Assembly (NCBI GenBank): GCA_017415515.1
Contig: JAFQGI010000012.1
Coordinates: 1 to 64,000, forward strand
Source of the DNA: Clostridia bacterium
GTDB lineage: Bacteria > Bacillota > Clostridia > Oscillospirales > Acutalibacteraceae
Direction: 5' to 3'
Length of the DNA: 64,000 bases
Part shown: positions 1-64,000 of the stretch, one piece after another
Layout of the letters: every line of letters begins with the position of its first letter
Numbering within the stretch: position 1 is the first letter of the stretch
Translations under genes and position numbers: made by a program
The notes under the pieces: generated by a model
Told to the model about the DNA's origin: nothing
Database searches by the model: none
Seen by the model: the letters and a program-made list of their open reading frames with translations, nothing else

Positions 1-33
1 CGACCGCATATATGCGGTCGGCACTTTTCCTTG
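1..33. terminator. Hairpin at window start, probable terminator
   Basis: Bases 1-20 form a perfect palindrome (CGACCGCATA and its complement), followed by a short pyrimidine run containing TTTT. It probably ends a gene lying before the window. The real start of the structure may be outside the window. Confidence 0.5.
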
Positions 34-59
34 GCGGGGAAATTTTCTCCCGTTCCCCG

Positions 60-87
60 TTGCATTTCGTCCCAAAAGTGGTATAAT
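60..87 (+). promoter_or_regulatory. Promoter of pyk
   Basis: TTGCAT (60-65) and TATAAT (82-87) are separated by 16 bp. A GGAGGG ribosome binding site lies just before the pyruvate kinase ATG at 123. Confidence 0.6.
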
Positions 88-122
88 AATAACCGATTTG
101 AAACCCAACGGAGGGAAACGTT

Positions 123-1532
123 ATGCGTAAAACCAAAATCGTCTGCACCATCGGCCCCGCCACCGACTCTGAGGAGGTTATGATCGGCTTGTGCAAGGCC
201 GGCATGAACGTGGCACGCCTGAATTTCTCCCACAGTACCTACGAGGAGCACCAGCGCCGCATCGACCTGGTGAAAAAGGTGCGGGAGGACCTGAATCTGC
301 CCATCGCCATTATGCTGGACACCAAGGGCCCCGAATACCGCATCCGCACCTTCGCCGAGGGCAAGATCATGCTGGAGAAAGGCGACGCTTTCACCTTCAC
401 CGCCGACGAGGTGGAGGGCGACCGACACATGGTGTCGGTCAGCTACGCCAACCTGCCCAACGAGCTGCAGGTGGGGGACACCATCCTGCTGAATAACGGC
501 CTCCTATCCTTCGAGGTCACCGCCATCGACGGCGCCGATATCCACACCGTGGTGGTGGAGGGCGGCGAATTGTCCAACCGCAAGAGTATGTCCTTCCCCG
601 GCAAGGTGATGAAGCAGCAGTATCTCTCCGATCAGGACAAGGCGGACATCGCCTTCGGCGTGGAGAACGGCGTGGATTTTATCGCCTGCTCCTTCGTCTC
701 CTGCGCGCAGGATTTGATAGACGTTCACGACTATCTGCGTGAGCTGAACGCCACCGACATCGAGCTCATCGCCAAGATCGAGAACCAGTCCGGTGTGGAC
801 AATATCGAGGACATCTGCCGCCATTGCGACGGCGTGATGGTGGCCCGCGGCGATATGGGCGTTGAGGTGCCCTTTGAAAAGCTCCCCGCCATCCAGAAAA
901 AACTGATCACCAAGTGCCGTATGATGGGGCGCCGCGTCATCACCGCCACCGAGATGTTGGAGTCTATGATTCACAATCCCCGCCCCACCCGTGCGGAGAT
1001 CTCCGACGTGGCCAACGCCGTCTACGACGGCACCTCCGCCATTATGCTGTCCGGCGAGACCGCCGCGGGCCAATATCCCGTGCAGGCGGTCAAGACCATG
1101 GCCAAGATTGCGAAAACCGCCGAGGAGAACATCAACTATCGCAAGCGGTTTACCACCGTGGAGTTTGAGATTCGCAATCATGTGGACGCCATTTCTCACT
1201 CCACCTGCGGCATGGCCATCGACATCAACGCCAAGGCCATCGTGGCCTGCTCCCTGTCGGGTATGACCGCCCGTATGGTCTCTCGCTTCCGCGCCCCCGT
1301 GGACATCATCGGCCTGACCACCGATGAGGGCACCTGGCGCAAGCTGGCGCTGTCCTGGGGCGTTACCCCCGCCATGTGCGAGAAATTTTCTTCCACCGAC
1401 GTGCTGTTTTACACCGCCAAGAAGATCGCAGAGCAGGAATTGTCGCTGAAAAAGGGCGATCACATCGTCATCACCGGCGGCGCCCCCGGCGCCACCGGCA
1501 ACACCAGCTTGATTAAGATTGAGAGTATCTAA
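123..1532 (+). CDS. pyk: Pyruvate kinase
   Basis: Catalyses phosphoenolpyruvate + ADP to pyruvate + ATP, the last step of glycolysis, in the cytoplasm. The 469-residue product starts MRKTKIVCTIGPA, the family's opening beta strand. It carries the active-site segment around K218-E220 (AKIENQSG), the metal/phosphate-binding ARGDMG (241-246) and MLSGETAAG (308-316). The length matches the basic A/B/C-domain enzyme, so the extra C-terminal PEP-utiliser-like domain of some Bacillus enzymes is absent. It has its own promoter and a strong GGAGGG ribosome binding site. The next gene follows after 52 bp on the same strand and could be co-transcribed. Confidence 0.97.
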   Translation: MRKTKIVCTIGPATDSEEVMIGLCKAGMNVARLNFSHSTYEEHQRRIDLVKKVREDLNLPIAIMLDTKGPEYRIRTFAEGKIMLEKGDAFTFTADEVEGDRHMVSVSYANLPNELQVGDTILLNNGLLSFEVTAIDGADIHTVVVEGGELSNRKSMSFPGKVMKQQYLSDQDKADIAFGVENGVDFIACSFVSCAQDLIDVHDYLRELNATDIELIAKIENQSGVDNIEDICRHCDGVMVARGDMGVEVPFEKLPAIQKKLITKCRMMGRRVITATEMLESMIHNPRPTRAEISDVANAVYDGTSAIMLSGETAAGQYPVQAVKTMAKIAKTAEENINYRKRFTTVEFEIRNHVDAISHSTCGMAIDINAKAIVACSLSGMTARMVSRFRAPVDIIGLTTDEGTWRKLALSWGVTPAMCEKFSSTDVLFYTAKKIAEQELSLKKGDHIVITGGAPGATGNTSLIKIESI

Positions 1533-1584
1533 TCGCGTTTATCGACACACACTACTCCTATCCCATAACAGGAGATGACCCATT

Positions 1585-2379
1585 GTGCGCATTGATTTTC
1601 ATACCCATTGCTTCCCCGACGCTTTGGCGGTGAAGGCGGTCAGCCGCCTTTCCCACGTGTCGGGGGGCTTGACTCCTTACACCGACGGCACCGTGGCAGG
1701 TCTGCGCCGCAGTATGGTGGAGGAGGGGGTCAACGCCTCGGTGGTGTTGCACATTGCCACCAACCCCACCCAGCAAAAAAAGGTGAATGACTTCGCCGCC
1801 TCCATTCACAACGGCGTGGATATTTTCTCCTTCGGCTCGGTGCACCCCGATGCCCCCGACGCCTTGGAGGAATTGGAGCGCATCAAGGCGCTGGGGCTGC
1901 CCGGCGTCAAACTCCACCCCGATTATCAGGGGTTTGCGGTGGACGATCCCAAGATGAAACCCCTCTACCGCAAGATTTCCGATCTGGGGCTGGTCACCGT
2001 GTTCCACGCCGGCGTGGACTATGGCTTCACTCCGCCCTACGGCTGTATGCCGGCGGCGCTGGCTCGTGCCCTGGATTGGTTTTCCACCCCCGTGGTGGCG
2101 GCCCATTGGGGCGGTATCCAGTGCGGCGAGGAGGTGTTGCGCCACCTCTGCGGGCGGGATGTGTATTTCGACACCTCCTTCGGCTATGGGATGATGCCTA
2201 AATACTACGCCGAACAAATTCTCGAACGGCACGGCGCTCACCGCCTGCTGTTCGGCACCGACAGTCCGTGGCACACCGCCACGATGGAGTGGCGGCTGTT
2301 GGATAGCCTGGGGCTGTCCGACACCGACCGCGAGCAGATCGCCTGCGGCAACGCCAAACGCTTGTTAGGGCTGGAATAA
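1585..2379 (+). CDS. Amidohydrolase-2 family metal-dependent hydrolase
   Basis: A 264-residue TIM-barrel hydrolase of the amidohydrolase-2 (ACMSD/LigW-like) type. The signature residues are visible: H6 and H8 in the N-terminal DFHTH motif, H111 in KLHPDYQG, H141 in FHAG, H174 in AAHWGG and D226 in FGTDSPW. The family performs hydrolysis or decarboxylation at a metal centre. The substrate cannot be told from the sequence. The start is GTG at 1585, preceded by GGAGATG. It follows pyk closely and ends at a bidirectional terminator. Confidence 0.8.
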   Translation: MRIDFHTHCFPDALAVKAVSRLSHVSGGLTPYTDGTVAGLRRSMVEEGVNASVVLHIATNPTQQKKVNDFAASIHNGVDIFSFGSVHPDAPDALEELERIKALGLPGVKLHPDYQGFAVDDPKMKPLYRKISDLGLVTVFHAGVDYGFTPPYGCMPAALARALDWFSTPVVAAHWGGIQCGEEVLRHLCGRDVYFDTSFGYGMMPKYYAEQILERHGAHRLLFGTDSPWHTATMEWRLLDSLGLSDTDREQIACGNAKRLLGLE

Positions 2380-2383
2380 ACGC

Positions 2384-2423
2384 AAAAAAGGCTGTGATTC
2401 CGTTGGAATCACAGCCTTTTCTC
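2384..2423. terminator. Bidirectional intrinsic terminator
   Basis: A 16-bp stem (AAAAGGCTGTGATTCC and complement) with a GTT loop has A and T runs on both sides. It lies between the convergent amidohydrolase and membrane-protein genes, so it can serve both. Confidence 0.85.
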
Positions 2424-2450
2424 ATACTTTTCCTGTTTACGGCATAGGTA

Positions 2451-3068
2451 TTAGTTACCGCCGTTTTCTTTTTCGCGCAGCTCCTTGCGTTGCTTTTTGC
2501 TCAGCTTTTTGCTTTTGGCGGGGGAGGCCTTTTCCTCGTCAGCAAACAAGGGGTCGCCGTCCAGCACAAAATGCTCTTGGTAGCTCTCGTTCTCTTTGCG
2601 GATGCGCTCATTCCGTGCATCTTTGAAATGTAAAAAGTTCACGACAGCTGCGACAAGGCCGACGCCCACTACGGAATAGTGGCGCCAAAACAATTTCCAA
2701 TCGCTGAGACCTTGCATGCCGTTGGTGCTGACGTTGGAGTTGGCAGCCTGCAAGGGGAGGGCTGCCCGAAGGGTCAGCGCCACAATCAGCGCCAAGGCGG
2801 CACCGACAATCCCCATCACCATCGGAATCAGGGATTGCTTCTCCTTGTTTTTCCACACTTTACCTAATACGACTGCTCCAAAGACAAGAATGGTGGTGGC
2901 AATCCAGGTGGGGATCAAGCCTTTGGCTTCTTGCAGCTTGGCGGGCAGAGCTGCCCCGAAAATGGCGGATCCCCATATAACCGAAATCAACCCTAAGATC
3001 TGATAGAAAAGGACCAAAGCCAAGAATACGTACAGGACAATGTTGAGAATCTTTTTTCCTTTGCTCAT
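2451..3068 (-). CDS. Uncharacterised membrane protein
   Basis: A 205-residue protein with about four hydrophobic segments: roughly residues 8-32, 50-70, 82-105 and 128-148. A highly charged C-terminal tail is rich in Lys, Glu and Arg (residues 155-205). No catalytic motif is seen and I do not recognise the family. Its ATG overlaps the TAA stop of the upstream Nudix gene (TAATG), so translation is probably coupled. The context gives no specific role. Confidence 0.7.
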   Translation of the reverse strand: MSKGKKILNIVLYVFLALVLFYQILGLISVIWGSAIFGAALPAKLQEAKGLIPTWIATTILVFGAVVLGKVWKNKEKQSLIPMVMGIVGAALALIVALTLRAALPLQAANSNVSTNGMQGLSDWKLFWRHYSVVGVGLVAAVVNFLHFKDARNERIRKENESYQEHFVLDGDPLFADEEKASPAKSKKLSKKQRKELREKENGGN

Positions 3069-3622
3069 TACACGCCCTCCTTTTGGCTGTCCAGCAGCCG
3101 TTTCGCTTTTAGAATACCGATCTGAGTCTTGGCATCGGTGATCTCACCCGCCATCACCCGCGTCACCATCTCATCCAGAGGGCATCGCTCCACGTCTAAG
3201 AATTCGTCCTCATCCGGATGGGCTTCGGTGGCGGTGAGCCCGGTGGCGAGATACAGATAAACCACCTCGTCGCAACAGCCGGGGGTGGGGTAGAGGCAAC
3301 CCAGCGGGGTATAGTTAGCGGCGCGATAGCCGGTTTCCTCCTCCAGTTCCCGCATGCCGGTCACCAGAGGCTCCTCCCCCTTATCCCGTTTGCCGGCGGG
3401 AATCTCGGTGAGGATCTCGCCATAGGGATAGCGATATTGCTTCACCAACAGCACCTCGCCCTCCTCGGTGAGGGCAACCACGCCCACACCGCCGGGGTGG
3501 CGGATGTATTCCCGCACGCCCTCCTTGCCGTCAGGCAGGGTGACGGTGTCCACGTCCAGACGGAGCAGACGCCCCTGAAAGGCGGTGGAACGCTCTTTGG
3601 TTTTCTCAATCAGATGATCCAT
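3068..3622 (-). CDS. Nudix hydrolase, ADP-ribose pyrophosphatase type
   Basis: Hydrolyses a nucleoside diphosphate linked to another moiety, most likely ADP-ribose. The Nudix box is complete: G77, five residues, E83, seven residues, R91-E92-L93, E95-E96, G98. The N-terminal part (residues 15-70) has the strand pattern of the NudF/YqkG group, including REYIRHPGGV and VLLVKQYRYP. The 184-residue length is normal for that group. The start is ATG with AGGAGG five bases upstream. It heads a two-gene operon with the downstream membrane protein and is divergent from the carboxypeptidase with only 28 bp between starts. Confidence 0.9.
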   Translation of the reverse strand: MDHLIEKTKERSTAFQGRLLRLDVDTVTLPDGKEGVREYIRHPGGVGVVALTEEGEVLLVKQYRYPYGEILTEIPAGKRDKGEEPLVTGMRELEEETGYRAANYTPLGCLYPTPGCCDEVVYLYLATGLTATEAHPDEDEFLDVERCPLDEMVTRVMAGEITDAKTQIGILKAKRLLDSQKEGV

Positions 3623-3650
3623 AGTATCCTCCTGAAAGGGATGAAAGTGT

Positions 3651-4550
3651 ATGTATGTGGGTGTGCAGGGGCGTTTGGTGCGCCCGCAACCGATAGACTA
3701 TGGGGTGACGCGAGGCCTTGTTGCCACCCTGCGTGGGCGGTACGCCTGTCTGCGCTCAACGGTGATCGGCCACAGTCTGCTTCGGCGGGAGATCCCCGCT
3801 TTGGTGTTGGGGGAGGATGCCGACGTGCGGGTGCTGATGGCCGCCGCTTTCCATGGGCAGGAGTGGATGACCACCCTGTGTGCCCTGCGCCTGTGCGAGG
3901 AGATGTGCTCCCATCTGCGGGCAGAGCTGCCGATGTGTGGGATGTCGCTTCTCCGCGCCTTGCATGGGCGGCAGGTGTGGTTTGTGCCCCTTGCCAATCC
4001 CGATGGGGTGGAGATTGCCCGCTATGGCAGTTTTGCCGCCGGCGCCTATGCCGCCACGGCGGCGGGGCTGGGGGCAGAGACCCCCGGTCGGTGGCGGGGG
4101 AATGCCCGCGGGGTGGATATCAATTCTAATTTTAACGCAGGATGGGCAGAAATGCAAGCCTTAGCCGAAAAAAGCGGTAAAATTTGCGGCACCCATCCCG
4201 AAAGCGAGCCGGAATCCCGCGCTTTGGCGGATCTGTGCCGCCGTGTGCCCTTTCGCCACGTGGTCGCCCTGCACACCCAAGGGGAGGAGATCTATTGGCG
4301 CTACGGCGACCATACGCCGCCCCAAAGCCTCATGATGGCACGGGTGTTATCCGCCGTGTCGGGCTATGCCGTCGCCGATCCTGCCGAAACCTCCTCCCAC
4401 GGCGGCTTCAAGGATTGGTTTATCGACTGCTTCCACCGTCCCGGCTTCACGCTGGAGCTGGGGTTGGGCGAGAACCCCTTGCCCCTACGCGAGTTTGAAA
4501 CCATCTACCAAAAAGCTCGTGAAATGTTGCTCCTTTCCGTCCTGCTGTAA
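3651..4550 (+). CDS. M14-family zinc carboxypeptidase
   Basis: A 299-residue metallocarboxypeptidase-like protein. Zinc ligands are H68 and E71 (FHGQEW) and H208 (ALHTQGE). NPDG (118-121) and the RGVDINSNF segment near 153-161 are substrate-binding motifs, and E269 in FTLELG is the catalytic glutamate. This arrangement matches the bacterial gamma-D-glutamyl-diaminopimelate peptidases that trim peptidoglycan peptides. No signal peptide or LysM domain is present, so it may act in the cytoplasm on recycled wall peptides; that is inference. A terminator follows immediately. Confidence 0.85.
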   Translation: MYVGVQGRLVRPQPIDYGVTRGLVATLRGRYACLRSTVIGHSLLRREIPALVLGEDADVRVLMAAAFHGQEWMTTLCALRLCEEMCSHLRAELPMCGMSLLRALHGRQVWFVPLANPDGVEIARYGSFAAGAYAATAAGLGAETPGRWRGNARGVDINSNFNAGWAEMQALAEKSGKICGTHPESEPESRALADLCRRVPFRHVVALHTQGEEIYWRYGDHTPPQSLMMARVLSAVSGYAVADPAETSSHGGFKDWFIDCFHRPGFTLELGLGENPLPLREFETIYQKAREMLLLSVLL

Positions 4551-4553
4551 CAA

Positions 4554-4588
4554 GAAAGGTCTGTGCCGTCAGGCACAGACCTTTTGGT
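4554..4588. terminator. Intrinsic terminator between convergent genes
   Basis: AAAGGTCTGTGCC and its complement form a 13-bp stem with a GTCA loop followed by TTTT. It lies between the carboxypeptidase and ECF S-component genes. Confidence 0.85.
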
Positions 4589-5200
4589 TTAGCGTTGTGT
4601 CTTTTGGATTGCACCAATGATGCGTTTGGTGGCGGGAGACAACACCACAGTGGTGATAAACTCAAAAGCAAAATTGACCAGAACGATACTCATCAGGATA
4701 TAAGTGGCCAGTTCCGATGCGCTGTTGCCATAGCCGCTACCAGCCGCCCAGGAAATCAAGGTGTTCTTGTAGCAGGTGGTCAGAAAAGCCAAGAAGATGC
4801 CGGTGTTGACCACAGGTGCGGCCATAGAAGCCAGCAAAATGCCGAGAAAAGGTTTCTCTTTTTTAGTTAGGGTGGCGGAAATTAATCCGGACACCCATCC
4901 TGCGGCAGTGCCCTTGACTAAGCAGACAATAGCGGTGAGCCACCAGTTGGCCTGCCACATCATAAAGCCGCCCGCGTCACTGCCGCTGATGCTGTAAATC
5001 AGAGCCATCACGCCGAAGGCGGCACCCAGCAAAGCGCCGGTCTTGGGGCCAAACAGATAGCCACCAATTACGATAGGGATGAGAACCAAGGAAAGGTTGA
5101 ACGCGCCTACTTTCACAAAAGTACCCACAGTTTGTAGTACGACCACCAATGCAACCAGCATAGCGATCTGTGTCATTTTGACAATGTTTTTGTTTCTCAT
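4589..5200 (-). CDS. ECF transporter S component, vitamin uptake
   Basis: A 203-residue integral membrane protein with about six hydrophobic segments and the typical S-component layout. The Ala/Val-rich first helix (TQIAMLVALVVVLQTVG) is followed by conserved loops such as YLFGPKTGALLGAAFG. S components bind a vitamin and pair with shared EcfAA'T subunits, which are not in this window. The adjacent coaX on the same strand suggests pantothenate as substrate, but that is context only. The ATG at 5200 is preferred over an upstream GTG because AAAGGAG sits seven bases upstream of it. Confidence 0.8.
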   Translation of the reverse strand: MRNKNIVKMTQIAMLVALVVVLQTVGTFVKVGAFNLSLVLIPIVIGGYLFGPKTGALLGAAFGVMALIYSISGSDAGGFMMWQANWWLTAIVCLVKGTAAGWVSGLISATLTKKEKPFLGILLASMAAPVVNTGIFLAFLTTCYKNTLISWAAGSGYGNSASELATYILMSIVLVNFAFEFITTVVLSPATKRIIGAIQKTQR

Positions 5201-5322
5201 AAACACACTCCTTTACTGTCGTTCTCCTTACGGAGATACCACGTTTTGGATTATATATAAAACACATTCATCCAATGTCGGCTGGGACGCCGTCGGCTGT
5301 CCCGCCACAGGGCAGAATGTGA

Positions 5323-6090
5323 TTATTTTTGATTTTTCTCGTAAATCAGCCGTAACCCTTCCAGCAGCAACTCGCCCACGTAGGTCACTTCACTGCGGCA
5401 CTGGGGGGCGATCTCCCGCCCAAGACCGCCGGTGATCACCACGGGGGCGGCATAGCCCAATTCCTCCACAATGCGTGCGTTCATCCCGTCGATGAGGGCG
5501 GCGTTTCCATAGACGGCGCCGGATTGCAGGCAGGCGATGGTGTTGGTGCCGATGACCTTGTCGGGGGCGTCCACGCTGATTTGGGGCAGCAGCGACGTGC
5601 CGGCCGCCAGGGCATCCAGACCGCGCTGGATGCCGGGCATGATGGCGCCGCCGCGATAGGCACCCTTGTCGTCCACCACCGATACGGTGGTGGCGGTGCC
5701 CAGATCCCACACGATGCAGGGATAGCCAACGGTCTCCACCGCGGCTACCGCACCCACCAACAGGTCAGCGCCCAACTGGGAGGGGTTGTCGATGCGGATG
5801 TTGAGGCCTGTCTTGGTGCCGGGACCCACCAGCAAGGGGGTGACCCCCACCGCCTTTTTCACCGCGCCGCAGATGGCGTGGTTGAGGGGCGGCACCACAG
5901 AGGCCAGGATCGCCCCCGAAAAGGCGGTGCTCTCCAGCTTGTACAGCCGCATCAGGTCCATCAGCTCCACAGCGTACTGATCCTCCATTTTGGTGCGCTC
6001 GGTGGCAATACGGGACTGCAGCAGCAGTCGCTTGCCTTCGTACACACCGATGGTGATGTTGGTGTTACCCATATCCAGCACTAACAGCAT
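5323..6090 (-). CDS. coaX: Type III pantothenate kinase
   Basis: Phosphorylates pantothenate with ATP, the first step of coenzyme A synthesis. The 255-residue protein opens with the ASKHA phosphate-1 loop D6-MGNTN. It has GADL (107-110, D109 the catalytic base), the phosphate-2 motif D129-LGTATT and the MPGI motif at 151-154. It lacks the P-loop of type I kinases. It lies 123 bp upstream of the ECF S-component gene on the same strand. A palindromic repeat element separates it from the upstream fba terminator. Confidence 0.95.
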   Translation of the reverse strand: MLLVLDMGNTNITIGVYEGKRLLLQSRIATERTKMEDQYAVELMDLMRLYKLESTAFSGAILASVVPPLNHAICGAVKKAVGVTPLLVGPGTKTGLNIRIDNPSQLGADLLVGAVAAVETVGYPCIVWDLGTATTVSVVDDKGAYRGGAIMPGIQRGLDALAAGTSLLPQISVDAPDKVIGTNTIACLQSGAVYGNAALIDGMNARIVEELGYAAPVVITGGLGREIAPQCRSEVTYVGELLLEGLRLIYEKNQK

Positions 6091-6106
6091 AAATGATACC
6101 TCCCAT

Positions 6107-6242
6107 AGCCTCCCTCTTGAGGGAGGTGGATTTTCGCCGAAGGCGAAAAGACGGAGGGAGTTCTTTCGGCAAGGTGGTTTGTGCGAGTGAAACTCCCTCA
6201 GTCACGGCTGTTGCCGTGACAGCTCCCTCGGAGAGGGAGCCT
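6107..6242. repeat. Interspersed palindromic repeat, family 1, full copy A
   Basis: A 136-bp element with mirrored ends: AGCCTCCCTC at the left and GAGGGAGCCT at the right. Inside is a core hairpin at about 6131-6150 (ATTTTCGCC, GAA loop, complement) and a second hairpin GTCACGGC-TGTT-GCCGTGAC at 6201-6220. It has no coding capacity. Related copies lie at 7450, 15077, 50487 and 58566. Confidence 0.8.
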
Positions 6243-6256
6243 ATTTATGGTGTCAA

Positions 6257-6297
6257 AGCGAAAAGCAGGCGCAGAGGGAATGCCTCTGCGCCTGCGA
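6257..6297 (-). terminator. Intrinsic terminator of fba
   Basis: GCAGGCGCAGAGG and its complement form a 13-bp stem (6265-6295). On the minus strand TTTTCGCTTTG follows it. It lies just downstream of the aldolase stop codon. Confidence 0.8.
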
Positions 6298-6313
6298 TGT
6301 TACATAGGGGAAA

Positions 6314-7249
6314 TTAGGCGCGGTTGGCGCTGCCCAGGATGTTCTCGATCTTGTGCTTCACCACGGCGGTGATGTTGGCACGGCCGTCGCCCAGATACTG
6401 GCGGGGATCGAAGTGGGTGGGATTCTCGGCCATGTGCTTGCGGATACCGGCAGTCAGAGCCAGACGCAGGTCGGAGTCCACGTTGATCTTGCAGACAGCC
6501 ATCTTAGCGGCCTGACGCAGCATATCCTCGGGGATACCGATGGCGTCGGCCATCTGGCCGCCGTACTGGTTAACGGTGGCCACGTACTCCTGCATCACGG
6601 AAGAGGCGCCGTGCAGCACGATGGGGAAGCCGGGCAGACGGTCCATAACCTCCTGCAGGATGTCAAAGCGCAGCTGAGGATTCTGGCCGGGCTTGAACTT
6701 GAAGGCGCCGTGGCTGGTGCCGATGGCGATGGCCAGGCTGTCCACGCCGGTGCGGGTCACGAAATCCAGCACCTGATCGGGATCGGTGTAGTTGGCCTTG
6801 TCGGCCTCCACGCTGACCTCGTCCTCCACGCCGGCCAGCTGACCCAGCTCACCCTCGACGGTGACGCCGTGGGCGTGAGCATATTCCACAACCTTCTTGG
6901 TCAGGGCCACGTTCTCCTCATAGTCCAGATGGGAGCCGTCGATCATCACGGAGGTGAAACCGCCGTCGATGCACTCCTTGCACAGCTCAAAGCTGGAGCC
7001 GTGATCCAGGTGCAGGGCGATGGGCAGACCGGTCTCCTCAGCGGCGGTCTTGACCATGCTGTACAGATAGGCGTGGCGGGCATACTTGCGGGCAGAGCCG
7101 GAGACCTGCAGAATGACGGGGCTGTTCAGCTCCTTGCAGGCGTCCACGATGCCCTGGATGATCTCCATGTTGTTGACGTTGAAAGCGCCGATGGCGTAGC
7201 CGCCCTCATAGGCCTTCCGGAACATTTCTTTGGTGTTTACGAGTGGCAT
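6314..7249 (-). CDS. fba: Class II fructose-1,6-bisphosphate aldolase
   Basis: Cleaves fructose-1,6-bisphosphate to dihydroxyacetone phosphate and glyceraldehyde-3-phosphate. The 311-residue zinc enzyme shows D82-H83 (HLDHGSS), the VEGELG loop (131-136), GTSHG with H180 and the zinc ligand H213 (LHGASS). Length and order match the short class IIA/B clostridial enzymes. It is a single-gene unit with a recognisable promoter at 7291-7319 and a terminator downstream. AAGGAGG precedes the ATG. Confidence 0.97.
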   Translation of the reverse strand: MPLVNTKEMFRKAYEGGYAIGAFNVNNMEIIQGIVDACKELNSPVILQVSGSARKYARHAYLYSMVKTAAEETGLPIALHLDHGSSFELCKECIDGGFTSVMIDGSHLDYEENVALTKKVVEYAHAHGVTVEGELGQLAGVEDEVSVEADKANYTDPDQVLDFVTRTGVDSLAIAIGTSHGAFKFKPGQNPQLRFDILQEVMDRLPGFPIVLHGASSVMQEYVATVNQYGGQMADAIGIPEDMLRQAAKMAVCKINVDSDLRLALTAGIRKHMAENPTHFDPRQYLGDGRANITAVVKHKIENILGSANRA

Positions 7250-7290
7250 AGTTTTATCCTCCTTGATGGTATTTTTACCTTGATACCCTT

Positions 7291-7319
7291 ATTATAGCGC
7301 ATTACGCGCCTACATACAA
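7291..7319 (-). promoter_or_regulatory. Promoter of fba
   Basis: On the minus strand, TTGTAT and TATAAT are spaced by 17 bp. The spacer contains the near-palindrome GCGCGTAATGCGC, a possible operator. Confidence 0.55.
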
Positions 7320-7420
7320 TAGTTTTGTTAAAAAATTATCCGCTTTGTATCGCAGAAATTATTGTGCAAATTGCTGTTATAGCGGAGTTAGGAGTTTTAC
7401 GCCGTTCCTCAACCGGCTCC

Positions 7421-7448
7421 GTAGGGGCGGGCGTCCTCGACCGCCCGA
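7421..7448. repeat. GTAGGGG-type palindromic repeat (family 2)
   Basis: GTAGGGGCGGGCGTCC is followed by an imperfect complement ending in CGCCCG. It directly abuts the family 1 copy that starts at 7450. Related blocks occur at 9284-9478 and 58630-58900. Confidence 0.6.
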
Positions 7449-7449
7449 A

Positions 7450-7500
7450 AGCCTCCCTCCTCGAGGGAGGTGGCATTTGCGAAGCAAATGACGGAGGGAG
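7450..7500. repeat. Interspersed palindromic repeat, family 1, partial copy B
   Basis: The left arm AGCCTCCCTCC with its inverted partner and the core hairpin ATTTGC-GAA-GCAAAT (7475-7489) are present, ending in GACGGAGGGAG. The right arm is missing. The tandem array begins where it would be. Confidence 0.75.
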
Positions 7501-7501
7501 T

Positions 7502-7807
7502 TTCCCTCACTCCCGTTCCCAAGGTTGCACGGCGTCGTGCCTTGGTACAGTCCGAAGGTTGCTACCGCCGTGCTTGAATTGCCTGCGGCAATTCCCTCAT
7601 TCCTTCTCCCAAGGCCGCACGGCGTCGTGCCTTGGTACAGGCCGTGGTTGCTACCGCCGTGCTTGAATTGCCGCTACGCGACAATTCCCTCACTCCTTTT
7701 CCCAGGGGTGCACGGCGTCGTGCCTTTGTACAGGCCGTGGGATGGTGTCGCCGTGCTTGAATTGCCGCTACGCGACAATTCCCTCATTCCTTCTCCCAAG
7801 GCACAAT
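7502..7807. repeat. Tandem array of about 92-bp units derived from the 3' end of the downstream-reading gene
   Basis: Units begin with TTCCCTCA at 7502, 7592, 7685 and 7779, giving periods of 90, 93 and 94 bp. Each unit contains the palindrome GCACGGCGTCGTGC and the segment GCCGTGCTTGAATTGCC. The last, partial unit is the 3' end of the histidine-phosphatase gene, including its TGA. Each upstream unit keeps a matching copy of the last seven codons or so. Not a CRISPR: the units are nearly identical along their whole length and there are no spacers. Confidence 0.8.
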
Positions 7808-8401
7808 GCACAGCACCTCTGCCAACGGCTCGCTCATCCAGATGGAGGGCGTCACTCTCAGCGTAAATCCCTGCCCTGCGGCGGCGATGCACTCCTTTGG
7901 CTCCAAGCGGGGCAGACCGTAGATCTGCATCAGCATGGTGATCACACCGCCGTGGGTGCACACCACCGCCTCGGTATCGCCGTGGTGAATGAGGTCATTG
8001 ACGATCCCCTCGAACGCGTCGCACACGCGGGCGCGAAAATCCTCGCTGTCTTCGCCGCCGGGGATGGTGCGGTCAGCCCCCTCCATCCAGCGCAGAAAGC
8101 GCTCGTCGTTTTTGAGATCGCGGATGGACTTGCCTTCCCATTCGCCAAAATCGCACTCGGCAAGCCCCTCCACCGCTTCGGGCTGACAGCCGGGGTACAG
8201 CACCTCCAACGTCTGGCGGCACCGCATCAGCGGGCTGGTGAAAAACCGCACCCCACCGGGATATTGGTATTTCTCTTTCAGCGCCAACAGCGCACCCAGC
8301 CCCTCGGGGGACAGCGGCAGATCGGTGCGGCCGATATAGCGGCCGTCCTGATTGGCCTCGGTGATGCCGTGGCGGATGAGATGAATTTTGTAGGTTTTCA
8401 T
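7784..8401 (-). CDS. Histidine phosphatase family protein (phosphoglycerate-mutase-like)
   Basis: A 205-residue phosphatase with the catalytic R10-H11-G12 motif (HLIRHGITEAN) and the second catalytic histidine in VCTHGGVI. The small size and sequence match the broad cobalamin/alpha-ribazole-phosphatase and GpmB-like group, so the substrate is open. The start is the ATG at 8401 because AAGGAG lies just upstream; a longer open frame upstream has no ribosome binding site. The stop codon lies inside the last unit of a tandem repeat array. Confidence 0.85.
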   Translation of the reverse strand: MKTYKIHLIRHGITEANQDGRYIGRTDLPLSPEGLGALLALKEKYQYPGGVRFFTSPLMRCRQTLEVLYPGCQPEAVEGLAECDFGEWEGKSIRDLKNDERFLRWMEGADRTIPGGEDSEDFRARVCDAFEGIVNDLIHHGDTEAVVCTHGGVITMLMQIYGLPRLEPKECIAAAGQGFTLRVTPSIWMSEPLAEVLCIVPWEKE

Positions 8402-8460
8402 AAAAAATCTACTCCTTATTGGAATTTTCGCTAAAAATTCAACTATCTGTAAAATTCCCC

Positions 8461-8490
8461 TTGACATAGGGGGGCGAAATGGAGTAAAAT
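8461..8490 (+). promoter_or_regulatory. Promoter of the XRE regulator
   Basis: TTGACA (8461-8466) and TAAAAT (8485-8490) are separated by 18 bp. AAGGAG follows, before the GTG start at 8532. Confidence 0.65.
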
Positions 8491-8531
8491 CTCCCTTGCA
8501 CCCCCAATTTTCGGAAAGGAGATGTCGCGTT

Positions 8532-9203
8532 GTGAATGCCGCTTTCCCCCGTATGATGACCCTGCTGCGTAAAGAGCGCGGCATCAGCCAAAAACAGGCC
8601 GCCGCCGACCTGCATATCTCGCAAGCTCTGCTCTCGCATTACGAAAAGGGCATCCGCGAGTGCGGTCTGGATTTTGTGGTGGCCGCCGCCGATTATTACG
8701 GCGTTTCCTGTGATTATCTTTTGGGCCGCACCGCCGACAAAGCCGGCACCATCATCGCCGTGGAGGAGATTCCCGAGCAGGATCCTGCCATCCGCGACAG
8801 CCGCATGACCCCTGCCGGTGTGCTCCCTGTGCTGAATAAGAAATTGTTGGTCAATTCCATGCAGGTCATCTTCGATCTGCTTCAAAAGAGCAATAATAAA
8901 GAGCTGACCACCGAGGTGTCCAACGCGCTGATTCAGATGGTCTACGTGGTGTTCCGTCAGATGTACACCGCCAGCGATAAGAATCTGCGGGATCTGTTCG
9001 CCGTGGCGGATTATCGGTATCAGGCCGCTGCCATGGGCTCGGCGGTCAACAGCGCCGTTCAGGTGGGCGAGCTGTGCCGCCGCCAAGCAGGGGAGGGCAC
9101 TCTGCCCGCTATGCTGCCCGACGAGTTGCAGGCGCAGTATCCCCAGTTTGCCTCCTCGTTGCTCAATCTTTTGCGCACCGCTGAGAAGACACTGGAAAAT
9201 TAA
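8532..9203 (+). CDS. XRE-family transcriptional regulator
   Basis: A 223-residue protein. The N-terminal Cro/C1-type helix-turn-helix spans roughly residues 7-62 (MTLLRKERGISQKQAAADL, then SQALLSHYEKGIRECG, then YGVSCDYLLGRT). The remaining 150 residues are helical and unrecognised; they may bind a ligand or dimerise. The GTG at 8532 is chosen because AAGGAG precedes it by about ten bases; a frame upstream at 8496 lacks a ribosome binding site. It is divergent from the histidine phosphatase gene, which it might regulate. That is inference from position only. Confidence 0.85.
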   Translation: MNAAFPRMMTLLRKERGISQKQAAADLHISQALLSHYEKGIRECGLDFVVAAADYYGVSCDYLLGRTADKAGTIIAVEEIPEQDPAIRDSRMTPAGVLPVLNKKLLVNSMQVIFDLLQKSNNKELTTEVSNALIQMVYVVFRQMYTASDKNLRDLFAVADYRYQAAAMGSAVNSAVQVGELCRRQAGEGTLPAMLPDELQAQYPQFASSLLNLLRTAEKTLEN

Positions 9204-9207
9204 AAAA

Positions 9208-9243
9208 CAAAGGCGATGGTGATTTCACCATCGCCTTTTATTA
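9208..9243 (+). terminator. Intrinsic terminator of the XRE gene
   Basis: AAGGCGATGGTG and its complement form a stem with a four-base loop, followed by TTTTATT. Confidence 0.9.
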
Positions 9244-9283
9244 TACTATTCGGTAAGGCAAATTGCAAGAGCCCGTGTGGAGA

Positions 9284-9477
9284 TTGTAGGGATGGGCGCG
9301 GACCGTCGAGAACGTCGGTCCCTACAATAATTTGTATCCCACCTCGATAGAAACCGTAGGGGAGGGCCTCTGCGCCCTCCCTAGAGGTTGCATTTTGACG
9401 GGAGGGGATGGAACCCCTCCCCTACAAACCCTCCTTTAGTTTGTGGCAACACTGTAGGGGCGATTCACGAATCGCCC
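9284..9477. repeat. Cluster of GTAGGGG-type palindromic repeats (family 2)
   Basis: Four consecutive small palindromic blocks fill this gene-free stretch. They start with or end in GTAGGG/CCCTAC: at about 9285-9326, 9359-9391, 9400-9426 and 9452-9478. The inner sequence differs in each but is self-complementary, for example GGAGGGCC with the CCCTCCC partner. No open reading frame with a ribosome binding site is seen. Confidence 0.65.
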
Positions 9478-9714
9478 TCACAGCGCCAAATACAACAGCG
9501 CCAGCGTGAGCTCGGTTCTGCCGCCGCACCGCATCAGCAGCAGCGCCAATCCGAGCAGCAACCATTGCTCCGTCTCCAACTGGGGGAGGGGGCGGCTTTC
9601 TGTGCGGGGTTGCCTGACTCCTTGGTGGGCCTCCAAAACCCGGCGGGAGTGCTCCTGCATCTGCTGTACGCGCTGTGCCGCTTGCCGTTGCAGTTGCATC
9701 AGGTTATCCGCCAT
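9478..9714 (-). CDS. Uncharacterised small protein with C-terminal membrane segment
   Basis: A 78-residue protein. Residues 1-50 are charged and Gln-rich, probably helical. Residues 51-78 are strongly hydrophobic (WLLLGLALLLMRCG, then LTLALLYLAL), suggesting a membrane anchor or an amphipathic tail. Its start overlaps the end of the upstream 118-residue gene by 11 bases, so the three small genes here form one operon. No family recognised. Confidence 0.55.
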   Translation of the reverse strand: MADNLMQLQRQAAQRVQQMQEHSRRVLEAHQGVRQPRTESRPLPQLETEQWLLLGLALLLMRCGGRTELTLALLYLAL

Positions 9715-10060
9715 CCTTGCGTCCTCCTTCCGTGAGCAACGGCAGCAGCTTCATCAGCCGCAGCAGCCGCATGCTTTCCTCCAATCGCTCCGCCCTCTGC
9801 CCGTGGAGATAGGGGCGCAGCGCCGCCAGCAGGCGGGTGTCCTCATTCTCCTGGTTTAGGTTACCCAGCAGCGGCAACAGCTTGGAAATCGCCGCCATGT
9901 CGATGCCCAGATCCGCCGACGGCGGGGGTGACGGCGCAGGAGCAGGCGGGGGCGCTTCCTCCCCCATCATGCCGCCCAGCGCCGCCATCGCCGATTGGAT
10001 CTTGCTCATCCCCTCGGGGGAGGAGAGCAGCTGGGTCAATTTCTCGCTCAGATCTTCCAT
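9704..10060 (-). CDS. Uncharacterised small helical protein
   Basis: A 118-residue protein. The N-terminal helix (residues 1-33) contains LTQLLSSPEGMSKIQSAMAA. A Pro/Ala-rich linker runs from about 36 to 48. The C-terminal helical part holds two repeats of the type KLLPLL (61-66 and 105-110). No catalytic motif is present. It sits in a three-gene operon of small proteins, seven bases after the 80-residue gene and overlapping the 78-residue gene. Function unknown. Confidence 0.65.
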   Translation of the reverse strand: MEDLSEKLTQLLSSPEGMSKIQSAMAALGGMMGEEAPPPAPAPSPPPSADLGIDMAAISKLLPLLGNLNQENEDTRLLAALRPYLHGQRAERLEESMRLLRLMKLLPLLTEGGRKDGG

Positions 10061-10067
10061 AGGCGCC

Positions 10068-10310
10068 TCACTGCCCCAATAGCTGAATCAGCAGGCGTTG
10101 CACCGCCGGATCGTCCAGCAGCTTCTCCGCTTGCCCGTTTTTGGTGATGGCGCCCATTTTCTCCGCCTGCTGTGGAGGGAGGGAGGCGGAAATGCCTTTG
10201 AGACCGTCCTTTTGGAAGGCGGTTTTCAGTGCTTCGGGGGTGGTGCCCAGCCGACCGGCGGCCACCTGCAACATTTTTTCCATCTGGGCGGGGGTAAATG
10301 GCTCACTCAT
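10068..10310 (-). CDS. Uncharacterised small protein, first gene of the small-protein operon
   Basis: An 80-residue soluble, helical protein beginning MSEPFTPAQMEKMLQ. The C-terminal helix (LLDDPAVQRLLIQLLGQ) resembles the leucine-rich helices of the next gene's product. The ATG at 10310 is chosen because GGAGG lies about eight bases upstream; an in-frame ATG farther up lacks one. Function unknown. Confidence 0.65.
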   Translation of the reverse strand: MSEPFTPAQMEKMLQVAAGRLGTTPEALKTAFQKDGLKGISASLPPQQAEKMGAITKNGQAEKLLDDPAVQRLLIQLLGQ

Positions 10311-10393
10311 AGCTTTTCCTCCTTGTGTTGGGTGTATGGTTATGGTACAATGTATGTACAGGTAATGTATAATATGTGTCGGGAGGGATATCT

Positions 10394-10858
10394 GTGCGTG
10401 TATTGGTTGTGTCGGATGTGCATGGGGATTTTCGCCGTTTGTGCGAGGCGATTGAGCAACAGCCCACCGCAAAAACCGTGTTTTTCCTGGGCGATGGACT
10501 CCGTCAGGCGGAGGATGCCGCTGACCGCTATCCCGACCGTGTTTTTTATATGGTGCCGGGGAATTGCGACTTCGGCAGTGACGCCATTCCTGTGCGGCAG
10601 GAGACGGTGGGAGGCAAGCGGTTTTATTTCACCCACGGTCATCGCCACGACGTGAAATATACCCTCTACCGCTTGGAGCTTGCCGCCCGCGAGGCCGAGG
10701 CGGATATTGCCCTTTTTGGGCACACCCACCAACCCTACGAGGAATACGTGGATGGGCTGTATCTCTTCAATCCCGGCAGTTTGGGGCGAGGTGGCACCTA
10801 CGGCTACGTGGACATTGAGGGTGGCGGCATCCGCACCGCCGTGGTGGAATTGCGCTAA
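10394..10858 (+). CDS. YfcE/MJ0936-family metallophosphoesterase
   Basis: A 154-residue phosphodiesterase-like protein with calcineurin-fold metal motifs in order: SDVHGD near the N-terminus, GDGL, GNCD, then THGH and GHTH. This is the order of the short YfcE/MJ0936 family, whose members hydrolyse artificial phosphodiesters; physiological substrates are mostly unknown. The GTG at 10394 is preferred over one at 10376 because GGAGGGAT lies between them. A second family member is encoded at 14375-14923. Confidence 0.85.
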   Translation: MRVLVVSDVHGDFRRLCEAIEQQPTAKTVFFLGDGLRQAEDAADRYPDRVFYMVPGNCDFGSDAIPVRQETVGGKRFYFTHGHRHDVKYTLYRLELAAREAEADIALFGHTHQPYEEYVDGLYLFNPGSLGRGGTYGYVDIEGGGIRTAVVELR

Positions 10859-10900
10859 GAAAAAAGCCTGTGCAAGCGTTGTTTGCACAGGCTTTTTTGC
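10859..10900. terminator. Bidirectional intrinsic terminator
   Basis: AAAAAGCCTGTGCAA and its complement flank a six-base loop, with runs of A before and T after. It is shared by the convergent phosphoesterase and lipoprotein genes. Confidence 0.9.
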
Positions 10901-10902
10901 AT

Positions 10903-12132
10903 TTATTCACCCCAGAACAGGGCGTTGATCTGTTTCGCATACTCTATGTCGTTCTCATACCAATAACTCGACAGCGGGTTTTGTATGGGGATGATGGACA
11001 CATCTTCTCGCTCTATTTCGCAAAGCTCGAGGATGGTGCGCATTTCTTCCATCGTGGCACCGTTATCAAAGAGGCTTAGGATTTCCTCCTCGCTCTTGAG
11101 GCGGTTGGTGCCGGTGAGAGCGCCGCAATAGTAGAGGTTTCCGCCCATCTGCCATACGTAGACCTCCACCCCTTTCATGCCGTCCAAGCCGAAATATTCG
11201 GGATATTTTTGATACAGCGGATGAAGTTGAACGGTGGGGTAGATGACGCCATCTTGGTTGTTCGGTTTATCCACCACCAAACGAAAAAAGTCCTCGTAGC
11301 GGTAGCTGTTTTGAGGGGCATCCGGGTTGCAGTTGCCGCCCAGCAACACCGCCAACATCACGTAGTAGGTGCCGCCCGGTAGGGTAGCAAGAGACTCCCA
11401 CGTAGTGGATTTGGAGACGTACGTGTCACCGACAGGGCTATACAAATACACGCCTTCCACCCTTCCGTTGGCCGATGTGGAGTAGCTTGCGTCGTCCTTT
11501 ACCGTGAGGGTGGGGATGGCGGTGGCTTGGTCAGTGAACAAGCTGACCGGATCGCAGTGATCCGCGATCATTTCATCGTAGGTGCCGTCACCGTTGTCGA
11601 TGCGCCACCACGTCATACGGCTGTAGGGACGGATGGTGGTGTCCCCCGCAGTGATTTGTATGTGGCTTGCCAAGTGGTTATCGTCGGTGGGAGCATAACC
11701 TTTAATTTGCTGCATAGTTTCTTCGGGGATTTCCGCATAGTAGTGGTCATAGTAGATCACCCGTGCCGCATAGCTGAAGTAATAGGTGTACTCGTCGTTC
11801 GTCAGTTTCCACTCGCCGTCAAACAGAAAAGTGGTTCGGTCAACGATATAATCGTTTTGCCAGAGCTCTACGTCGTCGAGGATGGCTTTAATGGCCTGCG
11901 CTTGTTGGTCGGACAACGACACATAGGTGGCAGAGGCGGGTTTGGTTCCTTCTAAGGCCGCCGCTGCGTAAAAGGCGATGGTTCCTGCAGCGGGTTGGTT
12001 AGGAACGGTTTGGGTGGTGGTGCCGTCTTGTTCGGTGGGTTGCGGTTGCTCCGTTGTTGCCGCCGTGCTGCACCCGGTCAGCATCGCCAGCGCCGCGGCA
12101 ATCGCCAACAACCCAATAGTGGCTCGTTTCAT
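10903..12132 (-). CDS. Secreted lipoprotein of unknown function
   Basis: A 409-residue protein with a lipoprotein signal peptide. A hydrophobic core (residues 6-17) ends in the lipobox LTGC with lipidated C21. A Thr/Gln/Pro-rich linker follows to about residue 48. The globular part is rich in Tyr and Asp and resembles no family I can name. It lies 21 bp after the anti-sigma factor gene on the same strand, so it is probably part of the sigma-controlled operon and could be its sensor or output at the membrane surface. Confidence 0.75.
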   Translation of the reverse strand: MKRATIGLLAIAAALAMLTGCSTAATTEQPQPTEQDGTTTQTVPNQPAAGTIAFYAAAALEGTKPASATYVSLSDQQAQAIKAILDDVELWQNDYIVDRTTFLFDGEWKLTNDEYTYYFSYAARVIYYDHYYAEIPEETMQQIKGYAPTDDNHLASHIQITAGDTTIRPYSRMTWWRIDNGDGTYDEMIADHCDPVSLFTDQATAIPTLTVKDDASYSTSANGRVEGVYLYSPVGDTYVSKSTTWESLATLPGGTYYVMLAVLLGGNCNPDAPQNSYRYEDFFRLVVDKPNNQDGVIYPTVQLHPLYQKYPEYFGLDGMKGVEVYVWQMGGNLYYCGALTGTNRLKSEEEILSLFDNGATMEEMRTILELCEIEREDVSIIPIQNPLSSYWYENDIEYAKQINALFWGE

Positions 12133-12153
12133 AGGTTGACCTCCTTTACGATG

Positions 12154-13002
12154 TTAGTGTGTGTTTTGCACGAGGGATTGGATCAGTGCCACCGTCTCCT
12201 CCTGCGTACCGCGGGTGGTGTCAACGGTGACGTAGAGGCCGTTCAGCCGAAATTTGCCGTATAGGCAAGGGGTTTGACCGCGGAGCAGACCCTCAAACAG
12301 CAGGACGTCACAGCCGCCGATGACCGAGTTGTTGGTCTCGGTAGTTTGCGTATAGTCCAAATCGGAGACGTACCGGTCTGTCGCGACGTAGACGGAAAAC
12401 AGGACTTGATTGTCGCGCGATATGGAGATCCATCCGTTGGATAAATGGGAAAAATCGGTGGTGCCGGTGTTGAGATCCAACAGATGATACTGCAGAAGAT
12501 AGGTGACCTCATAGGCGGTATCGTCCAAATAGGCGGTCAGATTCAGGGGGTATTCGGCGTAAAAGTCATTTTCGGACACCTCGATGGGATTCACCAGCCG
12601 TGCGCCGGAGGAGAGAAAATCGCCGACACTGTTGAGCAGGATACGGTCTCCCGACGGCTGTGTGGGCTCGTCTGTGATGGCGTCGGAGGAGGTGGTTGTG
12701 CCCACGTCATTTTGCAGACCTTCTTGCGTGTCGGTGGTGGGTGTGACGGGGACACCGGCGAAGGGGGTGGTGGACTCTGTGGGGACGCCGTCGCTGACGA
12801 TGGCGTTGTTGCTGTGTTGCTTTATGGTGGGGAGAATCACAAAGGCGGCGGCCACCGCCACGGTTGCCGCGCAGACGGCGGCAGCCCATCGCACAAAGGG
12901 CTTGACAGAGGTTTTGGCGGGTGCGGCGGCCTCCTTTGCATAGGCCAGCATGTAGCGGTCGTCAATACTGCCGATGGCGTTTAGCAGTTGGTCGGCGTTC
13001 AT
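12154..13002 (-). CDS. Membrane anti-sigma factor
   Basis: A 282-residue single-pass protein. The cytoplasmic N-terminus (1-36) begins MNADQLLNAIGSIDDRYML, like the sigma-binding heads found next to clostridial ECF sigma genes. A membrane segment covers about 37-58, followed by a Thr/Ser-rich linker and an extracytoplasmic domain (about 95-282). The start overlaps the end of the sigma factor gene by four bases, which implies translational coupling and is the usual layout of a sigma/anti-sigma pair. No zinc-binding HxxxCxxC motif is seen. Confidence 0.8.
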   Translation of the reverse strand: MNADQLLNAIGSIDDRYMLAYAKEAAAPAKTSVKPFVRWAAAVCAATVAVAAAFVILPTIKQHSNNAIVSDGVPTESTTPFAGVPVTPTTDTQEGLQNDVGTTTSSDAITDEPTQPSGDRILLNSVGDFLSSGARLVNPIEVSENDFYAEYPLNLTAYLDDTAYEVTYLLQYHLLDLNTGTTDFSHLSNGWISISRDNQVLFSVYVATDRYVSDLDYTQTTETNNSVIGGCDVLLFEGLLRGQTPCLYGKFRLNGLYVTVDTTRGTQEETVALIQSLVQNTH

Positions 13003-13559
13003 ACCGATACCCCCTCTCGTTCCAGGTGCTCCCGCAGGGCGTTGCGCATACGCAACAGCGTGGTTTTGACCAGACTTTGGGAAATTCCCAGTTTGCTTGC
13101 GATGGAGCGCACCGACTCAAAATACCAATAGCGGGCGATGAATATCCGACGGTTTTGCTCCGTCTGCTCGTCTAAGAATCGTTCGATCAGGTCCCGCAAC
13201 ACCAGTTCGTCCACCGACTCCTCCACCGATGAGGGGGAGGACACCATCTGTTCCAGTTCCTCATAGGCGGCGGCATAGCCCTCGCCGCCTCGCTTTTGCG
13301 CCTGCTTGGCACGGCGCTTGTTCAGCGACAGATTGCGCACGATGCGTCCTAAATAGGCTTGCAGGGAGTGGGGACGTTGGGGCGGGATGGTGTTCCACGC
13401 TTGCAGATAGGTGTCGTTGGTGCACTCCTCGGCGTCGTGACGGTCTTCCAGGATGTTGAAGGAGATGGTGCGGCAATAGGGACCGTATTTGCGGTCGGTG
13501 TGGGTGATGGCGGCTTCGTCGCGAGCCAAGAACAGCGCCACAATGCGCGAATCATCCAT
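12999..13559 (-). CDS. ECF-type RNA polymerase sigma factor
   Basis: A 186-residue sigma-70 family protein with region 2 at about 10-75 (including DAEECTNDTYLQAW) and region 4 at about 125-180. The region 4 helix-turn-helix includes SIASKLGISQSLVKTTLLRMR. Regions 1 and 3 are missing, as is normal for ECF factors. The ATG at 13559 follows GAAAGGAG; an upstream in-frame ATG lacks a ribosome binding site. It is the first gene of an operon with the anti-sigma factor and a lipoprotein, which suggests an envelope-stress or surface-sensing regulon. Confidence 0.9.
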   Translation of the reverse strand: MDDSRIVALFLARDEAAITHTDRKYGPYCRTISFNILEDRHDAEECTNDTYLQAWNTIPPQRPHSLQAYLGRIVRNLSLNKRRAKQAQKRGGEGYAAAYEELEQMVSSPSSVEESVDELVLRDLIERFLDEQTEQNRRIFIARYWYFESVRSIASKLGISQSLVKTTLLRMRNALREHLEREGVSV

Positions 13560-13653
13560 AATTACCACTCCTTTCACTAATAAAGACACCTTTTTCGGCT
13601 CGGAGGTCACACGATCTTCTCAAAAAGAGGAAAAAACTCCACAAATAGACAAA

Positions 13654-13690
13654 GTAAGCCTGTACAAGGGTGACTTGCACAGGCTTTTTT
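13654..13690. terminator. Intrinsic terminator hairpin
   Basis: AAGCCTGTACAAG and an almost perfect complement end in TTTTTT on the plus strand. It lies just past the stop of the minus-strand LiaF-like gene, where the T run on that strand is weaker. Confidence 0.65.
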
Positions 13691-13693
13691 GCA

Positions 13694-14362
13694 TCAGTGA
13701 ATGTCCACTCCGCCAAAGACAAAGGAGGCGCGGACATAGACGGTGGGAGCGCCCTCCAAGGGGGGCAACTTGCGCTTATCCTCCACCCCGCCGAAGACAC
13801 CGCCGGAGGTGACCACCACGTTGACGGTGGCGGGCAGATGCAGATCCACCCCACCGAAGACGGCGGTGGCTTTCACCACGCAATCCTCGGTGATGACGGC
13901 GCCGGTGGCAAACAGATCTACCCCGCCGAAGACGGCGATGGCCTCGCCACCGTGGAAGGGCTGCCCGTTATAGTTGACCTCCTGCCCCGAAAACACCGCC
14001 GTGCACAAGGGCGTATCGTCAACGGGGACGGTCTGTTTGCTTTTCTTGGAGCGATTGCCGAAGAGCAGGGAGAGACCCACCATCACCGCCGCAACGGGGG
14101 CCGCCAGCTTCCACAGCAGGTCGTAGGACAGAATATCCCATGCACAAAGCAGGAAAAACACGCCGAACAGCAGACCGATGAAAGCGCCCCACTTGTTTTT
14201 ATCGGTCAATAGACCGATGGCGCTGGGAACGAGGATAAACAGGGTCCACCAGCCTTTAAAGAACAAGTTGATCTCCATTAGGTCCAAGGCGTTGATGCCC
14301 AATATCACACCTAAGGCGATGAGCACCACACCCCATAAAATGCGGTTGGCTTTTTGGTTCAT
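13694..14362 (-). CDS. LiaF-like membrane protein
   Basis: A 222-residue protein. Four hydrophobic segments fill about 8-110. The C-terminal half is built of repeated strand motifs containing FGGVD (three exact copies plus FGGVE), the mark of the LiaF/toastrack fold. LiaF-type proteins tune cell-envelope stress responses in Firmicutes, usually with LiaRS; no two-component genes are adjacent here. The ATG at 14362 is chosen since AAGGAG lies eight bases upstream; an upstream GTG would abut it. The neighbouring ECF sigma operon supports an envelope-stress role. Confidence 0.8.
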   Translation of the reverse strand: MNQKANRILWGVVLIALGVILGINALDLMEINLFFKGWWTLFILVPSAIGLLTDKNKWGAFIGLLFGVFFLLCAWDILSYDLLWKLAAPVAAVMVGLSLLFGNRSKKSKQTVPVDDTPLCTAVFSGQEVNYNGQPFHGGEAIAVFGGVDLFATGAVITEDCVVKATAVFGGVDLHLPATVNVVVTSGGVFGGVEDKRKLPPLEGAPTVYVRASFVFGGVDIH

Positions 14363-14374
14363 ACCGTTCACTCC

Positions 14375-14923
14375 TTAGTCCAATAATGGGGCGGTGCGGT
14401 AGGTTTCACCGCCCAAAGTCTTCCAATAGAAGGTGCCGTCTTTCAGCAACAGATAGCTGTGGGGGCTGTTCTCTTTGGGGATGGACACCGAGCCGGGATT
14501 CAGCAGCCACCAGCCGCCGGCGTGATGCTGGCACAACGGCACGTGGGTGTGGCCTTGCAGGACGATATAACCCGACTCGATGGGTAAGTTTTCCAAATGT
14601 CCGTGGGTGAGGAACAGGGTTTCCCCCTCCACTTCCACGGTGCGATAGTCTGCCATCAGGGGGAAATTGAGCACCATCTGGTCCACCTCGGCGTCGCAGT
14701 TGCCCCGCACACAGGTGATCTTATCCGCCATGGGATTGAGCAGGGCAATCACCTTTTTGGGGTCGTAGCCCAGGGGTAGGGCGTTGCGGGGACCGTGATA
14801 GAGAATGTCGCCCAAAAGCAAGAGCCCGTCGGCTTTCTCCCGCTCGAAGGCCTCCAACAGCTCCTGCGCGAAAAAGGCAGAGCCGTGGATATCCGAGGCG
14901 ATGATGTAGATGGGGTGGGACAT
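14375..14923 (-). CDS. yfcE: YfcE-family phosphodiesterase
   Basis: A 182-residue calcineurin-fold enzyme with the motifs SDIHGS near residue 10, LGDILYHGPRN, GNCD, LTHGH and QGHTH. The LYHGPRN loop and length match YfcE more closely than the shorter paralogue at 10394. The ATG at 14923 has GGAG nine bases upstream. It lies 12 bp upstream of the LiaF-like gene on the same strand and is probably co-transcribed. The physiological substrate is not known. Confidence 0.88.
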   Translation of the reverse strand: MSHPIYIIASDIHGSAFFAQELLEAFEREKADGLLLLGDILYHGPRNALPLGYDPKKVIALLNPMADKITCVRGNCDAEVDQMVLNFPLMADYRTVEVEGETLFLTHGHLENLPIESGYIVLQGHTHVPLCQHHAGGWWLLNPGSVSIPKENSPHSYLLLKDGTFYWKTLGGETYRTAPLLD

Positions 14924-15010
14924 GGGCAACCTCTCCTTTGCTGATTTCTAAGCTCAGTATAGCAACAAACGGCAGAAAATGCAAGATTTTTACCAATCGT
15001 CAAAAATCTC

Positions 15011-15039
15011 TTGTCAAAAAACAGGAAGGCGCGTATAAT
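15011..15039 (+). promoter_or_regulatory. Promoter of the SNF2 helicase gene
   Basis: TTGTCA (15011-15016) and TATAAT (15034-15039) are spaced by 17 bp. A palindromic repeat element lies between this promoter and the gene's ribosome binding site. Confidence 0.65.
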
Positions 15040-15076
15040 AAAAAGATACCCAAAACGTAGAATTTGTTATCGCAAT

Positions 15077-15235
15077 AGCCTTCCCCTTGAGGGGAAGGTG
15101 GCATTTGCGAAGCAAATGACGGATGAGGTGGACGCGAAGCGATGAGGTTTGTGAAAACCTCATTAACGCCGCTAATGCGGCTACACCTCATCAGTCTCGC
15201 TAACGCTCGACAGCTTCTCCTCAAGGAGAAGCCTT
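15077..15235. repeat. Interspersed palindromic repeat, family 1, full copy C
   Basis: A 159-bp element starting AGCCTTCCCCTTGAGGGGAAGG and ending in the mirrored CTTCTCC...GGAGAAGCCTT. The core hairpin ATTTGC-GAA-GCAAAT is at 15103-15117. Internal hairpins include GCCGC-TAAT-GCGGC, and GATGAGGTG is answered by CACCTCATC. This is the best complete example of the family in the window. Confidence 0.85.
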
Positions 15236-15272
15236 GTTAGATTTTTACGCACAGAAATGGAGGTGGCGCGGG

Positions 15273-18200
15273 ATGGCGCTGTATTCACTGAAAAAGATCA
15301 GCTTGTTGGCGGAGAGCCGACAGGCTTATTTGCGCGGCGTCAGCGGCTATAACGCCGGCTGGGTGCGCGCCTTTTCCGATGAGGCAGACCCCTATTACAG
15401 CCGCCGTGTCACCGCGCAGGTGGAGGAGACCGGTGTCTCCTATGCCGTGGAGGTGGGGTTTGACTCCACCGGTGAGGCGGCGCATCTGTCCTGCGGTTGC
15501 AGTCGCTTTGCCGCTACCGGGCGGGGGTGCAAGCACGTCGTCGCTACGCTGGTATATACCTATTATCGGGATATGACCTCTACCGCCGCTGTCCAAACCG
15601 CCGCTGTCGCGACCCCTGCCGTTACCGATCCCGCGGTGCGGCAACTGATGGACGCCTATCTGTCGGGGGAGCGGGTGCGGCTGACGGTGGAGGAAAGCAC
15701 CGAAACGGGTGTGACTTTGACCCCCGTTTTGCACCTGACGGGGCGAGTTCCCACGCTGACCTTTACGGTGGGACGAGAAAAGCCCTATCAAATCAAAAAC
15801 GTGGCCCGCTTTGCCGAATGGATGGAGCGGGGGGAAGCGGTGGAATACGGCAGAGAATTGACCCTGCTTCACCATCGCCACAGTTTCGCCTCCGAGAGCC
15901 GTCCGTTGTTGGATTTTTTGTTGGCGGAGGTGGGAGCACAGGCCGCCAAGATCGGCGTTGCCGTCGGTTCGGTGGCGGAGTTATCTCTTTCCAAGGGGGC
16001 TCTCGATCGCTTCTTTACCCTGTGGCAGGGGGCGGGCTTAACGGTGCACACGCCTGCGGGTGAGCGCCGCGTCACCCTGACCGAGGGACAGCCCACCCTC
16101 ACCCTCACGGTGGAACAGGAGGGGGAGGGGGTGCGGCTGTATGGCGACGAGGCCATGCCGCTGATGGGCGCCCGCAAGCTATATCTGCTCTATCGCGGGC
16201 GGTTGTACCGCACCAACACCGATTATACCCGACGCATGGCGGGATGGGTCACTCTTGCCGCCGCCCATCCCAAGGGATTGCATATTGCCTCCGCCGAGTT
16301 GCCTGCCTTTTGCGGCGGCGTGTTGGCGGCGGTGCGCCCCTACGTGAGCCTGCAGGGGGAGTGCGCCCTTCTGGACAGCCACACGCCGCCCCGCCTCTTT
16401 ACCGCCATTCGTCTGCATCGTGATGGCGAGCGGGTGACGGCGCAGGTGGAGTTTATCTACGGCGGTCGGGTGGCCGCCTATGACGGCGAGCCGCAACCCT
16501 GGCAGGACCCGCTGGCAGAATTCCCTGTGCGGCGGATCTTGGACGATTATTTTGCGGATCGCACCCCCGACGGCGCTCTCACCGCCCTGTGGGAGGAGGA
16601 CAAGCTGTATCGTTTCCTGACGGTGGCGTTGCCCCGGCTGCGCAGATTGGCGGAGGTGACCGAGTCCGCCGCCTTCGGCGCTCGCGGTCTGGCGCCGATG
16701 CCCGCCTTGTCGGTGGGGGTCAGTCTGGTGGACGATCTGTTGCGTATGACGGTGGATTTGGAGGATCTGGACCCCACCGAGCTGGCGGGCATCCTCACCG
16801 GCTATCGGGAGGGGGCGGCCTATCACCGCCTGCGGGACGGCAGACTGCTCCCCTTGCAGGAGGGCGGTCTGACCCGCCTGGCTCAGCTTACCGAGAGCTT
16901 GGGGCTCTCTGCCCGTGACCTGACGGGCGGAGAGGTGGCCCTGCCCACCTACCGCGCCTTGTATCTCGACCGCGTGCTGGAGGGACAGGCCATGCAGGTC
17001 ACCCGTGACCGCCTGTTTATGCAGTTGACCGAGCGGCATCGCCGTGCCGCCGAGGCAAAATACGACCTGCCTGCCTGCTTGCAGGGGGTGTTGCGCGGCT
17101 ATCAGCGGGTTGGTTTCCGCTGGCTTCGCTCCATGGAGGAGCTGGGCTTCGGCGGCATCCTCGCCGACGATATGGGCTTGGGCAAGACGGTGCAGATGAT
17201 CGCCCTCTTTGCCGCCGCCAAGGAGCGGGGGATCACCCTGCCCTCGCTGGTGGTATGCCCCACCTCGGTGGTGCTGAACTGGGAGCGGGAACTTGGCCGC
17301 TTCGCCCCCCATCTGCGGGTGCTGTGCGTCATCGGCGACGCCGCCGAGCGTCACCGCCGTTTGGAGAGGGTGGCGGATTACGACGTGGTGGTCACCTCCT
17401 ACGACATTCTCAAGCGGGACGTGACCCACTATGCCGACCTGGACTTTTACTATCACGTGCTGGATGAGGCACAGTATATCAAAAACAGCAACACCCAAAA
17501 CGCCAGAGCGGTCAAGTCCGTGCGCTCGGTGCGGCGGTTTGCCTTGACGGGTACGCCGGTGGAGAATCGGCTGGCTGAGCTTTGGAGCATTTTCGATTTT
17601 CTGATGCCGGGTTTTTTGTTCACACGCCGTGCTTTTATGAATCGCTTTGAAGCCCCCATCCAACGGCAGGAAGGCCGCGTGGCAGAACATCTGCGGCAGA
17701 TGGTGGCCCCCTTCATCCTGCGGCGCTTAAAGCAGGAGGTGCTCACCGAGCTGCCTCCCAAGACCGAGCGGCTGCTTCCTGCGCCGATGGAGCGTCCTCA
17801 GCGGCAGGTGTATCTTGCCGCCGTGTCCGACCTGCGCCGCACCATCACGGGCGGCGGAAAACTCAGCGGCAAACAGCGTATCACGGTGCTTTCTCAGCTC
17901 ACCCGTCTGCGGCAGATCTGCTGCGATCCACGGCTGTGCTGTGAGGGCTACAACGGCGGCAGCGCCAAGCTGGACGCCTGTATGGAGCTGCTCCGTGAGG
18001 CTACCGCCGCAGGCCATAAGGTGCTGTTGTTCTCCCAGTTCACCTCCATGCTGGCGTTGCTGCGCCAACGGTTAGAAGAGGAAAGAATTGCCCATTATAT
18101 TCTCCAAGGTTCTACCCCGAAAGAGGAGCGAGCCAGGCTGGTGGACACCTTCAACAGCGACGATACCCCGGTGTTCCTCATCTCGCTGAAGGCGGGTGGC

Positions 18201-18470
18201 GTGGGACTGAATTTGACGGGTGCGGATATGGTTATCCACTACGACCCTTGGTGGAATGGGGCGGTGGAGGATCAGGCCACCGACCGCGCCCACCGCATCG
18301 GGCAGAAAAATCCCGTGCAGGTGGTGCGGTTGATTGCCCGCGACACCATTGAGGAGAAGATCGTGGGCTTGCAGGAGCAAAAGCGACAGTTGGCTCAGCA
18401 GGTGGTGGAGGGGGTCACGCCCTCCCTCACCGATCTGACCGCCGAGGAATTACTGGAATTGCTGGAATAA
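15273..18470 (+). CDS. SWIM zinc-finger SNF2 helicase
   Basis: A 1065-residue helicase-like ATPase. A SWIM zinc finger lies at about 70-90 (SCGCSRF, then GCKH). The bacterial SNF2-associated region follows to about 590. The SNF2/RecA motor has Walker A DDMGLGKT near 630, DEAQ near 730, SGTP-like LTGTPVENR near 760 and motif VI TDRAHRIGQ near 1003. SNF2 ATPases move along duplex DNA; this HepA-like group is widespread in Firmicutes and lacks an assigned role. The ATG at 15273 has GGAGGTGG upstream. The transcript's leader carries a palindromic repeat. Confidence 0.92.
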   Translation: MALYSLKKISLLAESRQAYLRGVSGYNAGWVRAFSDEADPYYSRRVTAQVEETGVSYAVEVGFDSTGEAAHLSCGCSRFAATGRGCKHVVATLVYTYYRDMTSTAAVQTAAVATPAVTDPAVRQLMDAYLSGERVRLTVEESTETGVTLTPVLHLTGRVPTLTFTVGREKPYQIKNVARFAEWMERGEAVEYGRELTLLHHRHSFASESRPLLDFLLAEVGAQAAKIGVAVGSVAELSLSKGALDRFFTLWQGAGLTVHTPAGERRVTLTEGQPTLTLTVEQEGEGVRLYGDEAMPLMGARKLYLLYRGRLYRTNTDYTRRMAGWVTLAAAHPKGLHIASAELPAFCGGVLAAVRPYVSLQGECALLDSHTPPRLFTAIRLHRDGERVTAQVEFIYGGRVAAYDGEPQPWQDPLAEFPVRRILDDYFADRTPDGALTALWEEDKLYRFLTVALPRLRRLAEVTESAAFGARGLAPMPALSVGVSLVDDLLRMTVDLEDLDPTELAGILTGYREGAAYHRLRDGRLLPLQEGGLTRLAQLTESLGLSARDLTGGEVALPTYRALYLDRVLEGQAMQVTRDRLFMQLTERHRRAAEAKYDLPACLQGVLRGYQRVGFRWLRSMEELGFGGILADDMGLGKTVQMIALFAAAKERGITLPSLVVCPTSVVLNWERELGRFAPHLRVLCVIGDAAERHRRLERVADYDVVVTSYDILKRDVTHYADLDFYYHVLDEAQYIKNSNTQNARAVKSVRSVRRFALTGTPVENRLAELWSIFDFLMPGFLFTRRAFMNRFEAPIQRQEGRVAEHLRQMVAPFILRRLKQEVLTELPPKTERLLPAPMERPQRQVYLAAVSDLRRTITGGGKLSGKQRITVLSQLTRLRQICCDPRLCCEGYNGGSAKLDACMELLREATAAGHKVLLFSQFTSMLALLRQRLEEERIAHYILQGSTPKEERARLVDTFNSDDTPVFLISLKAGGVGLNLTGADMVIHYDPWWNGAVEDQATDRAHRIGQKNPVQVVRLIARDTIEEKIVGLQEQKRQLAQQVVEGVTPSLTDLTAEELLELLE

Positions 18471-18471
18471 T

Positions 18472-18513
18472 AAAACAGCGCAGACGTGTGGAACGTCTGC
18501 GCTGTTTTATTAT
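18472..18513. terminator. Bidirectional intrinsic terminator
   Basis: AAAACAGCGCAGACG and its complement form a 15-bp stem with a seven-base loop. It is shared by the convergent helicase and nagA genes and overlaps the end of nagA. Confidence 0.88.
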
Positions 18514-19628
18514 ACGATTTTTCCGCCAAAGATGGTGGCAAGCGGTTGGAAATCTCGGTTGGTGATGAGGATGTCGGCGTCGTTGCCGGCCTCCAGCGAG
18601 CCCTTGCCCTCCAATCCAAGCACGTCGGCGGGATTGAGGGTGGCGCAGTTGACGCACTCCCACAGGGGAAGGTTGGTATGGGTGTGGAGGTTACGCACCG
18701 CCTCCCATAGCCGCAGGGCGCTGCCGGCCAGCGTGCCGTCTGCGAGAACACAGCGTCCATCCCGCACTTGGATGGGCTGTCCGCCCAGTGTGCCCTTGCC
18801 GTCCGGTGTGCCGGCGGCAGAAAGGCAGTCGGTGACCAAACAGAGATTCCAGGTCTTTTGCCGCCATACCAATTCGTAGAGGGCGGGATGGACGTGGTGA
18901 TCGTCCGCAATCAGCTCACAGCTTACGTCGGCGGTCAGCGCCGCCCCCACTGCACCGGGGTGGCGGTGGTGAAGGGGAGACATGGCGTTAAACAGATGGG
19001 TGGCGTGGGTGACACCTGCCTCCACCGCCGCCATGGCGGTGGCGTAGTCGGCATCGGTGTGACCCATGGCCAGCACCATGTCGGTTTCCTGCTTCAGCTC
19101 GCGGATGGCGGCAAAGTCGCCATCCATCTCGGGGGCGAGGGTCAGTATTTTCACCACGTCTGCGTATTCCTTGACAAAGGCGGGGTTGGGCGGTGCGGCG
19201 CAGGCGGCGTCCTGTGCCCCTGCTTTGGCAGGGTTGATATAGGGGCCCTCTGCGTGGACGCCCAACAGAGCGTGTCCGTCTTCCGTCATTACCTCGCGGC
19301 AGGCGGAGAAGGCAGAACGGAGCGTATTTTCGTCGGTGGTCATGGTCGTTGCCAACCAGCCGGTGACGCCGTTTTTCAGCATCAGGGCATCCATGCTTCG
19401 CAGGGCGTCGGGGTTGCCGTCGCACACGTCCACGCCGCCGTAGCCGTGGACGTGCAGGTCGATAAGCCCCGGCATCACATAGCCGCCGCAGGCGTCAATG
19501 CGGGTGGCGTCGGAGGGGATATCCTCGGTATGTACCACGCCCAAGATGACGTTATCTTCGTACAATAAGGCACAGCCGTCCACCATCGTGTCCGGCAATA
19601 AAATGGTGCCGTTGACAATCGCATTCAT
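18510..19628 (-). CDS. nagA: N-acetylglucosamine-6-phosphate deacetylase
   Basis: Removes acetate from GlcNAc-6-phosphate in amino-sugar and peptidoglycan recycling. The 372-residue amidohydrolase has H59 and H61 in DLHVHGYGG, the metal-binding glutamate in HAEGPYINPAKAG (about E131), MGHTDADY, THLFNAMSPLHHR and the catalytic aspartate in VTDCLSAAG. Its start overlaps the end of the ZIP transporter gene by four bases. NagA needs a divalent metal, so coupling to a metal importer is plausible but unproven. No nagB is visible nearby. Confidence 0.94.
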   Translation of the reverse strand: MNAIVNGTILLPDTMVDGCALLYEDNVILGVVHTEDIPSDATRIDACGGYVMPGLIDLHVHGYGGVDVCDGNPDALRSMDALMLKNGVTGWLATTMTTDENTLRSAFSACREVMTEDGHALLGVHAEGPYINPAKAGAQDAACAAPPNPAFVKEYADVVKILTLAPEMDGDFAAIRELKQETDMVLAMGHTDADYATAMAAVEAGVTHATHLFNAMSPLHHRHPGAVGAALTADVSCELIADDHHVHPALYELVWRQKTWNLCLVTDCLSAAGTPDGKGTLGGQPIQVRDGRCVLADGTLAGSALRLWEAVRNLHTHTNLPLWECVNCATLNPADVLGLEGKGSLEAGNDADILITNRDFQPLATIFGGKIV

Positions 19629-20392
19629 CCCAACACCACATCCATCACTAACATTAGGCAGAAGCCCACCAGCAGGGCATAGGTAGCCCCGCGCTCACTG
19701 CCGTGGGCGTGGGTTTCGGGGATCATTTCATCGCTGATGACGTACAGCATGGTGCCGCCGGCAAAAGCCAGCGCAAAGGGCAAAATCGCCGAGGCCACGC
19801 TGACCGCAAAATAGCCGATGAGGGTGCCCACAACCTCCACCAGACCGGTGAGCATACCGATGATAAAGGTTTTGCGGGGGGGCACACCCGCCGCCAGCAT
19901 GGGGCCGATGACCACCATACCCTCGGGGATGTTTTGCAGGGCGATACCGCCGGCAATGAGCAGTGCCTGGGTGGTATCGTCGGTGCCGAAGCTGACGCCG
20001 GCGGCGATGCCCTCCGGCAGGTTATGTATGGCGATGGCCGCCACAAACAGGATAACCTTGCTCAGCTGACCGTTTTGGTGGGGTTCGCTGTCGCCGCCCA
20101 TCAAATTGTGCAGGTGGGGCACCAGCTTATCCACCAAGCTCAGGCAGACGGCGCCCACAAAGATGCCGCCGCAGGTGATGAGAAGACCCCAGCCGGTGCC
20201 GTGATCGGCGGAACCATAGTCGATGGCGGGGAGGATGAGACCCAGCACCGCCGCTGCCAACATCACGCCGGCGGCGAAGGACAACACGATATCCGAGAAT
20301 TTGTGGGAGAGCTTGCGAAATATAAAACCGATGAGGGCGCCGACGACGGTGGCGCCGCCAACCCCCAGAGCGGTAAGTAATACCATAGTCAT
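19625..20392 (-). CDS. ZIP-family divalent metal transporter
   Basis: A 255-residue, eight-helix membrane protein of the ZIP (ZupT-like) family. The conserved metal-binding helices carry HNLPEG near residue 121 and QNIPEG about 33 residues later. A His-containing loop (PHLHNLMGGDSEPH) lies between helices 3 and 4. It likely imports zinc, iron or manganese. The ATG at 20392 is preceded by AGGAG. It overlaps nagA by four bases and lies downstream of the redox operon, separated by a hairpin. Confidence 0.9.
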   Translation of the reverse strand: MTMVLLTALGVGGATVVGALIGFIFRKLSHKFSDIVLSFAAGVMLAAAVLGLILPAIDYGSADHGTGWGLLITCGGIFVGAVCLSLVDKLVPHLHNLMGGDSEPHQNGQLSKVILFVAAIAIHNLPEGIAAGVSFGTDDTTQALLIAGGIALQNIPEGMVVIGPMLAAGVPPRKTFIIGMLTGLVEVVGTLIGYFAVSVASAILPFALAFAGGTMLYVISDEMIPETHAHGSERGATYALLVGFCLMLVMDVVLG

Positions 20393-20408
20393 AAGTAACT
20401 CCTAACTG

Positions 20409-20434
20409 TAAGCCCACGCCTGGACGGCGTGGGC
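20409..20434. terminator. Hairpin between rubredoxin and ZIP transporter genes
   Basis: GCCCACGCC and its complement form a nine-bp stem with a TGGAC loop. No strong T run follows on the minus strand, so it may only attenuate read-through. Confidence 0.4.
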
Positions 20435-20445
20435 GTTACGGTTCA

Positions 20446-20604
20446 TTAGTCTTCGCTGAACATATCCTTGCCAACGCCGCACAGGGGGCACTGGAAATCC
20501 TCGGGCAGATCCTCAAACTTGGTGCCGGGGGCAATACCCAGATCGGGAGCACCCGCCTCCTCGTCGTAGACCCAACCACAGGCGTCACATACGTACTTTT
20601 TCAT
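20446..20604 (-). CDS. Rubredoxin
   Basis: A 52-residue one-iron electron carrier. The translation starts [18 protein letters not shown] and ends [14 protein letters not shown]. The two CxxC knuckles at C6-C9 and C39-C42 bind the iron. GGAGG lies upstream of the ATG. It follows the flavodiiron gene by 26 bp, so it probably delivers electrons to that oxygen- or NO-reducing enzyme, which also carries its own rubredoxin domain. Confidence 0.95.
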
Positions 20605-20630
20605 ATCTATTCACCTCCTTCAGGTGGTAT

Positions 20631-22421
20631 TCACTGTATGGGTTCAAAATCTGCCGCGCCGTGCTTGCACAGGGGGCAGATGAAATCCTCGGGCAGGGTG
20701 TCGCCCTCGTAGACGTAGCCGCAGATCTTACAGACGTAGCCTTTTTTGCCCTCAGTGGCGGGCTTGGGCTTGACGTTGTCGAAATAATAGGTATAGGTCA
20801 TGGTTTCCTTATCGCTCAAGACCCGTGCCTCGGTGACGGTGCAGATGAACATGCCGTGGGTGTCCAAATCCACGTATTCCTCCACCTGCAGGGAGAGGAA
20901 GGCGTTGATGTAGCGGGGGAGCACCACCAACCCGTTGTCCGAGCGCTGGGGGATACATTCCGCAAACTTATCCACGTTGCGTCCGCTGACAAAACCGAAG
21001 GCCTCAAACACCTTAAAGGGGGCGTCGGTGGTCAGACAGTTGACGTTCATTTTGCCGGTCTGTTGGATGATGTGGTGAGAATAATTCTCTTTATTGATGG
21101 TGACCGCCACCCGATTGGGGGTGTTGGTGACTTGGGTCACGGTGTTGACGATGAGGCCGTTGTCCTTTTCGCCGTCACGGCAGGTGACCACATACAATCC
21201 GTAGCCGATGTGGAACAGGGCGGTCATATCCTGCTTGTCGGCGGTGGCGTCCTGACGGGCCAGATATTCGCCGCAAAGCTCCGCGGTGAGATCCGCCATC
21301 TGCTGACGGCTGTCCGCGTTGAGGGTGCTGAAGATCTTGACGGTGGTGTTGGTAAAGGTCAGGTTTTTGCAACCCTCCAGCATCCCACGCATCGCCTTGG
21401 CCGCCATCGGCGCCCAGCTGCCGTTTTCCATCAGAGCCACCGTGCGGTTTTGATAGTTGCGCTCGGTCAGATGATGGATAAACTCCCGCATAAAGGGGAA
21501 GATGTCGGCGTTATAGGTGGTGGTGGCCAGTACTAACTTACTGTAACGGAAGGCATCCTCCACCGCCTCGTGCATATCGCAACGGGCCAGGTCGTTGACC
21601 ACTACTTTGGGGCAGCCGTTCTGCCGCAGCAGCTCTGCCAACTGCAAAACAGCCCGCTTGGTGTTGCCGTAGACCGAGGTGTAGGCGATGACGATGCCCT
21701 CCTCCTCCGGCTGATAGGAGGACCAGGTGTGATAGAGGTCGATATAGTATCCCAAATTCTCGGTGAGGACAGGGCCGTGGAGGGGGCAGATGGTGGCGAT
21801 GTCCAACGTGGCGGCTTTTTTCAGCAACGCCTGCACCTGCACGCCGTATTTGCCCACAATGCCGATGTAGTAACGGCGCGCTTCGCAAGCCCAGTCCTCC
21901 TCCACGTCCAACGCACCGAATTTGCCGAAGGCATCGGCGGAGAACAGCACCTTATCCGTGCTGTCGTAGGTCACCATCACCTCCGGCCAATGCACCATGG
22001 GGGCGGTGACAAAGGTCAGGTTGTGTTTACCCAAGGAAAGGGTGTCCCCCTCGCCTACCATCAGACGGCGATCGGCATAGTCGGTGCCGAAGAACTGCTC
22101 CATCATCTTGAAGGCTTTGGCGGTGGCCACGATGGTGGCAGCGGGATAGGCGTCGGCAAAGCGGTGAATGTTGGCGGAGTGATCCGGCTCCATGTGTTGC
22201 ACGATCAGGTAGTCCGGTGTGCGGCCCTGCAAAGCGTTTTGCAGGTTGTCCAACCACTGGTGGGTGAAGGCGGCGTCCACCGTATCGAACACGGCGACCT
22301 TTTCGTCCAAAATCACATAGGAATTGTAGGACATGCCGTTGGGAACGGCATACTGCCCCTCAAACAGGTCGATGCGGTGGTCGTTGACGCCGATATATCG
22401 GATGTCGTTGGAAATAAACAT
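20631..22421 (-). CDS. Flavodiiron protein fused to flavin reductase and rubredoxin domains
   Basis: Reduces oxygen to water or NO to N2O, protecting anaerobic enzymes. The 596-residue protein has four modules. A metallo-beta-lactamase diiron domain has ligands H76, E78, D80 and H81, then H144, D163 and H215. A flavodoxin domain has FMN loop TSVYGNT at 248-254. A flavin-reductase-like FMN domain covers about 400-550. A C-terminal rubredoxin has C564, C567, C582 and C585. Most family members have only the first two, or those plus one extra. The ATG at 22421 follows AAGGAG; an upstream extension in frame is not used. It lies between ldh and rubredoxin. Confidence 0.93.
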   Translation of the reverse strand: MFISNDIRYIGVNDHRIDLFEGQYAVPNGMSYNSYVILDEKVAVFDTVDAAFTHQWLDNLQNALQGRTPDYLIVQHMEPDHSANIHRFADAYPAATIVATAKAFKMMEQFFGTDYADRRLMVGEGDTLSLGKHNLTFVTAPMVHWPEVMVTYDSTDKVLFSADAFGKFGALDVEEDWACEARRYYIGIVGKYGVQVQALLKKAATLDIATICPLHGPVLTENLGYYIDLYHTWSSYQPEEEGIVIAYTSVYGNTKRAVLQLAELLRQNGCPKVVVNDLARCDMHEAVEDAFRYSKLVLATTTYNADIFPFMREFIHHLTERNYQNRTVALMENGSWAPMAAKAMRGMLEGCKNLTFTNTTVKIFSTLNADSRQQMADLTAELCGEYLARQDATADKQDMTALFHIGYGLYVVTCRDGEKDNGLIVNTVTQVTNTPNRVAVTINKENYSHHIIQQTGKMNVNCLTTDAPFKVFEAFGFVSGRNVDKFAECIPQRSDNGLVVLPRYINAFLSLQVEEYVDLDTHGMFICTVTEARVLSDKETMTYTYYFDNVKPKPATEGKKGYVCKICGYVYEGDTLPEDFICPLCKHGAADFEPIQ

Positions 22422-22440
22422 AGTATATAACTCCTTATTA

Positions 22441-23475
22441 TTAAAAGCACTTTCCGTCTTTGCAATCCTTGGCTTCGCCGCCCCGCCAGCACACCTCGTT
22501 TTGGCATTGCCCGGCGTTTTGCAGGGCAAGGAGGTTTTGTACCGTGGTTTCGGCAATGTTTTCCAGCGCCTCCTCGGTGAGGAAGGCCTGGTGGGAGGTG
22601 ACGATGACGTTGGGCATGGAGATGAGCCGTGCCAGGGTGTCATCCTCTAAGATGTGTCCCGACTTATCCTCGAAGAACAGGTCACCCTCCTCCTCGTATA
22701 CGTCCAGGCAGGCGGCGCCTACATGGCGGGATTTGATGCCCTCCAGCAGTGCCTCAGCGTCCACCAGCGCACCGCGGGAGGTGTTGAGCAGCACCACGCC
22801 CCGTTTGCATAGTTTGAGGCTGTCGGCGTCGATGAGGTGATAGGTGTCCTCGGTCAGGGGGCAGTGGAGGGAAATGATGTCGCTCTTTTCAAACAGTTCG
22901 GATAGCTCCACATAGCGGATGGTGTCGCCGTTGTCCAGCCCCTCATAGGGGAATTTGTCGTAGCAGAGCACCTGCATCCCGAAGCCGCGGCAGATGTCGA
23001 CAAACACCCGCCCGATGCGACCGGTGCCGATGACACCCACCGTTTTGCCGTGGAGGTCAAAGCCGGTGAGGTTGGATAAGCTGAAATTGAAATCGCGGGA
23101 GCGGATATATGCCTTGTGGATGCGGCGGATGGAGGTGAGCAGCAGCGCCATGGTGTGCTCCGCCACCGCATAGGGGGAATAGGCGGGCACCCGCACCACG
23201 TGCACCTTGCCGTAGGCGTGGCGCATATCCACGTTGTTGAAGCCGGCACAGCGCATCGCCACCGTGGTGATACCCATCTCTGCCAGGCGGTCGATGACGG
23301 CGGCATTCACCGTGTCGTTGACAAAGGCACACACCCCGTCAAAACCGTGGGCCAAATCCACGGTGTCCTCGTTGAGCTTGGCTTCGAAATATTTAAACGT
23401 GATGCCGTTCTCTTGTCCGTAGCGGTCAAAAGAGGGTTTGTCGTAAGGCTTGGCGTCAAAAAAGGCAATACGCAT
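22441..23475 (-). CDS. ldhA: D-lactate dehydrogenase (2-hydroxyacid dehydrogenase family)
   Basis: Interconverts pyruvate and D-lactate with NADH. The 344-residue protein has the dinucleotide motif GVIGTGRIG (147-155) and catalytic R234, E263 and H295 in the spacing of Ldh-type D-hydroxyacid dehydrogenases. The last 21 residues form an unusual Cys-rich tail: C324 and C329, then C338 and C343, two CX4C pairs. The ATG has GGAGG upstream. It is first in an operon with the flavodiiron protein (19 bp downstream) and rubredoxin, so fermentation end-product formation and oxygen defence are linked here. Confidence 0.92.
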   Translation of the reverse strand: MRIAFFDAKPYDKPSFDRYGQENGITFKYFEAKLNEDTVDLAHGFDGVCAFVNDTVNAAVIDRLAEMGITTVAMRCAGFNNVDMRHAYGKVHVVRVPAYSPYAVAEHTMALLLTSIRRIHKAYIRSRDFNFSLSNLTGFDLHGKTVGVIGTGRIGRVFVDICRGFGMQVLCYDKFPYEGLDNGDTIRYVELSELFEKSDIISLHCPLTEDTYHLIDADSLKLCKRGVVLLNTSRGALVDAEALLEGIKSRHVGAACLDVYEEEGDLFFEDKSGHILEDDTLARLISMPNVIVTSHQAFLTEEALENIAETTVQNLLALQNAGQCQNEVCWRGGEAKDCKDGKCF

Positions 23476-23586
23476 AATTCTACCTCCTACTATTCTAACC
23501 ATTATCATATCACACAAGCGGCGGATTATCTATCTTTTTTTGTAAAATTTCTAAAAAGGTTTTTGTGCGTGGGATGGATGTTTAGT

Positions 23587-23662
23587 GTTCATTTTTGAAC
23601 AAGATAAATCGAAAATTTAACAAAAATAATCATTTTTTCTCTTGACATTGTTCATTTTTGAT
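23587..23662 (+). promoter_or_regulatory. Paired operator upstream of the binding-protein gene
   Basis: A perfect palindrome GTTCA-TTTT-TGAAC lies at 23587-23600. A second near-copy, GTTCATTTTTGAT, at 23650-23662 falls inside the promoter spacer. The two are 63 bp apart, six DNA turns, on the same helix face. This is the layout of a repressor that binds cooperatively. The regulator is not identified. Confidence 0.6.
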
Positions 23663-23670
23663 GCTATAAT
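23642..23670 (+). promoter_or_regulatory. Consensus promoter of the binding-protein gene
   Basis: TTGACA (23642-23647) and TATAAT (23665-23670) are spaced by exactly 17 bp, a perfect sigma-A-type match. The spacer holds one half of the operator pair. Confidence 0.85.
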
Positions 23671-23704
23671 CGCAACAAATAAACAAAAACGGAGGTTTTT
23701 GACG

Positions 23705-24706
23705 ATGAAAATGAAGAAATTACTTTCTTTGCTGTTGGTTTTGGCTCTGTGCCTGGGCGGTATGACCGCGCTGGCCGGTTGCAAAAAGGGCGAAAAAGTG
23801 GTGATCTATTCCAGTGACGAGGATTACATCAACGAGTATTTCCTGGGCCGCTTGAAGGAGAAATTCCCCAAGTATAACATCACCATTGAGTATCTTTCCA
23901 CCGGCAAGAACGCCGCCAAGCTGCAGAACGAGGGCAAAAACACCCCCTGCGACATCGTGTGGGGCTTGGAGGTTGGTTATCTGGACAACATGACCGATCT
24001 GCTGGCGGACATCAGCGATTACAGCAAGGATCACTACGTGGACGATATGAAGATGGGCGGCGACAAATATTTGGTCGCTCACCGTTACAGCGGCTGCATG
24101 GTGGTCAACACCCAGCTGTTGAAGGACAAGGGCTTGGATAAGCCCGCCTCCTACAAGGATCTGCTGGATTCCCAGTATAAGGGCTTGGTTTCCATGCCCG
24201 ACCCCAGCTCCTCCGGCACCGGCTATATCTTCCTGAAAAGCATGGTCAACGCCTGGGGCGAGGATGAGGCCTTCTCCTACTTCGAGGGCTTGAAGAAAAA
24301 CATCAAGGATTTCACCTCCTCCGGCTCCGGCCCCATCAACGATCTGCTGATGGGCGAGGTGGCTGTGGCGCTGGGCATGACCTCTCAGGCTGTGATGCAG
24401 ATCAACGAGGGTCAACCCTTGGAGATCATCTTTGACCAAGAGGTGGGCGCCCCCTACACCGCCTGCGGCTATGGCATTGTCAAGGGCAAAGAGGACAACA
24501 AGGCCGTGAAGGAGGTCTTCGACTTCTTCTACGAGGAGTTGGTGCAGGAGGAGAAGGACAAGTTCCTGCCCGAGACCATCTTTAAGGATCAGGTGATGAA
24601 GGTGGAGGGTTATCCCACCAACATTTCCTATGCCGATATGAAGAACAACACCGCCGACGAGAAAGAGCGTCTGCTGGGCATCTGGAACAAGAAGGGCATC
24701 AACTAA
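23705..24706 (+). CDS. ABC importer substrate-binding lipoprotein
   Basis: A 333-residue extracellular solute-binding protein. The signal peptide ends in lipobox ALAGC with lipidated C26. The mature part starts KVVIYSSDEDYINEY and has PDPSSSGTGY and TSSGSGP segments. This is the fold and motif style of the AfuA/FutA/PhnS group, which binds iron, small anions or aminoethylphosphonate. It probably feeds the permease/ATPase pair encoded at 30600-32986, which lacks its own binding protein. Expression is likely repressor-controlled through the paired operator. Substrate unknown. Confidence 0.85.
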   Translation: MKMKKLLSLLLVLALCLGGMTALAGCKKGEKVVIYSSDEDYINEYFLGRLKEKFPKYNITIEYLSTGKNAAKLQNEGKNTPCDIVWGLEVGYLDNMTDLLADISDYSKDHYVDDMKMGGDKYLVAHRYSGCMVVNTQLLKDKGLDKPASYKDLLDSQYKGLVSMPDPSSSGTGYIFLKSMVNAWGEDEAFSYFEGLKKNIKDFTSSGSGPINDLLMGEVAVALGMTSQAVMQINEGQPLEIIFDQEVGAPYTACGYGIVKGKEDNKAVKEVFDFFYEELVQEEKDKFLPETIFKDQVMKVEGYPTNISYADMKNNTADEKERLLGIWNKKGIN

Positions 24707-24754
24707 TCGGGGCAGAGAAACAAACCAGAACCCGCCCGAAAGCGAGAGTTTTCT

Positions 24755-25645
24755 ATGACGAGAAAAGAATTTGACGTGCTCACCTATTTGGAGCGCACCG
24801 CCGGCAAGCGGTCACAGCGAGCCATCGCCCAAGGCGTGGGCGTATCGGTGGGCACGGTGAATAAGATTTTGGCAACGCTCCACGCCGCCGAGTGGATCAC
24901 CCCGGAGCTGACGCTGACCGGCAAGGGATACGAGGTGTTGGAGCCCTATCGGGCACGGCGCATCGTCTTTTTGGCGGCGGGGTTGGGGTCGCGGCTGTTG
25001 CCCCTCACCCTCAACACCCCCAAGCCCCTCATTCGGGTGGGCGGCAAACGCATCCTGGACACCGCCATCGATGCGGCGCTGGCTGCCGGCATCGAGGAGA
25101 TCTACGTGGTGCGGGGGCATCTGTCGGAGCAGTTTGACCAACTGCTGAGCAAATATCCCCAAATTCGTTTTTTGGAGAACCCGGCCTATAACGAAACCAA
25201 CAACATCTCCTCCGCCATGTGTGCCCGTTTTCTGCTGAAAAACGCCTATGTGATGGAGGCGGATCTGGTGGTGAACAACCCTGCTGTGATCCGCAAATAC
25301 CACTACACCTCCAACTGCTTGGGTGTGCCGGTGGACAAGACGGACGACTGGTGCGTGACGGGGCAAAACGGCATCGCCACCGGCTTGCAGCTGGGCGGCA
25401 TCAACTGCCACCACCTGTTCTCGGTCTATTATTGGAACGCGGAGGACGGCAACAAACTGCAACGCCACATCGAAGAGGTGTACCAAAGCCCCGGCGGAAA
25501 AGAGCGCTTTTGGGATCTGGTGCCGCTGATGTACTACCAAAAGGAGTACCAGGTGGAGATCACCCCCTGCTGTATGGAGGACATCACCGAGATCGACACC
25601 CTGCGGGAATTGCAGGCGGCAGACCGCGCCTATTCCTTGTTATAA
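24755..25645 (+). CDS. LicC-like nucleotidyltransferase fused to a winged helix
   Basis: A 296-residue fusion. Residues 1-65 look like a MarR/Crp-type winged helix-turn-helix (RSQRAIAQGVGVSVGTVNKI). From about 70 it is a nucleotidyltransferase with the signature FLAAGLGSRLLPLT...PKPL at 72-92, in the LicC/PntC-like subfamily that makes CDP-choline or CMP-aminoethylphosphonate. ETNNISSAMCA and the C-terminal DITEIDT metal motif are present. It follows the binding-protein gene by 48 bp on the same strand and is a paralogue of the protein at 29668-30585. The wing may link activated-substrate level to transcription; that is inference. Confidence 0.85.
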   Translation: MTRKEFDVLTYLERTAGKRSQRAIAQGVGVSVGTVNKILATLHAAEWITPELTLTGKGYEVLEPYRARRIVFLAAGLGSRLLPLTLNTPKPLIRVGGKRILDTAIDAALAAGIEEIYVVRGHLSEQFDQLLSKYPQIRFLENPAYNETNNISSAMCARFLLKNAYVMEADLVVNNPAVIRKYHYTSNCLGVPVDKTDDWCVTGQNGIATGLQLGGINCHHLFSVYYWNAEDGNKLQRHIEEVYQSPGGKERFWDLVPLMYYQKEYQVEITPCCMEDITEIDTLRELQAADRAYSLL

Positions 25646-25649
25646 CGAG

Positions 25650-25690
25650 AAAAGCCTATGCAACCGATGGTTGCATAGGCTTTTTTCTTT
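25650..25690. terminator. Terminator between convergent units
   Basis: AAGCCTATGCAACC and its complement form a stem, followed by TTTTTTCTTTT on the plus strand. It separates the importer/nucleotidyltransferase unit from the end of the LicD operon. Confidence 0.88.
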
Positions 25691-26622
25691 TATTCCGCTT
25701 TTTGTTCTGCGGCGGCAGCGGCCTCTTTGGCGGCGGCCTCCGCCACGAGGGCGTCCTTGGCGGCCTCCAAAACGGCGGCGGCGGCAGCCTCCTCCTCCGC
25801 TTTCTTGGCGGCGGCGGCAGCGGCCTTGGCCTCGCGCCACGCCTCGGCGGCGGCGAGGATCTCCTCTTCGCTCTCCGGGAGAATTTTAGTGGCCATAAAC
25901 TGCTCGTAGGCGTCGCACAGGGTGGTGACGTCCGAGCCGAAGGCCACCTGCTTGCCGTGGTCCAGCCACAGGATCTTGTTGCACATATCCCGCACCTGAC
26001 CCACCGAGTGGGACACCAGAATGCCGGTGACACCGCTTCGCAGGATCTCCTGCATCTTGTCGTAACTCTTCTTACGGAAGGCGCCGTCACCCACCGACAG
26101 CACCTCGTCCAGGATGATGATATCGGGGTTGACAAGACAGGCGATGGAGAAAGCCAGTCGAGATTTCATACCGCTGGAAAGCTGTTTGAAGGGGCGATCC
26201 TGGAAATCCTGCAACTCGGCAAATTCAATGATCTTGTCGTACATATCGTCCATGAATTTGCGGGTATAGCCCAGCAGAGCACCGCGGAGATAGGTGTTCT
26301 CACGCACCGTCAGGTCGCCGTCGAAGCCGCTGGTCAGTTCCAACAGGGCGGCGATGGTGCCGCGGGTGCGCACCTTACCCTCGGTGGGGATCATGATGCC
26401 GCTGATGGCTTTGAGAAGGGTGGATTTGCCGGCACCGTTGGTGCCGATGATGCCCATCATGTCGCCCTTTTCCAGCGAGAAGGTGACGTCACGGTCGGCC
26501 CAAAACTCATTGACGGTGTATTTGCCCTGCAAGCGGCGCAGGATGTATTCTTTCAGACCGATGTTCTTAAAGTCACCGGTGATATAGCGGATGGATACGC
26601 CTTTTGCATCAATAATTTTCAT
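25690..26622 (-). CDS. TagH-like polysaccharide/teichoic acid exporter ATPase
   Basis: A 310-residue ABC ATPase of the TagH/RfbE/Wzt group. Walker A GTNGAGKST is at 60-68, the signature SSGMKSRLAFS near 150 and Walker B IIILDEVLSVGD near 168. After residue 240 there is no carbohydrate-binding domain. Instead a roughly 65-residue tail of almost only Ala, Glu and Lys occurs, probably a long charged helix. Partner of the permease at 26641, 18 bp upstream. Together they should flip an undecaprenyl-linked glycopolymer to the cell surface. Last gene of the LicD operon. Confidence 0.9.
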   Translation of the reverse strand: MKIIDAKGVSIRYITGDFKNIGLKEYILRRLQGKYTVNEFWADRDVTFSLEKGDMMGIIGTNGAGKSTLLKAISGIMIPTEGKVRTRGTIAALLELTSGFDGDLTVRENTYLRGALLGYTRKFMDDMYDKIIEFAELQDFQDRPFKQLSSGMKSRLAFSIACLVNPDIIILDEVLSVGDGAFRKKSYDKMQEILRSGVTGILVSHSVGQVRDMCNKILWLDHGKQVAFGSDVTTLCDAYEQFMATKILPESEEEILAAAEAWREAKAAAAAAKKAEEEAAAAAVLEAAKDALVAEAAAKEAAAAAEQKAE

Positions 26623-26640
26623 AGCTGCGCTCCTTTCCGC

Positions 26641-27417
26641 TTAGACGTAATAGAGGAATTTGTGGTTGCACTTTTTGTAGATCAAAGCGCCGATGCCCAC
26701 CATCAGCACCGCCCACGCCAACATCAGCATATGGTACTGGAAGGAGGGGATGTTGCCGTCCAGGGTGACCACACGCACGTATTTGATGGACAGATAGACG
26801 GGGTTGATCAAGAAAATGCGCTGGATGCTCTCGGGATAGGACTCCACGCGATAGAAGATGGCGGAGCAGTAGTGGAGCAACAGTGTGAACACGTCATAGA
26901 GATATTTGGTGTCGCGGAAGAAAATGTACATTGCCGACAGAATCAGACCCACGCCCACGTTGAACACGATGAGATACAGGATGGGATACAGCAGCATGAT
27001 AAACTTCCACGTGAAGGTGACGCCGTCCAGGGCGGCAAAGAGGAAGAAAACGATCAGTGTCAGGCCGAAGTTGATGACGGCAGACACATTTTTACTTAAT
27101 AGGAATAGATATTTGGGAACGTTGATTTTGGTGAAGATGGAGGCGTTGCTGGTGAGGGCGTTCATGCCGCCCTTGGTGGCCTCCTTAAAGAAGGAGAAGA
27201 AGACCGTACCGGCAAACAGATAGGTGGTGTAGTGGTCCATACCGCGACCGAAGAACTGGGTAAAGACCAGGCGCAGCACCAGCAGGTTGAGCAAAGGGGA
27301 GAGCACGCTCCACGCCATGCCGATGACGGTTCCTTTGTATTTTTGTTTAAAATCACGCTTAACCAATTCCTCAAAAAGGAAGAGGTGTTTGGAAAATTTA
27401 TGAAACATTACACGCAA
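26641..27417 (-). CDS. TagG-like ABC-2 exporter permease
   Basis: A 258-residue ABC-2 membrane permease with six hydrophobic segments. The N-terminal motif LVKRDFKQKYKGTVIGMAWSV is the hallmark of TagG/RfbD/KpsM-type polysaccharide exporters. It pairs with the downstream ATPase to export teichoic acid or another glycopolymer. Its start overlaps the end of the 445-residue LicD gene by ten bases. The link to five LicD proteins implies the exported polymer carries a phosphodiester- or phosphonate-linked substituent. Confidence 0.92.
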   Translation of the reverse strand: MRVMFHKFSKHLFLFEELVKRDFKQKYKGTVIGMAWSVLSPLLNLLVLRLVFTQFFGRGMDHYTTYLFAGTVFFSFFKEATKGGMNALTSNASIFTKINVPKYLFLLSKNVSAVINFGLTLIVFFLFAALDGVTFTWKFIMLLYPILYLIVFNVGVGLILSAMYIFFRDTKYLYDVFTLLLHYCSAIFYRVESYPESIQRIFLINPVYLSIKYVRVVTLDGNIPSFQYHMLMLAWAVLMVGIGALIYKKCNHKFLYYV

Positions 27418-28745
27418 TCCTCCATATCGGCGATGTTAAAGCGGGCGGCGTGACGGTGGGTGCGATTCCAGGGTAGGGGCTGGGTCATATAGTCACCGTA
27501 CATGTGGGTCAGATATTCGTCGGTGCAGCCCATCACCGGCACCTCAATGCCGGCAAAGTTCATACGCACCGTCTTTTTTACCCATTCGGTTCTTGCCGTT
27601 TCTTTACGGCGGGAATAGATGCTGTACATATTGACGTAGTAGGGGGCATGCTTATGCATATAGCGGCGGTCGTGACGGTCGGCGCAACGCATAATGCGCT
27701 CGTCGCTGAGGAAAAAGGCGATAAACTGCGCCAGCTTCTTCATACGGAAATCCTCGTCGTTGTAGTGACCGATCTTGACATAGTGCAGCTTGCGCCAGAA
27801 TTTGCCGAAGAACCAGGACATTTTGGCGCGGAAATTATCTTCGGGAACGGGAATGAGGGGGAACAGATCGATGCAGCAGCGGTCGTTGCAGCAGATCTTG
27901 GTGAACATACGGGGGTAGTAGACGTCTGCCTGTCGGCAGAACAACTGGAATTTCTTGGGCAGATGCTCTTTGATCTTCTCCTCAAACTCGGGCAGGTCCT
28001 CGATGCAGATGCCCACGTCGATGTCGTCGTCCCAGGGGATGAAACCGCCGTGACGCACGGCGCCCAGCACGCTGCCCGCCAGCAGGCGGTATTTGAGATT
28101 GTAGGTTTGGCTCAGCTCCTCCAAGAATTGCAGAGCTTCGATGCAGTTTTGCTGATGCTCCAACAGCTCGGCCTTTCCTTCACGGGTCAGGTTGCAGCCC
28201 ATGGGATCCTCAAAGCAGTTTTCATAGTCCAAAAAACGCTCTTCCAGATACTCGCGGTAGTTGGCGAAGGTGGGGTAGTCCACACCGTTGAGGGTGACGA
28301 ACTCGGCCGGTTCGGGATAGGGGATGGGGTGGTCGGCGGCGTCCTTGCCCTGACCGTGGGTGGCACGCAGACGGGCATCCGTCTTTGCTTCTTCGGGGCT
28401 GCAAGGGCGCAACAGGCCAAAGCGGATCACCACGTTCTCCAAATTGTGGGGATGGGTACAGGTGACGGACAGGCCGTTATAGGACATCAGGCAGTTGGTG
28501 CGGTCCTGAAAGCGGGGCAATACCTGGGTCATCACCCGGTTGCGATCCACCGCGTGGATGGCGATGGTCCACTCCTTATAATTCTCGGGGGTGTGCCCGA
28601 TGGTGGCGGCGCAGAGCAGAGAGGTGTCATAGAGATACCAGCTCACGCCGAATTCTTTTGCGGCCTTGGTCCATTCTGCCGCAAAATAATCCACGGTGGC
28701 GGCAGTGGTGACGGGTCCCTTTGCCTTGTGTGTCGTCTTTTGCAT
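27408..28745 (-). CDS. LicD-family protein with degenerate N-terminal duplicate
   Basis: A 445-residue protein. The C-terminal part carries an intact LicD catalytic core GSVLGAVRHGGFIPWDDDID near 227-247, the site that transfers a phosphoryl-alcohol from a CDP carrier to a glycan. The N-terminal part (about 25-160) resembles a second LicD unit whose motif has decayed: DTSLLCAATIGH keeps the SLL but loses the RH and WDDD residues. Such a core-plus-relic layout is uncommon. It lies 65 bp after the 278-residue LicD gene in the operon. The start ATG has a weak AAGGAAGG-like site. Confidence 0.88.
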   Translation of the reverse strand: MQKTTHKAKGPVTTAATVDYFAAEWTKAAKEFGVSWYLYDTSLLCAATIGHTPENYKEWTIAIHAVDRNRVMTQVLPRFQDRTNCLMSYNGLSVTCTHPHNLENVVIRFGLLRPCSPEEAKTDARLRATHGQGKDAADHPIPYPEPAEFVTLNGVDYPTFANYREYLEERFLDYENCFEDPMGCNLTREGKAELLEHQQNCIEALQFLEELSQTYNLKYRLLAGSVLGAVRHGGFIPWDDDIDVGICIEDLPEFEEKIKEHLPKKFQLFCRQADVYYPRMFTKICCNDRCCIDLFPLIPVPEDNFRAKMSWFFGKFWRKLHYVKIGHYNDEDFRMKKLAQFIAFFLSDERIMRCADRHDRRYMHKHAPYYVNMYSIYSRRKETARTEWVKKTVRMNFAGIEVPVMGCTDEYLTHMYGDYMTQPLPWNRTHRHAARFNIADMEDCV

Positions 28746-28810
28746 AAGCGCCTTCCTTTCTCTGTTTTGTGGTGGTTGAATACCCGTTTGGCAGCGGTTT
28801 ACGGCTGGCT

Positions 28811-29647
28811 TTACGGGTTGGTGGCGGCGGCTTCGGAGGTGACCGGCTTCAGATTGTGGCCGATGCGCTTTTCCGGAGGGGGCGGGGTCATATAGTCGCC
28901 GTATAGGGAGGAGAGCATCTCCTCACATCGTTCCGGCAACAGCCAGCGACGACCGGCAAAATCTACCTCTTTTCCACTGCCGTAATAGGCGGTGGGGAAG
29001 ATGGTGCGCCCCTTGTACAGGCTGCCCAGCGAAATGGTCCAGCCGGTTTTTTCCGCATCGTACTTTTGGACGACCTTTTCCATGCGGGCCAGTCGCTTGC
29101 GGGGGTCGACGCGGAAGGTTTTGGCCCACAGATTGCCCACGGCGATGGCGGTTTTGCGAATGTTCCGATGCTTGCCCTTGTTGTTGATGCACTCGTCGGC
29201 ATCCGCCAGCTGGGCCAGCACCCGCAGATACAGCAGTCGATACAGATGGCATCGGCGGGCAAATTTGCCCTTAGGCATACCGTCGATGGGGAACAGGTCG
29301 ATCCACATGTGGCGCACAAAGGGCACCACAAAATTATCCTCGCACACGGGGGTGTCCAACCGCTCCACCTGCGCAAAATAGCGGGGGTGGTGGGTGGCGT
29401 CGGGATAGTGCACTAAGCGGTATCCCTCCGGCAATTCTTCCCGCAAAATGGGGAGCAAGCGGTTGTAGTCGGCTCGGGGAATGGCCAGGTCGATGTCTTC
29501 ATCCCAGGGGATGAAGCCGCCGTGGCGCACCGCCCCCAGCATGGTGCCCTCCGCCAGATAATAGCGGATGCCGTGCTTTTCGCACAGACCGATGACCACC
29601 GTGGCCAAGTCTAACGTGACAGCTTGCAAATCTTCAATAAAGCCCAT
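28811..29647 (-). CDS. licD: LicD-family phosphotransferase (single-domain)
   Basis: A 278-residue protein of standard LicD length with the core GTMLGAVRHGGFIPWDEDIDL at 34-54. LicD enzymes attach phosphocholine or a related head group to cell-surface sugars from a nucleotide-activated donor. The conserved DLFPIDG follows further on. It directly follows the winged-helix nucleotidyltransferase gene (20 bp), the expected donor-maker. This is the most typical LicD of the five in the operon. Confidence 0.92.
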   Translation of the reverse strand: MGFIEDLQAVTLDLATVVIGLCEKHGIRYYLAEGTMLGAVRHGGFIPWDEDIDLAIPRADYNRLLPILREELPEGYRLVHYPDATHHPRYFAQVERLDTPVCEDNFVVPFVRHMWIDLFPIDGMPKGKFARRCHLYRLLYLRVLAQLADADECINNKGKHRNIRKTAIAVGNLWAKTFRVDPRKRLARMEKVVQKYDAEKTGWTISLGSLYKGRTIFPTAYYGSGKEVDFAGRRWLLPERCEEMLSSLYGDYMTPPPPEKRIGHNLKPVTSEAAATNP

Positions 29648-29667
29648 AGGGGGTCACCTGCCTTTCG

Positions 29668-30585
29668 TCAGCGCACGATGCCCTGGGGGGTGATGGCGTA
29701 GTCGGGGTCGATGAGGGACAGCTCGTGGTAGGTGTCGATCTCGGTGATGTCCTCAAAGGTGCACTCGGAGATCTCAATGTGATAGTGGCTGTTGTAGATG
29801 TTCATAGGGGCAATATCCCAGAAGTTCTGCTTGCCCTCGGGGGTGGAGTACATATCCTCCAGGTCGGCGGGCAGCTTGGCGCCGTCCTCCTCGTTCCAGT
29901 AATAGATGGAATAGAGGTGGTGGCAGTTTTCACCGCCCTGCACCAGACGCTTGGCCACGCCGTTTTCGCTGATGACGCACCAGTCGGTGGTCTTCTTCAC
30001 CGGCACACCCACGCAGTTGGAGGTGTAGTTGTATTTACGGAACACGTCGGGGTTGTTGATGAGCAGATCCGCCTCCATCACGTAAGCGTGCTGGAACAGA
30101 TGGCGCACCTGCATGGCGGAGGACACGTTGTTGGTCTGGGTATAGACGGTGTTGTCAATGAGATGAATCTGAGGATACATCTGCTTGAGCTGGTCAAAGG
30201 CGCCGCCCAGATAGCCGCGAACGATGTAGATCTCCTCAATGCCCTTCGCTAACGCCGCCTCGATGGCGGAGCAGATGATGGGCTTGCCGTGAACCCGCAC
30301 CAAGGGCTTGGGCACGTTGAGGGTGGCGGGACGCAGACGGGAGCCCAGTCCGGCGGCCAAAAAGATGACACGGCGGGCACGATAGGGCTCCAACGCTTCG
30401 TAGCCGGCCTCGGTGACCGCAAACAGATCGGCCAAATAGCCCAACTCAGCCAGTTCTTTCAGCAAGGCGTCGGTGTCGGCCAAAGACATGCCGATGTTGT
30501 CGGCCACGGTGGCGACGGTGTTCTCGGATTTGGCTTGCGCCAAAAAGGACAGAGCTTTAAACTGCTCTCGGGTCAGATGATTCAT
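29668..30585 (-). CDS. LicC-like nucleotidyltransferase fused to a winged helix (second copy)
   Basis: A 305-residue protein with the same layout as the one at 24755. A winged helix-turn-helix covers 1-65 and the nucleotidyltransferase core starts near 71 with FLAAGLGSRLRPAT...VPKP at 76-94. EIYIVRGYLG, QTNNVSSAMQV and a terminal DITEIDTYHEL are shared with the paralogue. Predicted to make a CDP- or CMP-linked head group for the LicD proteins. AGGAGG precedes the start. It sits between the importer permease gene and a LicD gene, tying uptake, activation and transfer together. Confidence 0.87.
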   Translation of the reverse strand: MNHLTREQFKALSFLAQAKSENTVATVADNIGMSLADTDALLKELAELGYLADLFAVTEAGYEALEPYRARRVIFLAAGLGSRLRPATLNVPKPLVRVHGKPIICSAIEAALAKGIEEIYIVRGYLGGAFDQLKQMYPQIHLIDNTVYTQTNNVSSAMQVRHLFQHAYVMEADLLINNPDVFRKYNYTSNCVGVPVKKTTDWCVISENGVAKRLVQGGENCHHLYSIYYWNEEDGAKLPADLEDMYSTPEGKQNFWDIAPMNIYNSHYHIEISECTFEDITEIDTYHELSLIDPDYAITPQGIVR

Positions 30586-30599
30586 AGGGATTGCCTCCT

Positions 30600-32195
30600 T
30601 TAAGCGGCGGTTTTAACAGGTTTGTTTTTCTTCAACGCTTTTTTGAGAATATAGAAGGTGGTTTTGACGATCAGGTTGACAACCAGAATGATCAAGGACA
30701 CAAAGGCGGCGCAGCCCATCAAGCTGTTGGCCTCGAAGGTGTTGATCATCAGCGCAATCTGACGGGTGTCGATGTTGGCCAGGAAGGAAACGGCGGAAAT
30801 GGTCATCATGGAGTTGACAAAGAAATAGGAAAGCATCTCCACCAGGGTGCCGCGGGTTTGGGGGATCAGAACGTCCCGCAGAATACGGGGACGGCTGATG
30901 TTCAGGGTGGCGCCCACATCCTCCAAGCTCTTGTTGATGATGTTGAAGGAGTTGTAGATCATCAGATACGGGGAGGCAAAGAAGTGGATGGTGTTAACAA
31001 ACACCAGGATCGCCAGCGTGCCGTAGAGGGCACTGCCGGAGAAGAAGATGGTGTAGGAAAGACCCAGCACCAGGCCGGGGATGGCCATCGAGGTGATGGA
31101 CATCAGGTGCAAAGCGCGGGAGAACAGTCCGGTGGTACGGGCGGTGCAATAGGCGCACAGATAGGCGATGGCCGTGCCGATGACCGACACCAACGCGGAA
31201 ACGATCAAGGAGTTGATGAGGAACACGTCGCCGCCCTGATCGATGGTTTTGATGATGTGGTCGGTGGTGAAGCTCAGGTCATAGGGGTAGTTCTGCATCA
31301 CCGACAGCATGGCAAAGGCCACGATGGGGAACAGCACCACCACGCACATAACGATGCACACGGCATAGCACAGCAGGTCGCGCACCACGCCCTTGCGGGG
31401 CTTGATGGCTTTGTTGACAAAGCCGGAGCGGGACTGCTCTTTTTTCAGCAGGTCGATGACAAAGGCGGCCACCGCCGGCAACAGCAGGATGGCGCCGTAG
31501 ATGCTCAATTTGCCGCTTTGGCTGTTGAGCTCAAACTCTTTGAGCAGGCTGACCGGCAGGGTGGTGTAGGTGCCGCCGATGGCGGTGGGCACACCATAGT
31601 CGGTGACCACCATGGTAAACACGGAGAACACCACCGAAATCAAGGATTTGCTCAGATAGGGGAGGGTGATGCCGGTGAATTGGCGGAACTTGTTGATGCC
31701 CAGCACGCTGGCGGCCTCATAGGGGGAGGCGTCCTCGTAGCTCAGCACGTCGGACAGCATCAGAAAGGCGATGGGGAAGGAATACATCACCGAGCCCATC
31801 ACGATGCCGGTGAGGCCGTAGATGCCCTCGGTCAGCCCCAACCACTTGGTCAGGATGCCGTTGTTGCCCAGCAGCATCTTGAGACCCCAACCGTGGGAGA
31901 TGGAGGGGATGAGCATAGGCAGCGTCAGCACGATCTTAAACATATTTTTCAGCCGAATGTTGCTGCGAGCCAAGCAAAAGGACAGCAGCAGAGCCAAACT
32001 CACCGAAACGAGGGTGGAAAGGGTGGATGCCGTCAGCGAATTGCGGATGGACTCGCTGAATTTAGGCTGTTGAAGGAGCTCCTGCCAGCTTGCGGCATCG
32101 ATGTTGGCCAGCACCTGAATCAGGGGCAGGATCACGCACACGATGAAGAAGACCGACAGCAGGATTTTCAGATAATTGGATTTGTCGCGGATCAT
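30600..32195 (-). CDS. ABC importer permease, two fused membrane domains
   Basis: A 531-residue permease with about twelve membrane segments. The two halves each hold an EAA-type ATPase-docking loop: EAASVLGINKFRQFTGITLP near 180 and EDVGATLNISRPRILRDVLIP near 440. This is the single-chain FbpB/PhnV-like architecture used for iron, thiamine or aminoethylphosphonate uptake. It pairs with the upstream ATPase gene, overlapped by four bases, and presumably with the binding protein at 23705. Placing an importer within an export/decoration operon suggests it supplies the head group. Confidence 0.9.
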   Translation of the reverse strand: MIRDKSNYLKILLSVFFIVCVILPLIQVLANIDAASWQELLQQPKFSESIRNSLTASTLSTLVSVSLALLLSFCLARSNIRLKNMFKIVLTLPMLIPSISHGWGLKMLLGNNGILTKWLGLTEGIYGLTGIVMGSVMYSFPIAFLMLSDVLSYEDASPYEAASVLGINKFRQFTGITLPYLSKSLISVVFSVFTMVVTDYGVPTAIGGTYTTLPVSLLKEFELNSQSGKLSIYGAILLLPAVAAFVIDLLKKEQSRSGFVNKAIKPRKGVVRDLLCYAVCIVMCVVVLFPIVAFAMLSVMQNYPYDLSFTTDHIIKTIDQGGDVFLINSLIVSALVSVIGTAIAYLCAYCTARTTGLFSRALHLMSITSMAIPGLVLGLSYTIFFSGSALYGTLAILVFVNTIHFFASPYLMIYNSFNIINKSLEDVGATLNISRPRILRDVLIPQTRGTLVEMLSYFFVNSMMTISAVSFLANIDTRQIALMINTFEANSLMGCAAFVSLIILVVNLIVKTTFYILKKALKKNKPVKTAA

Positions 32196-32986
32196 TGAGC
32201 CGATTCATCCCCTTTCACACACACAGTGGAAAAGCGGCTCAGGGAATCGATTTTGAGTTGCAGATTATGTACCACGAAACGACGGACATAGTCGTTGGCG
32301 GGATTTTTGATGATGTTTTCGGGGGTGTCGATCTGGTGGATGACGCCGTTGTCCATCACCATAATGCGATCGGACATGGCGAAGGCCTCCTCCTGATCGT
32401 GGGTGATATAGATCATGGTGGTGCCGAATCGCTTTTGCAGGGCTTTCAGCTCGTCACGCAGGATCATACGGGTGTCCACGTCCAGCGCCGACATGGGCTC
32501 GTCGAACAGGATGACGTCAGGATTCAGCGCCAGGGTGCGGGCGATGGCCACGCGCTGCTGCTGACCGCCGGAGAGGCGGCTGGGCTTTTTCTTGGCGTGA
32601 GCCTCCAGGCCCACCGCTTTGAGCATCTCCATGGCAATCTCGCGGGATTGGGCCTTGCGGTTTTTGTCCAGACGCAGGGCGTATTCCACGTTTTTCAGCA
32701 CCGTCATGTTTTCAAACAAGGCGTAGTTTTGGAACACGATGCCCATGCCGCGCTTGGAGGGGGCGGCCTTGGTGATGTCCACGCCGTCCTTGATCACGGT
32801 GCCGCCGGTGGGGTTCAGCAGGCCGATGAGAACACGCAAAATGGTGGTCTTGCCGCAACCGGAGGGGCCGAGGATGGAAAGAAACTCGCCGTCCTTGACA
32901 TCAAAATTGATGTTTTCGAGGATGGTCTTGCGACCCAGCACGACCTTCAGGTCGTTGACAACGATCTTGGTGTTTTGATTTTCCAT
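32192..32986 (-). CDS. ABC importer ATPase (PotA/FbpC type)
   Basis: A 264-residue ATPase with Walker A GPSGCGKTT (40-48), Q-loop VFQNYALF, signature LSGGQQQRVAIARTLA near 138 and Walker B VILFDEPMSALD near 160. The short C-terminus lacks a full TOBE regulatory domain. It overlaps the permease gene by four bases (ATGA) and follows the 530-residue LicD gene by ten. It energises uptake of the unidentified solute. Confidence 0.93.
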   Translation of the reverse strand: MENQNTKIVVNDLKVVLGRKTILENINFDVKDGEFLSILGPSGCGKTTILRVLIGLLNPTGGTVIKDGVDITKAAPSKRGMGIVFQNYALFENMTVLKNVEYALRLDKNRKAQSREIAMEMLKAVGLEAHAKKKPSRLSGGQQQRVAIARTLALNPDVILFDEPMSALDVDTRMILRDELKALQKRFGTTMIYITHDQEEAFAMSDRIMVMDNGVIHQIDTPENIIKNPANDYVRRFVVHNLQLKIDSLSRFSTVCVKGDESAQ

Positions 32987-32996
32987 GTGAAAAACC

Positions 32997-34589
32997 TCAC
33001 TTTCTGTCCTGCGCGGCCTGCATGGCGGCGGCAGGCAGCTCCATCATAATCAGTCCGTTGCGGGTGACGGCGGCACAGCGGGTGTACCATTCCATCCCTT
33101 CGGCGGTGTGGCCGAGGGCGGTGTGCAGCCGACCCAACAGGAACATCAATTTGTCGTTTTCGGGATACCGGGCCAACAAGGCCTTGGCAGAGGTCAACAG
33201 CACAGCGGCATCGTCGCCGTTGCGCAAGCCCTGCTCGATGCGGAAGGTGGCCATGTTGAGCTGTAAGGGGTAAGCTTGTGCCCAACGGTCGGCCAGAGCG
33301 GCGGCGTCTTCGTAGCGCTCTTCTTCGCAGGCAAGAATGCATCCGCGGATGTCGGTGATAAAGCGCTCCATCTGCTCGATGTGCTCGGTATAGACCTCTT
33401 TGTTGTGTTTATGGAAACCAATGAGGTGCTCTGCCTCCCAATACCGTCCCACCATCACCAAGGCCACGACAGTGGCGTACAGCACCTCTTTGCTGACCGT
33501 GATAGTTAAGTTGTTTTCGGCGATCTCATCGGAAAGCTGGGCGGTGTAATAAGGCTTTAACAAATCGGCCAGCTCTTGGTGGCGGTTTTCCATCAGCAAG
33601 GCCTGTGCCTCGGTGGAAAGGCTGTCGGTCACGGGCGCCAGCACCACCTCGTAAAGGATCTTAGTCATAAGCGCCTTTTCCCTACGCAGACGGCGGGTAT
33701 AATCCAGCTTGCGGATGTTCTGCTTTTTGCGAGCGATATAGGTTTGGCGCAGATCCTCAAAATTGATGAAGGGCGTGTAATCGGCGATGAAATCCCGGTT
33801 GGGGGTGTGATAGCAATCGAAGGTGTCGTGATCCTCCTGTTGGGAGGCGGTGGGCACCATCATCCAGGTGTCGCCGAATTCGGCACGCAAAAAGCGATGG
33901 TAGTATTGGGGCGCGGGATACATCCCGCCCTCAAACTCCACCTCGACGGGCGTGCCGAAGATGGATTTGTCAAAAAAGCGGTGTTTGTTGCCCCAACGCA
34001 GATAATAGGTTTGGCAATCCTCGTTATCCTCGTAGGCATACAGCTTTTTGCGCAGGGTGTTCAGCACGTGCTCTCTGCCTTGGACCTTCATCAAACGGCG
34101 GTAGAAATTGTACTCCTCCCGATGGTCGATGATGTCCTCGCACATCACGTAGACGGGGGTCATCAATTCAGAATAGATGGTGGCCAGCGTCTTATACTCC
34201 TCTAACTCTTTTGGGTTGGAGGGGGCAGGATCCAGAATGAACAGGTCGATGTGCTGACCGGCGGCCAGACCGTCGAGAATGTGGTTGCGGAACAGCACGG
34301 TGGAGGTCAAATTGGTATACTTCACCGTTTCGCGCAGGTATTCCGGATACCGTTCGTAGCAATACAGCTCACGCCCCGCAGGCAGATCCTGATCGATGAC
34401 TGTCAACAGCTTTTTAAATTCGGAACGGGTGATACACAAATCGATATCGTCGTCCCAAGGTAAAAAGCCCTTGTGCCGCACAGCACCCAGCAGCGATCCG
34501 CCCTCCAGGAAGTAGGTGATGTTATTCTTTTTGCAAATGCTGTCAAATTCTTTCAGCAGGGTCAAAAGACCGATTTGCTCATCTAACAT
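32997..34589 (-). CDS. LicD-family protein with helical C-terminal extension
   Basis: A 530-residue protein. The N-terminal LicD core is intact: GGSLLGAVRHKGFLPWDDDID at 30-50, then HIDLFILDP near 115. From about 300 on there is a long helical region with TPR-like repeats, including LGRLHTALGHTAEGMEWYTRC near 485. The final segment AAVTRNGLIMMEL closely parallels the end of the 529-residue paralogue. The extension may organise a complex with the exporter; that is inference. The start overlaps the degenerate LicD gene by 11 bases. Confidence 0.88.
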   Translation of the reverse strand: MLDEQIGLLTLLKEFDSICKKNNITYFLEGGSLLGAVRHKGFLPWDDDIDLCITRSEFKKLLTVIDQDLPAGRELYCYERYPEYLRETVKYTNLTSTVLFRNHILDGLAAGQHIDLFILDPAPSNPKELEEYKTLATIYSELMTPVYVMCEDIIDHREEYNFYRRLMKVQGREHVLNTLRKKLYAYEDNEDCQTYYLRWGNKHRFFDKSIFGTPVEVEFEGGMYPAPQYYHRFLRAEFGDTWMMVPTASQQEDHDTFDCYHTPNRDFIADYTPFINFEDLRQTYIARKKQNIRKLDYTRRLRREKALMTKILYEVVLAPVTDSLSTEAQALLMENRHQELADLLKPYYTAQLSDEIAENNLTITVSKEVLYATVVALVMVGRYWEAEHLIGFHKHNKEVYTEHIEQMERFITDIRGCILACEEERYEDAAALADRWAQAYPLQLNMATFRIEQGLRNGDDAAVLLTSAKALLARYPENDKLMFLLGRLHTALGHTAEGMEWYTRCAAVTRNGLIMMELPAAAMQAAQDRK

Positions 34590-35802
34590 GTTCTACGGGC
34601 TCCCCTTTGTAATCAGTAATGACTATGGGCTTCCAATGCTCCTCGGGCACCATAGCACGTAATTTGCGGACGTAGGTTTTGCTGCCTTCCCGCAGCAGGA
34701 TATCCATGGTCATCTCGAAGATGTCCTTGTCAAAGCATAGGCCCAGCTTCTTTTTGTAGCAGGCCCACAGGGCGGAGCGATAGGGCTTAAGCAGCTCGTT
34801 GAGCTCGTCCCAGCGCTCTTCCTTGTGAAGCTGCACCAGCTGCTCCTTCATCGGCATATACTTTTCGTACATGGCAAAGCGGCGCTGGGTGCGATCCACA
34901 ATGGCGTAGTAGCCGTTAATCTTGTGATTGTAGAGAGAAACCTTGGCTTGGATGAGATCCAGCTTGATTTTCTGTTTCTGAATGGCCTTGTAGTTGATTT
35001 GATCCTTAGCCCGCAGGATGTACTCGCGGTAGGAAACGTTAGCCGACACCAGCAGGGCGGAGGAGGCTACCAGATATTCCGGTTTGCAGGTCTGCCAGTT
35101 TTTGCCGTATTCCTTGAGGAAATAGGTTTCGGGATCGGCAAAAGTGGAGAAGGTGTGGCCTTCCAGAGTGACGGTGCTCACGGCGTCCAGCAAGGCGTTG
35201 GGGAAGGTATAGCGACCGGCGCAGATGGAAACGTTCTGATCGTTCTTGTTGCGGTGGAGATTGACCCACAGCTTGAACAATGCGCGGCTGAACAGGCGGC
35301 CGCCCAGGATGTTCTTGCCCAGGTGGCAAGCGATGACGGCGGCACGGCGCCCAAAGCCGGCAACCGTGACGGTGGGTCTTACGCAAGCCTTCCACAGGGT
35401 GCGGGTGCGGCGATAGACCTTGACCGCTTTGCCGGATTTGAAGCGAATCATATGGATGGTGACGGCGATGTTCGGCAGGTAGGAAGCGTTGTTGAAGGGC
35501 AACATCATCATCAAGGTGTTGGTGTCGCCGTAACGCAGGGTGAAATCGGGGTAATTCTTGTTGCTGTACATGGAATCGATGGACCGATCGGCGCGATTCT
35601 CCTTGTTCACCGCTTTGATGAAGCGCAGGGCATCGGCGGTGGTCATGGCCACGTTTGCCTCGCAACAAGAGGGGAAGAAGCCCTCTTTGGTATAGGCGGA
35701 CAACGCCGTCTCTTTGCACAGATAGTATTGGATTCCCTCACGCTGACAGATGGCATCCAGGTCGGTCAGCAGGGTGAGCAATTTTTGCTGCACATCAGTC
35801 AT
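34579..35802 (-). CDS. Catalytically degenerate LicD-like protein
   Basis: A 407-residue protein aligned over its first 60 residues with its operon neighbours: MTDVQQKLLTLLTDLDAICQ matches the start of the active LicD proteins. At the active site the pattern GG, RH and PWDDD is replaced: C29-K30 for GG, T38-K39 for RH and PSCCE (44-48) for PWDDD. All metal-binding aspartates are lost, so it is probably a pseudoenzyme. The reading frame is intact, arguing for a kept structural or regulatory role. The ATG at 35802 has GGAGGG upstream and overlaps the preceding gene by eight bases. Confidence 0.8.
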   Translation of the reverse strand: MTDVQQKLLTLLTDLDAICQREGIQYYLCKETALSAYTKEGFFPSCCEANVAMTTADALRFIKAVNKENRADRSIDSMYSNKNYPDFTLRYGDTNTLMMMLPFNNASYLPNIAVTIHMIRFKSGKAVKVYRRTRTLWKACVRPTVTVAGFGRRAAVIACHLGKNILGGRLFSRALFKLWVNLHRNKNDQNVSICAGRYTFPNALLDAVSTVTLEGHTFSTFADPETYFLKEYGKNWQTCKPEYLVASSALLVSANVSYREYILRAKDQINYKAIQKQKIKLDLIQAKVSLYNHKINGYYAIVDRTQRRFAMYEKYMPMKEQLVQLHKEERWDELNELLKPYRSALWACYKKKLGLCFDKDIFEMTMDILLREGSKTYVRKLRAMVPEEHWKPIVITDYKGEPVEHVR

Positions 35803-37384
35803 GGTTAATCCCTCCTTGGTTCTTCTCACTCAAATACATCAAAATCACGCCGTTGCTGGTGGCAGAGGCCGTCTGATACAGGGCGGCGGCTTCGTCGGTG
35901 TGGCCGCAGCGCTCCAGCACCCGCCCCGCCCAGAAGGCCACCTCGGTATCGGTGGGGAAGGCGGCGACGGCGTGTCTGGCGGTGGCCTCGTCGGTGTCGG
36001 CGGCGTCGGAAAGCAGGATATACTGCAATTCGCAACGCAGCAGATTCAGATGGTCGGGGTAGGCGGTCAGAGCCGCCGTCAATTTGGGGGCCATCTCGTT
36101 CAGCGGCTCCACGTCCCCTTCGTCCACGTAGCGGTCCTCAAAATACCGCACCAGCGAACGGATGGTGGTGAAGCACGCGTTGGCCGCGTTCAGCTCGTCG
36201 GTCATCGCCCCTTGCTTGGCGCGGGCGGCCAGCAGCTTGCCGGCGCGGGCAAATTCGCCCTGTTTGAGCAGAGCCCGCAGAATCAGCGCTACGGTGTTGT
36301 CCGGCAGGCGGACGTAAATGTCGTTTTTGAGATAGGGGCCGCTGATCTGGGTGCGCAGATAATTGTCCACGCGGGTCAGCAGTTCGGGGGCGCTGAGCGC
36401 CGCCAGCGCCTCGTAGCTCAACTTGGGATCCGCCTGAAACTCCAACTCGGTGAGCAGGGCGGTCTGCAGATAGCCGGTCACCTGCACGTCGTGGGCGGGG
36501 ATGGCTTTTTGCACGTTCCATTCTTTGCGGGCGACAAAGTCGGCCAACGCCTTTTCGCTGTCGATGGCGGGGCGAATGTCCCGCAGCCAGTTGACATACG
36601 GCATGGTGGGGCTCATGTTGGAGGTGTGGGTCTCCCGATTGGCCTCGTCCGGCAGATAGATCCAGTTGTCGCCATAGGTGGCACGCAGGAAATCCACCGT
36701 CTTTTCGGGGCAGGGGAGGCTGTAACCGCAGAAATCCATATAACGGGGGGTGCCCATCAGGTCGCGGTCATAGATCAGCAGCTGCTGACCCCAACGATAG
36801 AGGTATTGGTTGCTCTCGGCAGGCTCCGCCTCGAACAGGCGGTGGTAGAGGTCGGCCATGACCTTTTCCTTGCCGACACGCTTAATCTCCGCTTCGTATT
36901 GGCGGTAGAGGTCCACGTATTTCCACAGACGCTCGTTCACCATAAAGAAGGGGGTGAGCAATTCGTTGTATACCACCCACTCGGCGATGTGCCGTTCTTT
37001 GGCTTCGGGGTCGGCGGGTAGCGGGTCGAGGATCATAATATCCAGCGAAATGCCGCAACCGGTATAGTCCAACACCTGAGAGCGGAAGAACTGGGAAGTG
37101 TTCTTGTTCATATATTTGATGGTGATCTTGGTGTGACAGGGGGTGTTGATCATGGTGATGATCTCGCGGTCATCCCGCATTTCGGTTTCGCACACCTTGC
37201 AGAATTGACGGAAGGCGTCGCGGGTCATCATGATGTCCACGTCGTCGTCCCACGGGATGAAGCCCTTGTGACGCACGGCACCCAACACCGAGCCTCCGGT
37301 GAGATAATAGGTGATGTTATGTTTTTTGCAGATCTCGTCGATTTCCAAGACCAGCTCCAGCATACGGGATTGTAACGGAGTCAA
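35795..37384 (-). CDS. LicD-family protein with helical C-terminal extension, first gene of the operon
   Basis: A 529-residue protein with an intact core GGSVLGAVRHKGFIPWDDDVD at 30-50 and ISLDIMILDP further on. The C-terminal 230 residues are helical with TPR-like units such as WAGRVLERCGHTDEAAALYQTA near 490, ending ATSNGVILMYL, like the 530-residue paralogue. The start is placed at TTG 37384, with AGAGG eight bases upstream and a good alignment to its paralogues. The upstream ATG at 37456 lies at the predicted transcription start and cannot have a ribosome binding site. Confidence 0.85.
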   Translation of the reverse strand: MTPLQSRMLELVLEIDEICKKHNITYYLTGGSVLGAVRHKGFIPWDDDVDIMMTRDAFRQFCKVCETEMRDDREIITMINTPCHTKITIKYMNKNTSQFFRSQVLDYTGCGISLDIMILDPLPADPEAKERHIAEWVVYNELLTPFFMVNERLWKYVDLYRQYEAEIKRVGKEKVMADLYHRLFEAEPAESNQYLYRWGQQLLIYDRDLMGTPRYMDFCGYSLPCPEKTVDFLRATYGDNWIYLPDEANRETHTSNMSPTMPYVNWLRDIRPAIDSEKALADFVARKEWNVQKAIPAHDVQVTGYLQTALLTELEFQADPKLSYEALAALSAPELLTRVDNYLRTQISGPYLKNDIYVRLPDNTVALILRALLKQGEFARAGKLLAARAKQGAMTDELNAANACFTTIRSLVRYFEDRYVDEGDVEPLNEMAPKLTAALTAYPDHLNLLRCELQYILLSDAADTDEATARHAVAAFPTDTEVAFWAGRVLERCGHTDEAAALYQTASATSNGVILMYLSEKNQGGINHD

Positions 37385-37465
37385 ATCGAAAACCTCTTTT
37401 CCAAAACAGACGATCAGTAAAACGGCATAGGTATCTATAATAATCCACGTTACCATAGATTACGC

Positions 37466-37494
37466 TATTATAATATATAATTCCTATATTGTCA
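37466..37494 (-). promoter_or_regulatory. Consensus promoter of the LicD operon
   Basis: On the minus strand TTGACA (37489-37494) and TATAAT (37466-37471) are spaced by exactly 17 bp. It should drive the ten genes down to 25690. The AT-rich surroundings lack a clear operator. Confidence 0.85.
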
Positions 37495-37795
37495 AGGAGA
37501 AGGAGGCTTTTGTGTCGAAACAGAGAAAATCTATTGGTAAAAGCGACAGAAAAATAGGGGGTAAATTTGTCATATATCACAAAGGCTTGTTGGGCGATTT
37601 GACAAGCCGAAGACCGTAAACGAGCTGCGTTTTTTGAATTGAAAATAGTATAAAAAAGTCAAATGTGACGGATTTTTTTCGCAAAAAAACAGCAGTAATA
37701 TATGAAAAATATACAGAAAAGGGCTATGCAAACAAAAAAAGGCAGTGTATAATTACAATGTAGGCAAAATATACAAAAAAAGAGAGGTTTTGCGA
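37495..37795. other. AT-rich divergent intergenic region
   Basis: About 300 bp between the LicD operon promoter and the sugar-metabolism genes. It is markedly AT-rich, with no open frame having a ribosome binding site. A -10 TATAAT at 37748-37753 with only a weak -35 (TATGCA, 37725-37730) probably serves the plus-strand cluster, which would suit an AraC-activated promoter. Near-repeats ATATACAGAAAAG (about 37710) and ATATACAAAAAAAG (about 37769) are seen. Confidence 0.5.
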
Positions 37796-38764
37796 ATGAA
37801 ACTGGGAGTTTTCACCGTTCCGTTGGCAGGGATGTCGCTGGATGACGCCTGCCGTTGGCTGGCGGAAAAGGGCGTGCAGATGGTGGAGATCGGCTGCGGC
37901 GGTTGCCCCGGCAACGCCCATTGCAACGCCGAGGAGTTGTTGGCAGACGACGCCAAATGTCAGGCGTTTTTGGACACGGTGGCCCGTCATGGGTTGCAGA
38001 TCAGCGCCCTCTCTGCTCACGGCAACATGGTGCATCCCGACCCTGCCGTTGCCGCGGCGTATGAAAAGGATTTCGTCAACGCCATCCTGCTGGCGGAGAA
38101 GCTGGGCATCCCGGTGGTCAACACCTTCTCCGGTTGTCCCGGCGGCTCGCCCGACGACAAATCGCCTAACTGGGTCACCTGCTCCTGGCCGGAGGATTTC
38201 AGCCGCACGCTGGCATACCAGTGGAACGAGGTGCTGATTCCGTATTGGAAAGAAAAGGCGGCCTTTGCCCGTGCTCACGGCGTGAAGATCGCGCTGGAAT
38301 TGCACCCCGGCTTTTGCGTATATAACACCGCCACCCTCCTGCGCCTGCGGGAGGCCTGCGGCCCCGAGATCGGCGCCAATCTGGATCCCAGTCACCTTTT
38401 CTGGCAGGGGATGGATATTGTCACCGTCATCCGCGAATTGGGTAAGGCGGGGGCCATCCACCACTTCCACGCGAAGGATACGTGGATCGACCCCATCAAC
38501 ACCGCCAAGAACGGCGTGCTGGATACGGGTCACTATGGCAACGAGGCGGATCGCTCCTGGATTTTCCGCACGGTGGGCTACGGTCACGGTGCCGAGACCT
38601 GGAAGGCCATCGCCTCCGAATTGCGACTGGCGGGGTATGACTACGCCATCAGCATTGAGCACGAGGACAGCCTGATGAGCGGCAACGAGGGTCTGTGCAA
38701 GGCGATTTCTTTCTTGCAGGATACGCTGATTTTTGAAGACAAGGGCGAAATGTACTGGGCGTGA
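37796..38764 (+). CDS. Sugar phosphate isomerase/epimerase family protein
   Basis: A 322-residue xylose-isomerase-like TIM barrel. It begins MKLGVFTVPLAGMSLDDACRW and has the metal-site pattern of the family: E in ALELHPGFCVYN, D in NLDPSHLFWQG, H in IHHFHAKDTW and E in SIEHEDSLM. Members isomerise or epimerise sugars, inosose or keto-sugars. The ATG at 37796 has AGAGAGG upstream. It starts a run of four sugar-modifying enzymes with alternating isomerase and dehydrogenase genes, which suggests a shared pathway for an uncommon sugar or cyclitol. Confidence 0.88.
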   Translation: MKLGVFTVPLAGMSLDDACRWLAEKGVQMVEIGCGGCPGNAHCNAEELLADDAKCQAFLDTVARHGLQISALSAHGNMVHPDPAVAAAYEKDFVNAILLAEKLGIPVVNTFSGCPGGSPDDKSPNWVTCSWPEDFSRTLAYQWNEVLIPYWKEKAAFARAHGVKIALELHPGFCVYNTATLLRLREACGPEIGANLDPSHLFWQGMDIVTVIRELGKAGAIHHFHAKDTWIDPINTAKNGVLDTGHYGNEADRSWIFRTVGYGHGAETWKAIASELRLAGYDYAISIEHEDSLMSGNEGLCKAISFLQDTLIFEDKGEMYWA

Positions 38765-38777
38765 GGTGAGGAAAATA

Positions 38778-39842
38778 ATGCGACACAATTTGGCCATCAT
38801 CGGCTTCGGCGGTATGGGCTCCTTCCACTACAAAAAGTTGCTCAAAGGGCAGGAGATCGTCTGCACCGGCGTGTGGGATATTCGAGAAGAACGGCGGGAA
38901 TATGCCGAGAGCTTCGGCCTGCACGCCTACGAGAGCTTGGAGGATCTGCTGGCGGATGAGAGCATCGAGATCGTGCTCATCGCCACCCCCAACGATTGCC
39001 ACCACCCCATCGCCTTGCAGGCGCTGGCGGCGGGCAAGCACGTCATCTGCGAAAAGCCCGTCACGTTGAATACGCAGCTGCTCACCGAGATGTTGGAGGC
39101 GGCGGAACAGGCGGGCAAATTGCTCACCGTCCACCAAAACCGCCGTTGGGATCGCGGCTATCGCATTGTCCATCAGGTGATGGCGGAGGGCAAGCTGGGA
39201 GAGATCTACCGCATCGAATCCCGTGTCCACGGCGCCCACGGCATCCCCGGCGACTGGCGGCAGGATCCGAAGCAGGGCGGCGGCATGGTATACGACTGGG
39301 GCATCCACCTGCTGGATCAGGCGGTGATGCTGTTCCCCGAGGCGAAAATTCGCTCGGTGTACGCCACCCTCAACCACGTCACCAACGAGCAGACCGACGA
39401 CGGCTTTTTCGTGGATTTGCTGTTTGACAACGGCATTCACTACATCGTGGAGGTGGGCACCAGCCACTTCATCACCCTGCCACGTTGGATGGTGATGGGG
39501 CGGGATGGCACCATGCTGTTGGACAACTGGGGCTTAGAGGGCAAAATCGTCTGCGCTCACGGCGAGGACGACAAGGACGTGGTGCCGGTGGTCACCGCCG
39601 CAGGCTTGACCAAGACCATGGCCCCCCGCCGTGAGGACACGATACAAACCCTGGATATCCCCGACATTTGGCCGGACATCGGCGAGTATTACCGCAACAT
39701 CACCGCCGTGTTGGAGGGGAGAGAGTCCCCCATCGTCACCCCGCCGCAAATGCTCCGCGTGATGCGGCTCATTCAGGCGGTGTTTGCATCGGCGCGTACG
39801 GGAGAGTGTATCCCGTTTGAAATAGAGATAGGAAACGAATGA
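38778..39842 (+). CDS. Gfo/Idh/MocA-family dehydrogenase
   Basis: A 354-residue NAD(P)-dependent dehydrogenase. Rossmann start HNLAIIGFGGMGSFH (GxGxxG), the conserved EKPVTL motif near residue 97 with the catalytic lysine, and GGMVYDWGIHLLDQ near 170 with the catalytic His. Typical reactions oxidise a sugar or inositol hydroxyl. GAGG lies upstream of the ATG. It lies 13 bp after the isomerase gene and ends overlapping the leader of the next. Substrate not deducible. Confidence 0.9.
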   Translation: MRHNLAIIGFGGMGSFHYKKLLKGQEIVCTGVWDIREERREYAESFGLHAYESLEDLLADESIEIVLIATPNDCHHPIALQALAAGKHVICEKPVTLNTQLLTEMLEAAEQAGKLLTVHQNRRWDRGYRIVHQVMAEGKLGEIYRIESRVHGAHGIPGDWRQDPKQGGGMVYDWGIHLLDQAVMLFPEAKIRSVYATLNHVTNEQTDDGFFVDLLFDNGIHYIVEVGTSHFITLPRWMVMGRDGTMLLDNWGLEGKIVCAHGEDDKDVVPVVTAAGLTKTMAPRREDTIQTLDIPDIWPDIGEYYRNITAVLEGRESPIVTPPQMLRVMRLIQAVFASARTGECIPFEIEIGNE

Positions 39843-39868
39843 CAGAAACGAAGAAAGGAGACTTTTAT

Positions 39869-40684
39869 ATGAAACAATTCCCCATTGCGATTCAGGTCTA
39901 TTCCATTCGTGATGCCGCTGAGGCCGACTTTGTCGGCACCATGAAAGCCATCAAGGAGATGGGTTACAGCGGCGTGGAGCTGGCAGGCACCTACGGGATG
40001 ACTGCCGTGCAGATCAAGGAAATTCTGGACGAGATCGGTCTGACCCTCGTCAGTGCCCACGTGGGCGCCGACCTGATGTGGGACGATAATCTGATGGCGG
40101 ATTACGCCGCCACCGGGATGAAGTACATCGCCATTCCGTGGTTCCATAAGCCCACCGACCCCGCCTTCCTGGCAGACAACATCGAGAAAATTCGTGTGCT
40201 GGGTGAGCGGTGCAAGAGCTTTGGTTTTCAGATGGGCTATCACAACCACGATTTTGAGTTGGAGACCGTTCCCGAGGATGGGCGCTGTGCGCTGGAGGCC
40301 TACTATGAGGAAGTCCCCGCCGATCTGCTGAAAACCCAGCTGGATCTCTGCTGGGTCAAGGTGGGCGGAAAAGACCCCGTGGAGTTCTTAAAGAGATTCC
40401 CCGGCCGTGCCCCCACCATTCACTTGAAAGATTATGCCGGTGGCAAGACCGACAAGATGTACGCCCTCATCGACTGTGACGATGAAGAAGCCTCCAAGGC
40501 GGCTACCGAATTTGAGCTCCGTCCCGTGGGCTACGGCTGTCAGGACGTGAAGGGCTTGTTGGAAGCTGCCGAGGCGGTGGGCGCCGAGTGGGTCATCGTG
40601 GAGCAGGACGAGCCTTCGATGGGGCTGAGCCGTATGGAGTGCGCCGAGAAGAGCATTCAGTACATTCTTTCGATTATGAAATAA
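39869..40684 (+). CDS. Sugar phosphate isomerase/epimerase family protein (second)
   Basis: A 271-residue xylose-isomerase-like TIM barrel starting MKQFPIAIQVYSIRDAAEAD. Metal ligands expected at FQMGYHNHDFEL, the QLDLCWVKVGG segment and IHLKDYAGG near 190. This is close to the IolE/IolI-type keto-inositol enzymes in layout, but the match is only by family. The ATG at 39869 is chosen for AAAGGAG eight bases upstream; an ATG at 39839 overlaps the previous stop but has no ribosome binding site. Confidence 0.88.
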   Translation: MKQFPIAIQVYSIRDAAEADFVGTMKAIKEMGYSGVELAGTYGMTAVQIKEILDEIGLTLVSAHVGADLMWDDNLMADYAATGMKYIAIPWFHKPTDPAFLADNIEKIRVLGERCKSFGFQMGYHNHDFELETVPEDGRCALEAYYEEVPADLLKTQLDLCWVKVGGKDPVEFLKRFPGRAPTIHLKDYAGGKTDKMYALIDCDDEEASKAATEFELRPVGYGCQDVKGLLEAAEAVGAEWVIVEQDEPSMGLSRMECAEKSIQYILSIMK

Positions 40685-40697
40685 GGAGGATATGGAT

Positions 40698-41852
40698 ATG
40701 GCAGACATTCAAGATCGTTTTAAGGAAAATCAGGACGTGCAGGTGATTGACACCGCGAAAAAGCTGAAAATCGGCATCATCGGTGCCGGCTGGATCGCCG
40801 AGGCACATATTGATATGTATAAACAGATGCCCGATGTGGACATCGTGGCGGTGGCCGATCTCATCCCCGGCAAGGCCCAGGCGCTGTGTGAGCGCTACGG
40901 CGTGGAGGGGGTCCGCTATTACCTCAGCGGTCACGAGATGTTGGAGGCGGAGGAACTGGACGCGGTGTCCGTTTGCACCTACAACACCCAGCACGCTCCC
41001 TGCGCCATTGACGCGTTGGAGCACGGCTGTCACGTGCTGTTGGAGAAGCCCTTCACCGTCACGCTGGATGAGGCGGTGGAGGTAATGAAGGCCGAGAAGA
41101 AGAGCGGCAAGATCCTCTCCCTCGGCTTCCAGCCCCGTATGGCGGTGAATATGCAGATGATCAAGAAGATCGTGGACAGCGGCGAACTGGGCAAGGTCTA
41201 TTATTTGCAGGCCGGCGGCGGTCGCCGCAGCGGCATCCCCACCCCCTACGGCACCACTTTTATTGAAAAAGAAACCGGCGGCATCGGCGCCATCGGCGAC
41301 ATCGGCACCTATTCGCTGGATATGCTGCTCCACGCGGTGGGCGATCCCAAGCCCCTCACCGTCAGCGGCTATACCTCCAACTTCTTCGGTGTCCGCCCCG
41401 ACAGCTATCCTTGGCATCCCGAATATGCGGAAAAGTTTGGCGTGGACGATTTCGCCGCCGGCTTCATCCGCTTGGAGGGTGGCATCATTCTGGACTTCCG
41501 CATTTCTTGGGCGATGCATATGGACACCTGCGGCGATGCCTTGATCTTGGGCACCGAGGGTGCGCTGCGCATCCCCTCCACCGAGTGCTGGAACGGCGAC
41601 TTCCCCAGCCCGCTCAAGGTGTATAAGAAGGTGGCGGGTCAGGAGATCTGCTATGAGGTGCCCCGTTGCGATGACGACAACTTCGGCAAGATGTTCTACG
41701 GCAAGGTGCGCTCCTTCCTGGATGCCATCAAGAACGGCGGCTCGGCCCCCGTACCCTCCTCTCAGATCATCTACAACCAGGCCATCATCGACGGCATCAT
41801 CCGTTCTAACGAGTTGGGTCATGAGATCGAAATCGAAATTCCCGAAATCTAA
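40698..41852 (+). CDS. Gfo/Idh/MocA-family dehydrogenase (second)
   Basis: A 384-residue dehydrogenase. The first 27 residues precede the Rossmann motif GIIGAGWIAEAHI. LLEKPFTVTLDEAV near 117 holds the catalytic lysine, and GGIGAIGDIGTYSLDML near 196 matches the active-site histidine region, but with Tyr at the usual His position. The ATG at 40698 has AGGAGG eight bases upstream; the ATG at 40692 is too close. It is co-transcribed with the isomerase 13 bp upstream. Confidence 0.88.
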   Translation: MADIQDRFKENQDVQVIDTAKKLKIGIIGAGWIAEAHIDMYKQMPDVDIVAVADLIPGKAQALCERYGVEGVRYYLSGHEMLEAEELDAVSVCTYNTQHAPCAIDALEHGCHVLLEKPFTVTLDEAVEVMKAEKKSGKILSLGFQPRMAVNMQMIKKIVDSGELGKVYYLQAGGGRRSGIPTPYGTTFIEKETGGIGAIGDIGTYSLDMLLHAVGDPKPLTVSGYTSNFFGVRPDSYPWHPEYAEKFGVDDFAAGFIRLEGGIILDFRISWAMHMDTCGDALILGTEGALRIPSTECWNGDFPSPLKVYKKVAGQEICYEVPRCDDDNFGKMFYGKVRSFLDAIKNGGSAPVPSSQIIYNQAIIDGIIRSNELGHEIEIEIPEI

Positions 41853-41872
41853 AAGGACAAGGAGGAGCGTGT

Positions 41873-42715
41873 ATGCCCAACCTTGAGCTGTATGAAAAAA
41901 AGGTGCTCAACGATGAGGAATTGCCGATTCAACTGGCGCATAACCGTCACACGGTTTGCGGCGAAATTTTTGGCAGTCATTGGCACGAGCACATCGAAAT
42001 GCACTATGTATTCAGCGGCAGCGCGGTATTTCACATCGATCAAGAGCTGTATGAGGTGCAGGAGGGCGATCTGATCATCGCCAATCGCAACGAGCTTCAC
42101 GCCGGTTACAGCATAGCGGTGCCCTACGATGCCAGCCTTTTGGTGTTTGACCCGTCGGATTTATCCTGGGAATTGGGAGAGAAAAATCTGCGGTTTCAAT
42201 CTCTTATTCGCGGCGACACCACGGTGCGACGCATGATGCTGGACATCTTTTATGCGTGGCAGCAAGAGGAACTGGGGTATCGGGCTCTTTGTCGGGCTAA
42301 GGTGACGGAATTGCTGGTGTACCTCTGCCGTCATTATGCGGTGGAAAACCTGCCTGCCAAGGATCTGCTCAAACGCCGTCGCAATCTGGAACGGCTCCGC
42401 CCCGCGTTGGAATATATCGAGCAGAATTATTCTGAACGCATCTCGGTGAACCAGTTGGCACAGCTGCTGTGCCTCAGCCCCGATCGGTTGGGGCATCTGT
42501 TCCGGGACGGCGTGGGACAGGCACCGCTGCAATACATCAATGAGATTCGTCTGCGCAAGGCGATGAATCTGCTGAAAACGGAAGAGTATACCGTCACTGA
42601 GGTGGCACAGACGGTAGGCTTTTTCGATTACAATCACTTTGGCCGTTTGTTCCGCCGCCGTTACGGATGCACCCCCAATCAGGTGCGGCAGGGCAAGGCC
42701 GGAAACAATCTGTAA
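41873..42715 (+). CDS. AraC-family transcriptional regulator
   Basis: A 280-residue regulator. The N-terminal cupin (about 25-110) has SHWHEHIEMHYVFSG and EVQEGDLIIANRNE, typical of sugar-binding AraC sensors. The C-terminal double helix-turn-helix (about 180-275) includes ISVNQLAQLLCLSPDRLGHLF and VTEVAQTVGFFDYNHFGRLFRR. It sits between the sugar enzymes and the secreted hydrolase, so it most likely controls this cluster in response to the released sugar. GGAG lies upstream of the ATG. Confidence 0.93.
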   Translation: MPNLELYEKKVLNDEELPIQLAHNRHTVCGEIFGSHWHEHIEMHYVFSGSAVFHIDQELYEVQEGDLIIANRNELHAGYSIAVPYDASLLVFDPSDLSWELGEKNLRFQSLIRGDTTVRRMMLDIFYAWQQEELGYRALCRAKVTELLVYLCRHYAVENLPAKDLLKRRRNLERLRPALEYIEQNYSERISVNQLAQLLCLSPDRLGHLFRDGVGQAPLQYINEIRLRKAMNLLKTEEYTVTEVAQTVGFFDYNHFGRLFRRRYGCTPNQVRQGKAGNNL

Positions 42716-42760
42716 TCCATCCCTGCGGGGATGAAAATAAAGAAAGAAAGGGCGGTAAGG

Positions 42761-44731
42761 ATGAAACAGCTGTTCAAAAACCGTATTTGGATCGTCGCGA
42801 TCTGCGTTGCGGCGATGCTGGCTACCAGCGTGTTGGGTGCTTTCGCTCTAAAACAGCCGGAGCAAAACCAAGCGGCTTCCGAGAAAACGCAACCGATGAA
42901 GCTGTACGAACAGATCATCGAAGAGGATGGATTTCTGTTTGGCATCAACTATCCGTGGCTGGAGATCGGTCACACCCTCACCACCAACGAGCTGATGGTG
43001 AAATGCGATGTGCGCCCCAGCGGCGACCCCAACAGCATTGCGCTGGATACGTGGGGTGACGAGGCGATTTATGAGGGCCTGTATAATTTGCGTGCTCTCG
43101 GCTATCGCACCATTGCCTATTGGGGCTCGGTCCACGGCGAGGGCGTCATCTACGGCGACCACGGCGAAGTGCTGGGCGTCAAGGAGGAATACCTGGCCAA
43201 TATCGACCGTTTTCTCAATCTCTGTGAGCGGGCGGATATGACCGTTATGTGGATCGTGTCGGCCCACAGCGACTCCATCGTGGAGCTGGGCGAGGGCGGC
43301 AAGCATCTGTGGGATATTGTCAGCCAGTCCATCGTCAACCCTGAGGTAACCGAGCAGTATATTGAGAATTTCGTTCGTCCCGTGATGCGAGTGCTGGGTA
43401 AGCATCCGAAATCGGTGGCGCTCATCTCTGCCGGCAGTGAGGCGGAGAACGAGATCAACGACGACAACATCGGCGATCACTTCTCCGGTGACCGTGCTTT
43501 CTACGGCACCACGATGGAAAAGATGAAGCACTTCCTCACCCGCATTACGGAAACGGCAGAGGAGGAGGTGCCGAACATTGGCCGCACCATGGTGTGCAAC
43601 GCCTCCTATCTGAACATTTACAATGATGTGAATCTGGACGCGGTGGGCATCAACCGTTACGCTTCCAGCGCTTCGGTGGACACCATTGAGACCTTCCGCA
43701 CCTCCCATCCGATGTTTGTCACCGAGTGGGGCTTGGGTAAGTTTGCCAGTGAAGAGGCCTTCACCATCAACACCACCCGTATGTTTGAGGATATCCTCAA
43801 CAAGGGCTATCTCGGCTCCTTCTTCTGGTGTTATCAGCCGGATGGCCGCGGCGGAGAGTTCGGTACCTTGAAAGAAGGCAGCGCCACCCAGTCGGATTTC
43901 CGTGATTTTATGTACACCATGTCTTTTGTGATGCGCGATTTTGCCAATGAGCATCGCGGCGTGGAGTGCTATCTCGACGCTCCCGTGATGTTCTATAACC
44001 GCGGCTCCGGCATGGTGGAGTGGATGGGCTCCCGTCAGGCTTCCACCATCGACATTCAACGTTCGCTGGACGGCGGCAAGACCTGGACCACGTTGGTGGA
44101 GAATGCACCCGTGGAGCAGTATCAGGACGGCTATAAGGGCACCTATGAGGATGAAACCCTGCCCACTGAGGGTCAGGTGACCTATCGTGTGATCGCCCGC
44201 GACGGTGAGGACACGGCGGCATCTGCTCCTGCCAACGTCGTCGCTATTATGGCTCCTGCGCCGGAATTGATGACCAACGGTGGCTTCGAAAACGGCTTGG
44301 AGGGCTGGGAACAGCCCTGGAGCGACACCATCGACGTGTCGGATAAGTTCGCGTATGAGGGCAACTATTCCTTGTATCTGAACGGCAAGGCTTGGAGCGG
44401 CGTGGTGCAGGAGAACATCCCTGTCACCGCCGGCAAACGGTATAGGCTGAGCGTGACCTATCGCACGGCTTCCACCGAGGTCAACAACGGCTTTATCTGG
44501 GTGCGTTGGGGTGCTTCCGGCGGTACGCGTTACAGCCCCGAGCAAATCAGCGCCGGTTACTTTAACACCACCGAACCGGGATGGCATACCTTGGAGGCCG
44601 TATTCGTGGTGCCTGCGGATCTGGAGATTCCTGAGATCTGCGTTGACCTGCGTCTGGATGATCCTGCCGCTTATGGCGGCCGTGAGGGTATGTTCTACAT
44701 CGACGAAGTTTCCCTCAAGGAAGTAAGATAA
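42761..44731 (+). CDS. Secreted glycoside hydrolase, clan-A-like TIM barrel, with Fn3-like and CBM modules
   Basis: A 656-residue protein with a hydrophobic signal or anchor at 9-30. The catalytic part (about 50-400) reads like a GH5/GH2-type barrel. FGINYPWLEIGHT opens it, the acid/base candidate is in AGSEAENE near 226 and the nucleophile candidate is E320 in FVTEWGLGKF. An Fn3-like segment (about 425-495, with SLDGGKTWTTL) and a CBM4/9-like jelly roll (about 505-655, starting NGGFENGLEGWEQP) follow. The exact GH family is not assigned. It lies 45 bp after the AraC gene, upstream of a wall-anchored CBM protein. Confidence 0.8.
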   Translation: MKQLFKNRIWIVAICVAAMLATSVLGAFALKQPEQNQAASEKTQPMKLYEQIIEEDGFLFGINYPWLEIGHTLTTNELMVKCDVRPSGDPNSIALDTWGDEAIYEGLYNLRALGYRTIAYWGSVHGEGVIYGDHGEVLGVKEEYLANIDRFLNLCERADMTVMWIVSAHSDSIVELGEGGKHLWDIVSQSIVNPEVTEQYIENFVRPVMRVLGKHPKSVALISAGSEAENEINDDNIGDHFSGDRAFYGTTMEKMKHFLTRITETAEEEVPNIGRTMVCNASYLNIYNDVNLDAVGINRYASSASVDTIETFRTSHPMFVTEWGLGKFASEEAFTINTTRMFEDILNKGYLGSFFWCYQPDGRGGEFGTLKEGSATQSDFRDFMYTMSFVMRDFANEHRGVECYLDAPVMFYNRGSGMVEWMGSRQASTIDIQRSLDGGKTWTTLVENAPVEQYQDGYKGTYEDETLPTEGQVTYRVIARDGEDTAASAPANVVAIMAPAPELMTNGGFENGLEGWEQPWSDTIDVSDKFAYEGNYSLYLNGKAWSGVVQENIPVTAGKRYRLSVTYRTASTEVNNGFIWVRWGASGGTRYSPEQISAGYFNTTEPGWHTLEAVFVVPADLEIPEICVDLRLDDPAAYGGREGMFYIDEVSLKEVR

Positions 44732-44750
44732 GGAAAGGAGAGTGGCATTT

Positions 44751-47444
44751 GTGAAAATGAATAGGAAGAAAATGTTGGCTCTCCTGGCGACGGCGTTGCT
44801 GCTGTGCAGCGTGTTGCCGTTAAGCGCTCTGTTGCCTGTGGCGGCAGAGACCGAGAGTGTGGATCCCAACGATCCCAGCGTCATTCTGTATGAGGATTTT
44901 GAGAGCATTGCTGACGGCGATCTGGGCAACGGCTGGATGAATGCGCAGAAGATGACCGCAACGGTTAAGGAAGGTGTGGGCACCGACGGCAGCAAGGGTA
45001 TCGTGTGTAATGGCCCCCACTGGGCGCGTGTGTACCGAATCCTTACCGTGGAGCCCAACACGAAATACACCATTTCTTTTGATTTCTTTGAGTCCACAAA
45101 CCGCGGTGAATTGTCCGTCACAGTTCGTCACGCCACCGAGGCCATCGATTATTACTACCAGGGCGGTTTGAAAAAGACCGGCGGCAAATGGATGCATTAC
45201 GAGGGCGAGTTTACTACCGGTAACAACAACCAGCTGCGTCTTTTACTGCAGGCCGATAAGGCTATCGCCAAGAGCGATAAGACCATCGACAACATTATCA
45301 TCCGCAAGGTAGGCAGCGTGGAGCCGGAGCAGATCGGCGTGTTGAAGAACACCGACTTTGAGATTGGCTCTACTGAGGGTTGGAAAGTGCCCGAAGGCAC
45401 TTTGGCTGAAATGGTGAACGACGCCCACGGCGGCGATTATGCGGTTAAAGTGGCCGGCGGTCAGTGGCAGGGCATCACGCAGGTGGTGACCGTTATCCCC
45501 AACACCCAGTACCGTATGTCCTTCTATGCCAAGAGAGTGTCCGGCAACGGCCCTCACATTGCCTATGCGATGCATTACAGCGGCAACGGCAACATCGCCT
45601 CGCACACGGTCAATGGTACCATGTCAGAAGGTTGGGTGAAATATACCTTCACCTTCAACAGCGGCGACAACAACTACGTTATGATGAAGTTGGGTGTCGA
45701 GGATCCCGGTGCCGTCTTCGTGTATGACGACATCACTTTCGGTGTGGACACAGACATGGAATTCGACGGCTACCTCTACAACGGCGGTTTCGAAACGGGT
45801 GACCTGAGCCGTTGGCAGGACGTCTATTCCGAGTCCAAGATCACCGATGATGCGCATGCCGGAAGCAACGCCCTGCATCTCAAGGGCGACAAATGGACGG
45901 CGGTTCGCCAGTCCTTTACCGTGGAGAAGAACACCAACTACGTGATTTCCTTCTGGGCAAAGCGTATGGCAGGCAGCGACCCCATGGCTATCTGGCTGAA
46001 AAACGGGGATACGAATCTCACCGACCCGGATGGCGAGGAGATCGACGCTGACTACGATTGCGGCTCCGATTGGGTCAAAATTGAGCATCGCTTTAACAGC
46101 TATGATTACACCACGATCGACCTGCTGTTGGGCATCAACGAGTCCGGCAACGAGGTCATCATCGACGAGGTGAAGGTGGCGAAGGAAGCCAAGCCCTATG
46201 TGGCACCCCTCACCCTCAACACCATGGGCGTGACGCAGAATCGCCCCGCCACTGAGGATAAGAACCTGATTAAAAACGGCAGCTTTGAGCAGGCTGAGGG
46301 TGGCCAGTGGAACGATCCCTCCTTTATTGACGGCATTCTCTCCATCGTGGAGGATCCCACCACCCGTGAGGGCAACAAGGTGCTGTTCTTTAACGGCACC
46401 AACCTGACCGTTCCCGTGTGGCACGTGTTCTGGTTGGATGTGGAGCCCAACACCGAATACGTTTTCTCGGCTTTGGCAAAGGGCCCCTATCTGTCTGCTT
46501 CCAACGCGGGCAGCGCCACCTTCGGCGTGGTGGATCCCGATAGCCAGGAATTCCTGATCTATCCTCCCCGTGAGAATCGCAATTCCAAAGGTACGTTGCA
46601 GTTGGTGCCTCCCGCATGGGACAACGAGTGGCATCTGCGCTCCGTTTCCTTCCATACCGGCAACAAGAACCGCATCGGTATAGCGGTATACGGTATGGAG
46701 AGCCAGCTGTATCTGGATGGTCTGGCACTGTACAAAAACGGTGACGGATTGGTTTATTACAATCCCAAGAACACCCACTCCATCAACGCCACCACCAACG
46801 TGGAGCAGATCACCTGTACGGAGGAGAACAACCTCGTTTCTAACTTTGATTTCTCCGACGGCGCGGAAGGCTGGGCCAACGGTGAGGGCTGGGATAACGA
46901 CTTTATCTCGATCCGTGAGAGTGAGTACGAGTATGGCGACTCCCTGCACTACAAGGCCGCAGAGGGTGTCGGCGTTCACTATATCCGCTGGATCGACGTG
47001 AAGCCCAACACGAAATACACCTTCTCCGCCAAGTTGCGCATCCTGGATAGCGGCGCCGGCTATCTGGCGTTGTTGGATGACCGCATCACCACTCCCGGTC
47101 AATTCCTGCGCTTGGAGTTTGATCAGGAGGCTTTCGGCGAGGAATGGATGCAGATCGCCCTCAACTTCGACAGCGGCGTATATGAGCGTATCGGTATCGC
47201 CGTGGTGGATATGGGTGGCGAGGCCCTGTTGGATAATCTGCGTATATTTGAGGTCGGTACCGGTGAAACGGTGGAGGACAGCTATGTGGAGCCTCCCATG
47301 GAGCCGGATGAGCCCGTGAAGCCTGAGGATCCTGATAAGCCCAGTCCCGACACCGGTGTCGGCACCGTGGGCACGATGATGGCGCTGGGATTGGTTCCCA
47401 CCTCTGCCTTGACGGCCTATCTGATGCGCAGAAAGCGCAAATAA
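44751..47444 (+). CDS. Cell-wall-anchored multi-CBM surface protein
   Basis: An 897-residue secreted protein. After a signal peptide (to about 32) come five successive jelly-roll modules of the CBM4/9 type, marked by repeats such as NTDFEIGSTEGW, NGGFETGDLSRW, NGSFEQAEG and NFDFSDGAEGW and by PNT.Y.(F/S) motifs. A Pro/Glu/Asp linker precedes SPDTGV, then a hydrophobic helix and RRKRK. This is a sortase-type sorting signal with SPDTG in place of LPXTG. No catalytic domain was seen, so it probably holds polysaccharide at the surface for the hydrolase encoded just upstream. GTG 44751 has AAAGGAG upstream. Confidence 0.85.
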   Translation: MKMNRKKMLALLATALLLCSVLPLSALLPVAAETESVDPNDPSVILYEDFESIADGDLGNGWMNAQKMTATVKEGVGTDGSKGIVCNGPHWARVYRILTVEPNTKYTISFDFFESTNRGELSVTVRHATEAIDYYYQGGLKKTGGKWMHYEGEFTTGNNNQLRLLLQADKAIAKSDKTIDNIIIRKVGSVEPEQIGVLKNTDFEIGSTEGWKVPEGTLAEMVNDAHGGDYAVKVAGGQWQGITQVVTVIPNTQYRMSFYAKRVSGNGPHIAYAMHYSGNGNIASHTVNGTMSEGWVKYTFTFNSGDNNYVMMKLGVEDPGAVFVYDDITFGVDTDMEFDGYLYNGGFETGDLSRWQDVYSESKITDDAHAGSNALHLKGDKWTAVRQSFTVEKNTNYVISFWAKRMAGSDPMAIWLKNGDTNLTDPDGEEIDADYDCGSDWVKIEHRFNSYDYTTIDLLLGINESGNEVIIDEVKVAKEAKPYVAPLTLNTMGVTQNRPATEDKNLIKNGSFEQAEGGQWNDPSFIDGILSIVEDPTTREGNKVLFFNGTNLTVPVWHVFWLDVEPNTEYVFSALAKGPYLSASNAGSATFGVVDPDSQEFLIYPPRENRNSKGTLQLVPPAWDNEWHLRSVSFHTGNKNRIGIAVYGMESQLYLDGLALYKNGDGLVYYNPKNTHSINATTNVEQITCTEENNLVSNFDFSDGAEGWANGEGWDNDFISIRESEYEYGDSLHYKAAEGVGVHYIRWIDVKPNTKYTFSAKLRILDSGAGYLALLDDRITTPGQFLRLEFDQEAFGEEWMQIALNFDSGVYERIGIAVVDMGGEALLDNLRIFEVGTGETVEDSYVEPPMEPDEPVKPEDPDKPSPDTGVGTVGTMMALGLVPTSALTAYLMRRKRK

Positions 47445-47457
47445 TCCCCTATAAGCA

Positions 47458-47496
47458 ACAATCCCCGACGGAATCTCCGTCGGGGATTGTTTTATA
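47458..47496 (+). terminator. Intrinsic terminator of the surface-protein cluster
   Basis: AACAATCCCCGACGGA and its complement form a long stem with a TCT-type loop, followed by TTTTAT. Confidence 0.92.
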
Positions 47497-47511
47497 CGGT
47501 GGCAAGCCGCA

Positions 47512-47919
47512 TTATTTGAGTTTGAGGGTCAGCAGGCCAACCAGCACGCCGATGATCAGCATGAAAAAGCCAAACAAATAGGTGTTGCCCTTAGCCTCTT
47601 CGGTGGTCATCCAACGCTTGCCGCGGGTGTGGGTGAAGAAATAGCCCACCTTGCCGAAACCGCCGACACCACAGGCGGTGAGGATGAGGAACAGCAGACC
47701 GGCCAGAGTTTGGGTTGCGGCGGTGTAGATGCCCAGGTGGATGGGGGACAGTCCGATGTCGGATAGATGCAAAACCAATCCGATCAGCGGAACCGGAATC
47801 ACCAAAATGAACAAGAACGTATCCAACGCCTTCAAATACGGGTTGCGCTTGCGATGGTGCTTATAAGGGCTGTGTTCTTTGTATTCGTATTCGTATGTGG
47901 TTTGCCGACGACGGCGCAT
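47512..47919 (-). CDS. Uncharacterised small membrane protein
   Basis: A 135-residue protein. A basic, Tyr-rich N-terminus (residues 1-28, MRRRRQTTYEYEYKEH) precedes three hydrophobic segments at about 32-52, 58-80 and 113-133. No family recognised. The ATG at 47919 has GGAG about eight bases upstream; a longer frame upstream lacks one. It is a single-gene unit between two terminators. Confidence 0.6.
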   Translation of the reverse strand: MRRRRQTTYEYEYKEHSPYKHHRKRNPYLKALDTFLFILVIPVPLIGLVLHLSDIGLSPIHLGIYTAATQTLAGLLFLILTACGVGGFGKVGYFFTHTRGKRWMTTEEAKGNTYLFGFFMLIIGVLVGLLTLKLK

Positions 47920-48007
47920 AGAAATCGCTCCAATGACAACAAGTTTTTTACAGTTTCTCACTATAACACAAAGTGACAAAAAATGCAAGCAAAACTCCCA
48001 AAAGGGC

Positions 48008-48046
48008 AAAAAAGATGCCGAGGCGATCGCCTCGGCATCTTTAAAT
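48008..48046. terminator. Bidirectional intrinsic terminator
   Basis: AAAGATGCCGAGGCGA and its exact complement make a perfect 16-bp stem. It lies directly after the dockerin nuclease gene on the minus strand. Confidence 0.85.
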
Positions 48047-48052
48047 ACGTGG

Positions 48053-50311
48053 TTAGTGGATTTCTACATCCCACTCGTTGAGGTATTGCTGGAACAGAGC
48101 CAAATCGTGGTTGTTCACCTTGCCGTCGCCGCTGACGTCCAGGGCAGCCTCAACCACAAACACGTCCCATTCGTTGAGGTGCTGTTGAAGGGCGGCCAGG
48201 TCGTGGTTGTTCACCCTGCCGTCGCCGTTGATGTCACCGGGGGTGTGGGTGGGTTTTTCGGGCACCTCACGGATGTTGCCGCACACGTTGCACTCCTCGT
48301 CGTAGTCGTCGTCATAGACGTGCTCGCCGGTGGCGGGGACGGCCTCGGTATAGCTGTTGCCGCAGAGGGAGCAGGTGTAGGTCAACATGCCCTCCTGACC
48401 GCAGGTGGGCTCGTCGGTGACGGCAGCGGTGTATGCGTGCTCGCAGGGGGCACCGGTGAAATAGTAGGTGGTGCCGCCGGCCCGCTTATACAGCTTGATG
48501 GTGGTGCCCACGCTGGTGTTTTTGGCATAGCAGGCAAAGCCCACGGTGCCGTTGTGCCGCAGCAGGGGGTTGATGCCGGCAGCCTCGTTACCCACGTTAT
48601 AGAAATCGTAGGTGCCGCCGGCCTTGACGGTGACAGACCACTTGGCAAAGTCGGTCAGCGAGGTGATGAGGGTGGCTTGGTTGCTGGATTTATAGCCGGT
48701 GCCGGCGGCATAAGAGCCGTTGGCCGCATTCAGCATGGTCCAGTTGCTGCCGTTTTGGGCGATGTGCCACACCGCCAAGGGATTGGGGGCGAGGATGTTG
48801 CCGTTGGTGAAGGTGATCTCCTCATATTGCAGACGGGTCTTATCGGTGAGGGCACCCAGCATCACAGCGTTGTCGCCCACCACCAGATAGTCGCCCGGGG
48901 TGAGAGCGCCGGTGTAGGGCTCAAAGACGTTGCTCAGCGTGCCGCCATCCATCTCGGTGCGGGAGAAAAGGGCGTGCAGAGTGGTGTTGCCGCCCACGGT
49001 GTATTTGCTACCCACGACATAGAAGGTGGGAATGTCGGTGGTGTCGGTCACGGTGCTCTCTACCCAGCCGACAAACGAGGTGCCGTCATCGGGAAGATCA
49101 CCGGTATAATCGGGCAGAGTGATGGTGTCGCCGCTGTATATGGGCTGAGTGCTGATGAGGGCGCCACCCTGCATCCACTGCACCGTCACCTGCTCACGAG
49201 GCACAAAGTCGATTCGGATCTTTACGTCGCTGGAGGGGGTGAGGGTGAACACGTTGCCGTTACGCACCACGGTGGCGGTGCCGCTGAGGATGGTGTAGCC
49301 GGACACGGCATAACCGGTCTTGGGGGTGGCGGTCACGTTTTTGCCGCTGACGGTGACAGAGCCATAGGCACTGTTGTTGACAGAGGCGGTGATGTCAAAG
49401 GCACCCTCGGAGGCCTTGCCGGAAGGGGTCTGGTAATCTTCGGGGATGTTGGCGCCGAACATAATGAAAATCAGCTCGGGGTAGTCCACGAAGACGTTAC
49501 GGGTGCCGGTGATGGACTGGGTAGAGTCGTTGCGGCCCAGCTCCCAGGTATCCACAGGGTCTTCTTCCACCCATTTGAGCAGGACGGCCAGGCTTTCCAT
49601 CACGCCGCTGCCGCCCCACATCTTGACGGTGTTGCCCCAACGGCAATAGACAAACAGCATAATACGGGCCACGTCGCCACGCAGGTCGTATTTGCCGCCG
49701 GATTCGGAGTTGGGGTGGTAATAGCTGCTGCCCTCACCATAGGCGGTGTTGCCGCGGGAGGAGTTTTCGCTCTTGGAGGTGGGACGCAGCATGAAAATAT
49801 CGTTTTCGCCCTGACCGGAGGCGTCACCCTTACTGTTGGGCCAGGTGTGCTCACGGTTCCAGGTGGAGCCGCCGTCCCAGGCGGGGCCGATGGGCGTGCC
49901 GGAGTAGAAAGAAGAAATCTTCTTGCTGGTCTTGCCGCTATTCTCGCAGTCGGTGTATTGGAACAGACTGCGGGTGTCGTTGTAGCTGGTGATGGTTTTA
50001 TGATTGGAACTCATCAGGCTCTTCAACTCAAGGTACATGGCGCTGGAGGGCACGCTGCTCGTAGAGTTGGAGCCTTGCAGAGCCGACAGCTCCTCATAGG
50101 AGGTGTTGTTTTTGTCGTACCACGCCTCCGCCATGGGAGACATAAAGGTGGCTACCTCTTCGCGGGTGCCCCAGTTGTAAACGTAATTGCCGGAATAGAC
50201 ATAATCCACTGTCGCCGCCTCGGCAGGCAGGACGATGAGGCTGCTGAACAGGCTGACAAACAGCAACAAGGAAGTCAGCCAGGCCAGCGAACGCTTGGTT
50301 AAGGATCTCAT
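48053..50311 (-). CDS. Secreted endonuclease I-family nuclease with C-terminal dockerin
   Basis: A 752-residue secreted protein with signal peptide cleaved after AEAA (about 33). The endonuclease I domain (about 37-300) shows the His-Me-finger NREHTWPNSKG near 150 and MLRPTSKSENSSRGN. Next come an InlB/Listeria-Bacteroides-like repeat (about 340-450) and a region with Cys pairs like CSLCGNSY. A type I dockerin covers about 693-752: GDINGDGRVNNHDLAALQQ and DVSGDGKVNNHDLALFQQ, each with the calcium loop DxNxDGxxxxxD. Predicted to degrade extracellular nucleic acid while docked to a cohesin scaffold. Own promoter at 50359-50387. Confidence 0.88.
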   Translation of the reverse strand: MRSLTKRSLAWLTSLLLFVSLFSSLIVLPAEAATVDYVYSGNYVYNWGTREEVATFMSPMAEAWYDKNNTSYEELSALQGSNSTSSVPSSAMYLELKSLMSSNHKTITSYNDTRSLFQYTDCENSGKTSKKISSFYSGTPIGPAWDGGSTWNREHTWPNSKGDASGQGENDIFMLRPTSKSENSSRGNTAYGEGSSYYHPNSESGGKYDLRGDVARIMLFVYCRWGNTVKMWGGSGVMESLAVLLKWVEEDPVDTWELGRNDSTQSITGTRNVFVDYPELIFIMFGANIPEDYQTPSGKASEGAFDITASVNNSAYGSVTVSGKNVTATPKTGYAVSGYTILSGTATVVRNGNVFTLTPSSDVKIRIDFVPREQVTVQWMQGGALISTQPIYSGDTITLPDYTGDLPDDGTSFVGWVESTVTDTTDIPTFYVVGSKYTVGGNTTLHALFSRTEMDGGTLSNVFEPYTGALTPGDYLVVGDNAVMLGALTDKTRLQYEEITFTNGNILAPNPLAVWHIAQNGSNWTMLNAANGSYAAGTGYKSSNQATLITSLTDFAKWSVTVKAGGTYDFYNVGNEAAGINPLLRHNGTVGFACYAKNTSVGTTIKLYKRAGGTTYYFTGAPCEHAYTAAVTDEPTCGQEGMLTYTCSLCGNSYTEAVPATGEHVYDDDYDEECNVCGNIREVPEKPTHTPGDINGDGRVNNHDLAALQQHLNEWDVFVVEAALDVSGDGKVNNHDLALFQQYLNEWDVEIH

Positions 50312-50358
50312 AGCATTTTCTCCTTTACATTTTGCTTACGCATAATATCCATACTAGC

Positions 50359-50387
50359 ATTATACACTATATTTCGACAGGGGACAA
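50359..50387 (-). promoter_or_regulatory. Promoter of the dockerin nuclease gene
   Basis: On the minus strand TTGTCC (50382-50387) and TATAAT (50359-50364) are separated by 17 bp. Confidence 0.65.
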
Positions 50388-50486
50388 TAGGCAAAATGTA
50401 TAAAAATGGTGTAGAAATCAAAACAAAAGCGCCGCCCCGCGGGGGAAAGAGCAAAAGGGAAGAGATGGGATCGTGGTGGCTATGTA

Positions 50487-50618
50487 AGCCTTCCCCTTGA
50501 GGCGATTCCCCCGTCAAGCGGGGGAAATGTCTGCGGAGCAGACAAAGGGGGGCCGTTTCACGGCGAGTGAAAAGGTGTCTGCGAAGCAGACGGATGAGGT
50601 GGTCACAGAGCGTGATGA
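50487..50618. repeat. Interspersed palindromic repeat, family 1, divergent copy D
   Basis: Begins AGCCTTCCCCTTGAGG but the arm is interrupted by CCCCC-GTCAAGC-GGGGG. Two core-type hairpins follow: GTCTGC-GGA-GCAGAC at about 50532-50546 and GTCTGC-GAA-GCAGAC at about 50577-50591. It ends in GACGGATGAGGTGGTCACAGAGCG, the same tail as copy E. Confidence 0.7.
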
Positions 50619-50651
50619 AATCAAAATAGAGCGACGGTGCGACAGAAAAGA

Positions 50652-50754
50652 ATGGAGAGATTTGAACTCCGGTTTTGCGCCAGGTTTGTACTTGTCGTAG
50701 TTTGCGCGAGCGCAAAACCCAAGAAAAGGCTTCGCCTTTTCGAGAGTTCAAATC
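50652..50754. repeat. Palindromic element carrying tRNA T-arm sequence
   Basis: Bases 50652-50669 repeat exactly the 18-nt T-arm/acceptor segment of the tRNA-Ser gene at 50814-50831, in the same orientation. An inverted partner GAGTTCAAATC lies at 50744-50754. Nested inside are GGTTTTGCGC (50671-50680) with its complement at 50710-50719, and the hairpin AAAAGGC-TTC-GCCTTTT. There is no coding sequence. Confidence 0.7.
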
Positions 50755-50767
50755 AGCAGTCACTACG

Positions 50768-50805
50768 AAAAAAGAAACCTGCCCGAGAGGGCAGGTTTCT
50801 TTTTT
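50768..50805 (-). terminator. Terminator of tRNA-Ser
   Basis: On the minus strand, just past the tRNA CCA, AAACCTGCCC-TCTC-GGGCAGGTTT is followed by CTTTTTTC. Confidence 0.88.
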
Positions 50806-50897
50806 TGGCGGAGATGGAGAGATTTGAACTCTCGCGGTGCTATTAACACCCTACCGCATTTCGAGTGCGGACCCTTCAGCCACTTGGGTACATCTCC
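50806..50897 (-). tRNA. tRNA-Ser (anticodon CGA)
   Basis: Folds as a class II tRNA on the minus strand: acceptor GGAGATG with CATCTCC, G discriminator and encoded CCA. The anticodon stem CCGCA/TGCGG has loop CTCGAAA (anticodon CGA, reading UCG). A long variable arm follows, and the T arm has loop TTCAAAT. It stands alone with its own terminator. Confidence 0.95.
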
Positions 50898-50968
50898 GTA
50901 TAACGCACCCATTATACACGCCGTTCACCGCCTTTGTCAACCATAAATAAAGGCTTTGTGAAAAACTG

Positions 50969-50997
50969 TTGACAAGCCAAAAGGATTGTGTTAAACT
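50969..50997 (+). promoter_or_regulatory. Promoter of the lysine operon
   Basis: TTGACA (50969-50974) and TAAACT (50992-50997) are spaced by 17 bp. Transcription would start just before the lysine aptamer. Confidence 0.75.
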
Positions 50998-51009
50998 TTT
51001 GCCATAGTA

Positions 51010-51234
51010 GATAGAGGCGCATCGCGTCAAGAGTACCCTGCCGTGGCCCGTATGGGTGGCTGCCGCAGCCGTGGGGGAAAGGGACCGTTGCCGAAGTGAC
51101 TGCGGTGGCACGCAGTTGGCTGGCAGTGCGGAGAACATCCGCCCTGTTGTCGCAGAGATGCGGAGGGCTATCACCATCCGACCCCGATAGGGGGATTTTG
51201 TGAGGGATAGCCGCATTGTGCTATCCCCTTTTTA
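51010..51234 (+). ncRNA. Lysine riboswitch (L box) with terminator
   Basis: The leader holds the conserved L-box core: GATAGAGGCGCATC near the 5' end, AAGAGTA, GGGGGAAAGGG and TTGCCGAAG. The closing helix P1 pairs GATAG/CGCATC (from 51010) with GATGCG/CTATC (to 51172). An intrinsic terminator follows: GGGATAGC (51204-51211), loop, GCTATCCC (51220-51227), then CTTTTT. The sequence GGGCTATC in the 3' half of P1 resembles a terminator arm, so P1 and terminator formation are likely coupled. High lysine should stop transcription before dapA. Confidence 0.93.
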
Positions 51235-51271
51235 CTGTGTATGTTTTCTGATGAGAAAGGAAAGATAAGTT

Positions 51272-52156
51272 ATGAAAAACACCGTGTTTACCGGCGCCGC
51301 CACCGCCATTGTGACGCCTATGACGGCCGAGGGCGTGGATTATGAGCAGTTCGGCCGTCTCATTGATTGGCAGATCGAGGCGGGCATTGACGCCATCGTG
51401 GCGGCGGGCACCACCGGCGAGGGTTCCACCCTCACCGACGCCGAGCACAAGGAGGTCATCCGCTATTGCGTGGAGCGGGTGGCGGGTCGCGTGCCTGTTA
51501 TCGCCGGCACCGGCTCCAACGACATCGCGTACGCCATTTCTCTGACCAAATACGCCTGTGAGGTGGGCGCCGATGCCATGCTGCTGGTGACCCCCTATTA
51601 TAACAAGGCCACCCAAAAGGGTCTGATTCAGTCCTTCACCGCCGTGGCGGATGTCAGCACCAAGCCCTGCATCCTCTACAACGTGCCTTCTCGTACGGGT
51701 TGCAACCTGCTGCCTGCCACCGTGGCTCAGCTGGCAAAGCACCCCAACATCGTGGCCATCAAAGAGGCCAGCGGCAACATCTCCCAGATCGCCCAGGTGG
51801 CTCACCTCTGCGGCGACAGCATTGACATCTACTCCGGCAACGACGATCAGATCGTTCCCGTGATGAGTTTGGGCGGCAAGGGCGTTATTTCCGTGCTGTC
51901 CAACCTGATGCCTGCCGAGACCTCTAAGATCTGTCACGATTATCTGAACGGCAACACTGCCGCCGCCACCGCCAAGCAATTGGAACTGCTCCCCTTGGTG
52001 GATGCGCTGTTCTGCGAGGTCAACCCCATCCCCGTTAAGGCGGCGATGGCGAAAATGGGCTATGGTGAGAACTATCTGCGTCTGCCCCTGACCCCCATGG
52101 AGGAGGCCCACGCGGAGGAGCTGTATGCCTTGATGCGCGAGCAGAATCTGATTTAA
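51272..52156 (+). CDS. dapA: 4-hydroxy-tetrahydrodipicolinate synthase
   Basis: Condenses pyruvate with aspartate semialdehyde, the first committed step to diaminopimelate and lysine. The 294-residue aldolase shows AAGTTGEGSTL (44-54), the catalytic tyrosine in YNVPSRTG near 135 and the Schiff-base lysine in AIKEASGN near 162. It lies directly behind the lysine riboswitch. GAAAGGA serves as ribosome binding site. Confidence 0.97.
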   Translation: MKNTVFTGAATAIVTPMTAEGVDYEQFGRLIDWQIEAGIDAIVAAGTTGEGSTLTDAEHKEVIRYCVERVAGRVPVIAGTGSNDIAYAISLTKYACEVGADAMLLVTPYYNKATQKGLIQSFTAVADVSTKPCILYNVPSRTGCNLLPATVAQLAKHPNIVAIKEASGNISQIAQVAHLCGDSIDIYSGNDDQIVPVMSLGGKGVISVLSNLMPAETSKICHDYLNGNTAAATAKQLELLPLVDALFCEVNPIPVKAAMAKMGYGENYLRLPLTPMEEAHAEELYALMREQNLI

Positions 52157-52161
52157 AAAGG

Positions 52162-52256
52162 CATATTTTCGCTCACTCTGCGTTAAAATGCTCGCGAATA
52201 CACACAGTATTCGCTGCGCTTTTGCCTTGATTGAGCAAAAATCTGCTCTTTTTAAT
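52162..52256 (+). other. Imperfect palindrome in the dapA-ddh gap
   Basis: The 126-bp gap holds ATTTTCGCTCA (52164-52174) answered by TGAGCAAAAAT (52230-52240), with GCGAATA/TATTCGC (52194-52200, 52208-52214) nearer the centre. A smaller hairpin GAGCA-AAAATC-TGCTC followed by TTTTTAATTTTT overlaps the right arm. It could attenuate transcription into ddh. Confidence 0.5.
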
Positions 52257-52282
52257 TTTTCTACGGAAAAAGGAGTGATTTT

Positions 52283-53260
52283 ATGAAAATCGCTATTTAC
52301 GGCTACGGCAATCTGGGCCGTGGCGTGGAGTGTGCCCTGCGGCAAGCTCCCGATACGGAGTGCGTGGGCGTGTTCACCCGCCGTCCTCCCGAGAGCGTGC
52401 AGACGGTGTTGGGTGCCCCCGTGTATCACGTGGACGACCTGGCCGCCCACAAAGAAAATATCGACGTCATCATCATCTGCGGCGGCTCGGCTACCGATCT
52501 GCCTGCGATGACCCCTGCACTGGCAAAAGAGTACAACGTGGTGGACAGCTTTGACACCCACGCCGCCATCCCCGCCCATTTTGCGGCGGTGGACGCCGCC
52601 GCCAAAGAGGGCGGCACCGTGGCGCTGATCTCCGGCGGTTGGGACCCCGGCCTGTTCTCCCTCAATCGGTTGTATGCCTCCGCCGTCCTGCCTGAGGGCA
52701 AGGATTACACCTTCTGGGGTCGCGGCGTCAGCCAGGGGCACTCCGACGCCATCCGCCGCATTGACGGCGTGGCGGATGCCCGCCAGTATACCGTGCCGAT
52801 TGACGAGGCACTGGAGGCGGTACGCAGCGGTGTGAACCCTGACCTGACCACCCGACAGAAGCACCTGCGTGAGTGTTACGTGGTAGCCGAGGAGGGGGCA
52901 GATCTGGCTCGCATTGAGCAGGAGATCAAGACTATGCCCAACTATTTCGCCGACTACGATACCACCGTCACCTTTATCACCGCCGAGGAGCTGGCGGCCA
53001 ACCACAGCGGCATCCCTCACGGCGGCTTTGTCATCCGCACCGGTGTCACCGGCAAGGACGGCGAACACAAACACACCATCGAGTACAGCCTGAAGCTGGA
53101 CTCCAACCCCGAATTCACCGCCAGCGTGCTGGTGGCCTACGCCCGTGCCGTGTACAAGGCGGCGAGCCGTGGCGAAGTGGGCTGTAAGACGGTGTTTGAC
53201 GTCGCTCCCGCCGACCTGTCGCCCTTGTCTGCGGAAGAATTGAGAGCGAAAATGCTGTGA
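52283..53260 (+). CDS. ddh: meso-Diaminopimelate D-dehydrogenase
   Basis: Converts tetrahydrodipicolinate plus ammonia and NADPH to meso-diaminopimelate in one step, bypassing the succinyl or acetyl branches. The 325-residue enzyme has Rossmann start IAIYGYGNLGRG, ISGGWDPGLFSLNR near 115-130 and the diagnostic WGRGVSQGHSDAIRRIDGV near 145-165. AAAAAGGAG precedes the ATG. It lies between dapA and lysA, completing a short dehydrogenase pathway. A dapB reductase is expected elsewhere. Confidence 0.95.
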   Translation: MKIAIYGYGNLGRGVECALRQAPDTECVGVFTRRPPESVQTVLGAPVYHVDDLAAHKENIDVIIICGGSATDLPAMTPALAKEYNVVDSFDTHAAIPAHFAAVDAAAKEGGTVALISGGWDPGLFSLNRLYASAVLPEGKDYTFWGRGVSQGHSDAIRRIDGVADARQYTVPIDEALEAVRSGVNPDLTTRQKHLRECYVVAEEGADLARIEQEIKTMPNYFADYDTTVTFITAEELAANHSGIPHGGFVIRTGVTGKDGEHKHTIEYSLKLDSNPEFTASVLVAYARAVYKAASRGEVGCKTVFDVAPADLSPLSAEELRAKML

Positions 53261-53288
53261 TTCCCTTTTGGAAAGGATTTTTATTCCC

Positions 53289-54602
53289 ATGGATTTTTCT
53301 AAGGATCTGATTTGTGAAAACTTGACCAACCGAGACGGCGTTTTGCACTTTGCGGGGCAGAACACCGCCGATTTGGCGGCGCAATACGGCACCCCCCTCT
53401 ATCTGATGGACGAAAACCGCATCCGTCAGCAGGTGGCGGTCTACCGCGATACCCTGCGGGAATGCTTTGGGGATAAGGGCCACGCCCTCTACGCCTCCAA
53501 AGCCTGCGCTTTCAAGCGGATGTACGCCATTATGGCGGAGGAAGGGATCAGCGTGGACGTGGTGTCCGCCGGCGAGATCGCCTCGGCCCATGCGGCGGGT
53601 TTCCCGATGGAAAACGTCTATTTCCACTCCAACAACAAGACGGATTTTGATATTGCGTATGCCATGGATTGCGGTGTGGGCACCTTTGTGGTGGATCACC
53701 CCGAGGAGCTGGCCGCCATCGATGCCATCGCCGCCGAAAAGGGGGTTGTCCAGCCGGTGATCCTACGTATCACCCCCGGCATCGACTGCCACACCTATGA
53801 GGCGGTGAACACCGGCAAGGTGGACTCCAAATTCGGTTCTGCCATCGTGACGGGGGATGCCTCCCGCATTGTAAAGCAAGCGTTGGATGCCGCCAACGTG
53901 AAGCTGTGCGGATTCCACTGCCACATCGGCTCTCAGGTGTTCGACTCTTCGGTGTACATCGCCACCGTGGACGTGATGGTGGATTTTCTCGCTGAGATGA
54001 AAAAGACTTTCGGCTACTCCGCAGAGAAACTGGACATCGGAGGCGGCTACGGCGTGCGCTATGTGGCGACCGATCCTGTCATCGACATCGCCGCCTCCAT
54101 CCGCGAGGTGGCACAGCAGATGCAAGTCCGTGTCGCGGAGGCAGGCATCGAGATGCCCCACATCTATATGGAGCCGGGTCGCTCCATCGTGGCGGACGCC
54201 GGTCTGACCCTCTACACCGTGGGTGCGGTGAAGAAGATCGAAGGCTACAAGAACTACGTTTCCGTGGATGGCGGTATGACCGACAACCCCCGCTTTGCCC
54301 TGTACGGCTCGGAGTACACCGTGCTGCCCGCCACCCGTCTGGAGGACGAGCGCGATATGGTTGCCGACGTGGTGGGGCGCTGCTGCGAGAGCGGCGACAT
54401 CATCCAGCCGGACGTGGCCCTGCCTGCCGATATGGCGCGTGGCGAGCTGCTGGCGGTGCTGACCACGGGTGCCTACAACTATTCCATGGCCTCCAACTAC
54501 AACCGCATCCCCCGTCCGCCTGTGGTGATGCTGCGGGACGGTGAGAGCTACGTGGCGGTTCGTCGCGAAACCTTGGAGGACATCCTCGCTCTGGACAAAT
54601 AA
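53289..54602 (+). CDS. lysA: Diaminopimelate decarboxylase
   Basis: Decarboxylates meso-diaminopimelate to L-lysine with pyridoxal phosphate. The 437-residue protein has the PLP lysine in YASKACAFKRM near 68, HCHIGSQ near 216, the glycine-rich DIGGGYG near 256 and the substrate loop EPGRSIVADAG near 298. CESGD near 373 holds the catalytic cysteine. The ATG at 53289 has GGAAAGGA about 11 bases upstream. Last gene of the riboswitch-controlled operon. Confidence 0.96.
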   Translation: MDFSKDLICENLTNRDGVLHFAGQNTADLAAQYGTPLYLMDENRIRQQVAVYRDTLRECFGDKGHALYASKACAFKRMYAIMAEEGISVDVVSAGEIASAHAAGFPMENVYFHSNNKTDFDIAYAMDCGVGTFVVDHPEELAAIDAIAAEKGVVQPVILRITPGIDCHTYEAVNTGKVDSKFGSAIVTGDASRIVKQALDAANVKLCGFHCHIGSQVFDSSVYIATVDVMVDFLAEMKKTFGYSAEKLDIGGGYGVRYVATDPVIDIAASIREVAQQMQVRVAEAGIEMPHIYMEPGRSIVADAGLTLYTVGAVKKIEGYKNYVSVDGGMTDNPRFALYGSEYTVLPATRLEDERDMVADVVGRCCESGDIIQPDVALPADMARGELLAVLTTGAYNYSMASNYNRIPRPPVVMLRDGESYVAVRRETLEDILALDK

Positions 54603-54603
54603 T

Positions 54604-54636
54604 CAAAAAGCCTGCCTTCGGGCAGGCTTTTATTAT
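54604..54636 (+). terminator. Intrinsic terminator of the lysine operon
   Basis: AAAAAGCCTGCC-TTC-GGGCAGGCTTTTATTATT, a short strong stem with a T-rich tail. Confidence 0.92.
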
Positions 54637-54665
54637 TGACAGATCGATGATACATTTGGTATGAT
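54636..54665 (+). promoter_or_regulatory. Promoter of the dockerin propeller gene
   Basis: TTGACA (54636-54641) and TATGAT (54660-54665) with an 18-bp spacer, starting right at the preceding terminator. Confidence 0.65.
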
Positions 54666-54727
54666 ATATGTAATAATGAGTTCTTATGTGCCTATTACAT
54701 AATTCCGCAAAGAAAAGAGGTCTCGTG

Positions 54728-56071
54728 ATGAAACGAGTGGTATCGGTTATATTGGTTGTGGTGTTGCTGGCGGGTGCGCTGTCCGCCAATATGCTGTCTT
54801 ACGCCAACGCCGCCTTGCGGATGGTGGGGGACGTCAACAACGACGGCAAGCTCAACAATCGGGATTTGGCTCAGTTGCAGCAAGCGCTTGCCGATTGGGA
54901 TGTGACGCTGGATGGCGACGCAGACCTGAACGCCGACGGCAAGGTGAACAATCGGGATCTGAGTCAGCTTCAACAGACCCTCAGCGATAACGAAAAGCAG
55001 CCCAAGGCTGCCGCCGCCACGACCTATGTCAGTTTGGGTGCGCCTGCCGCTGAGCATTATCCCTCCAATCGTTTGGCTCGGTGTGCGTGGGATATGATCA
55101 TCCACGACGGCCGCCTGTATGTTGGTTGCGGCGATTACAGCAAAAATACCGGCGATTCCCCTGTTTTGTCCTGTTCTTTGAATGATTTGGGTAACTGGAC
55201 GGTGGAGGCGGTGCTTCCCGATGAACAAGTGGGTCGCTTCGTCAACATCAACGGCGTGCTGACCATCCCCGGCTTTGACCCGGTGGGCTCCCCCGACTAC
55301 GGCTTTTATTACGAGCGGATAGGCGGCGAGTGGCGCCAACAGCAGGTGATCCCCTATGGCCTGCACAATTTCGACATCGTTTGGTTCCATGGGCGGATGT
55401 ATGCCGCCATCGGCGCTGACCGCGGCGCTTATCCCATCGCCTACACAGAGGACGGCGTCACGTATGAAACCCTGCCGCTGTATAAAGACGGCAGCCTTGT
55501 GGACACCGGCAACAGCAATGTGGTGCGTTGCTCCAATCTGTACGTGTTGGGGGATGAGCTGTACGCGGATTTCTGGTATGAGGATGAAGCGCTGTCCCAT
55601 TCGGTTTTCGAAATGTATCGCTATAATGAGGAAGAGGATCGGTTCGATTACATCGCCGACCTGAAAACCTCCACTCACGGCGGCAAATATAGCCCTGCTT
55701 ACCTGCCCTTGTGGGGGAAGGAGACGGTGAACAACAAGGTGTTCCTCACCACCGGTTATTTGTTCTATACCACCGATTTTGAAGAGTATACGCAGGTGGA
55801 GATACCCAACAACGCCGCTGTGTACGATATGGTGCGGTTTAGCGGTCGTTTGTATCTGCTCACCGCCTATGAAAAGGACGGCAAGCAGCAGGTGACGATA
55901 TACAGCACCACCTCCGCCAATCCCGCCAACCTGCGTACCGAGGCCAGCTACACTTACGATTTGATGCCCACCTCTTTTGCGGTGGATGCCGACAACTTCT
56001 TTGTCGGTATGGGCAACTGGCATGGCAGCGGTTCCCCCGGTAACGGCACCATCCTGCAAATTGAACGATAA
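54728..56071 (+). CDS. Secreted protein with N-terminal dockerin and propeller-like body
   Basis: A 447-residue secreted protein. The signal peptide (1-27) ends near YANAA. A dockerin lies unusually at the N-terminus (about 33-88): GDVNNDGKLNNRDLAQLQQ and DLNADGKVNNRDLSQLQQ. The rest (about 100-447) consists of repeated Trp/Tyr-rich blade-like strands such as MIIHDGRLYVGCGDYS, VWFHGRMYAAIGAD and MVRFSGRLYLLTAY, which suggest a beta-propeller, possibly sugar-binding or catalytic. No active-site motif recognised. A short linker rich in Ala follows the dockerin. Confidence 0.8.
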   Translation: MKRVVSVILVVVLLAGALSANMLSYANAALRMVGDVNNDGKLNNRDLAQLQQALADWDVTLDGDADLNADGKVNNRDLSQLQQTLSDNEKQPKAAAATTYVSLGAPAAEHYPSNRLARCAWDMIIHDGRLYVGCGDYSKNTGDSPVLSCSLNDLGNWTVEAVLPDEQVGRFVNINGVLTIPGFDPVGSPDYGFYYERIGGEWRQQQVIPYGLHNFDIVWFHGRMYAAIGADRGAYPIAYTEDGVTYETLPLYKDGSLVDTGNSNVVRCSNLYVLGDELYADFWYEDEALSHSVFEMYRYNEEEDRFDYIADLKTSTHGGKYSPAYLPLWGKETVNNKVFLTTGYLFYTTDFEEYTQVEIPNNAAVYDMVRFSGRLYLLTAYEKDGKQQVTIYSTTSANPANLRTEASYTYDLMPTSFAVDADNFFVGMGNWHGSGSPGNGTILQIER

Positions 56072-56077
56072 AGGAAG

Positions 56078-56122
56078 AAAACAAAAAGCGCCTGACCGTC
56101 AATGGTCAGACGCTTTTTGTTA
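56078..56122. terminator. Bidirectional intrinsic terminator
   Basis: AAAAAGCG-CTGACC paired with GGTCAG-CGCTTTTT, with one bulge, between the dockerin gene and convergent serA. Confidence 0.85.
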
Positions 56123-56148
56123 TGTAGAGGACATCGGAATGATCGGTA

Positions 56149-57306
56149 TTACAGCACGCGCACCCGAATGATGCCGTCGATGGCGGAAATCTTCGCTTCC
56201 ACGTCGGCGGCAACGGCGCCTTCCACATCCAGCAGGGTATAGGCCAGATCCTTGCGGGATTTGTTGGTCATGGAGGCGATGTTGACGCCGCAGGCAGACA
56301 CCAGCGAGGAGATCTGCGCCAGCATATTGGGGATGTTTTGGTGCAGCACACAAATGCGCAGATCGCCCGCGCGGGGAACGTTGACGTCGGGGAAGTTCAC
56401 CGAATTGATGATGTTGCCGTCTTCCAGATAGGCTTTCAGCTGATTGGCGGCCATGACCGCGCAGTTGTCCTCGCTCTCGGGGGTAGAGGCGCCCAGGTGG
56501 GGAATGGCCACCACGTTTTCCACGCCCAGCATCTCGTCGGTGGGGAAGTCCACCACGTAGGCGGCGACTTTACCCGCCGCCAGCGCCGCCAGCATGGCGT
56601 CGCTGTCCACCAAGCCGGCGCGGGAGAAGTTGAGGATACGCACGCCGTCCTTCATGGCGGCGAAAGCGTCGGCGTTCAGCATGCCCTTGGTGTCCGGCAC
56701 CAGCGGCACGTGAACGGTGATATAGTCGCACTCGGCGTAGATTTCATCCAGCGTGGCCGCGTGATGGATGTGGCGGGACAGCTTCCACGCCGCATCCACC
56801 GACAGATAGGGGTCGTAGCCGTAGACGTCCATACCCAGCGACACGGCGGCGTTGGCCACCAGCACGCCGATGGCACCCAGGCCGATGACACCCAGCTTTT
56901 TGCCCAGCAGTTCGGGACCGGCATAGGCACTCTTGCCTTTTTCTACCAGTTTGCCCACGGCATCGCCCTCACCTTTAAGAGTTTGAGCCCAAGCAATGCC
57001 GTCCACCACCTTGCGGGAGGCCAGGAACAGGCCCGCCAACACCAGCTCTTTCACCGCGTTGGCGTTGGCACCGGGGGTGTTGAACACCACGATGCCCTGC
57101 TCGCTACACTTATCAATGGGGATGTTGTTGACGCCGGCACCGGCACGGGCGATACCCAGCAGGGTGTCCGGCAGATCCATATCGTGCATTGCCGCGGAAC
57201 GCACCAGCACACCGGCGGCACCCGCCAGCTCGTCGGTGACGGTGTAGGCCGCGCCCAAGCGGTCGGTGCCGCAGGCAGCGATCTTATTTAAGGTACATAT
57301 CTTCAT
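56149..57306 (-). CDS. serA: D-3-phosphoglycerate dehydrogenase
   Basis: Oxidises 3-phosphoglycerate to 3-phosphohydroxypyruvate with NAD, the entry to serine synthesis. The 385-residue protein has the dinucleotide motif GVIGLGAIG near 143, catalytic Arg in NFSRAGLVD and His in PHLGASTPESE near 272-282. A C-terminal ACT domain (about 315-385) probably gives serine feedback. The ATG at 57306 is chosen; a TTG at 57312, closer to GAGGAG, is possible and would overlap serC. It is co-transcribed with serC. Confidence 0.93.
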   Translation of the reverse strand: MKICTLNKIAACGTDRLGAAYTVTDELAGAAGVLVRSAAMHDMDLPDTLLGIARAGAGVNNIPIDKCSEQGIVVFNTPGANANAVKELVLAGLFLASRKVVDGIAWAQTLKGEGDAVGKLVEKGKSAYAGPELLGKKLGVIGLGAIGVLVANAAVSLGMDVYGYDPYLSVDAAWKLSRHIHHAATLDEIYAECDYITVHVPLVPDTKGMLNADAFAAMKDGVRILNFSRAGLVDSDAMLAALAAGKVAAYVVDFPTDEMLGVENVVAIPHLGASTPESEDNCAVMAANQLKAYLEDGNIINSVNFPDVNVPRAGDLRICVLHQNIPNMLAQISSLVSACGVNIASMTNKSRKDLAYTLLDVEGAVAADVEAKISAIDGIIRVRVL

Positions 57307-57308
57307 AA

Positions 57309-58394
57309 TCAAGTATTCTCCTCTTCAAACTTCTGCATAAAGGCAATCAGCTTCTCCACGCCCTCCACCGGCATGGCGTTGTAGATGGAGGCACGCATAC
57401 CGCCCACAGAGCGGTGACCCTTCAGGTTGACAAAGCCGGCGGCGGTGGACTCCTTGACAAACTTGGCGTCCAGCTCCTCGTTGCCGGTGACAAAGGGAAC
57501 GTTCATCAGCGAACGATCCTCGGGGACGACGGTGCCCTTGAACAGCTTGGAGTTGTCCAAGAAGTCGTACAGCATCGCTGCCTTCTTCTCGTTGATGGCC
57601 TGCATAGCTTCCAAGCCGCCGATCTCGTTCTTGATCCATTCCAGCACCAGTTTCATCACGTAGATGGTGTAGCAGGGCGGGGTGTTGAACATGGAGCCGT
57701 TGTCGGCGTGGGTCTGATAGTTGAACATCGTCGGGGTGATGTCCATCGCTTTGCCGATGAGATCCTCGCGGATGATCACCACCGTGACACCGGAGGGGGC
57801 CATATTCTTCTGAGCACCGGCATACAGAATGCCGAATTTGCTCACGTCGATGGGTTTGGACAGCACGCAGGAGGAAATATCCGCCACCAGCGGCACGTCG
57901 CCGGTGTCCGGCAGCTCGTGATAGACGGTGCCGTAGATGGTGTTGTTCATACAGATGTGAACGTAGTCCGCCTCGGGGTCGAGATCGGCTTTGGTCACCT
58001 TGGGAATATACGAGAAGGTCTTATCCTCGGAGGAGGCTACCGCACGGGCGTTGCCGTAGCGAGCCGCCTCCTTATAGGCTTTTTTTGCCCACTGACCGGT
58101 GATGATGTAGTCGGCCTTGCCGCTGCCGGTCATCAGGTTCATGGGCACCATCGCAAACTGGGATGAGGCGCCGCCCTGCAAAAACAGCACCTTGTAGTTG
58201 TCGGGGATGTTCATGATCTCGCGCAGCAGGGCTTCGGCGGTGTCGATAATGCTCTGGTACACCTTAGATCGATGAGACATCTCCATCACGGACTGACCGC
58301 TGCCCTCATAGTCCAGCATCTCAGCCGCGGCCTTGGTCAAAACGGCCTCGGGCAGCATGGAAGGACCTGCGGAAAAATTGTACACTCTTGCCAT
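57309..58394 (-). CDS. serC: Phosphoserine aminotransferase
   Basis: Transfers an amino group from glutamate to 3-phosphohydroxypyruvate. The 361-residue PLP enzyme opens VYNFSAGPSMLPEAVL. It has FLQGGASSQFAMVPMN near 70-86, the PLP lysine region LYAGAQKNMAPSGVT near 190 and GMRASIYNA near 333. First gene of the serCA operon, whose promoter is at 58460-58488. GGAGG lies upstream of the ATG. Confidence 0.96.
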   Translation of the reverse strand: MARVYNFSAGPSMLPEAVLTKAAAEMLDYEGSGQSVMEMSHRSKVYQSIIDTAEALLREIMNIPDNYKVLFLQGGASSQFAMVPMNLMTGSGKADYIITGQWAKKAYKEAARYGNARAVASSEDKTFSYIPKVTKADLDPEADYVHICMNNTIYGTVYHELPDTGDVPLVADISSCVLSKPIDVSKFGILYAGAQKNMAPSGVTVVIIREDLIGKAMDITPTMFNYQTHADNGSMFNTPPCYTIYVMKLVLEWIKNEIGGLEAMQAINEKKAAMLYDFLDNSKLFKGTVVPEDRSLMNVPFVTGNEELDAKFVKESTAAGFVNLKGHRSVGGMRASIYNAMPVEGVEKLIAFMQKFEEENT

Positions 58395-58459
58395 GTCTCA
58401 TACCTCCATTTTTAATAATAAACATTGTATTATATCCCCCGTGGGAGGATGTTAGAACG

Positions 58460-58488
58460 ATTATAACTCTATCACTTTAAAAAGTCAA
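58460..58488 (-). promoter_or_regulatory. Promoter of serCA
   Basis: On the minus strand TTGACT (58483-58488) and TATAAT (58460-58465) are spaced by 17 bp. Confidence 0.75.
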
Positions 58489-58565
58489 TGCTTTAACGCG
58501 AAAAAGTATAAAAGATTGTTAAAAAATTTTCAAAGTGGGATTTGGGGTTGCGCACCGACCTTTCA

Positions 58566-58630
58566 AGCCTTCCCCTTGAGGGGAAGGTGGCACGGCGTAA
58601 GCCGTGACGGATGAGGTGGTCGCAGAGCGC
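58566..58630. repeat. Interspersed palindromic repeat, family 1, partial copy E
   Basis: AGCCTTCCCCTTGAGGGGAAGG, then core hairpin CACGGC-GTAA-GCCGTG (about 58591-58606), then GACGGATGAGGTGGTCGCAGAGCG. The right arm is missing and the family 2 cluster follows. Confidence 0.75.
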
Positions 58631-58905
58631 AAATGCGGGCGGATGTGGGCATCCGCCCCTACGGTCACACACAAGGTTAGATAAAATCCGTAGGGGGCGG
58701 GTTTCCCGTCCCGAAAACGGGCGGATGTGGGCATCCGCCCCTACGGTCACGCACAAGGTTAGATAAAATCCGTAGGGGAGGGGTTCCATCCCCTCCCGCA
58801 AAAATTGTAAGACCGAAACGGGAGGGCACAGAGGCCCTCCCCTACGGTTGCGCGCCGAGGTCGACTTGAGCTTGTAGGGGACGATGCCTACATCGTCCCG
58901 AAAAC
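58630..58905. repeat. Cluster of GTAGGGG-type palindromic repeats (family 2)
   Basis: Several blocks with GCGGATGTGGGCATCCGC and GTAGGGG/CCCCTAC ends. A segment of about 50 bp, GGCATCCGCCCCTACGGTCAC to AAAATCCGTAGGGG, occurs twice (starting about 58648 and 58731) with only a base or so changed. This gene-free stretch has no supported coding sequence. Confidence 0.65.
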
Positions 58906-58911
58906 GCGCCC

Positions 58912-58940
58912 TTGCAATTTGATGAAATGTGTGCTACACT
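58912..58940 (+). promoter_or_regulatory. Promoter of the structured leader and LRR gene
   Basis: TTGCAA (58912-58917) and TACACT (58935-58940) are spaced by 17 bp. The expected transcription start is close to G58947, the first base of the long inverted repeat. Confidence 0.6.
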
Positions 58941-58946
58941 GAATTT

Positions 58947-59119
58947 GCCAAACAAAATCTAATATTGTCCTGTGATAGGCATGGGTATTTTTACTTTTCG
59001 GTAAAAATACAGATGCTCTATTTCCGTTTACCTATGCTTATGCAGGGATAATTGGATTTTGTTTGGCGACAGTTGGAGCTATGTATTTTTCGGTGCGTGG
59101 CTTCGGCTGCGCACTTTTT
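58947..59119 (+). ncRNA. Structured 5' leader with terminator (candidate regulatory RNA)
   Basis: Bases 58947-59067 fold on themselves. GCCAAACAAAATC pairs perfectly (13 bp) with GATTTTGTTTGGC at the other end. Inside, CCTG/CAGG and ATAGGCATGGG with CCTATGCTTAT pair again, and GTATTTTTAC pairs with GGTAAAAATAC near the centre. After it an intrinsic terminator occurs (GTGCG...GCGCAC, then TTTTTTATTTT, about 59091-59117), followed at once by the LRR gene's AGGAGG. I do not recognise the fold as a known riboswitch class. Confidence 0.55.
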
Positions 59120-59140
59120 TATTTTAGGAGGAAAAGGAAA

Positions 59141-59980
59141 ATGAAAACTGTAAGCAAAAAAGTCGTGTCGATACTGCTGGGCATTCTGCTGGTGGTTATG
59201 ATGCTGCCGTTGAGCGTTCTGTCTGTGGTAGCTGACACGGTGGATGTCAGTCGGCTGTCTTATGAGATCTCCGACGGTGAAGTTATCATCACCGGTTGTG
59301 TCGAATCGACAGCCGGCGACTTGGTTATCCCCGACACCATCGAGGGGTATCCTGTTACCACCATTGGATATCGCGCATTTTACGATTGTACGAGCTTGAC
59401 TTCGGTGACCATCTCGGATGGCGTCATAGAAATCGGAGAAAGGGCATTTCTTGATTGTACGGGTTTAACTACGATAATCATCCCGAACAGCGTCAAGGAA
59501 ATCGGAGAATATGCGTTTGCCGGTTGTACGAGCTTGACTTCAGTAACCATTCCGAACAGCGTTAAAGAGGTAGGAAAAGGTTGGTTCTACGGTTGCAAGA
59601 GCCTTGCCTCGGTGACGATCCCGGACGGCATTCATGAGATTGGGTATTGTTCGTTTGCTGATTGTAAAAATTTGGCCTCCGTGACCATCCCGGAGAGCGT
59701 CAGTGACATTAGCGCGGAGGCTTTTGACGGATGCACCGACCTGACCGACGTTTACTACGGCGGCACAGAGAGGGTTTTTGAGGAGGTTTATGTTGGAGAC
59801 AGCAATTATTACTTGCTCGACGCCACTTGGCACTATGGCGCAAAGGTATTCAATTCCACCGATGATGCCCCTGGTGATGACACTTCTAATGGCCCTTGGC
59901 TGTGGGTGGGTATCGGCGGAGGAACACTGCTCGTTGGTGTGGTTGTTTTCTTCTTGCTGAAAAAGAAACCGTCTGCTTAA
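59141..59980 (+). CDS. BspA-like leucine-rich-repeat surface protein
   Basis: A 279-residue surface protein. The signal peptide covers about 1-31. Residues 60-215 hold six or so BspA-type repeats of about 23 residues, with the pattern IGxxAFxxCTSLTSVTIPxSV. A short Asp/Ser linker and a single membrane helix (about 252-274) with a KKK tail end the protein, so it is probably membrane-anchored, facing out. BspA-type proteins often bind host or bacterial ligands. It is preceded by a structured leader with a terminator, implying regulated expression. Confidence 0.85.
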   Translation: MKTVSKKVVSILLGILLVVMMLPLSVLSVVADTVDVSRLSYEISDGEVIITGCVESTAGDLVIPDTIEGYPVTTIGYRAFYDCTSLTSVTISDGVIEIGERAFLDCTGLTTIIIPNSVKEIGEYAFAGCTSLTSVTIPNSVKEVGKGWFYGCKSLASVTIPDGIHEIGYCSFADCKNLASVTIPESVSDISAEAFDGCTDLTDVYYGGTERVFEEVYVGDSNYYLLDATWHYGAKVFNSTDDAPGDDTSNGPWLWVGIGGGTLLVGVVVFFLLKKKPSA

Positions 59981-60002
59981 TAACTGTATAACACCAAACA
60001 AA

Positions 60003-60040
60003 ACAGCCGCTGACCGATTTGGTCAGCGGCTGTTTCTATA
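60003..60040. terminator. Bidirectional intrinsic terminator
   Basis: AAACAGCCGCTGACC-GATTT-GGTCAGCGGCTGTTT between the convergent LRR and degV genes. Confidence 0.9.
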
Positions 60041-60055
60041 TACTATTCCAAAATA

Positions 60056-60910
60056 TTACTTTCTCACGAACAGGATACCCAACGTGTTGGGGCCGCAGTG
60101 AGAGGAGATGGTGCAGCCGGCGCGGGTGATGTAGATCTCGTCAAACTTCATGTGCTTTTCGATGGCGGCCTTGACGATGGCGATGCGCTCCTCGGAGATG
60201 CCGGAGTGGGTGATGAAGATGCGATCCTGCACGATGTCCTCGCGACCGCTCAGGCGATCCGCCACGTATTCCTCCAACACACGCTCCAGAGTGCCGCGAT
60301 ACTTCTTGCTGACACCCATCTTGCCGCCCTCGTTGGACACCTCGATGCAGGGCTTCAGTTTGAGCACGTTGGCGCCCAGCATGGCCACGGCGGAGCAACG
60401 GCCGCCCTTATGCAGGAATTCCAGATTGTCCACGATAAAGCTGGCCTCCACCTTTTGGGTCATGGCCTGCACCTCTTCTACAATCTGCTCTACGGGCATA
60501 CCGGCGGCGATGCGGTCGCCGGCGGCCATCACCACGTGGCCGAAGCCGGTGGAGAGGTTGTTGCTGTCGATGGCATAAAGGCCCTCGATCTCCATAGCCG
60601 CCAGACGGCAGTTGTTGAAGGTGGTGGACAGACCGGAGCCCAGGGTGATGCAGATGACGTCGTTGCCGGCATCCATGTAGGGCTTGACGAAGTCGATGAA
60701 CTCGTCCATGTTCAGTGTGGCGGTCTTGGGCAGCACCTTGTGCTCGTGATAATAATCATAGATGGCGTCGGGGTTGATGTCCACGCCATCCAAATAGCTG
60801 TTCTCCTCCAAGTTTACGTGCATGGGGAGAATCTTCACCTGATATTTTTCAACCAATTCGGGGCTCAGATCGCAGGTGCTGTCGGCACACAAAACAATCG
60901 GTTTTGCCAT
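60056..60910 (-). CDS. DegV-family fatty-acid-binding protein
   Basis: A 284-residue DegV protein. The N-terminal CADSTCDLSPELVEKY, ITLGSGLSTTFNN near 90 and a C-terminal SHCGPNTLGILF match the family. Some members (FakB) present fatty acids to the kinase FakA for phosphorylation and entry into phospholipid. No fakA is visible in this window. It is a single-gene unit with its own promoter, divergent from the deacetylase gene. Confidence 0.92.
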   Translation of the reverse strand: MAKPIVLCADSTCDLSPELVEKYQVKILPMHVNLEENSYLDGVDINPDAIYDYYHEHKVLPKTATLNMDEFIDFVKPYMDAGNDVICITLGSGLSTTFNNCRLAAMEIEGLYAIDSNNLSTGFGHVVMAAGDRIAAGMPVEQIVEEVQAMTQKVEASFIVDNLEFLHKGGRCSAVAMLGANVLKLKPCIEVSNEGGKMGVSKKYRGTLERVLEEYVADRLSGREDIVQDRIFITHSGISEERIAIVKAAIEKHMKFDEIYITRAGCTISSHCGPNTLGILFVRK

Positions 60911-60969
60911 AGTAAAATCTTCCTTTCATTTGTGGGGTGCGTAGTTTTTGCCAACTCGCTTGTTTCATC

Positions 60970-60998
60970 AGTATAACACAAAAGGACAAAATATGCAA
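60970..60998 (-). promoter_or_regulatory. Promoter of the degV gene
   Basis: On the minus strand TTGCAT (60993-60998) and TATACT (60970-60975) are spaced by 17 bp. Confidence 0.65.
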
Positions 60999-61035
60999 GA
61001 CCCAGTCGATAGGTGGATTTTTCCGTAAAAATCTC

Positions 61036-61063
61036 TTGCATTTTCGTCGCGGTGTGATAAAAT
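61036..61063 (+). promoter_or_regulatory. Promoter of the polysaccharide deacetylase gene
   Basis: TTGCAT (61036-61041) and TAAAAT (61058-61063) with a 16-bp spacer. AAAGGAGGT follows, before the GTG start. Confidence 0.6.
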
Positions 61064-61094
61064 ATAAGCAATGAGATTCAAAGGAGGTGTAGAT

Positions 61095-62135
61095 GTGGCA
61101 AGACGACGGATTTCCCACGGTGCGGTGGCTCTGCTGGCGGTGGTTTGTATGCTGTTGGCGGCGTTGGGCGGCTTGACCGTCTACACCGTGCAAAAGGTGG
61201 AGCGGTTGCAGGGCACCATTTCCAAATTGGAGAGCGACCTGTCGCAGCAGAAGAAGGAGTCTGTTTCCTCGGAGGAAGTGGACAAGCTGGAGGCGGAATT
61301 GGCCGAACAGCAGGCTACCATCGATGCCCAGCAGAGCACCATCGAGGAGCAAGAGAGCACCATCGAGGAACAAGAAGGCATCATTGAGGAGCAGCAAAAC
61401 ACGATCGAAGAACAGCAGGACACCATAGACGATCAAAAGGATACCATAGACGACCTGAAGGTGCAAATTGCGCTGAAAAACACCACCCCCGGAGACCCCA
61501 ATTTGCCTCCGGAGGGGGAGTATAGCAGCTATGCGGGACAGAAGATTGTCGCCCTTACCTTTGACGACGGCCCCGGCCCTTACACCGAGCGTCTGCTGGA
61601 CGAGTTGCAGGCCAGAGGGGCCAGGGCTACTTTTTTTGTTCTGGGCACCCGCGTGGATGCCTATCCCAAGCTCATTCGCCGCATGGCGGCAGAGGGGCAC
61701 GCCATCGGCAACCACTCCAACTCTCACAAAATGCTGCACAAGATGGATCTGCTGGGTGTGCGCAACGAGATGGGCAAATGCGCCGAGAAGATCGAGAAGC
61801 TGTTGGGCTATCGCCCGTCGGTGATGCGTTGCCCCGGCGGTAACAGCAGCGCAACGGTGAAGCAGTATGCCGAGGAGGCGGGTATTCCCATCATTTATTG
61901 GGGCGTGGACACCCGTGACTGGGAAAGCCGCAACAAAGACGCCATCCTGAAAGTGTGCAAACAAAACATCAAGGATGGCTCCATCGTGTTGCTCCACGAC
62001 ATTCATAAAGTGTCGGTGGACGCCACCATTGAATTGCTGGATTGGTTGGAGAAAGAGGGCTATACCATGGTGACGGTGCCGGAACTGCTTCATGCTCGTC
62101 GCGGCGGCATAGTGCCCGGCAAAACGTATTCGTAA
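61095..62135 (+). CDS. Membrane-anchored polysaccharide deacetylase with heptad coiled coil
   Basis: A 346-residue protein. An N-terminal membrane helix covers about 9-32. Residues 35-130 form a coiled coil, which from about 88 becomes near-exact seven-residue repeats of the form TIEEQES / TIEEQEG / IIEEQQN / TIDDQKD. The C-terminal NodB domain (about 155-330) has TFDDGPGPYT, the zinc histidines HSNSH (about 209) and RCPGGN. It should remove acetyl groups from peptidoglycan or another wall polymer, held off the membrane by the rod. GTG 61095 has AGGAGGT seven bases upstream. Confidence 0.9.
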   Translation: MARRRISHGAVALLAVVCMLLAALGGLTVYTVQKVERLQGTISKLESDLSQQKKESVSSEEVDKLEAELAEQQATIDAQQSTIEEQESTIEEQEGIIEEQQNTIEEQQDTIDDQKDTIDDLKVQIALKNTTPGDPNLPPEGEYSSYAGQKIVALTFDDGPGPYTERLLDELQARGARATFFVLGTRVDAYPKLIRRMAAEGHAIGNHSNSHKMLHKMDLLGVRNEMGKCAEKIEKLLGYRPSVMRCPGGNSSATVKQYAEEAGIPIIYWGVDTRDWESRNKDAILKVCKQNIKDGSIVLLHDIHKVSVDATIELLDWLEKEGYTMVTVPELLHARRGGIVPGKTYS

Positions 62136-62139
62136 AAGA

Positions 62140-62182
62140 TGGGAACAGCAGGTCGGAGATACCCGACCTGCTGTTTTTTAGT
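62140..62182 (+). terminator. Intrinsic terminator of the deacetylase gene
   Basis: AACAGCAGGTCGG-AGATA-CCCGACCTGCTGTTTTTT, a long perfect stem with a T run. Confidence 0.92.
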
Positions 62183-62216
62183 AAGGTAATGATTATGTGA
62201 AAGCAAATTTTACTAA

Positions 62217-62256
62217 GCAACGGCGCCGTGTGTTTCTCGGCGCCGTTGCTTTTTGC
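62217..62256 (+). terminator. Second intrinsic-type hairpin upstream of rpoB
   Basis: GCAACGGCGCCG and its complement, then TTTTTGCG. No open frame with a ribosome binding site lies between this and the preceding terminator. It may end a small unrecognised RNA from about 62183. Confidence 0.7.
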
Positions 62257-62325
62257 GTTTCCGCCCCAACGGCGTAAAAATCACAAAAAATAGGCAAAAA
62301 AACACCTTTTGGGCACAAAAAAGTA

Positions 62326-62354
62326 TTGACAAACGGAAAATCTTGGTGTAGTAT
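62326..62354 (+). promoter_or_regulatory. Promoter of rpoB
   Basis: TTGACA (62326-62331) with TAGTAT (62349-62354) at 17 bp; the overlapping TATACT (62352-62357) would give 20 bp. A leader of about 190 nt follows, containing GCCCAAAAAAC-type A tracts and a small CCCCG/CGGGG hairpin near 62503-62520. Confidence 0.65.
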
Positions 62355-62554
62355 ACTAAACTGCCTTAATATGAGGAGTCTGCCCTTTTGCGAGAAAACG
62401 GTATGGCAAAATGCCCAAAAAACAGCCGAAAATTTCTCGTATTTTCTGCGGTGTCTCTTTATAGTAAAGTGTTCGAAAAGCATCTGGTTATCCACTCTTT
62501 GCCCCGCCCGGAAACGGGGTGAAGAAAATTCAAAAAAAGGAGTGATCGGGCCAC

Positions 62555-64000
62555 ATGACGAACATGAAACCGGTAAAGCTGGGCAACAACGTCCGTATGA
62601 GCTTTGCCAAGATTAACGAAGTGCTGGATATGCCCAACCTCATCGAGGTGCAGAAGAATTCCTACCGCTGGTTCTTGGAGGAGGGTCTGCGTGAGGTCTT
62701 CGAGGAGACGGCAGCCATCACCGACTACAACGGCAATTTGATGTTGGATTTCATCGACTTCCGCATTGATGAAAACCCGAAATACACCGTCGAGGAGTGC
62801 AAGGAGCGTGACGTGACCTACGCCGCCCCCATCTATGTGCGCGTCCGTCTGCTGAACAAGGAGACCGGCGAGATCAAAGAGTCCGAGGTCTTTATGGGCG
62901 ATTTCCCCATCATGACCGAGAGCGGCACCTTCGTCATCAACGGTGCCGAGCGCGTGATCGTGTCTCAGTTGGTGCGTTCCCCCGGCGTTTACTACGACAT
63001 GGTGCACGACACCCTGGGCAAGGAGCTGTATTCCTCCACCGTCATTCCCAATCGCGGTGCTTGGCTGGAATATGAGACCACTCCCGCCAGCGGTTCCGCC
63101 GACGTGTTCTACGTTCGCATCGACAAAAACCGTAAGATTCCCGTCACCGTTCTGGCTCGTGCTATGGGCCTGAGCACCGACGCTCAAATTCTGGATTTCT
63201 TCGGCGAGGACGAGCGCATTCACGCCACCCTGCTGAAGGATACCACCAAGAATAAGGATGAGGCCCTGTTGGAGATCTATCGCAAGCTGCGTCCGGGCGA
63301 GCCTGCGACCGTGGAGAACTCTCAGCAGCATTTGGATAACCTGTTCTTTGACCCCCGCCGCTATGACATTTCCCGCGTGGGTCGCTATAAGTACAATAAG
63401 AAGTTGGGTCTGTCCAACCGTTTGGCCGGCTGCACCCTGAGCCGTCCCATCATCGACCCCGCCACCGGCGAGGTGCTGGGCGAGCCCGGCGAAATCATCA
63501 GCCGCGAGAAAGCGCGTGAGATGGAGGATGCCGGTGTCACCGTCGCCTACGTCACCGTTGAGGAGCACGGCGAGGACCGCGAGGTCAAGATCGTGTCCAC
63601 CGGTATGGTTGACCTGTCTAAGCACGTCAGCCCTGCCGTCTATGAGGCGGTCAAGAAGACGGTCAACGAGCGCGTAAAATACACCGTTCTGATGGAGATC
63701 CTGGCTCAGGAACTGTCCGAGGAGGAACTGATCCACACCTTGATTGCCCGCGTGAAGGAGTTGATTCCCAACACCATCACCGTGGACGACATTTTGGTGT
63801 CCATCAACTATCTCGTTTGCTTGGGCCATCATATCGGTACCATCGACGACATCGACCATTTGGGCAACCGCCGCATTCGCTCTGTGGGCGAATTGTTGCA
63901 GAACCAGTTCCGCATCGGCTTCTCCCGTATGGAGCGCGTGGTGCGTGAGCGTATGACTCTGCAGGCGCAGGATATGGACGTGATCACACCTCAGGCGCTG
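62555..64000 (+). CDS. rpoB: RNA polymerase beta subunit (5' part, runs off window)
   Basis: The first 482 residues of the beta subunit of RNA polymerase; the frame is open to the window end. It starts [20 protein letters not shown] and has [53 protein letters not shown] (residues about 110-145) and [20 protein letters not shown], all strongly conserved. The rifampicin-region segments lie beyond the end. AAAAAAGGAG lies upstream of the ATG. rplJ and rplL, its usual upstream neighbours, are absent. Confidence 0.97.

What the first reader, a model, noticed from the sequence alone, without database searches (positions are those of the whole stretch)
23705..37384. Large import-activate-transfer-export locus built around five LicD proteins
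Seen: two linked units, convergent on a terminator, hold a binding protein, a fused-domain permease and ATPase (importer), two LicC-like nucleotidyltransferases, five LicD-family proteins and a TagGH-type exporter. Known: LicC/LicD pairs add phosphocholine to surface glycans, and LicC relatives of the PntC type make CMP-aminoethylphosphonate. Inference: the cell imports a phospho- or phosphono-head group, activates it and puts it on an exported teichoic-acid-like polymer. Missing are glycosyltransferases, a LicA choline kinase and LicB, which argues against the classical choline route and for an imported, already phosphorylated compound. The combination is not one I know as a described system.
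Basis: partly seen in the sequence, partly recalled or inferred. Interest (0 to 1): 0.75.

Follow-up and report, generated by a model that had tools for sequence, protein, structure and literature searches.

The report
Imported-phosphonate surface-decoration locus with self-regulating enzyme
A ruminant-gut bacterium carries a gene cluster that appears to import a ready-made phosphonate (probably 2-aminoethylphosphonate), activate it with an enzyme that also looks like a gene switch, and attach it to its surface, instead of making the phosphonate itself.

Summary
Two convergent units, each behind a 12-of-12 consensus promoter, share a 19-pair terminator. Four of the five LicD proteins keep the LicD motif; LicD4 has lost it. 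All three importer subunits score best against the putative 2-aminoethylphosphonate (AEP) family PhnS2/U2/T2, but below its curated cut-offs.

The conserved core is not "five LicDs" but importer plus winged-helix LicC-like nucleotidyltransferase (wHTH-NTP), found together in 14 genomes; six of these have no LicD match. The same wHTH-NTP group lies beside AEP-synthesis genes in six other genomes, and the two contexts are mixed in its tree. Supply therefore looks interchangeable: make AEP or import it. No carrier has an AEP transaminase or phosphonatase over cut-off.

New here: an inverted repeat, GTTCA-N25/26-TGAAC, lies at the start of wHTH-NTP units of importer, AEP and choline type (19 sites in 1.08 Mb, about 2 expected). 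The window holds only a weaker copy, over its importer promoter. I propose that the wHTH-NTP is both enzyme and repressor, as BirA is for biotin. Substrate, regulator and transfer step are inferred, not shown.

The parts
23642..23670 (+). sigma-70 promoter of the importer/NTP1 unit (TTGACA-17-TATAAT, TG before the -10)
   Evidence: 12 of 12 consensus match
23650..23684 (+). candidate operator GTTCA-N25-TAAAC over spacer, -10 and start region; weak variant of GTTCA-N25/26-TGAAC
   Evidence: only match to the loose pattern on either strand of the 64-kb window; strict form found at relatives' units
23705..24706 (+). lipoprotein-type substrate-binding protein, PhnS2-like
   Evidence: TIGR03261 8.3e-52, 176 bits, cut-off 393; PF13343 6.5e-17; best solved relative AfuA-type 4r72 8.7e-26 (the name AfuA is recalled)
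24755..25645 (+). wHTH-NTP1: winged-helix domain + LicC/PntC-like nucleotidyltransferase; proposed enzyme and repressor
   Evidence: LicC 1jyk 3.1e-22, PntC 6pd1 2.7e-16; MarR_2/HTH_24; keeps SVGTVNK motif
25647..25687 (.). terminator stem between the convergent units
   Evidence: 19-pair stem with T tail on +
25690..26622 (-). TagH-like exporter ATPase
   Evidence: NF010065 1.4e-58, below cut-off
26641..27417 (-). TagG/Wzm-like exporter permease
   Evidence: PF01061 2.9e-10; NF050109 1.5e-16, below cut-off
27408..28745 (-). LicD1: intact C-terminal LicD domain with an N-terminal domain that may be a decayed relative
   Evidence: PF04991 1.5e-29 at 214-417; motif check
28811..29647 (-). LicD2
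   Evidence: PF04991 5e-40
29668..30585 (-). wHTH-NTP2: second nucleotidyltransferase; helix motif lost (SLADTDA), likely enzyme only
   Evidence: 53% identical to NTP1; motif
30600..32195 (-). importer permease, two fused domains, PhnU2-like
   Evidence: TIGR03262 1.5e-111, 374 bits, cut-off 593
32192..32986 (-). importer ATPase, PhnT2-like
   Evidence: TIGR03265 9.9e-93, 311 bits, cut-off 458
32997..34589 (-). LicD3 with long C-terminal extension
   Evidence: PF04991 4.5e-35
34579..35829 (-). LicD4, degenerate LicD without the acidic motif
   Evidence: PF04991 0.0011, below gathering; motif lost here and in L013
35795..37384 (-). LicD5 with long C-terminal extension (TTG start near 37384 assumed; longest ORF to 37456)
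   Evidence: PF04991 4.6e-34; start chosen by the promoter position
37467..37495 (-). sigma-70 promoter of the LicD5-to-TagH unit
   Evidence: 12 of 12 consensus match

Best explanation
A surface-tailoring locus fed by import. A PhnSTU2-type ABC transporter takes up a ready-made aminophosphonate, most likely 2-aminoethylphosphonate. The two wHTH-nucleotidyltransferases couple it to CMP. LicD-family transferases move the phosphonyl group onto a surface glycan or polymer, part of which the TagGH-like pair exports. NTP1 also represses its own importer operon through its winged helix at an inverted-repeat operator over the promoter, probably with substrate or CMP-product as the signal (BirA-like logic). 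Shown: genes, promoters, terminator, conserved core, AEP context of sister NTPs, and the motif with its link to wHTH-NTP units. Inferred: the substrate, CMP activation, transfer, acceptor, and which protein binds the motif and with what effect.
For: Importer: all three subunits best match PhnS2/U2/T2. Linkage: all 7 non-own genomes with binding-protein matches under 1e-100 among 295 order genomes carry the wHTH-NTP in the same unit; 14 carrier genomes in all. AEP: among 18 non-own genomes with NTP matches at E<=1e-100, 9 are beside the importer, 6 beside AEP-synthesis genes, 3 beside neither, 0 beside choline kinase. PEP mutase, phosphonopyruvate decarboxylase and AEP aminotransferase of G437 are over curated cut-offs. 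Importer-linked G138 falls among AEP-linked NTPs (97/83) and AEP-linked G763 outside that group. The same Glyphos_transf and YidC-sulfatase genes flank importer units (G138, G109) and AEP clusters (G437, G1008). In G221 a strict operator also lies 91 bp before a run of six same-strand genes that ends in PEP mutase and a decarboxylase-type TPP enzyme. 0 of 14 carriers have an AEP transaminase or phosphonatase over cut-off; 9 of 12 tested have no PEP mutase match. Operator.
Against: All importer scores are below curated cut-offs. Solved relatives of the binding protein include AfuA (sugar-phosphate binder, recalled) and a pyridoxal-phosphate binder. The pocket is mixed: LicC position 105 is Glu, as in PntC, in 17 of 17 importer-linked NTPs but also in 3 of 8 choline-kinase-linked ones; position 192 is Asp, as in LicC, in 16 of 17, while 5 of 6 AEP-linked NTPs have Glu. 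A larger head group is therefore possible. AEP clusters also hold a second cytidylyltransferase domain fused to PEP mutase, so the wHTH-NTP need not be the AEP enzyme there. The NTP group has only moderate support (91/93, 96/72), and holding importer- and AEP-linked rows alone together is rejected (p-AU 0.0189). Three carriers do have PEP mutase. Six carriers have no LicD match. The window's operator copy is imperfect, its LicD5 promoter has none, and carrier G019 has none.
Confidence: 0.6

Rival explanations
1. The importer takes up phosphocholine (or phosphoethanolamine), the NTPs make CDP-choline, and LicDs add phosphocholine: a Lic pathway that skips the choline kinase.
For: Nearest solved relative of NTP1 is LicC; W136 and W191 and Asp192 of LicC are kept in nearly all importer-linked NTPs; LicD is the phosphocholine transferase family; related wHTH-NTPs are fused to choline kinases in other genomes.
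Against: None of the 18 closest NTP genomes has a choline kinase beside the NTP, and 6 have AEP-synthesis genes there. The importer's best families are AEP, not choline, families. Rice et al. report that an AEP-preferring PntC also keeps the aromatic box (PMC6697681, passages).
Confidence: 0.2
2. The importer feeds phosphonate catabolism (P or N source) and merely sits beside surface genes.
For: Characterised AEP importers serve catabolism (PMC8316502, passages).
Against: No PhnW/AepZ or phosphonatase over cut-off in any of 14 carriers; binding protein and an NTP share one unit in all 14. C-P lyase was not tested.
Confidence: 0.07
3. The imported compound is another organophosphate or sugar phosphate, turned into a nucleotide sugar and built into a polymer.
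For: Binding protein resembles AfuA and a pyridoxal-phosphate binder; the NTP domain also hits sugar-1-phosphate nucleotidyltransferase families weakly; five LicD-type proteins and an exporter suggest a polymer.
Against: NTPs are far closer to LicC/PntC and to AEP-cluster members; PhnU2 is the permease's best family by a wide margin.
Confidence: 0.13
4. The GTTCA-N25/26-TGAAC sites belong to a separate regulator and the winged helix of the NTP has another role.
For: No binding data; three loci whose NTPs lack the preset helix motif still have a site, and 8 of 21 loci with the motif have no strict site; the Fisher test is modest (13 of 21 against 3 of 15, p 0.019); one site (L065) is in a locus without a wHTH-NTP.
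Against: Sites track wHTH-NTP units across choline, AEP and import types, and the 4 fetched importer loci without an NTP have no paired site, though G016 has two half-sites. Among the recurring neighbour families that I annotated none is another regulator; not every family was annotated.
Confidence: 0.35

Closest known systems
Pnt phosphonyl-tailoring pathway (PntC; Rice et al. 2019, PMC6697681)
   Same: LicC-like cytidylyltransferase, proposed CMP-AEP donor, surface tailoring; sister NTPs sit in PEP-mutase clusters
   Different: No PEP mutase match in the own or congener genome, both incomplete; supply by an ABC importer; winged helix on the enzyme; operator
Lic-1 phosphocholine pathway (LicABCD)
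   Same: LicC-like activation and LicD-type transfer
   Different: No choline kinase match in the own genome; importer is an ABC transporter of AEP type; two NTPs and five LicD-type proteins
PhnS2/T2/U2 and AepSTU-type AEP importers (TIGR03261/03265/03262; PMC8316502)
   Same: Binding protein, fused-domain permease and ATPase of that kind are the best matches
   Different: All scores below curated cut-offs; linked to activation and transfer rather than to PhnWX breakdown
BirA and NadR enzyme-regulators (recalled)
   Same: DNA-binding domain fused to an enzyme that activates the small molecule with a nucleotide; far-spaced inverted-repeat operator at its own promoter
   Different: Different fold and substrate; regulation here is predicted only

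Membership tests
Pnt phosphonyl-tailoring pathway | LicC-like nucleotidyltransferase of the AEP-linked group | tested here: met
   Importer- and AEP-linked NTPs share one group without the 8 choline-kinase-linked rows of the tree, support 91/93
Pnt phosphonyl-tailoring pathway | PEP mutase in the cluster or genome | tested here: not met
   No TIGR02320 match in G000 or G008; both MAGs are 66-68% complete
Pnt phosphonyl-tailoring pathway | Enzyme prefers AEP to phosphocholine | not testable with these tools
   Pocket residues mixed
Lic-1 phosphocholine pathway | LicD-family transferase | tested here: met
   Four of five over the Pfam gathering score
Lic-1 phosphocholine pathway | LicA choline kinase | tested here: not met
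   No PF01633 match in G000; genome incomplete
Lic-1 phosphocholine pathway | LicB choline permease | not tested
   No search made
PhnS2/T2/U2 AEP importer (NCBIfam equivalogs) | Scores over curated cut-offs | tested here: not met
   S 176/393, U 374/593, T 311/458 bits
PhnWX AEP catabolism | AEP transaminase and phosphonatase | tested here: not met
   None over cut-off in 14 carriers
TagGH teichoic-acid exporter (NCBIfam equivalogs) | TagH over curated cut-off | tested here: not met
   198.9 of 538 and 189.3 of 320 bits
BirA-like enzyme-repressor | Fused DNA-binding and nucleotidyl-activating domains | tested here: met
   Pfam HTH and NTP domains in one protein
BirA-like enzyme-repressor | Inverted-repeat operator at its own promoter | tested here: inconclusive
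   Strict sites at relatives' units; in the window only a weak copy
BirA-like enzyme-repressor | Binds that operator, controlled by substrate or product | not testable with these tools
   Needs DNA-binding assay

The most novel reading that the evidence does not exclude
A family of enzyme-repressors governs bacterial head-group decoration. A cytidylyltransferase with its own winged helix binds GTTCA-N25/26-TGAAC and senses head-group supply through its own reaction, as BirA does for biotin. The same switch is used for choline, for home-made AEP and, here, for AEP scavenged from the gut (for example from ciliates). Gut bacteria would thus wear phosphonates that they did not make.
Probability: 0.4. 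Interest if true: 0.82.

Novelty: new variant of a known kind. Interest (0 to 1): 0.66.

Why it matters
If right, surveys that count phosphonate-decorated bacteria by PEP mutase alone miss bacteria that scavenge the phosphonate. It would offer one explanation for the remark that AEP is an unreliable marker of rumen protozoa because it is also present in bacteria (PMC4659874, passage). The operator makes regulation of Lic/Pnt surface tailoring directly testable, and gives a handle for finding its regulon in other genomes.

Tried and rejected
LicD as the organising element: rejected, since 6 of 14 carriers (G189, G212, G138, G190, G221, G149) have no LicD match at E<=0.001; G109's only match is a 35-position fragment. 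Glu at LicC position 105 as an AEP signature: looked clean in the first set, then failed when choline-kinase-linked G520, G522 and G342 were added; dropped as a decisive marker. A clade test of importer- plus AEP-linked NTPs alone was rejected (p-AU 0.0189); three unclassified NTPs lie inside that group, which would account for it. Rows left out: the tree omits the four LicC-like rows (G212, G230, G315, G301) that were in the tree, and the NTP domains fused to choline kinase were aligned but never put in a tree. Those four rows have Ser or Cys at 105 and Glu at 192. Iron or thiamine importer: those families score far below PhnS2. Operator in the window's LicD5 promoter: none with up to two mismatches. 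Operator control: the 17 control loci (302,576 bases, 0 strict hits) leave out L065, which also has no wHTH-NTP gene but has one site, before the PEP-mutase run. Reversed sequences of the same 59 stretches give 1 strict and 6 loose hits, against 19 and 26. Upstream regions of 193 other genes of the same loci give 2 loose hits: the LicD5 unit of G700, and the divergent side of the G221 site. The motif was first seen by eye in many of the regions that searches then tested, so those shuffles are partly circular; the spacing peak, conserved flanks and choline-type loci are the more independent support. The helix motif S[LVAI][GA][TSA][VI]N[KRQ] was fixed before counting but after the alignments had been seen. 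Literature searches listed no paper that describes this importer-wHTH-NTP pairing or this operator; they cover open-licence PMC papers only, and most listed papers were seen as listing alone.

Not done for lack of tools or quota: structure prediction and fold search, operator scan of whole genomes, C-P lyase search, empty-site comparison. G700 and G402 were not searched for PEP mutase or choline kinase families.
Full report
OBSERVATION. The window lies on contig C7 (66,001 bases) of a 1.5-Mb MAG, 68% complete. The two named genomes found to hold the binding protein are MAGs from sheep rectum and yak cecum, so a ruminant-gut Clostridia/Oscillospiraceae origin is likely. Two units converge: binding protein and wHTH-NTP1 on +; LicD5-LicD4-LicD3-ATPase-permease-NTP2-LicD2-LicD1-TagG-TagH on -. 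Each has a 12-of-12 sigma-70 promoter in front and they meet at a 19-pair terminator stem. LicD4 has lost the PWDDDID motif, here and in L013.

IMPORTER. NCBIfam places binding protein, permease and ATPase best in PhnS2, PhnU2 and PhnT2, "putative 2-aminoethylphosphonate ABC transporter" (176, 374 and 311 bits; cut-offs 393, 593 and 458). They are relatives, not certified members. The best solved relatives of the binding protein are 4r72 (AfuA, name recalled) and its kind and a pyridoxal-phosphate binder, with a putative AEP-binding protein weaker. AepX and AepS, reported as AEP importer proteins, belong to the same Pfam family PF13343 (PMC8316502, passages).

CONSERVED CORE. In 295 genomes of the order, 7 besides the own one have binding-protein matches under 1e-100, and all 7 carry the wHTH-NTP in the same unit. 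With G008, L013/G700, G019, G021, G402, G109 (contig ends inside the binding protein, so its permease and ATPase are unseen) and the own genome this makes 14 carriers. One more, G016, has the importer without an NTP in the fetched stretch. Among 9 other genomes of the genus, 66-94% complete, only G008 has the binding protein, so the locus is patchy. LicD matches are absent from 6 of the 14 carriers and present in 8, one of these (G109) a fragment; LicD genes lie within or near the core in G000, G008, G700, G021 and G402. In 4 of the 6 carriers without LicD (G189, G212, G138, G221) a CDP-glycerol-glycerophosphotransferase-like protein (Glyphos_transf) is a neighbour, shown by profile for G189 and G138 and by BLAST for the others.

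WHICH HEAD GROUP. The wHTH-NTP profile gives 18 non-own genomes at E<=1e-100 in three scans of 295, 391 and 398 genomes that share some genomes. Context: importer 9 (G189, G212, G138, G127, G190, G221, G149, G109, G402), AEP-synthesis genes 6 (G326, G410, G437, G559, G763, G1008), neither 3 (G290, G079, G544), choline kinase 0. Of the six, G410, G437, G763 and G1008 have AEP aminotransferase, PEP mutase and phosphonopyruvate decarboxylase together; G559 has aminotransferase and decarboxylase there, and G326's contig ends in PEP mutase. In G437 all three are over their curated cut-offs, and the PEP mutase is fused to a second cytidylyltransferase domain. G290 has AEP genes on another contig. 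In the tree, importer- and AEP-linked NTPs are mixed (G138 among the AEP-linked ones, 97/83) in a group of 26 rows with moderate support (91/93), with the 8 choline-kinase-linked rows outside. Two accessory genes, Glyphos_transf and a YidC-sulfatase fusion, flank both importer units (G138, G109) and AEP clusters (G437, G1008). So the enzyme and its surroundings stay while the supply changes. Carriers with PEP mutase over cut-off: 3 of 12 tested (G127, G221, G109). Carriers with AEP transaminase or phosphonatase over cut-off: 0 of 14. Carriers with choline kinase over cut-off: 1 of 12 tested, G212, on another contig.

POCKET RESIDUES. Rice et al. (PMC6697681; passages; outline and abstract) name Glu104 and Glu196 of PntC against Asp105 and Asp192 of LicC, and say that an AEP-preferring PntC keeps LicC's aromatic box. 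Here position 105 is Glu in 17 of 17 importer-linked, 6 of 6 AEP-linked, 3 of 8 choline-kinase-linked and 3 of 6 other NTPs; position 192 is Asp in 16 of 17 importer-linked (Gly in one), Glu in 5 of 6 AEP-linked, and Asp in 6 of 8 choline-kinase-linked. This does not settle the substrate, and position 192 leaves room for something larger than AEP.

OPERATOR. Upstream regions of the units share a motif. TGAACA is the most enriched 6-mer in 26 upstream regions (30 against 4.3 +/- 2.1 in shuffles). GTTCA and TGAAC 29-32 bases apart stand upstream of 9 of 23 units; shuffles of 21 of them average 0.03, at most 1, in 500 rounds. Over 59 sequences (1,077,389 bases) GTTCA-N-TGAAC occurs 11 times at N=25 and 8 times at N=26, against 32 times over the other 33 spacings from 10 to 44 (at most 3 each); reversed sequences give 1. 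All 19 sites lie at or within about 240 bases of starts of relevant units: 11 at importer/NTP units, 1 at the LicD5 unit of L013, 1 at the AEP aminotransferase start of G1008, 5 at units with a wHTH-NTP-choline-kinase fusion, and 1 before a run of overlapping genes in G221 that ends in PEP mutase and a TPP decarboxylase-type enzyme. Flanks are conserved too: pyrimidine before GTTCA in 37 of 38 half-sites, then an A/T-rich stretch. Seventeen loci without a wHTH-NTP (302,576 bases) have none (one further such locus, L065, is the G221 case). By carrier: strict site in 10 of 14 (in G700 at the LicD5 unit, not at the binding-protein unit), a variant in G000, G008 and G138, none in G019. Sites are commoner where the winged helix keeps the motif S[LVAI][GA][TSA][VI]N[KRQ]: 13 of 21 loci against 3 of 15, p 0.019. 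The window has only GTTCA-N25-TAAAC, at 23650-23684, spanning spacer and -10; G008 has the same variant.

MECHANISM. Most likely: AEP import, CMP activation, LicD transfer, with NTP1 repressing its own unit when head group or its CMP form is plentiful. NTP2 has lost the helix motif and is probably enzyme only. The BirA comparison is from recall. AEP (ciliatine) is among sheep-rumen metabolites (PMC11839056, passage), and its use as a protozoal marker was questioned because it is also present in bacteria and feed (PMC4659874, passage). AEP on a gut Bacteroides capsule is described (PMC12413058, passage). A survey of phosphocholine pathways, PMC10434233, was seen in passages.

VERDICT. A real, conserved pairing of importer and activating enzyme that my paper searches did not find described, with a candidate operator that ties it to both Pnt and Lic pathways. 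New variant of a known kind; substrate and regulation await the bench.

Noticed in passing
L024:12019-14142, L025:4944-7103, L027:6577-8676, L029:6515-8611: YidC-type insertase domain fused to a CDP-glycerol-glycerophosphotransferase-like domain; Pfam and NCBIfam show it for the L024 protein (TIGR03592 105 bits over cut-off 84), the other three by BLAST homology.
   Followed up: partly
L026:5296-8049, L032:4280-7078, L055:5623-8361, L070:3222-5972: YidC-type domain fused to a sulfatase/LtaS-like domain; shown by profile for the L055 protein, the others by BLAST homology.
   Followed up: partly
L014:9784-12944: Four genes without Pfam match inserted between NTP1 and TagH in the congener G008.
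   Followed up: partly
window 27408-28745: LicD1 has an extra N-terminal domain with a LicD-like stretch in the alignment but without the acidic motif and without a BLAST match to other LicDs.
   Followed up: partly
window 48056-50311 and 54686-56068: Two dockerin-bearing open frames, one with an endonuclease I domain.
   Followed up: no
window 42731-47441: Two large neighbouring proteins with carbohydrate-binding CBM_4_9 domains.
   Followed up: no
L037:2798, L039:10027, L048:191, L058:5783, L059:7594: The same operator stands at units with a wHTH-NTP-choline-kinase fusion, so choline tailoring in these Clostridia may share the switch.
   Followed up: partly
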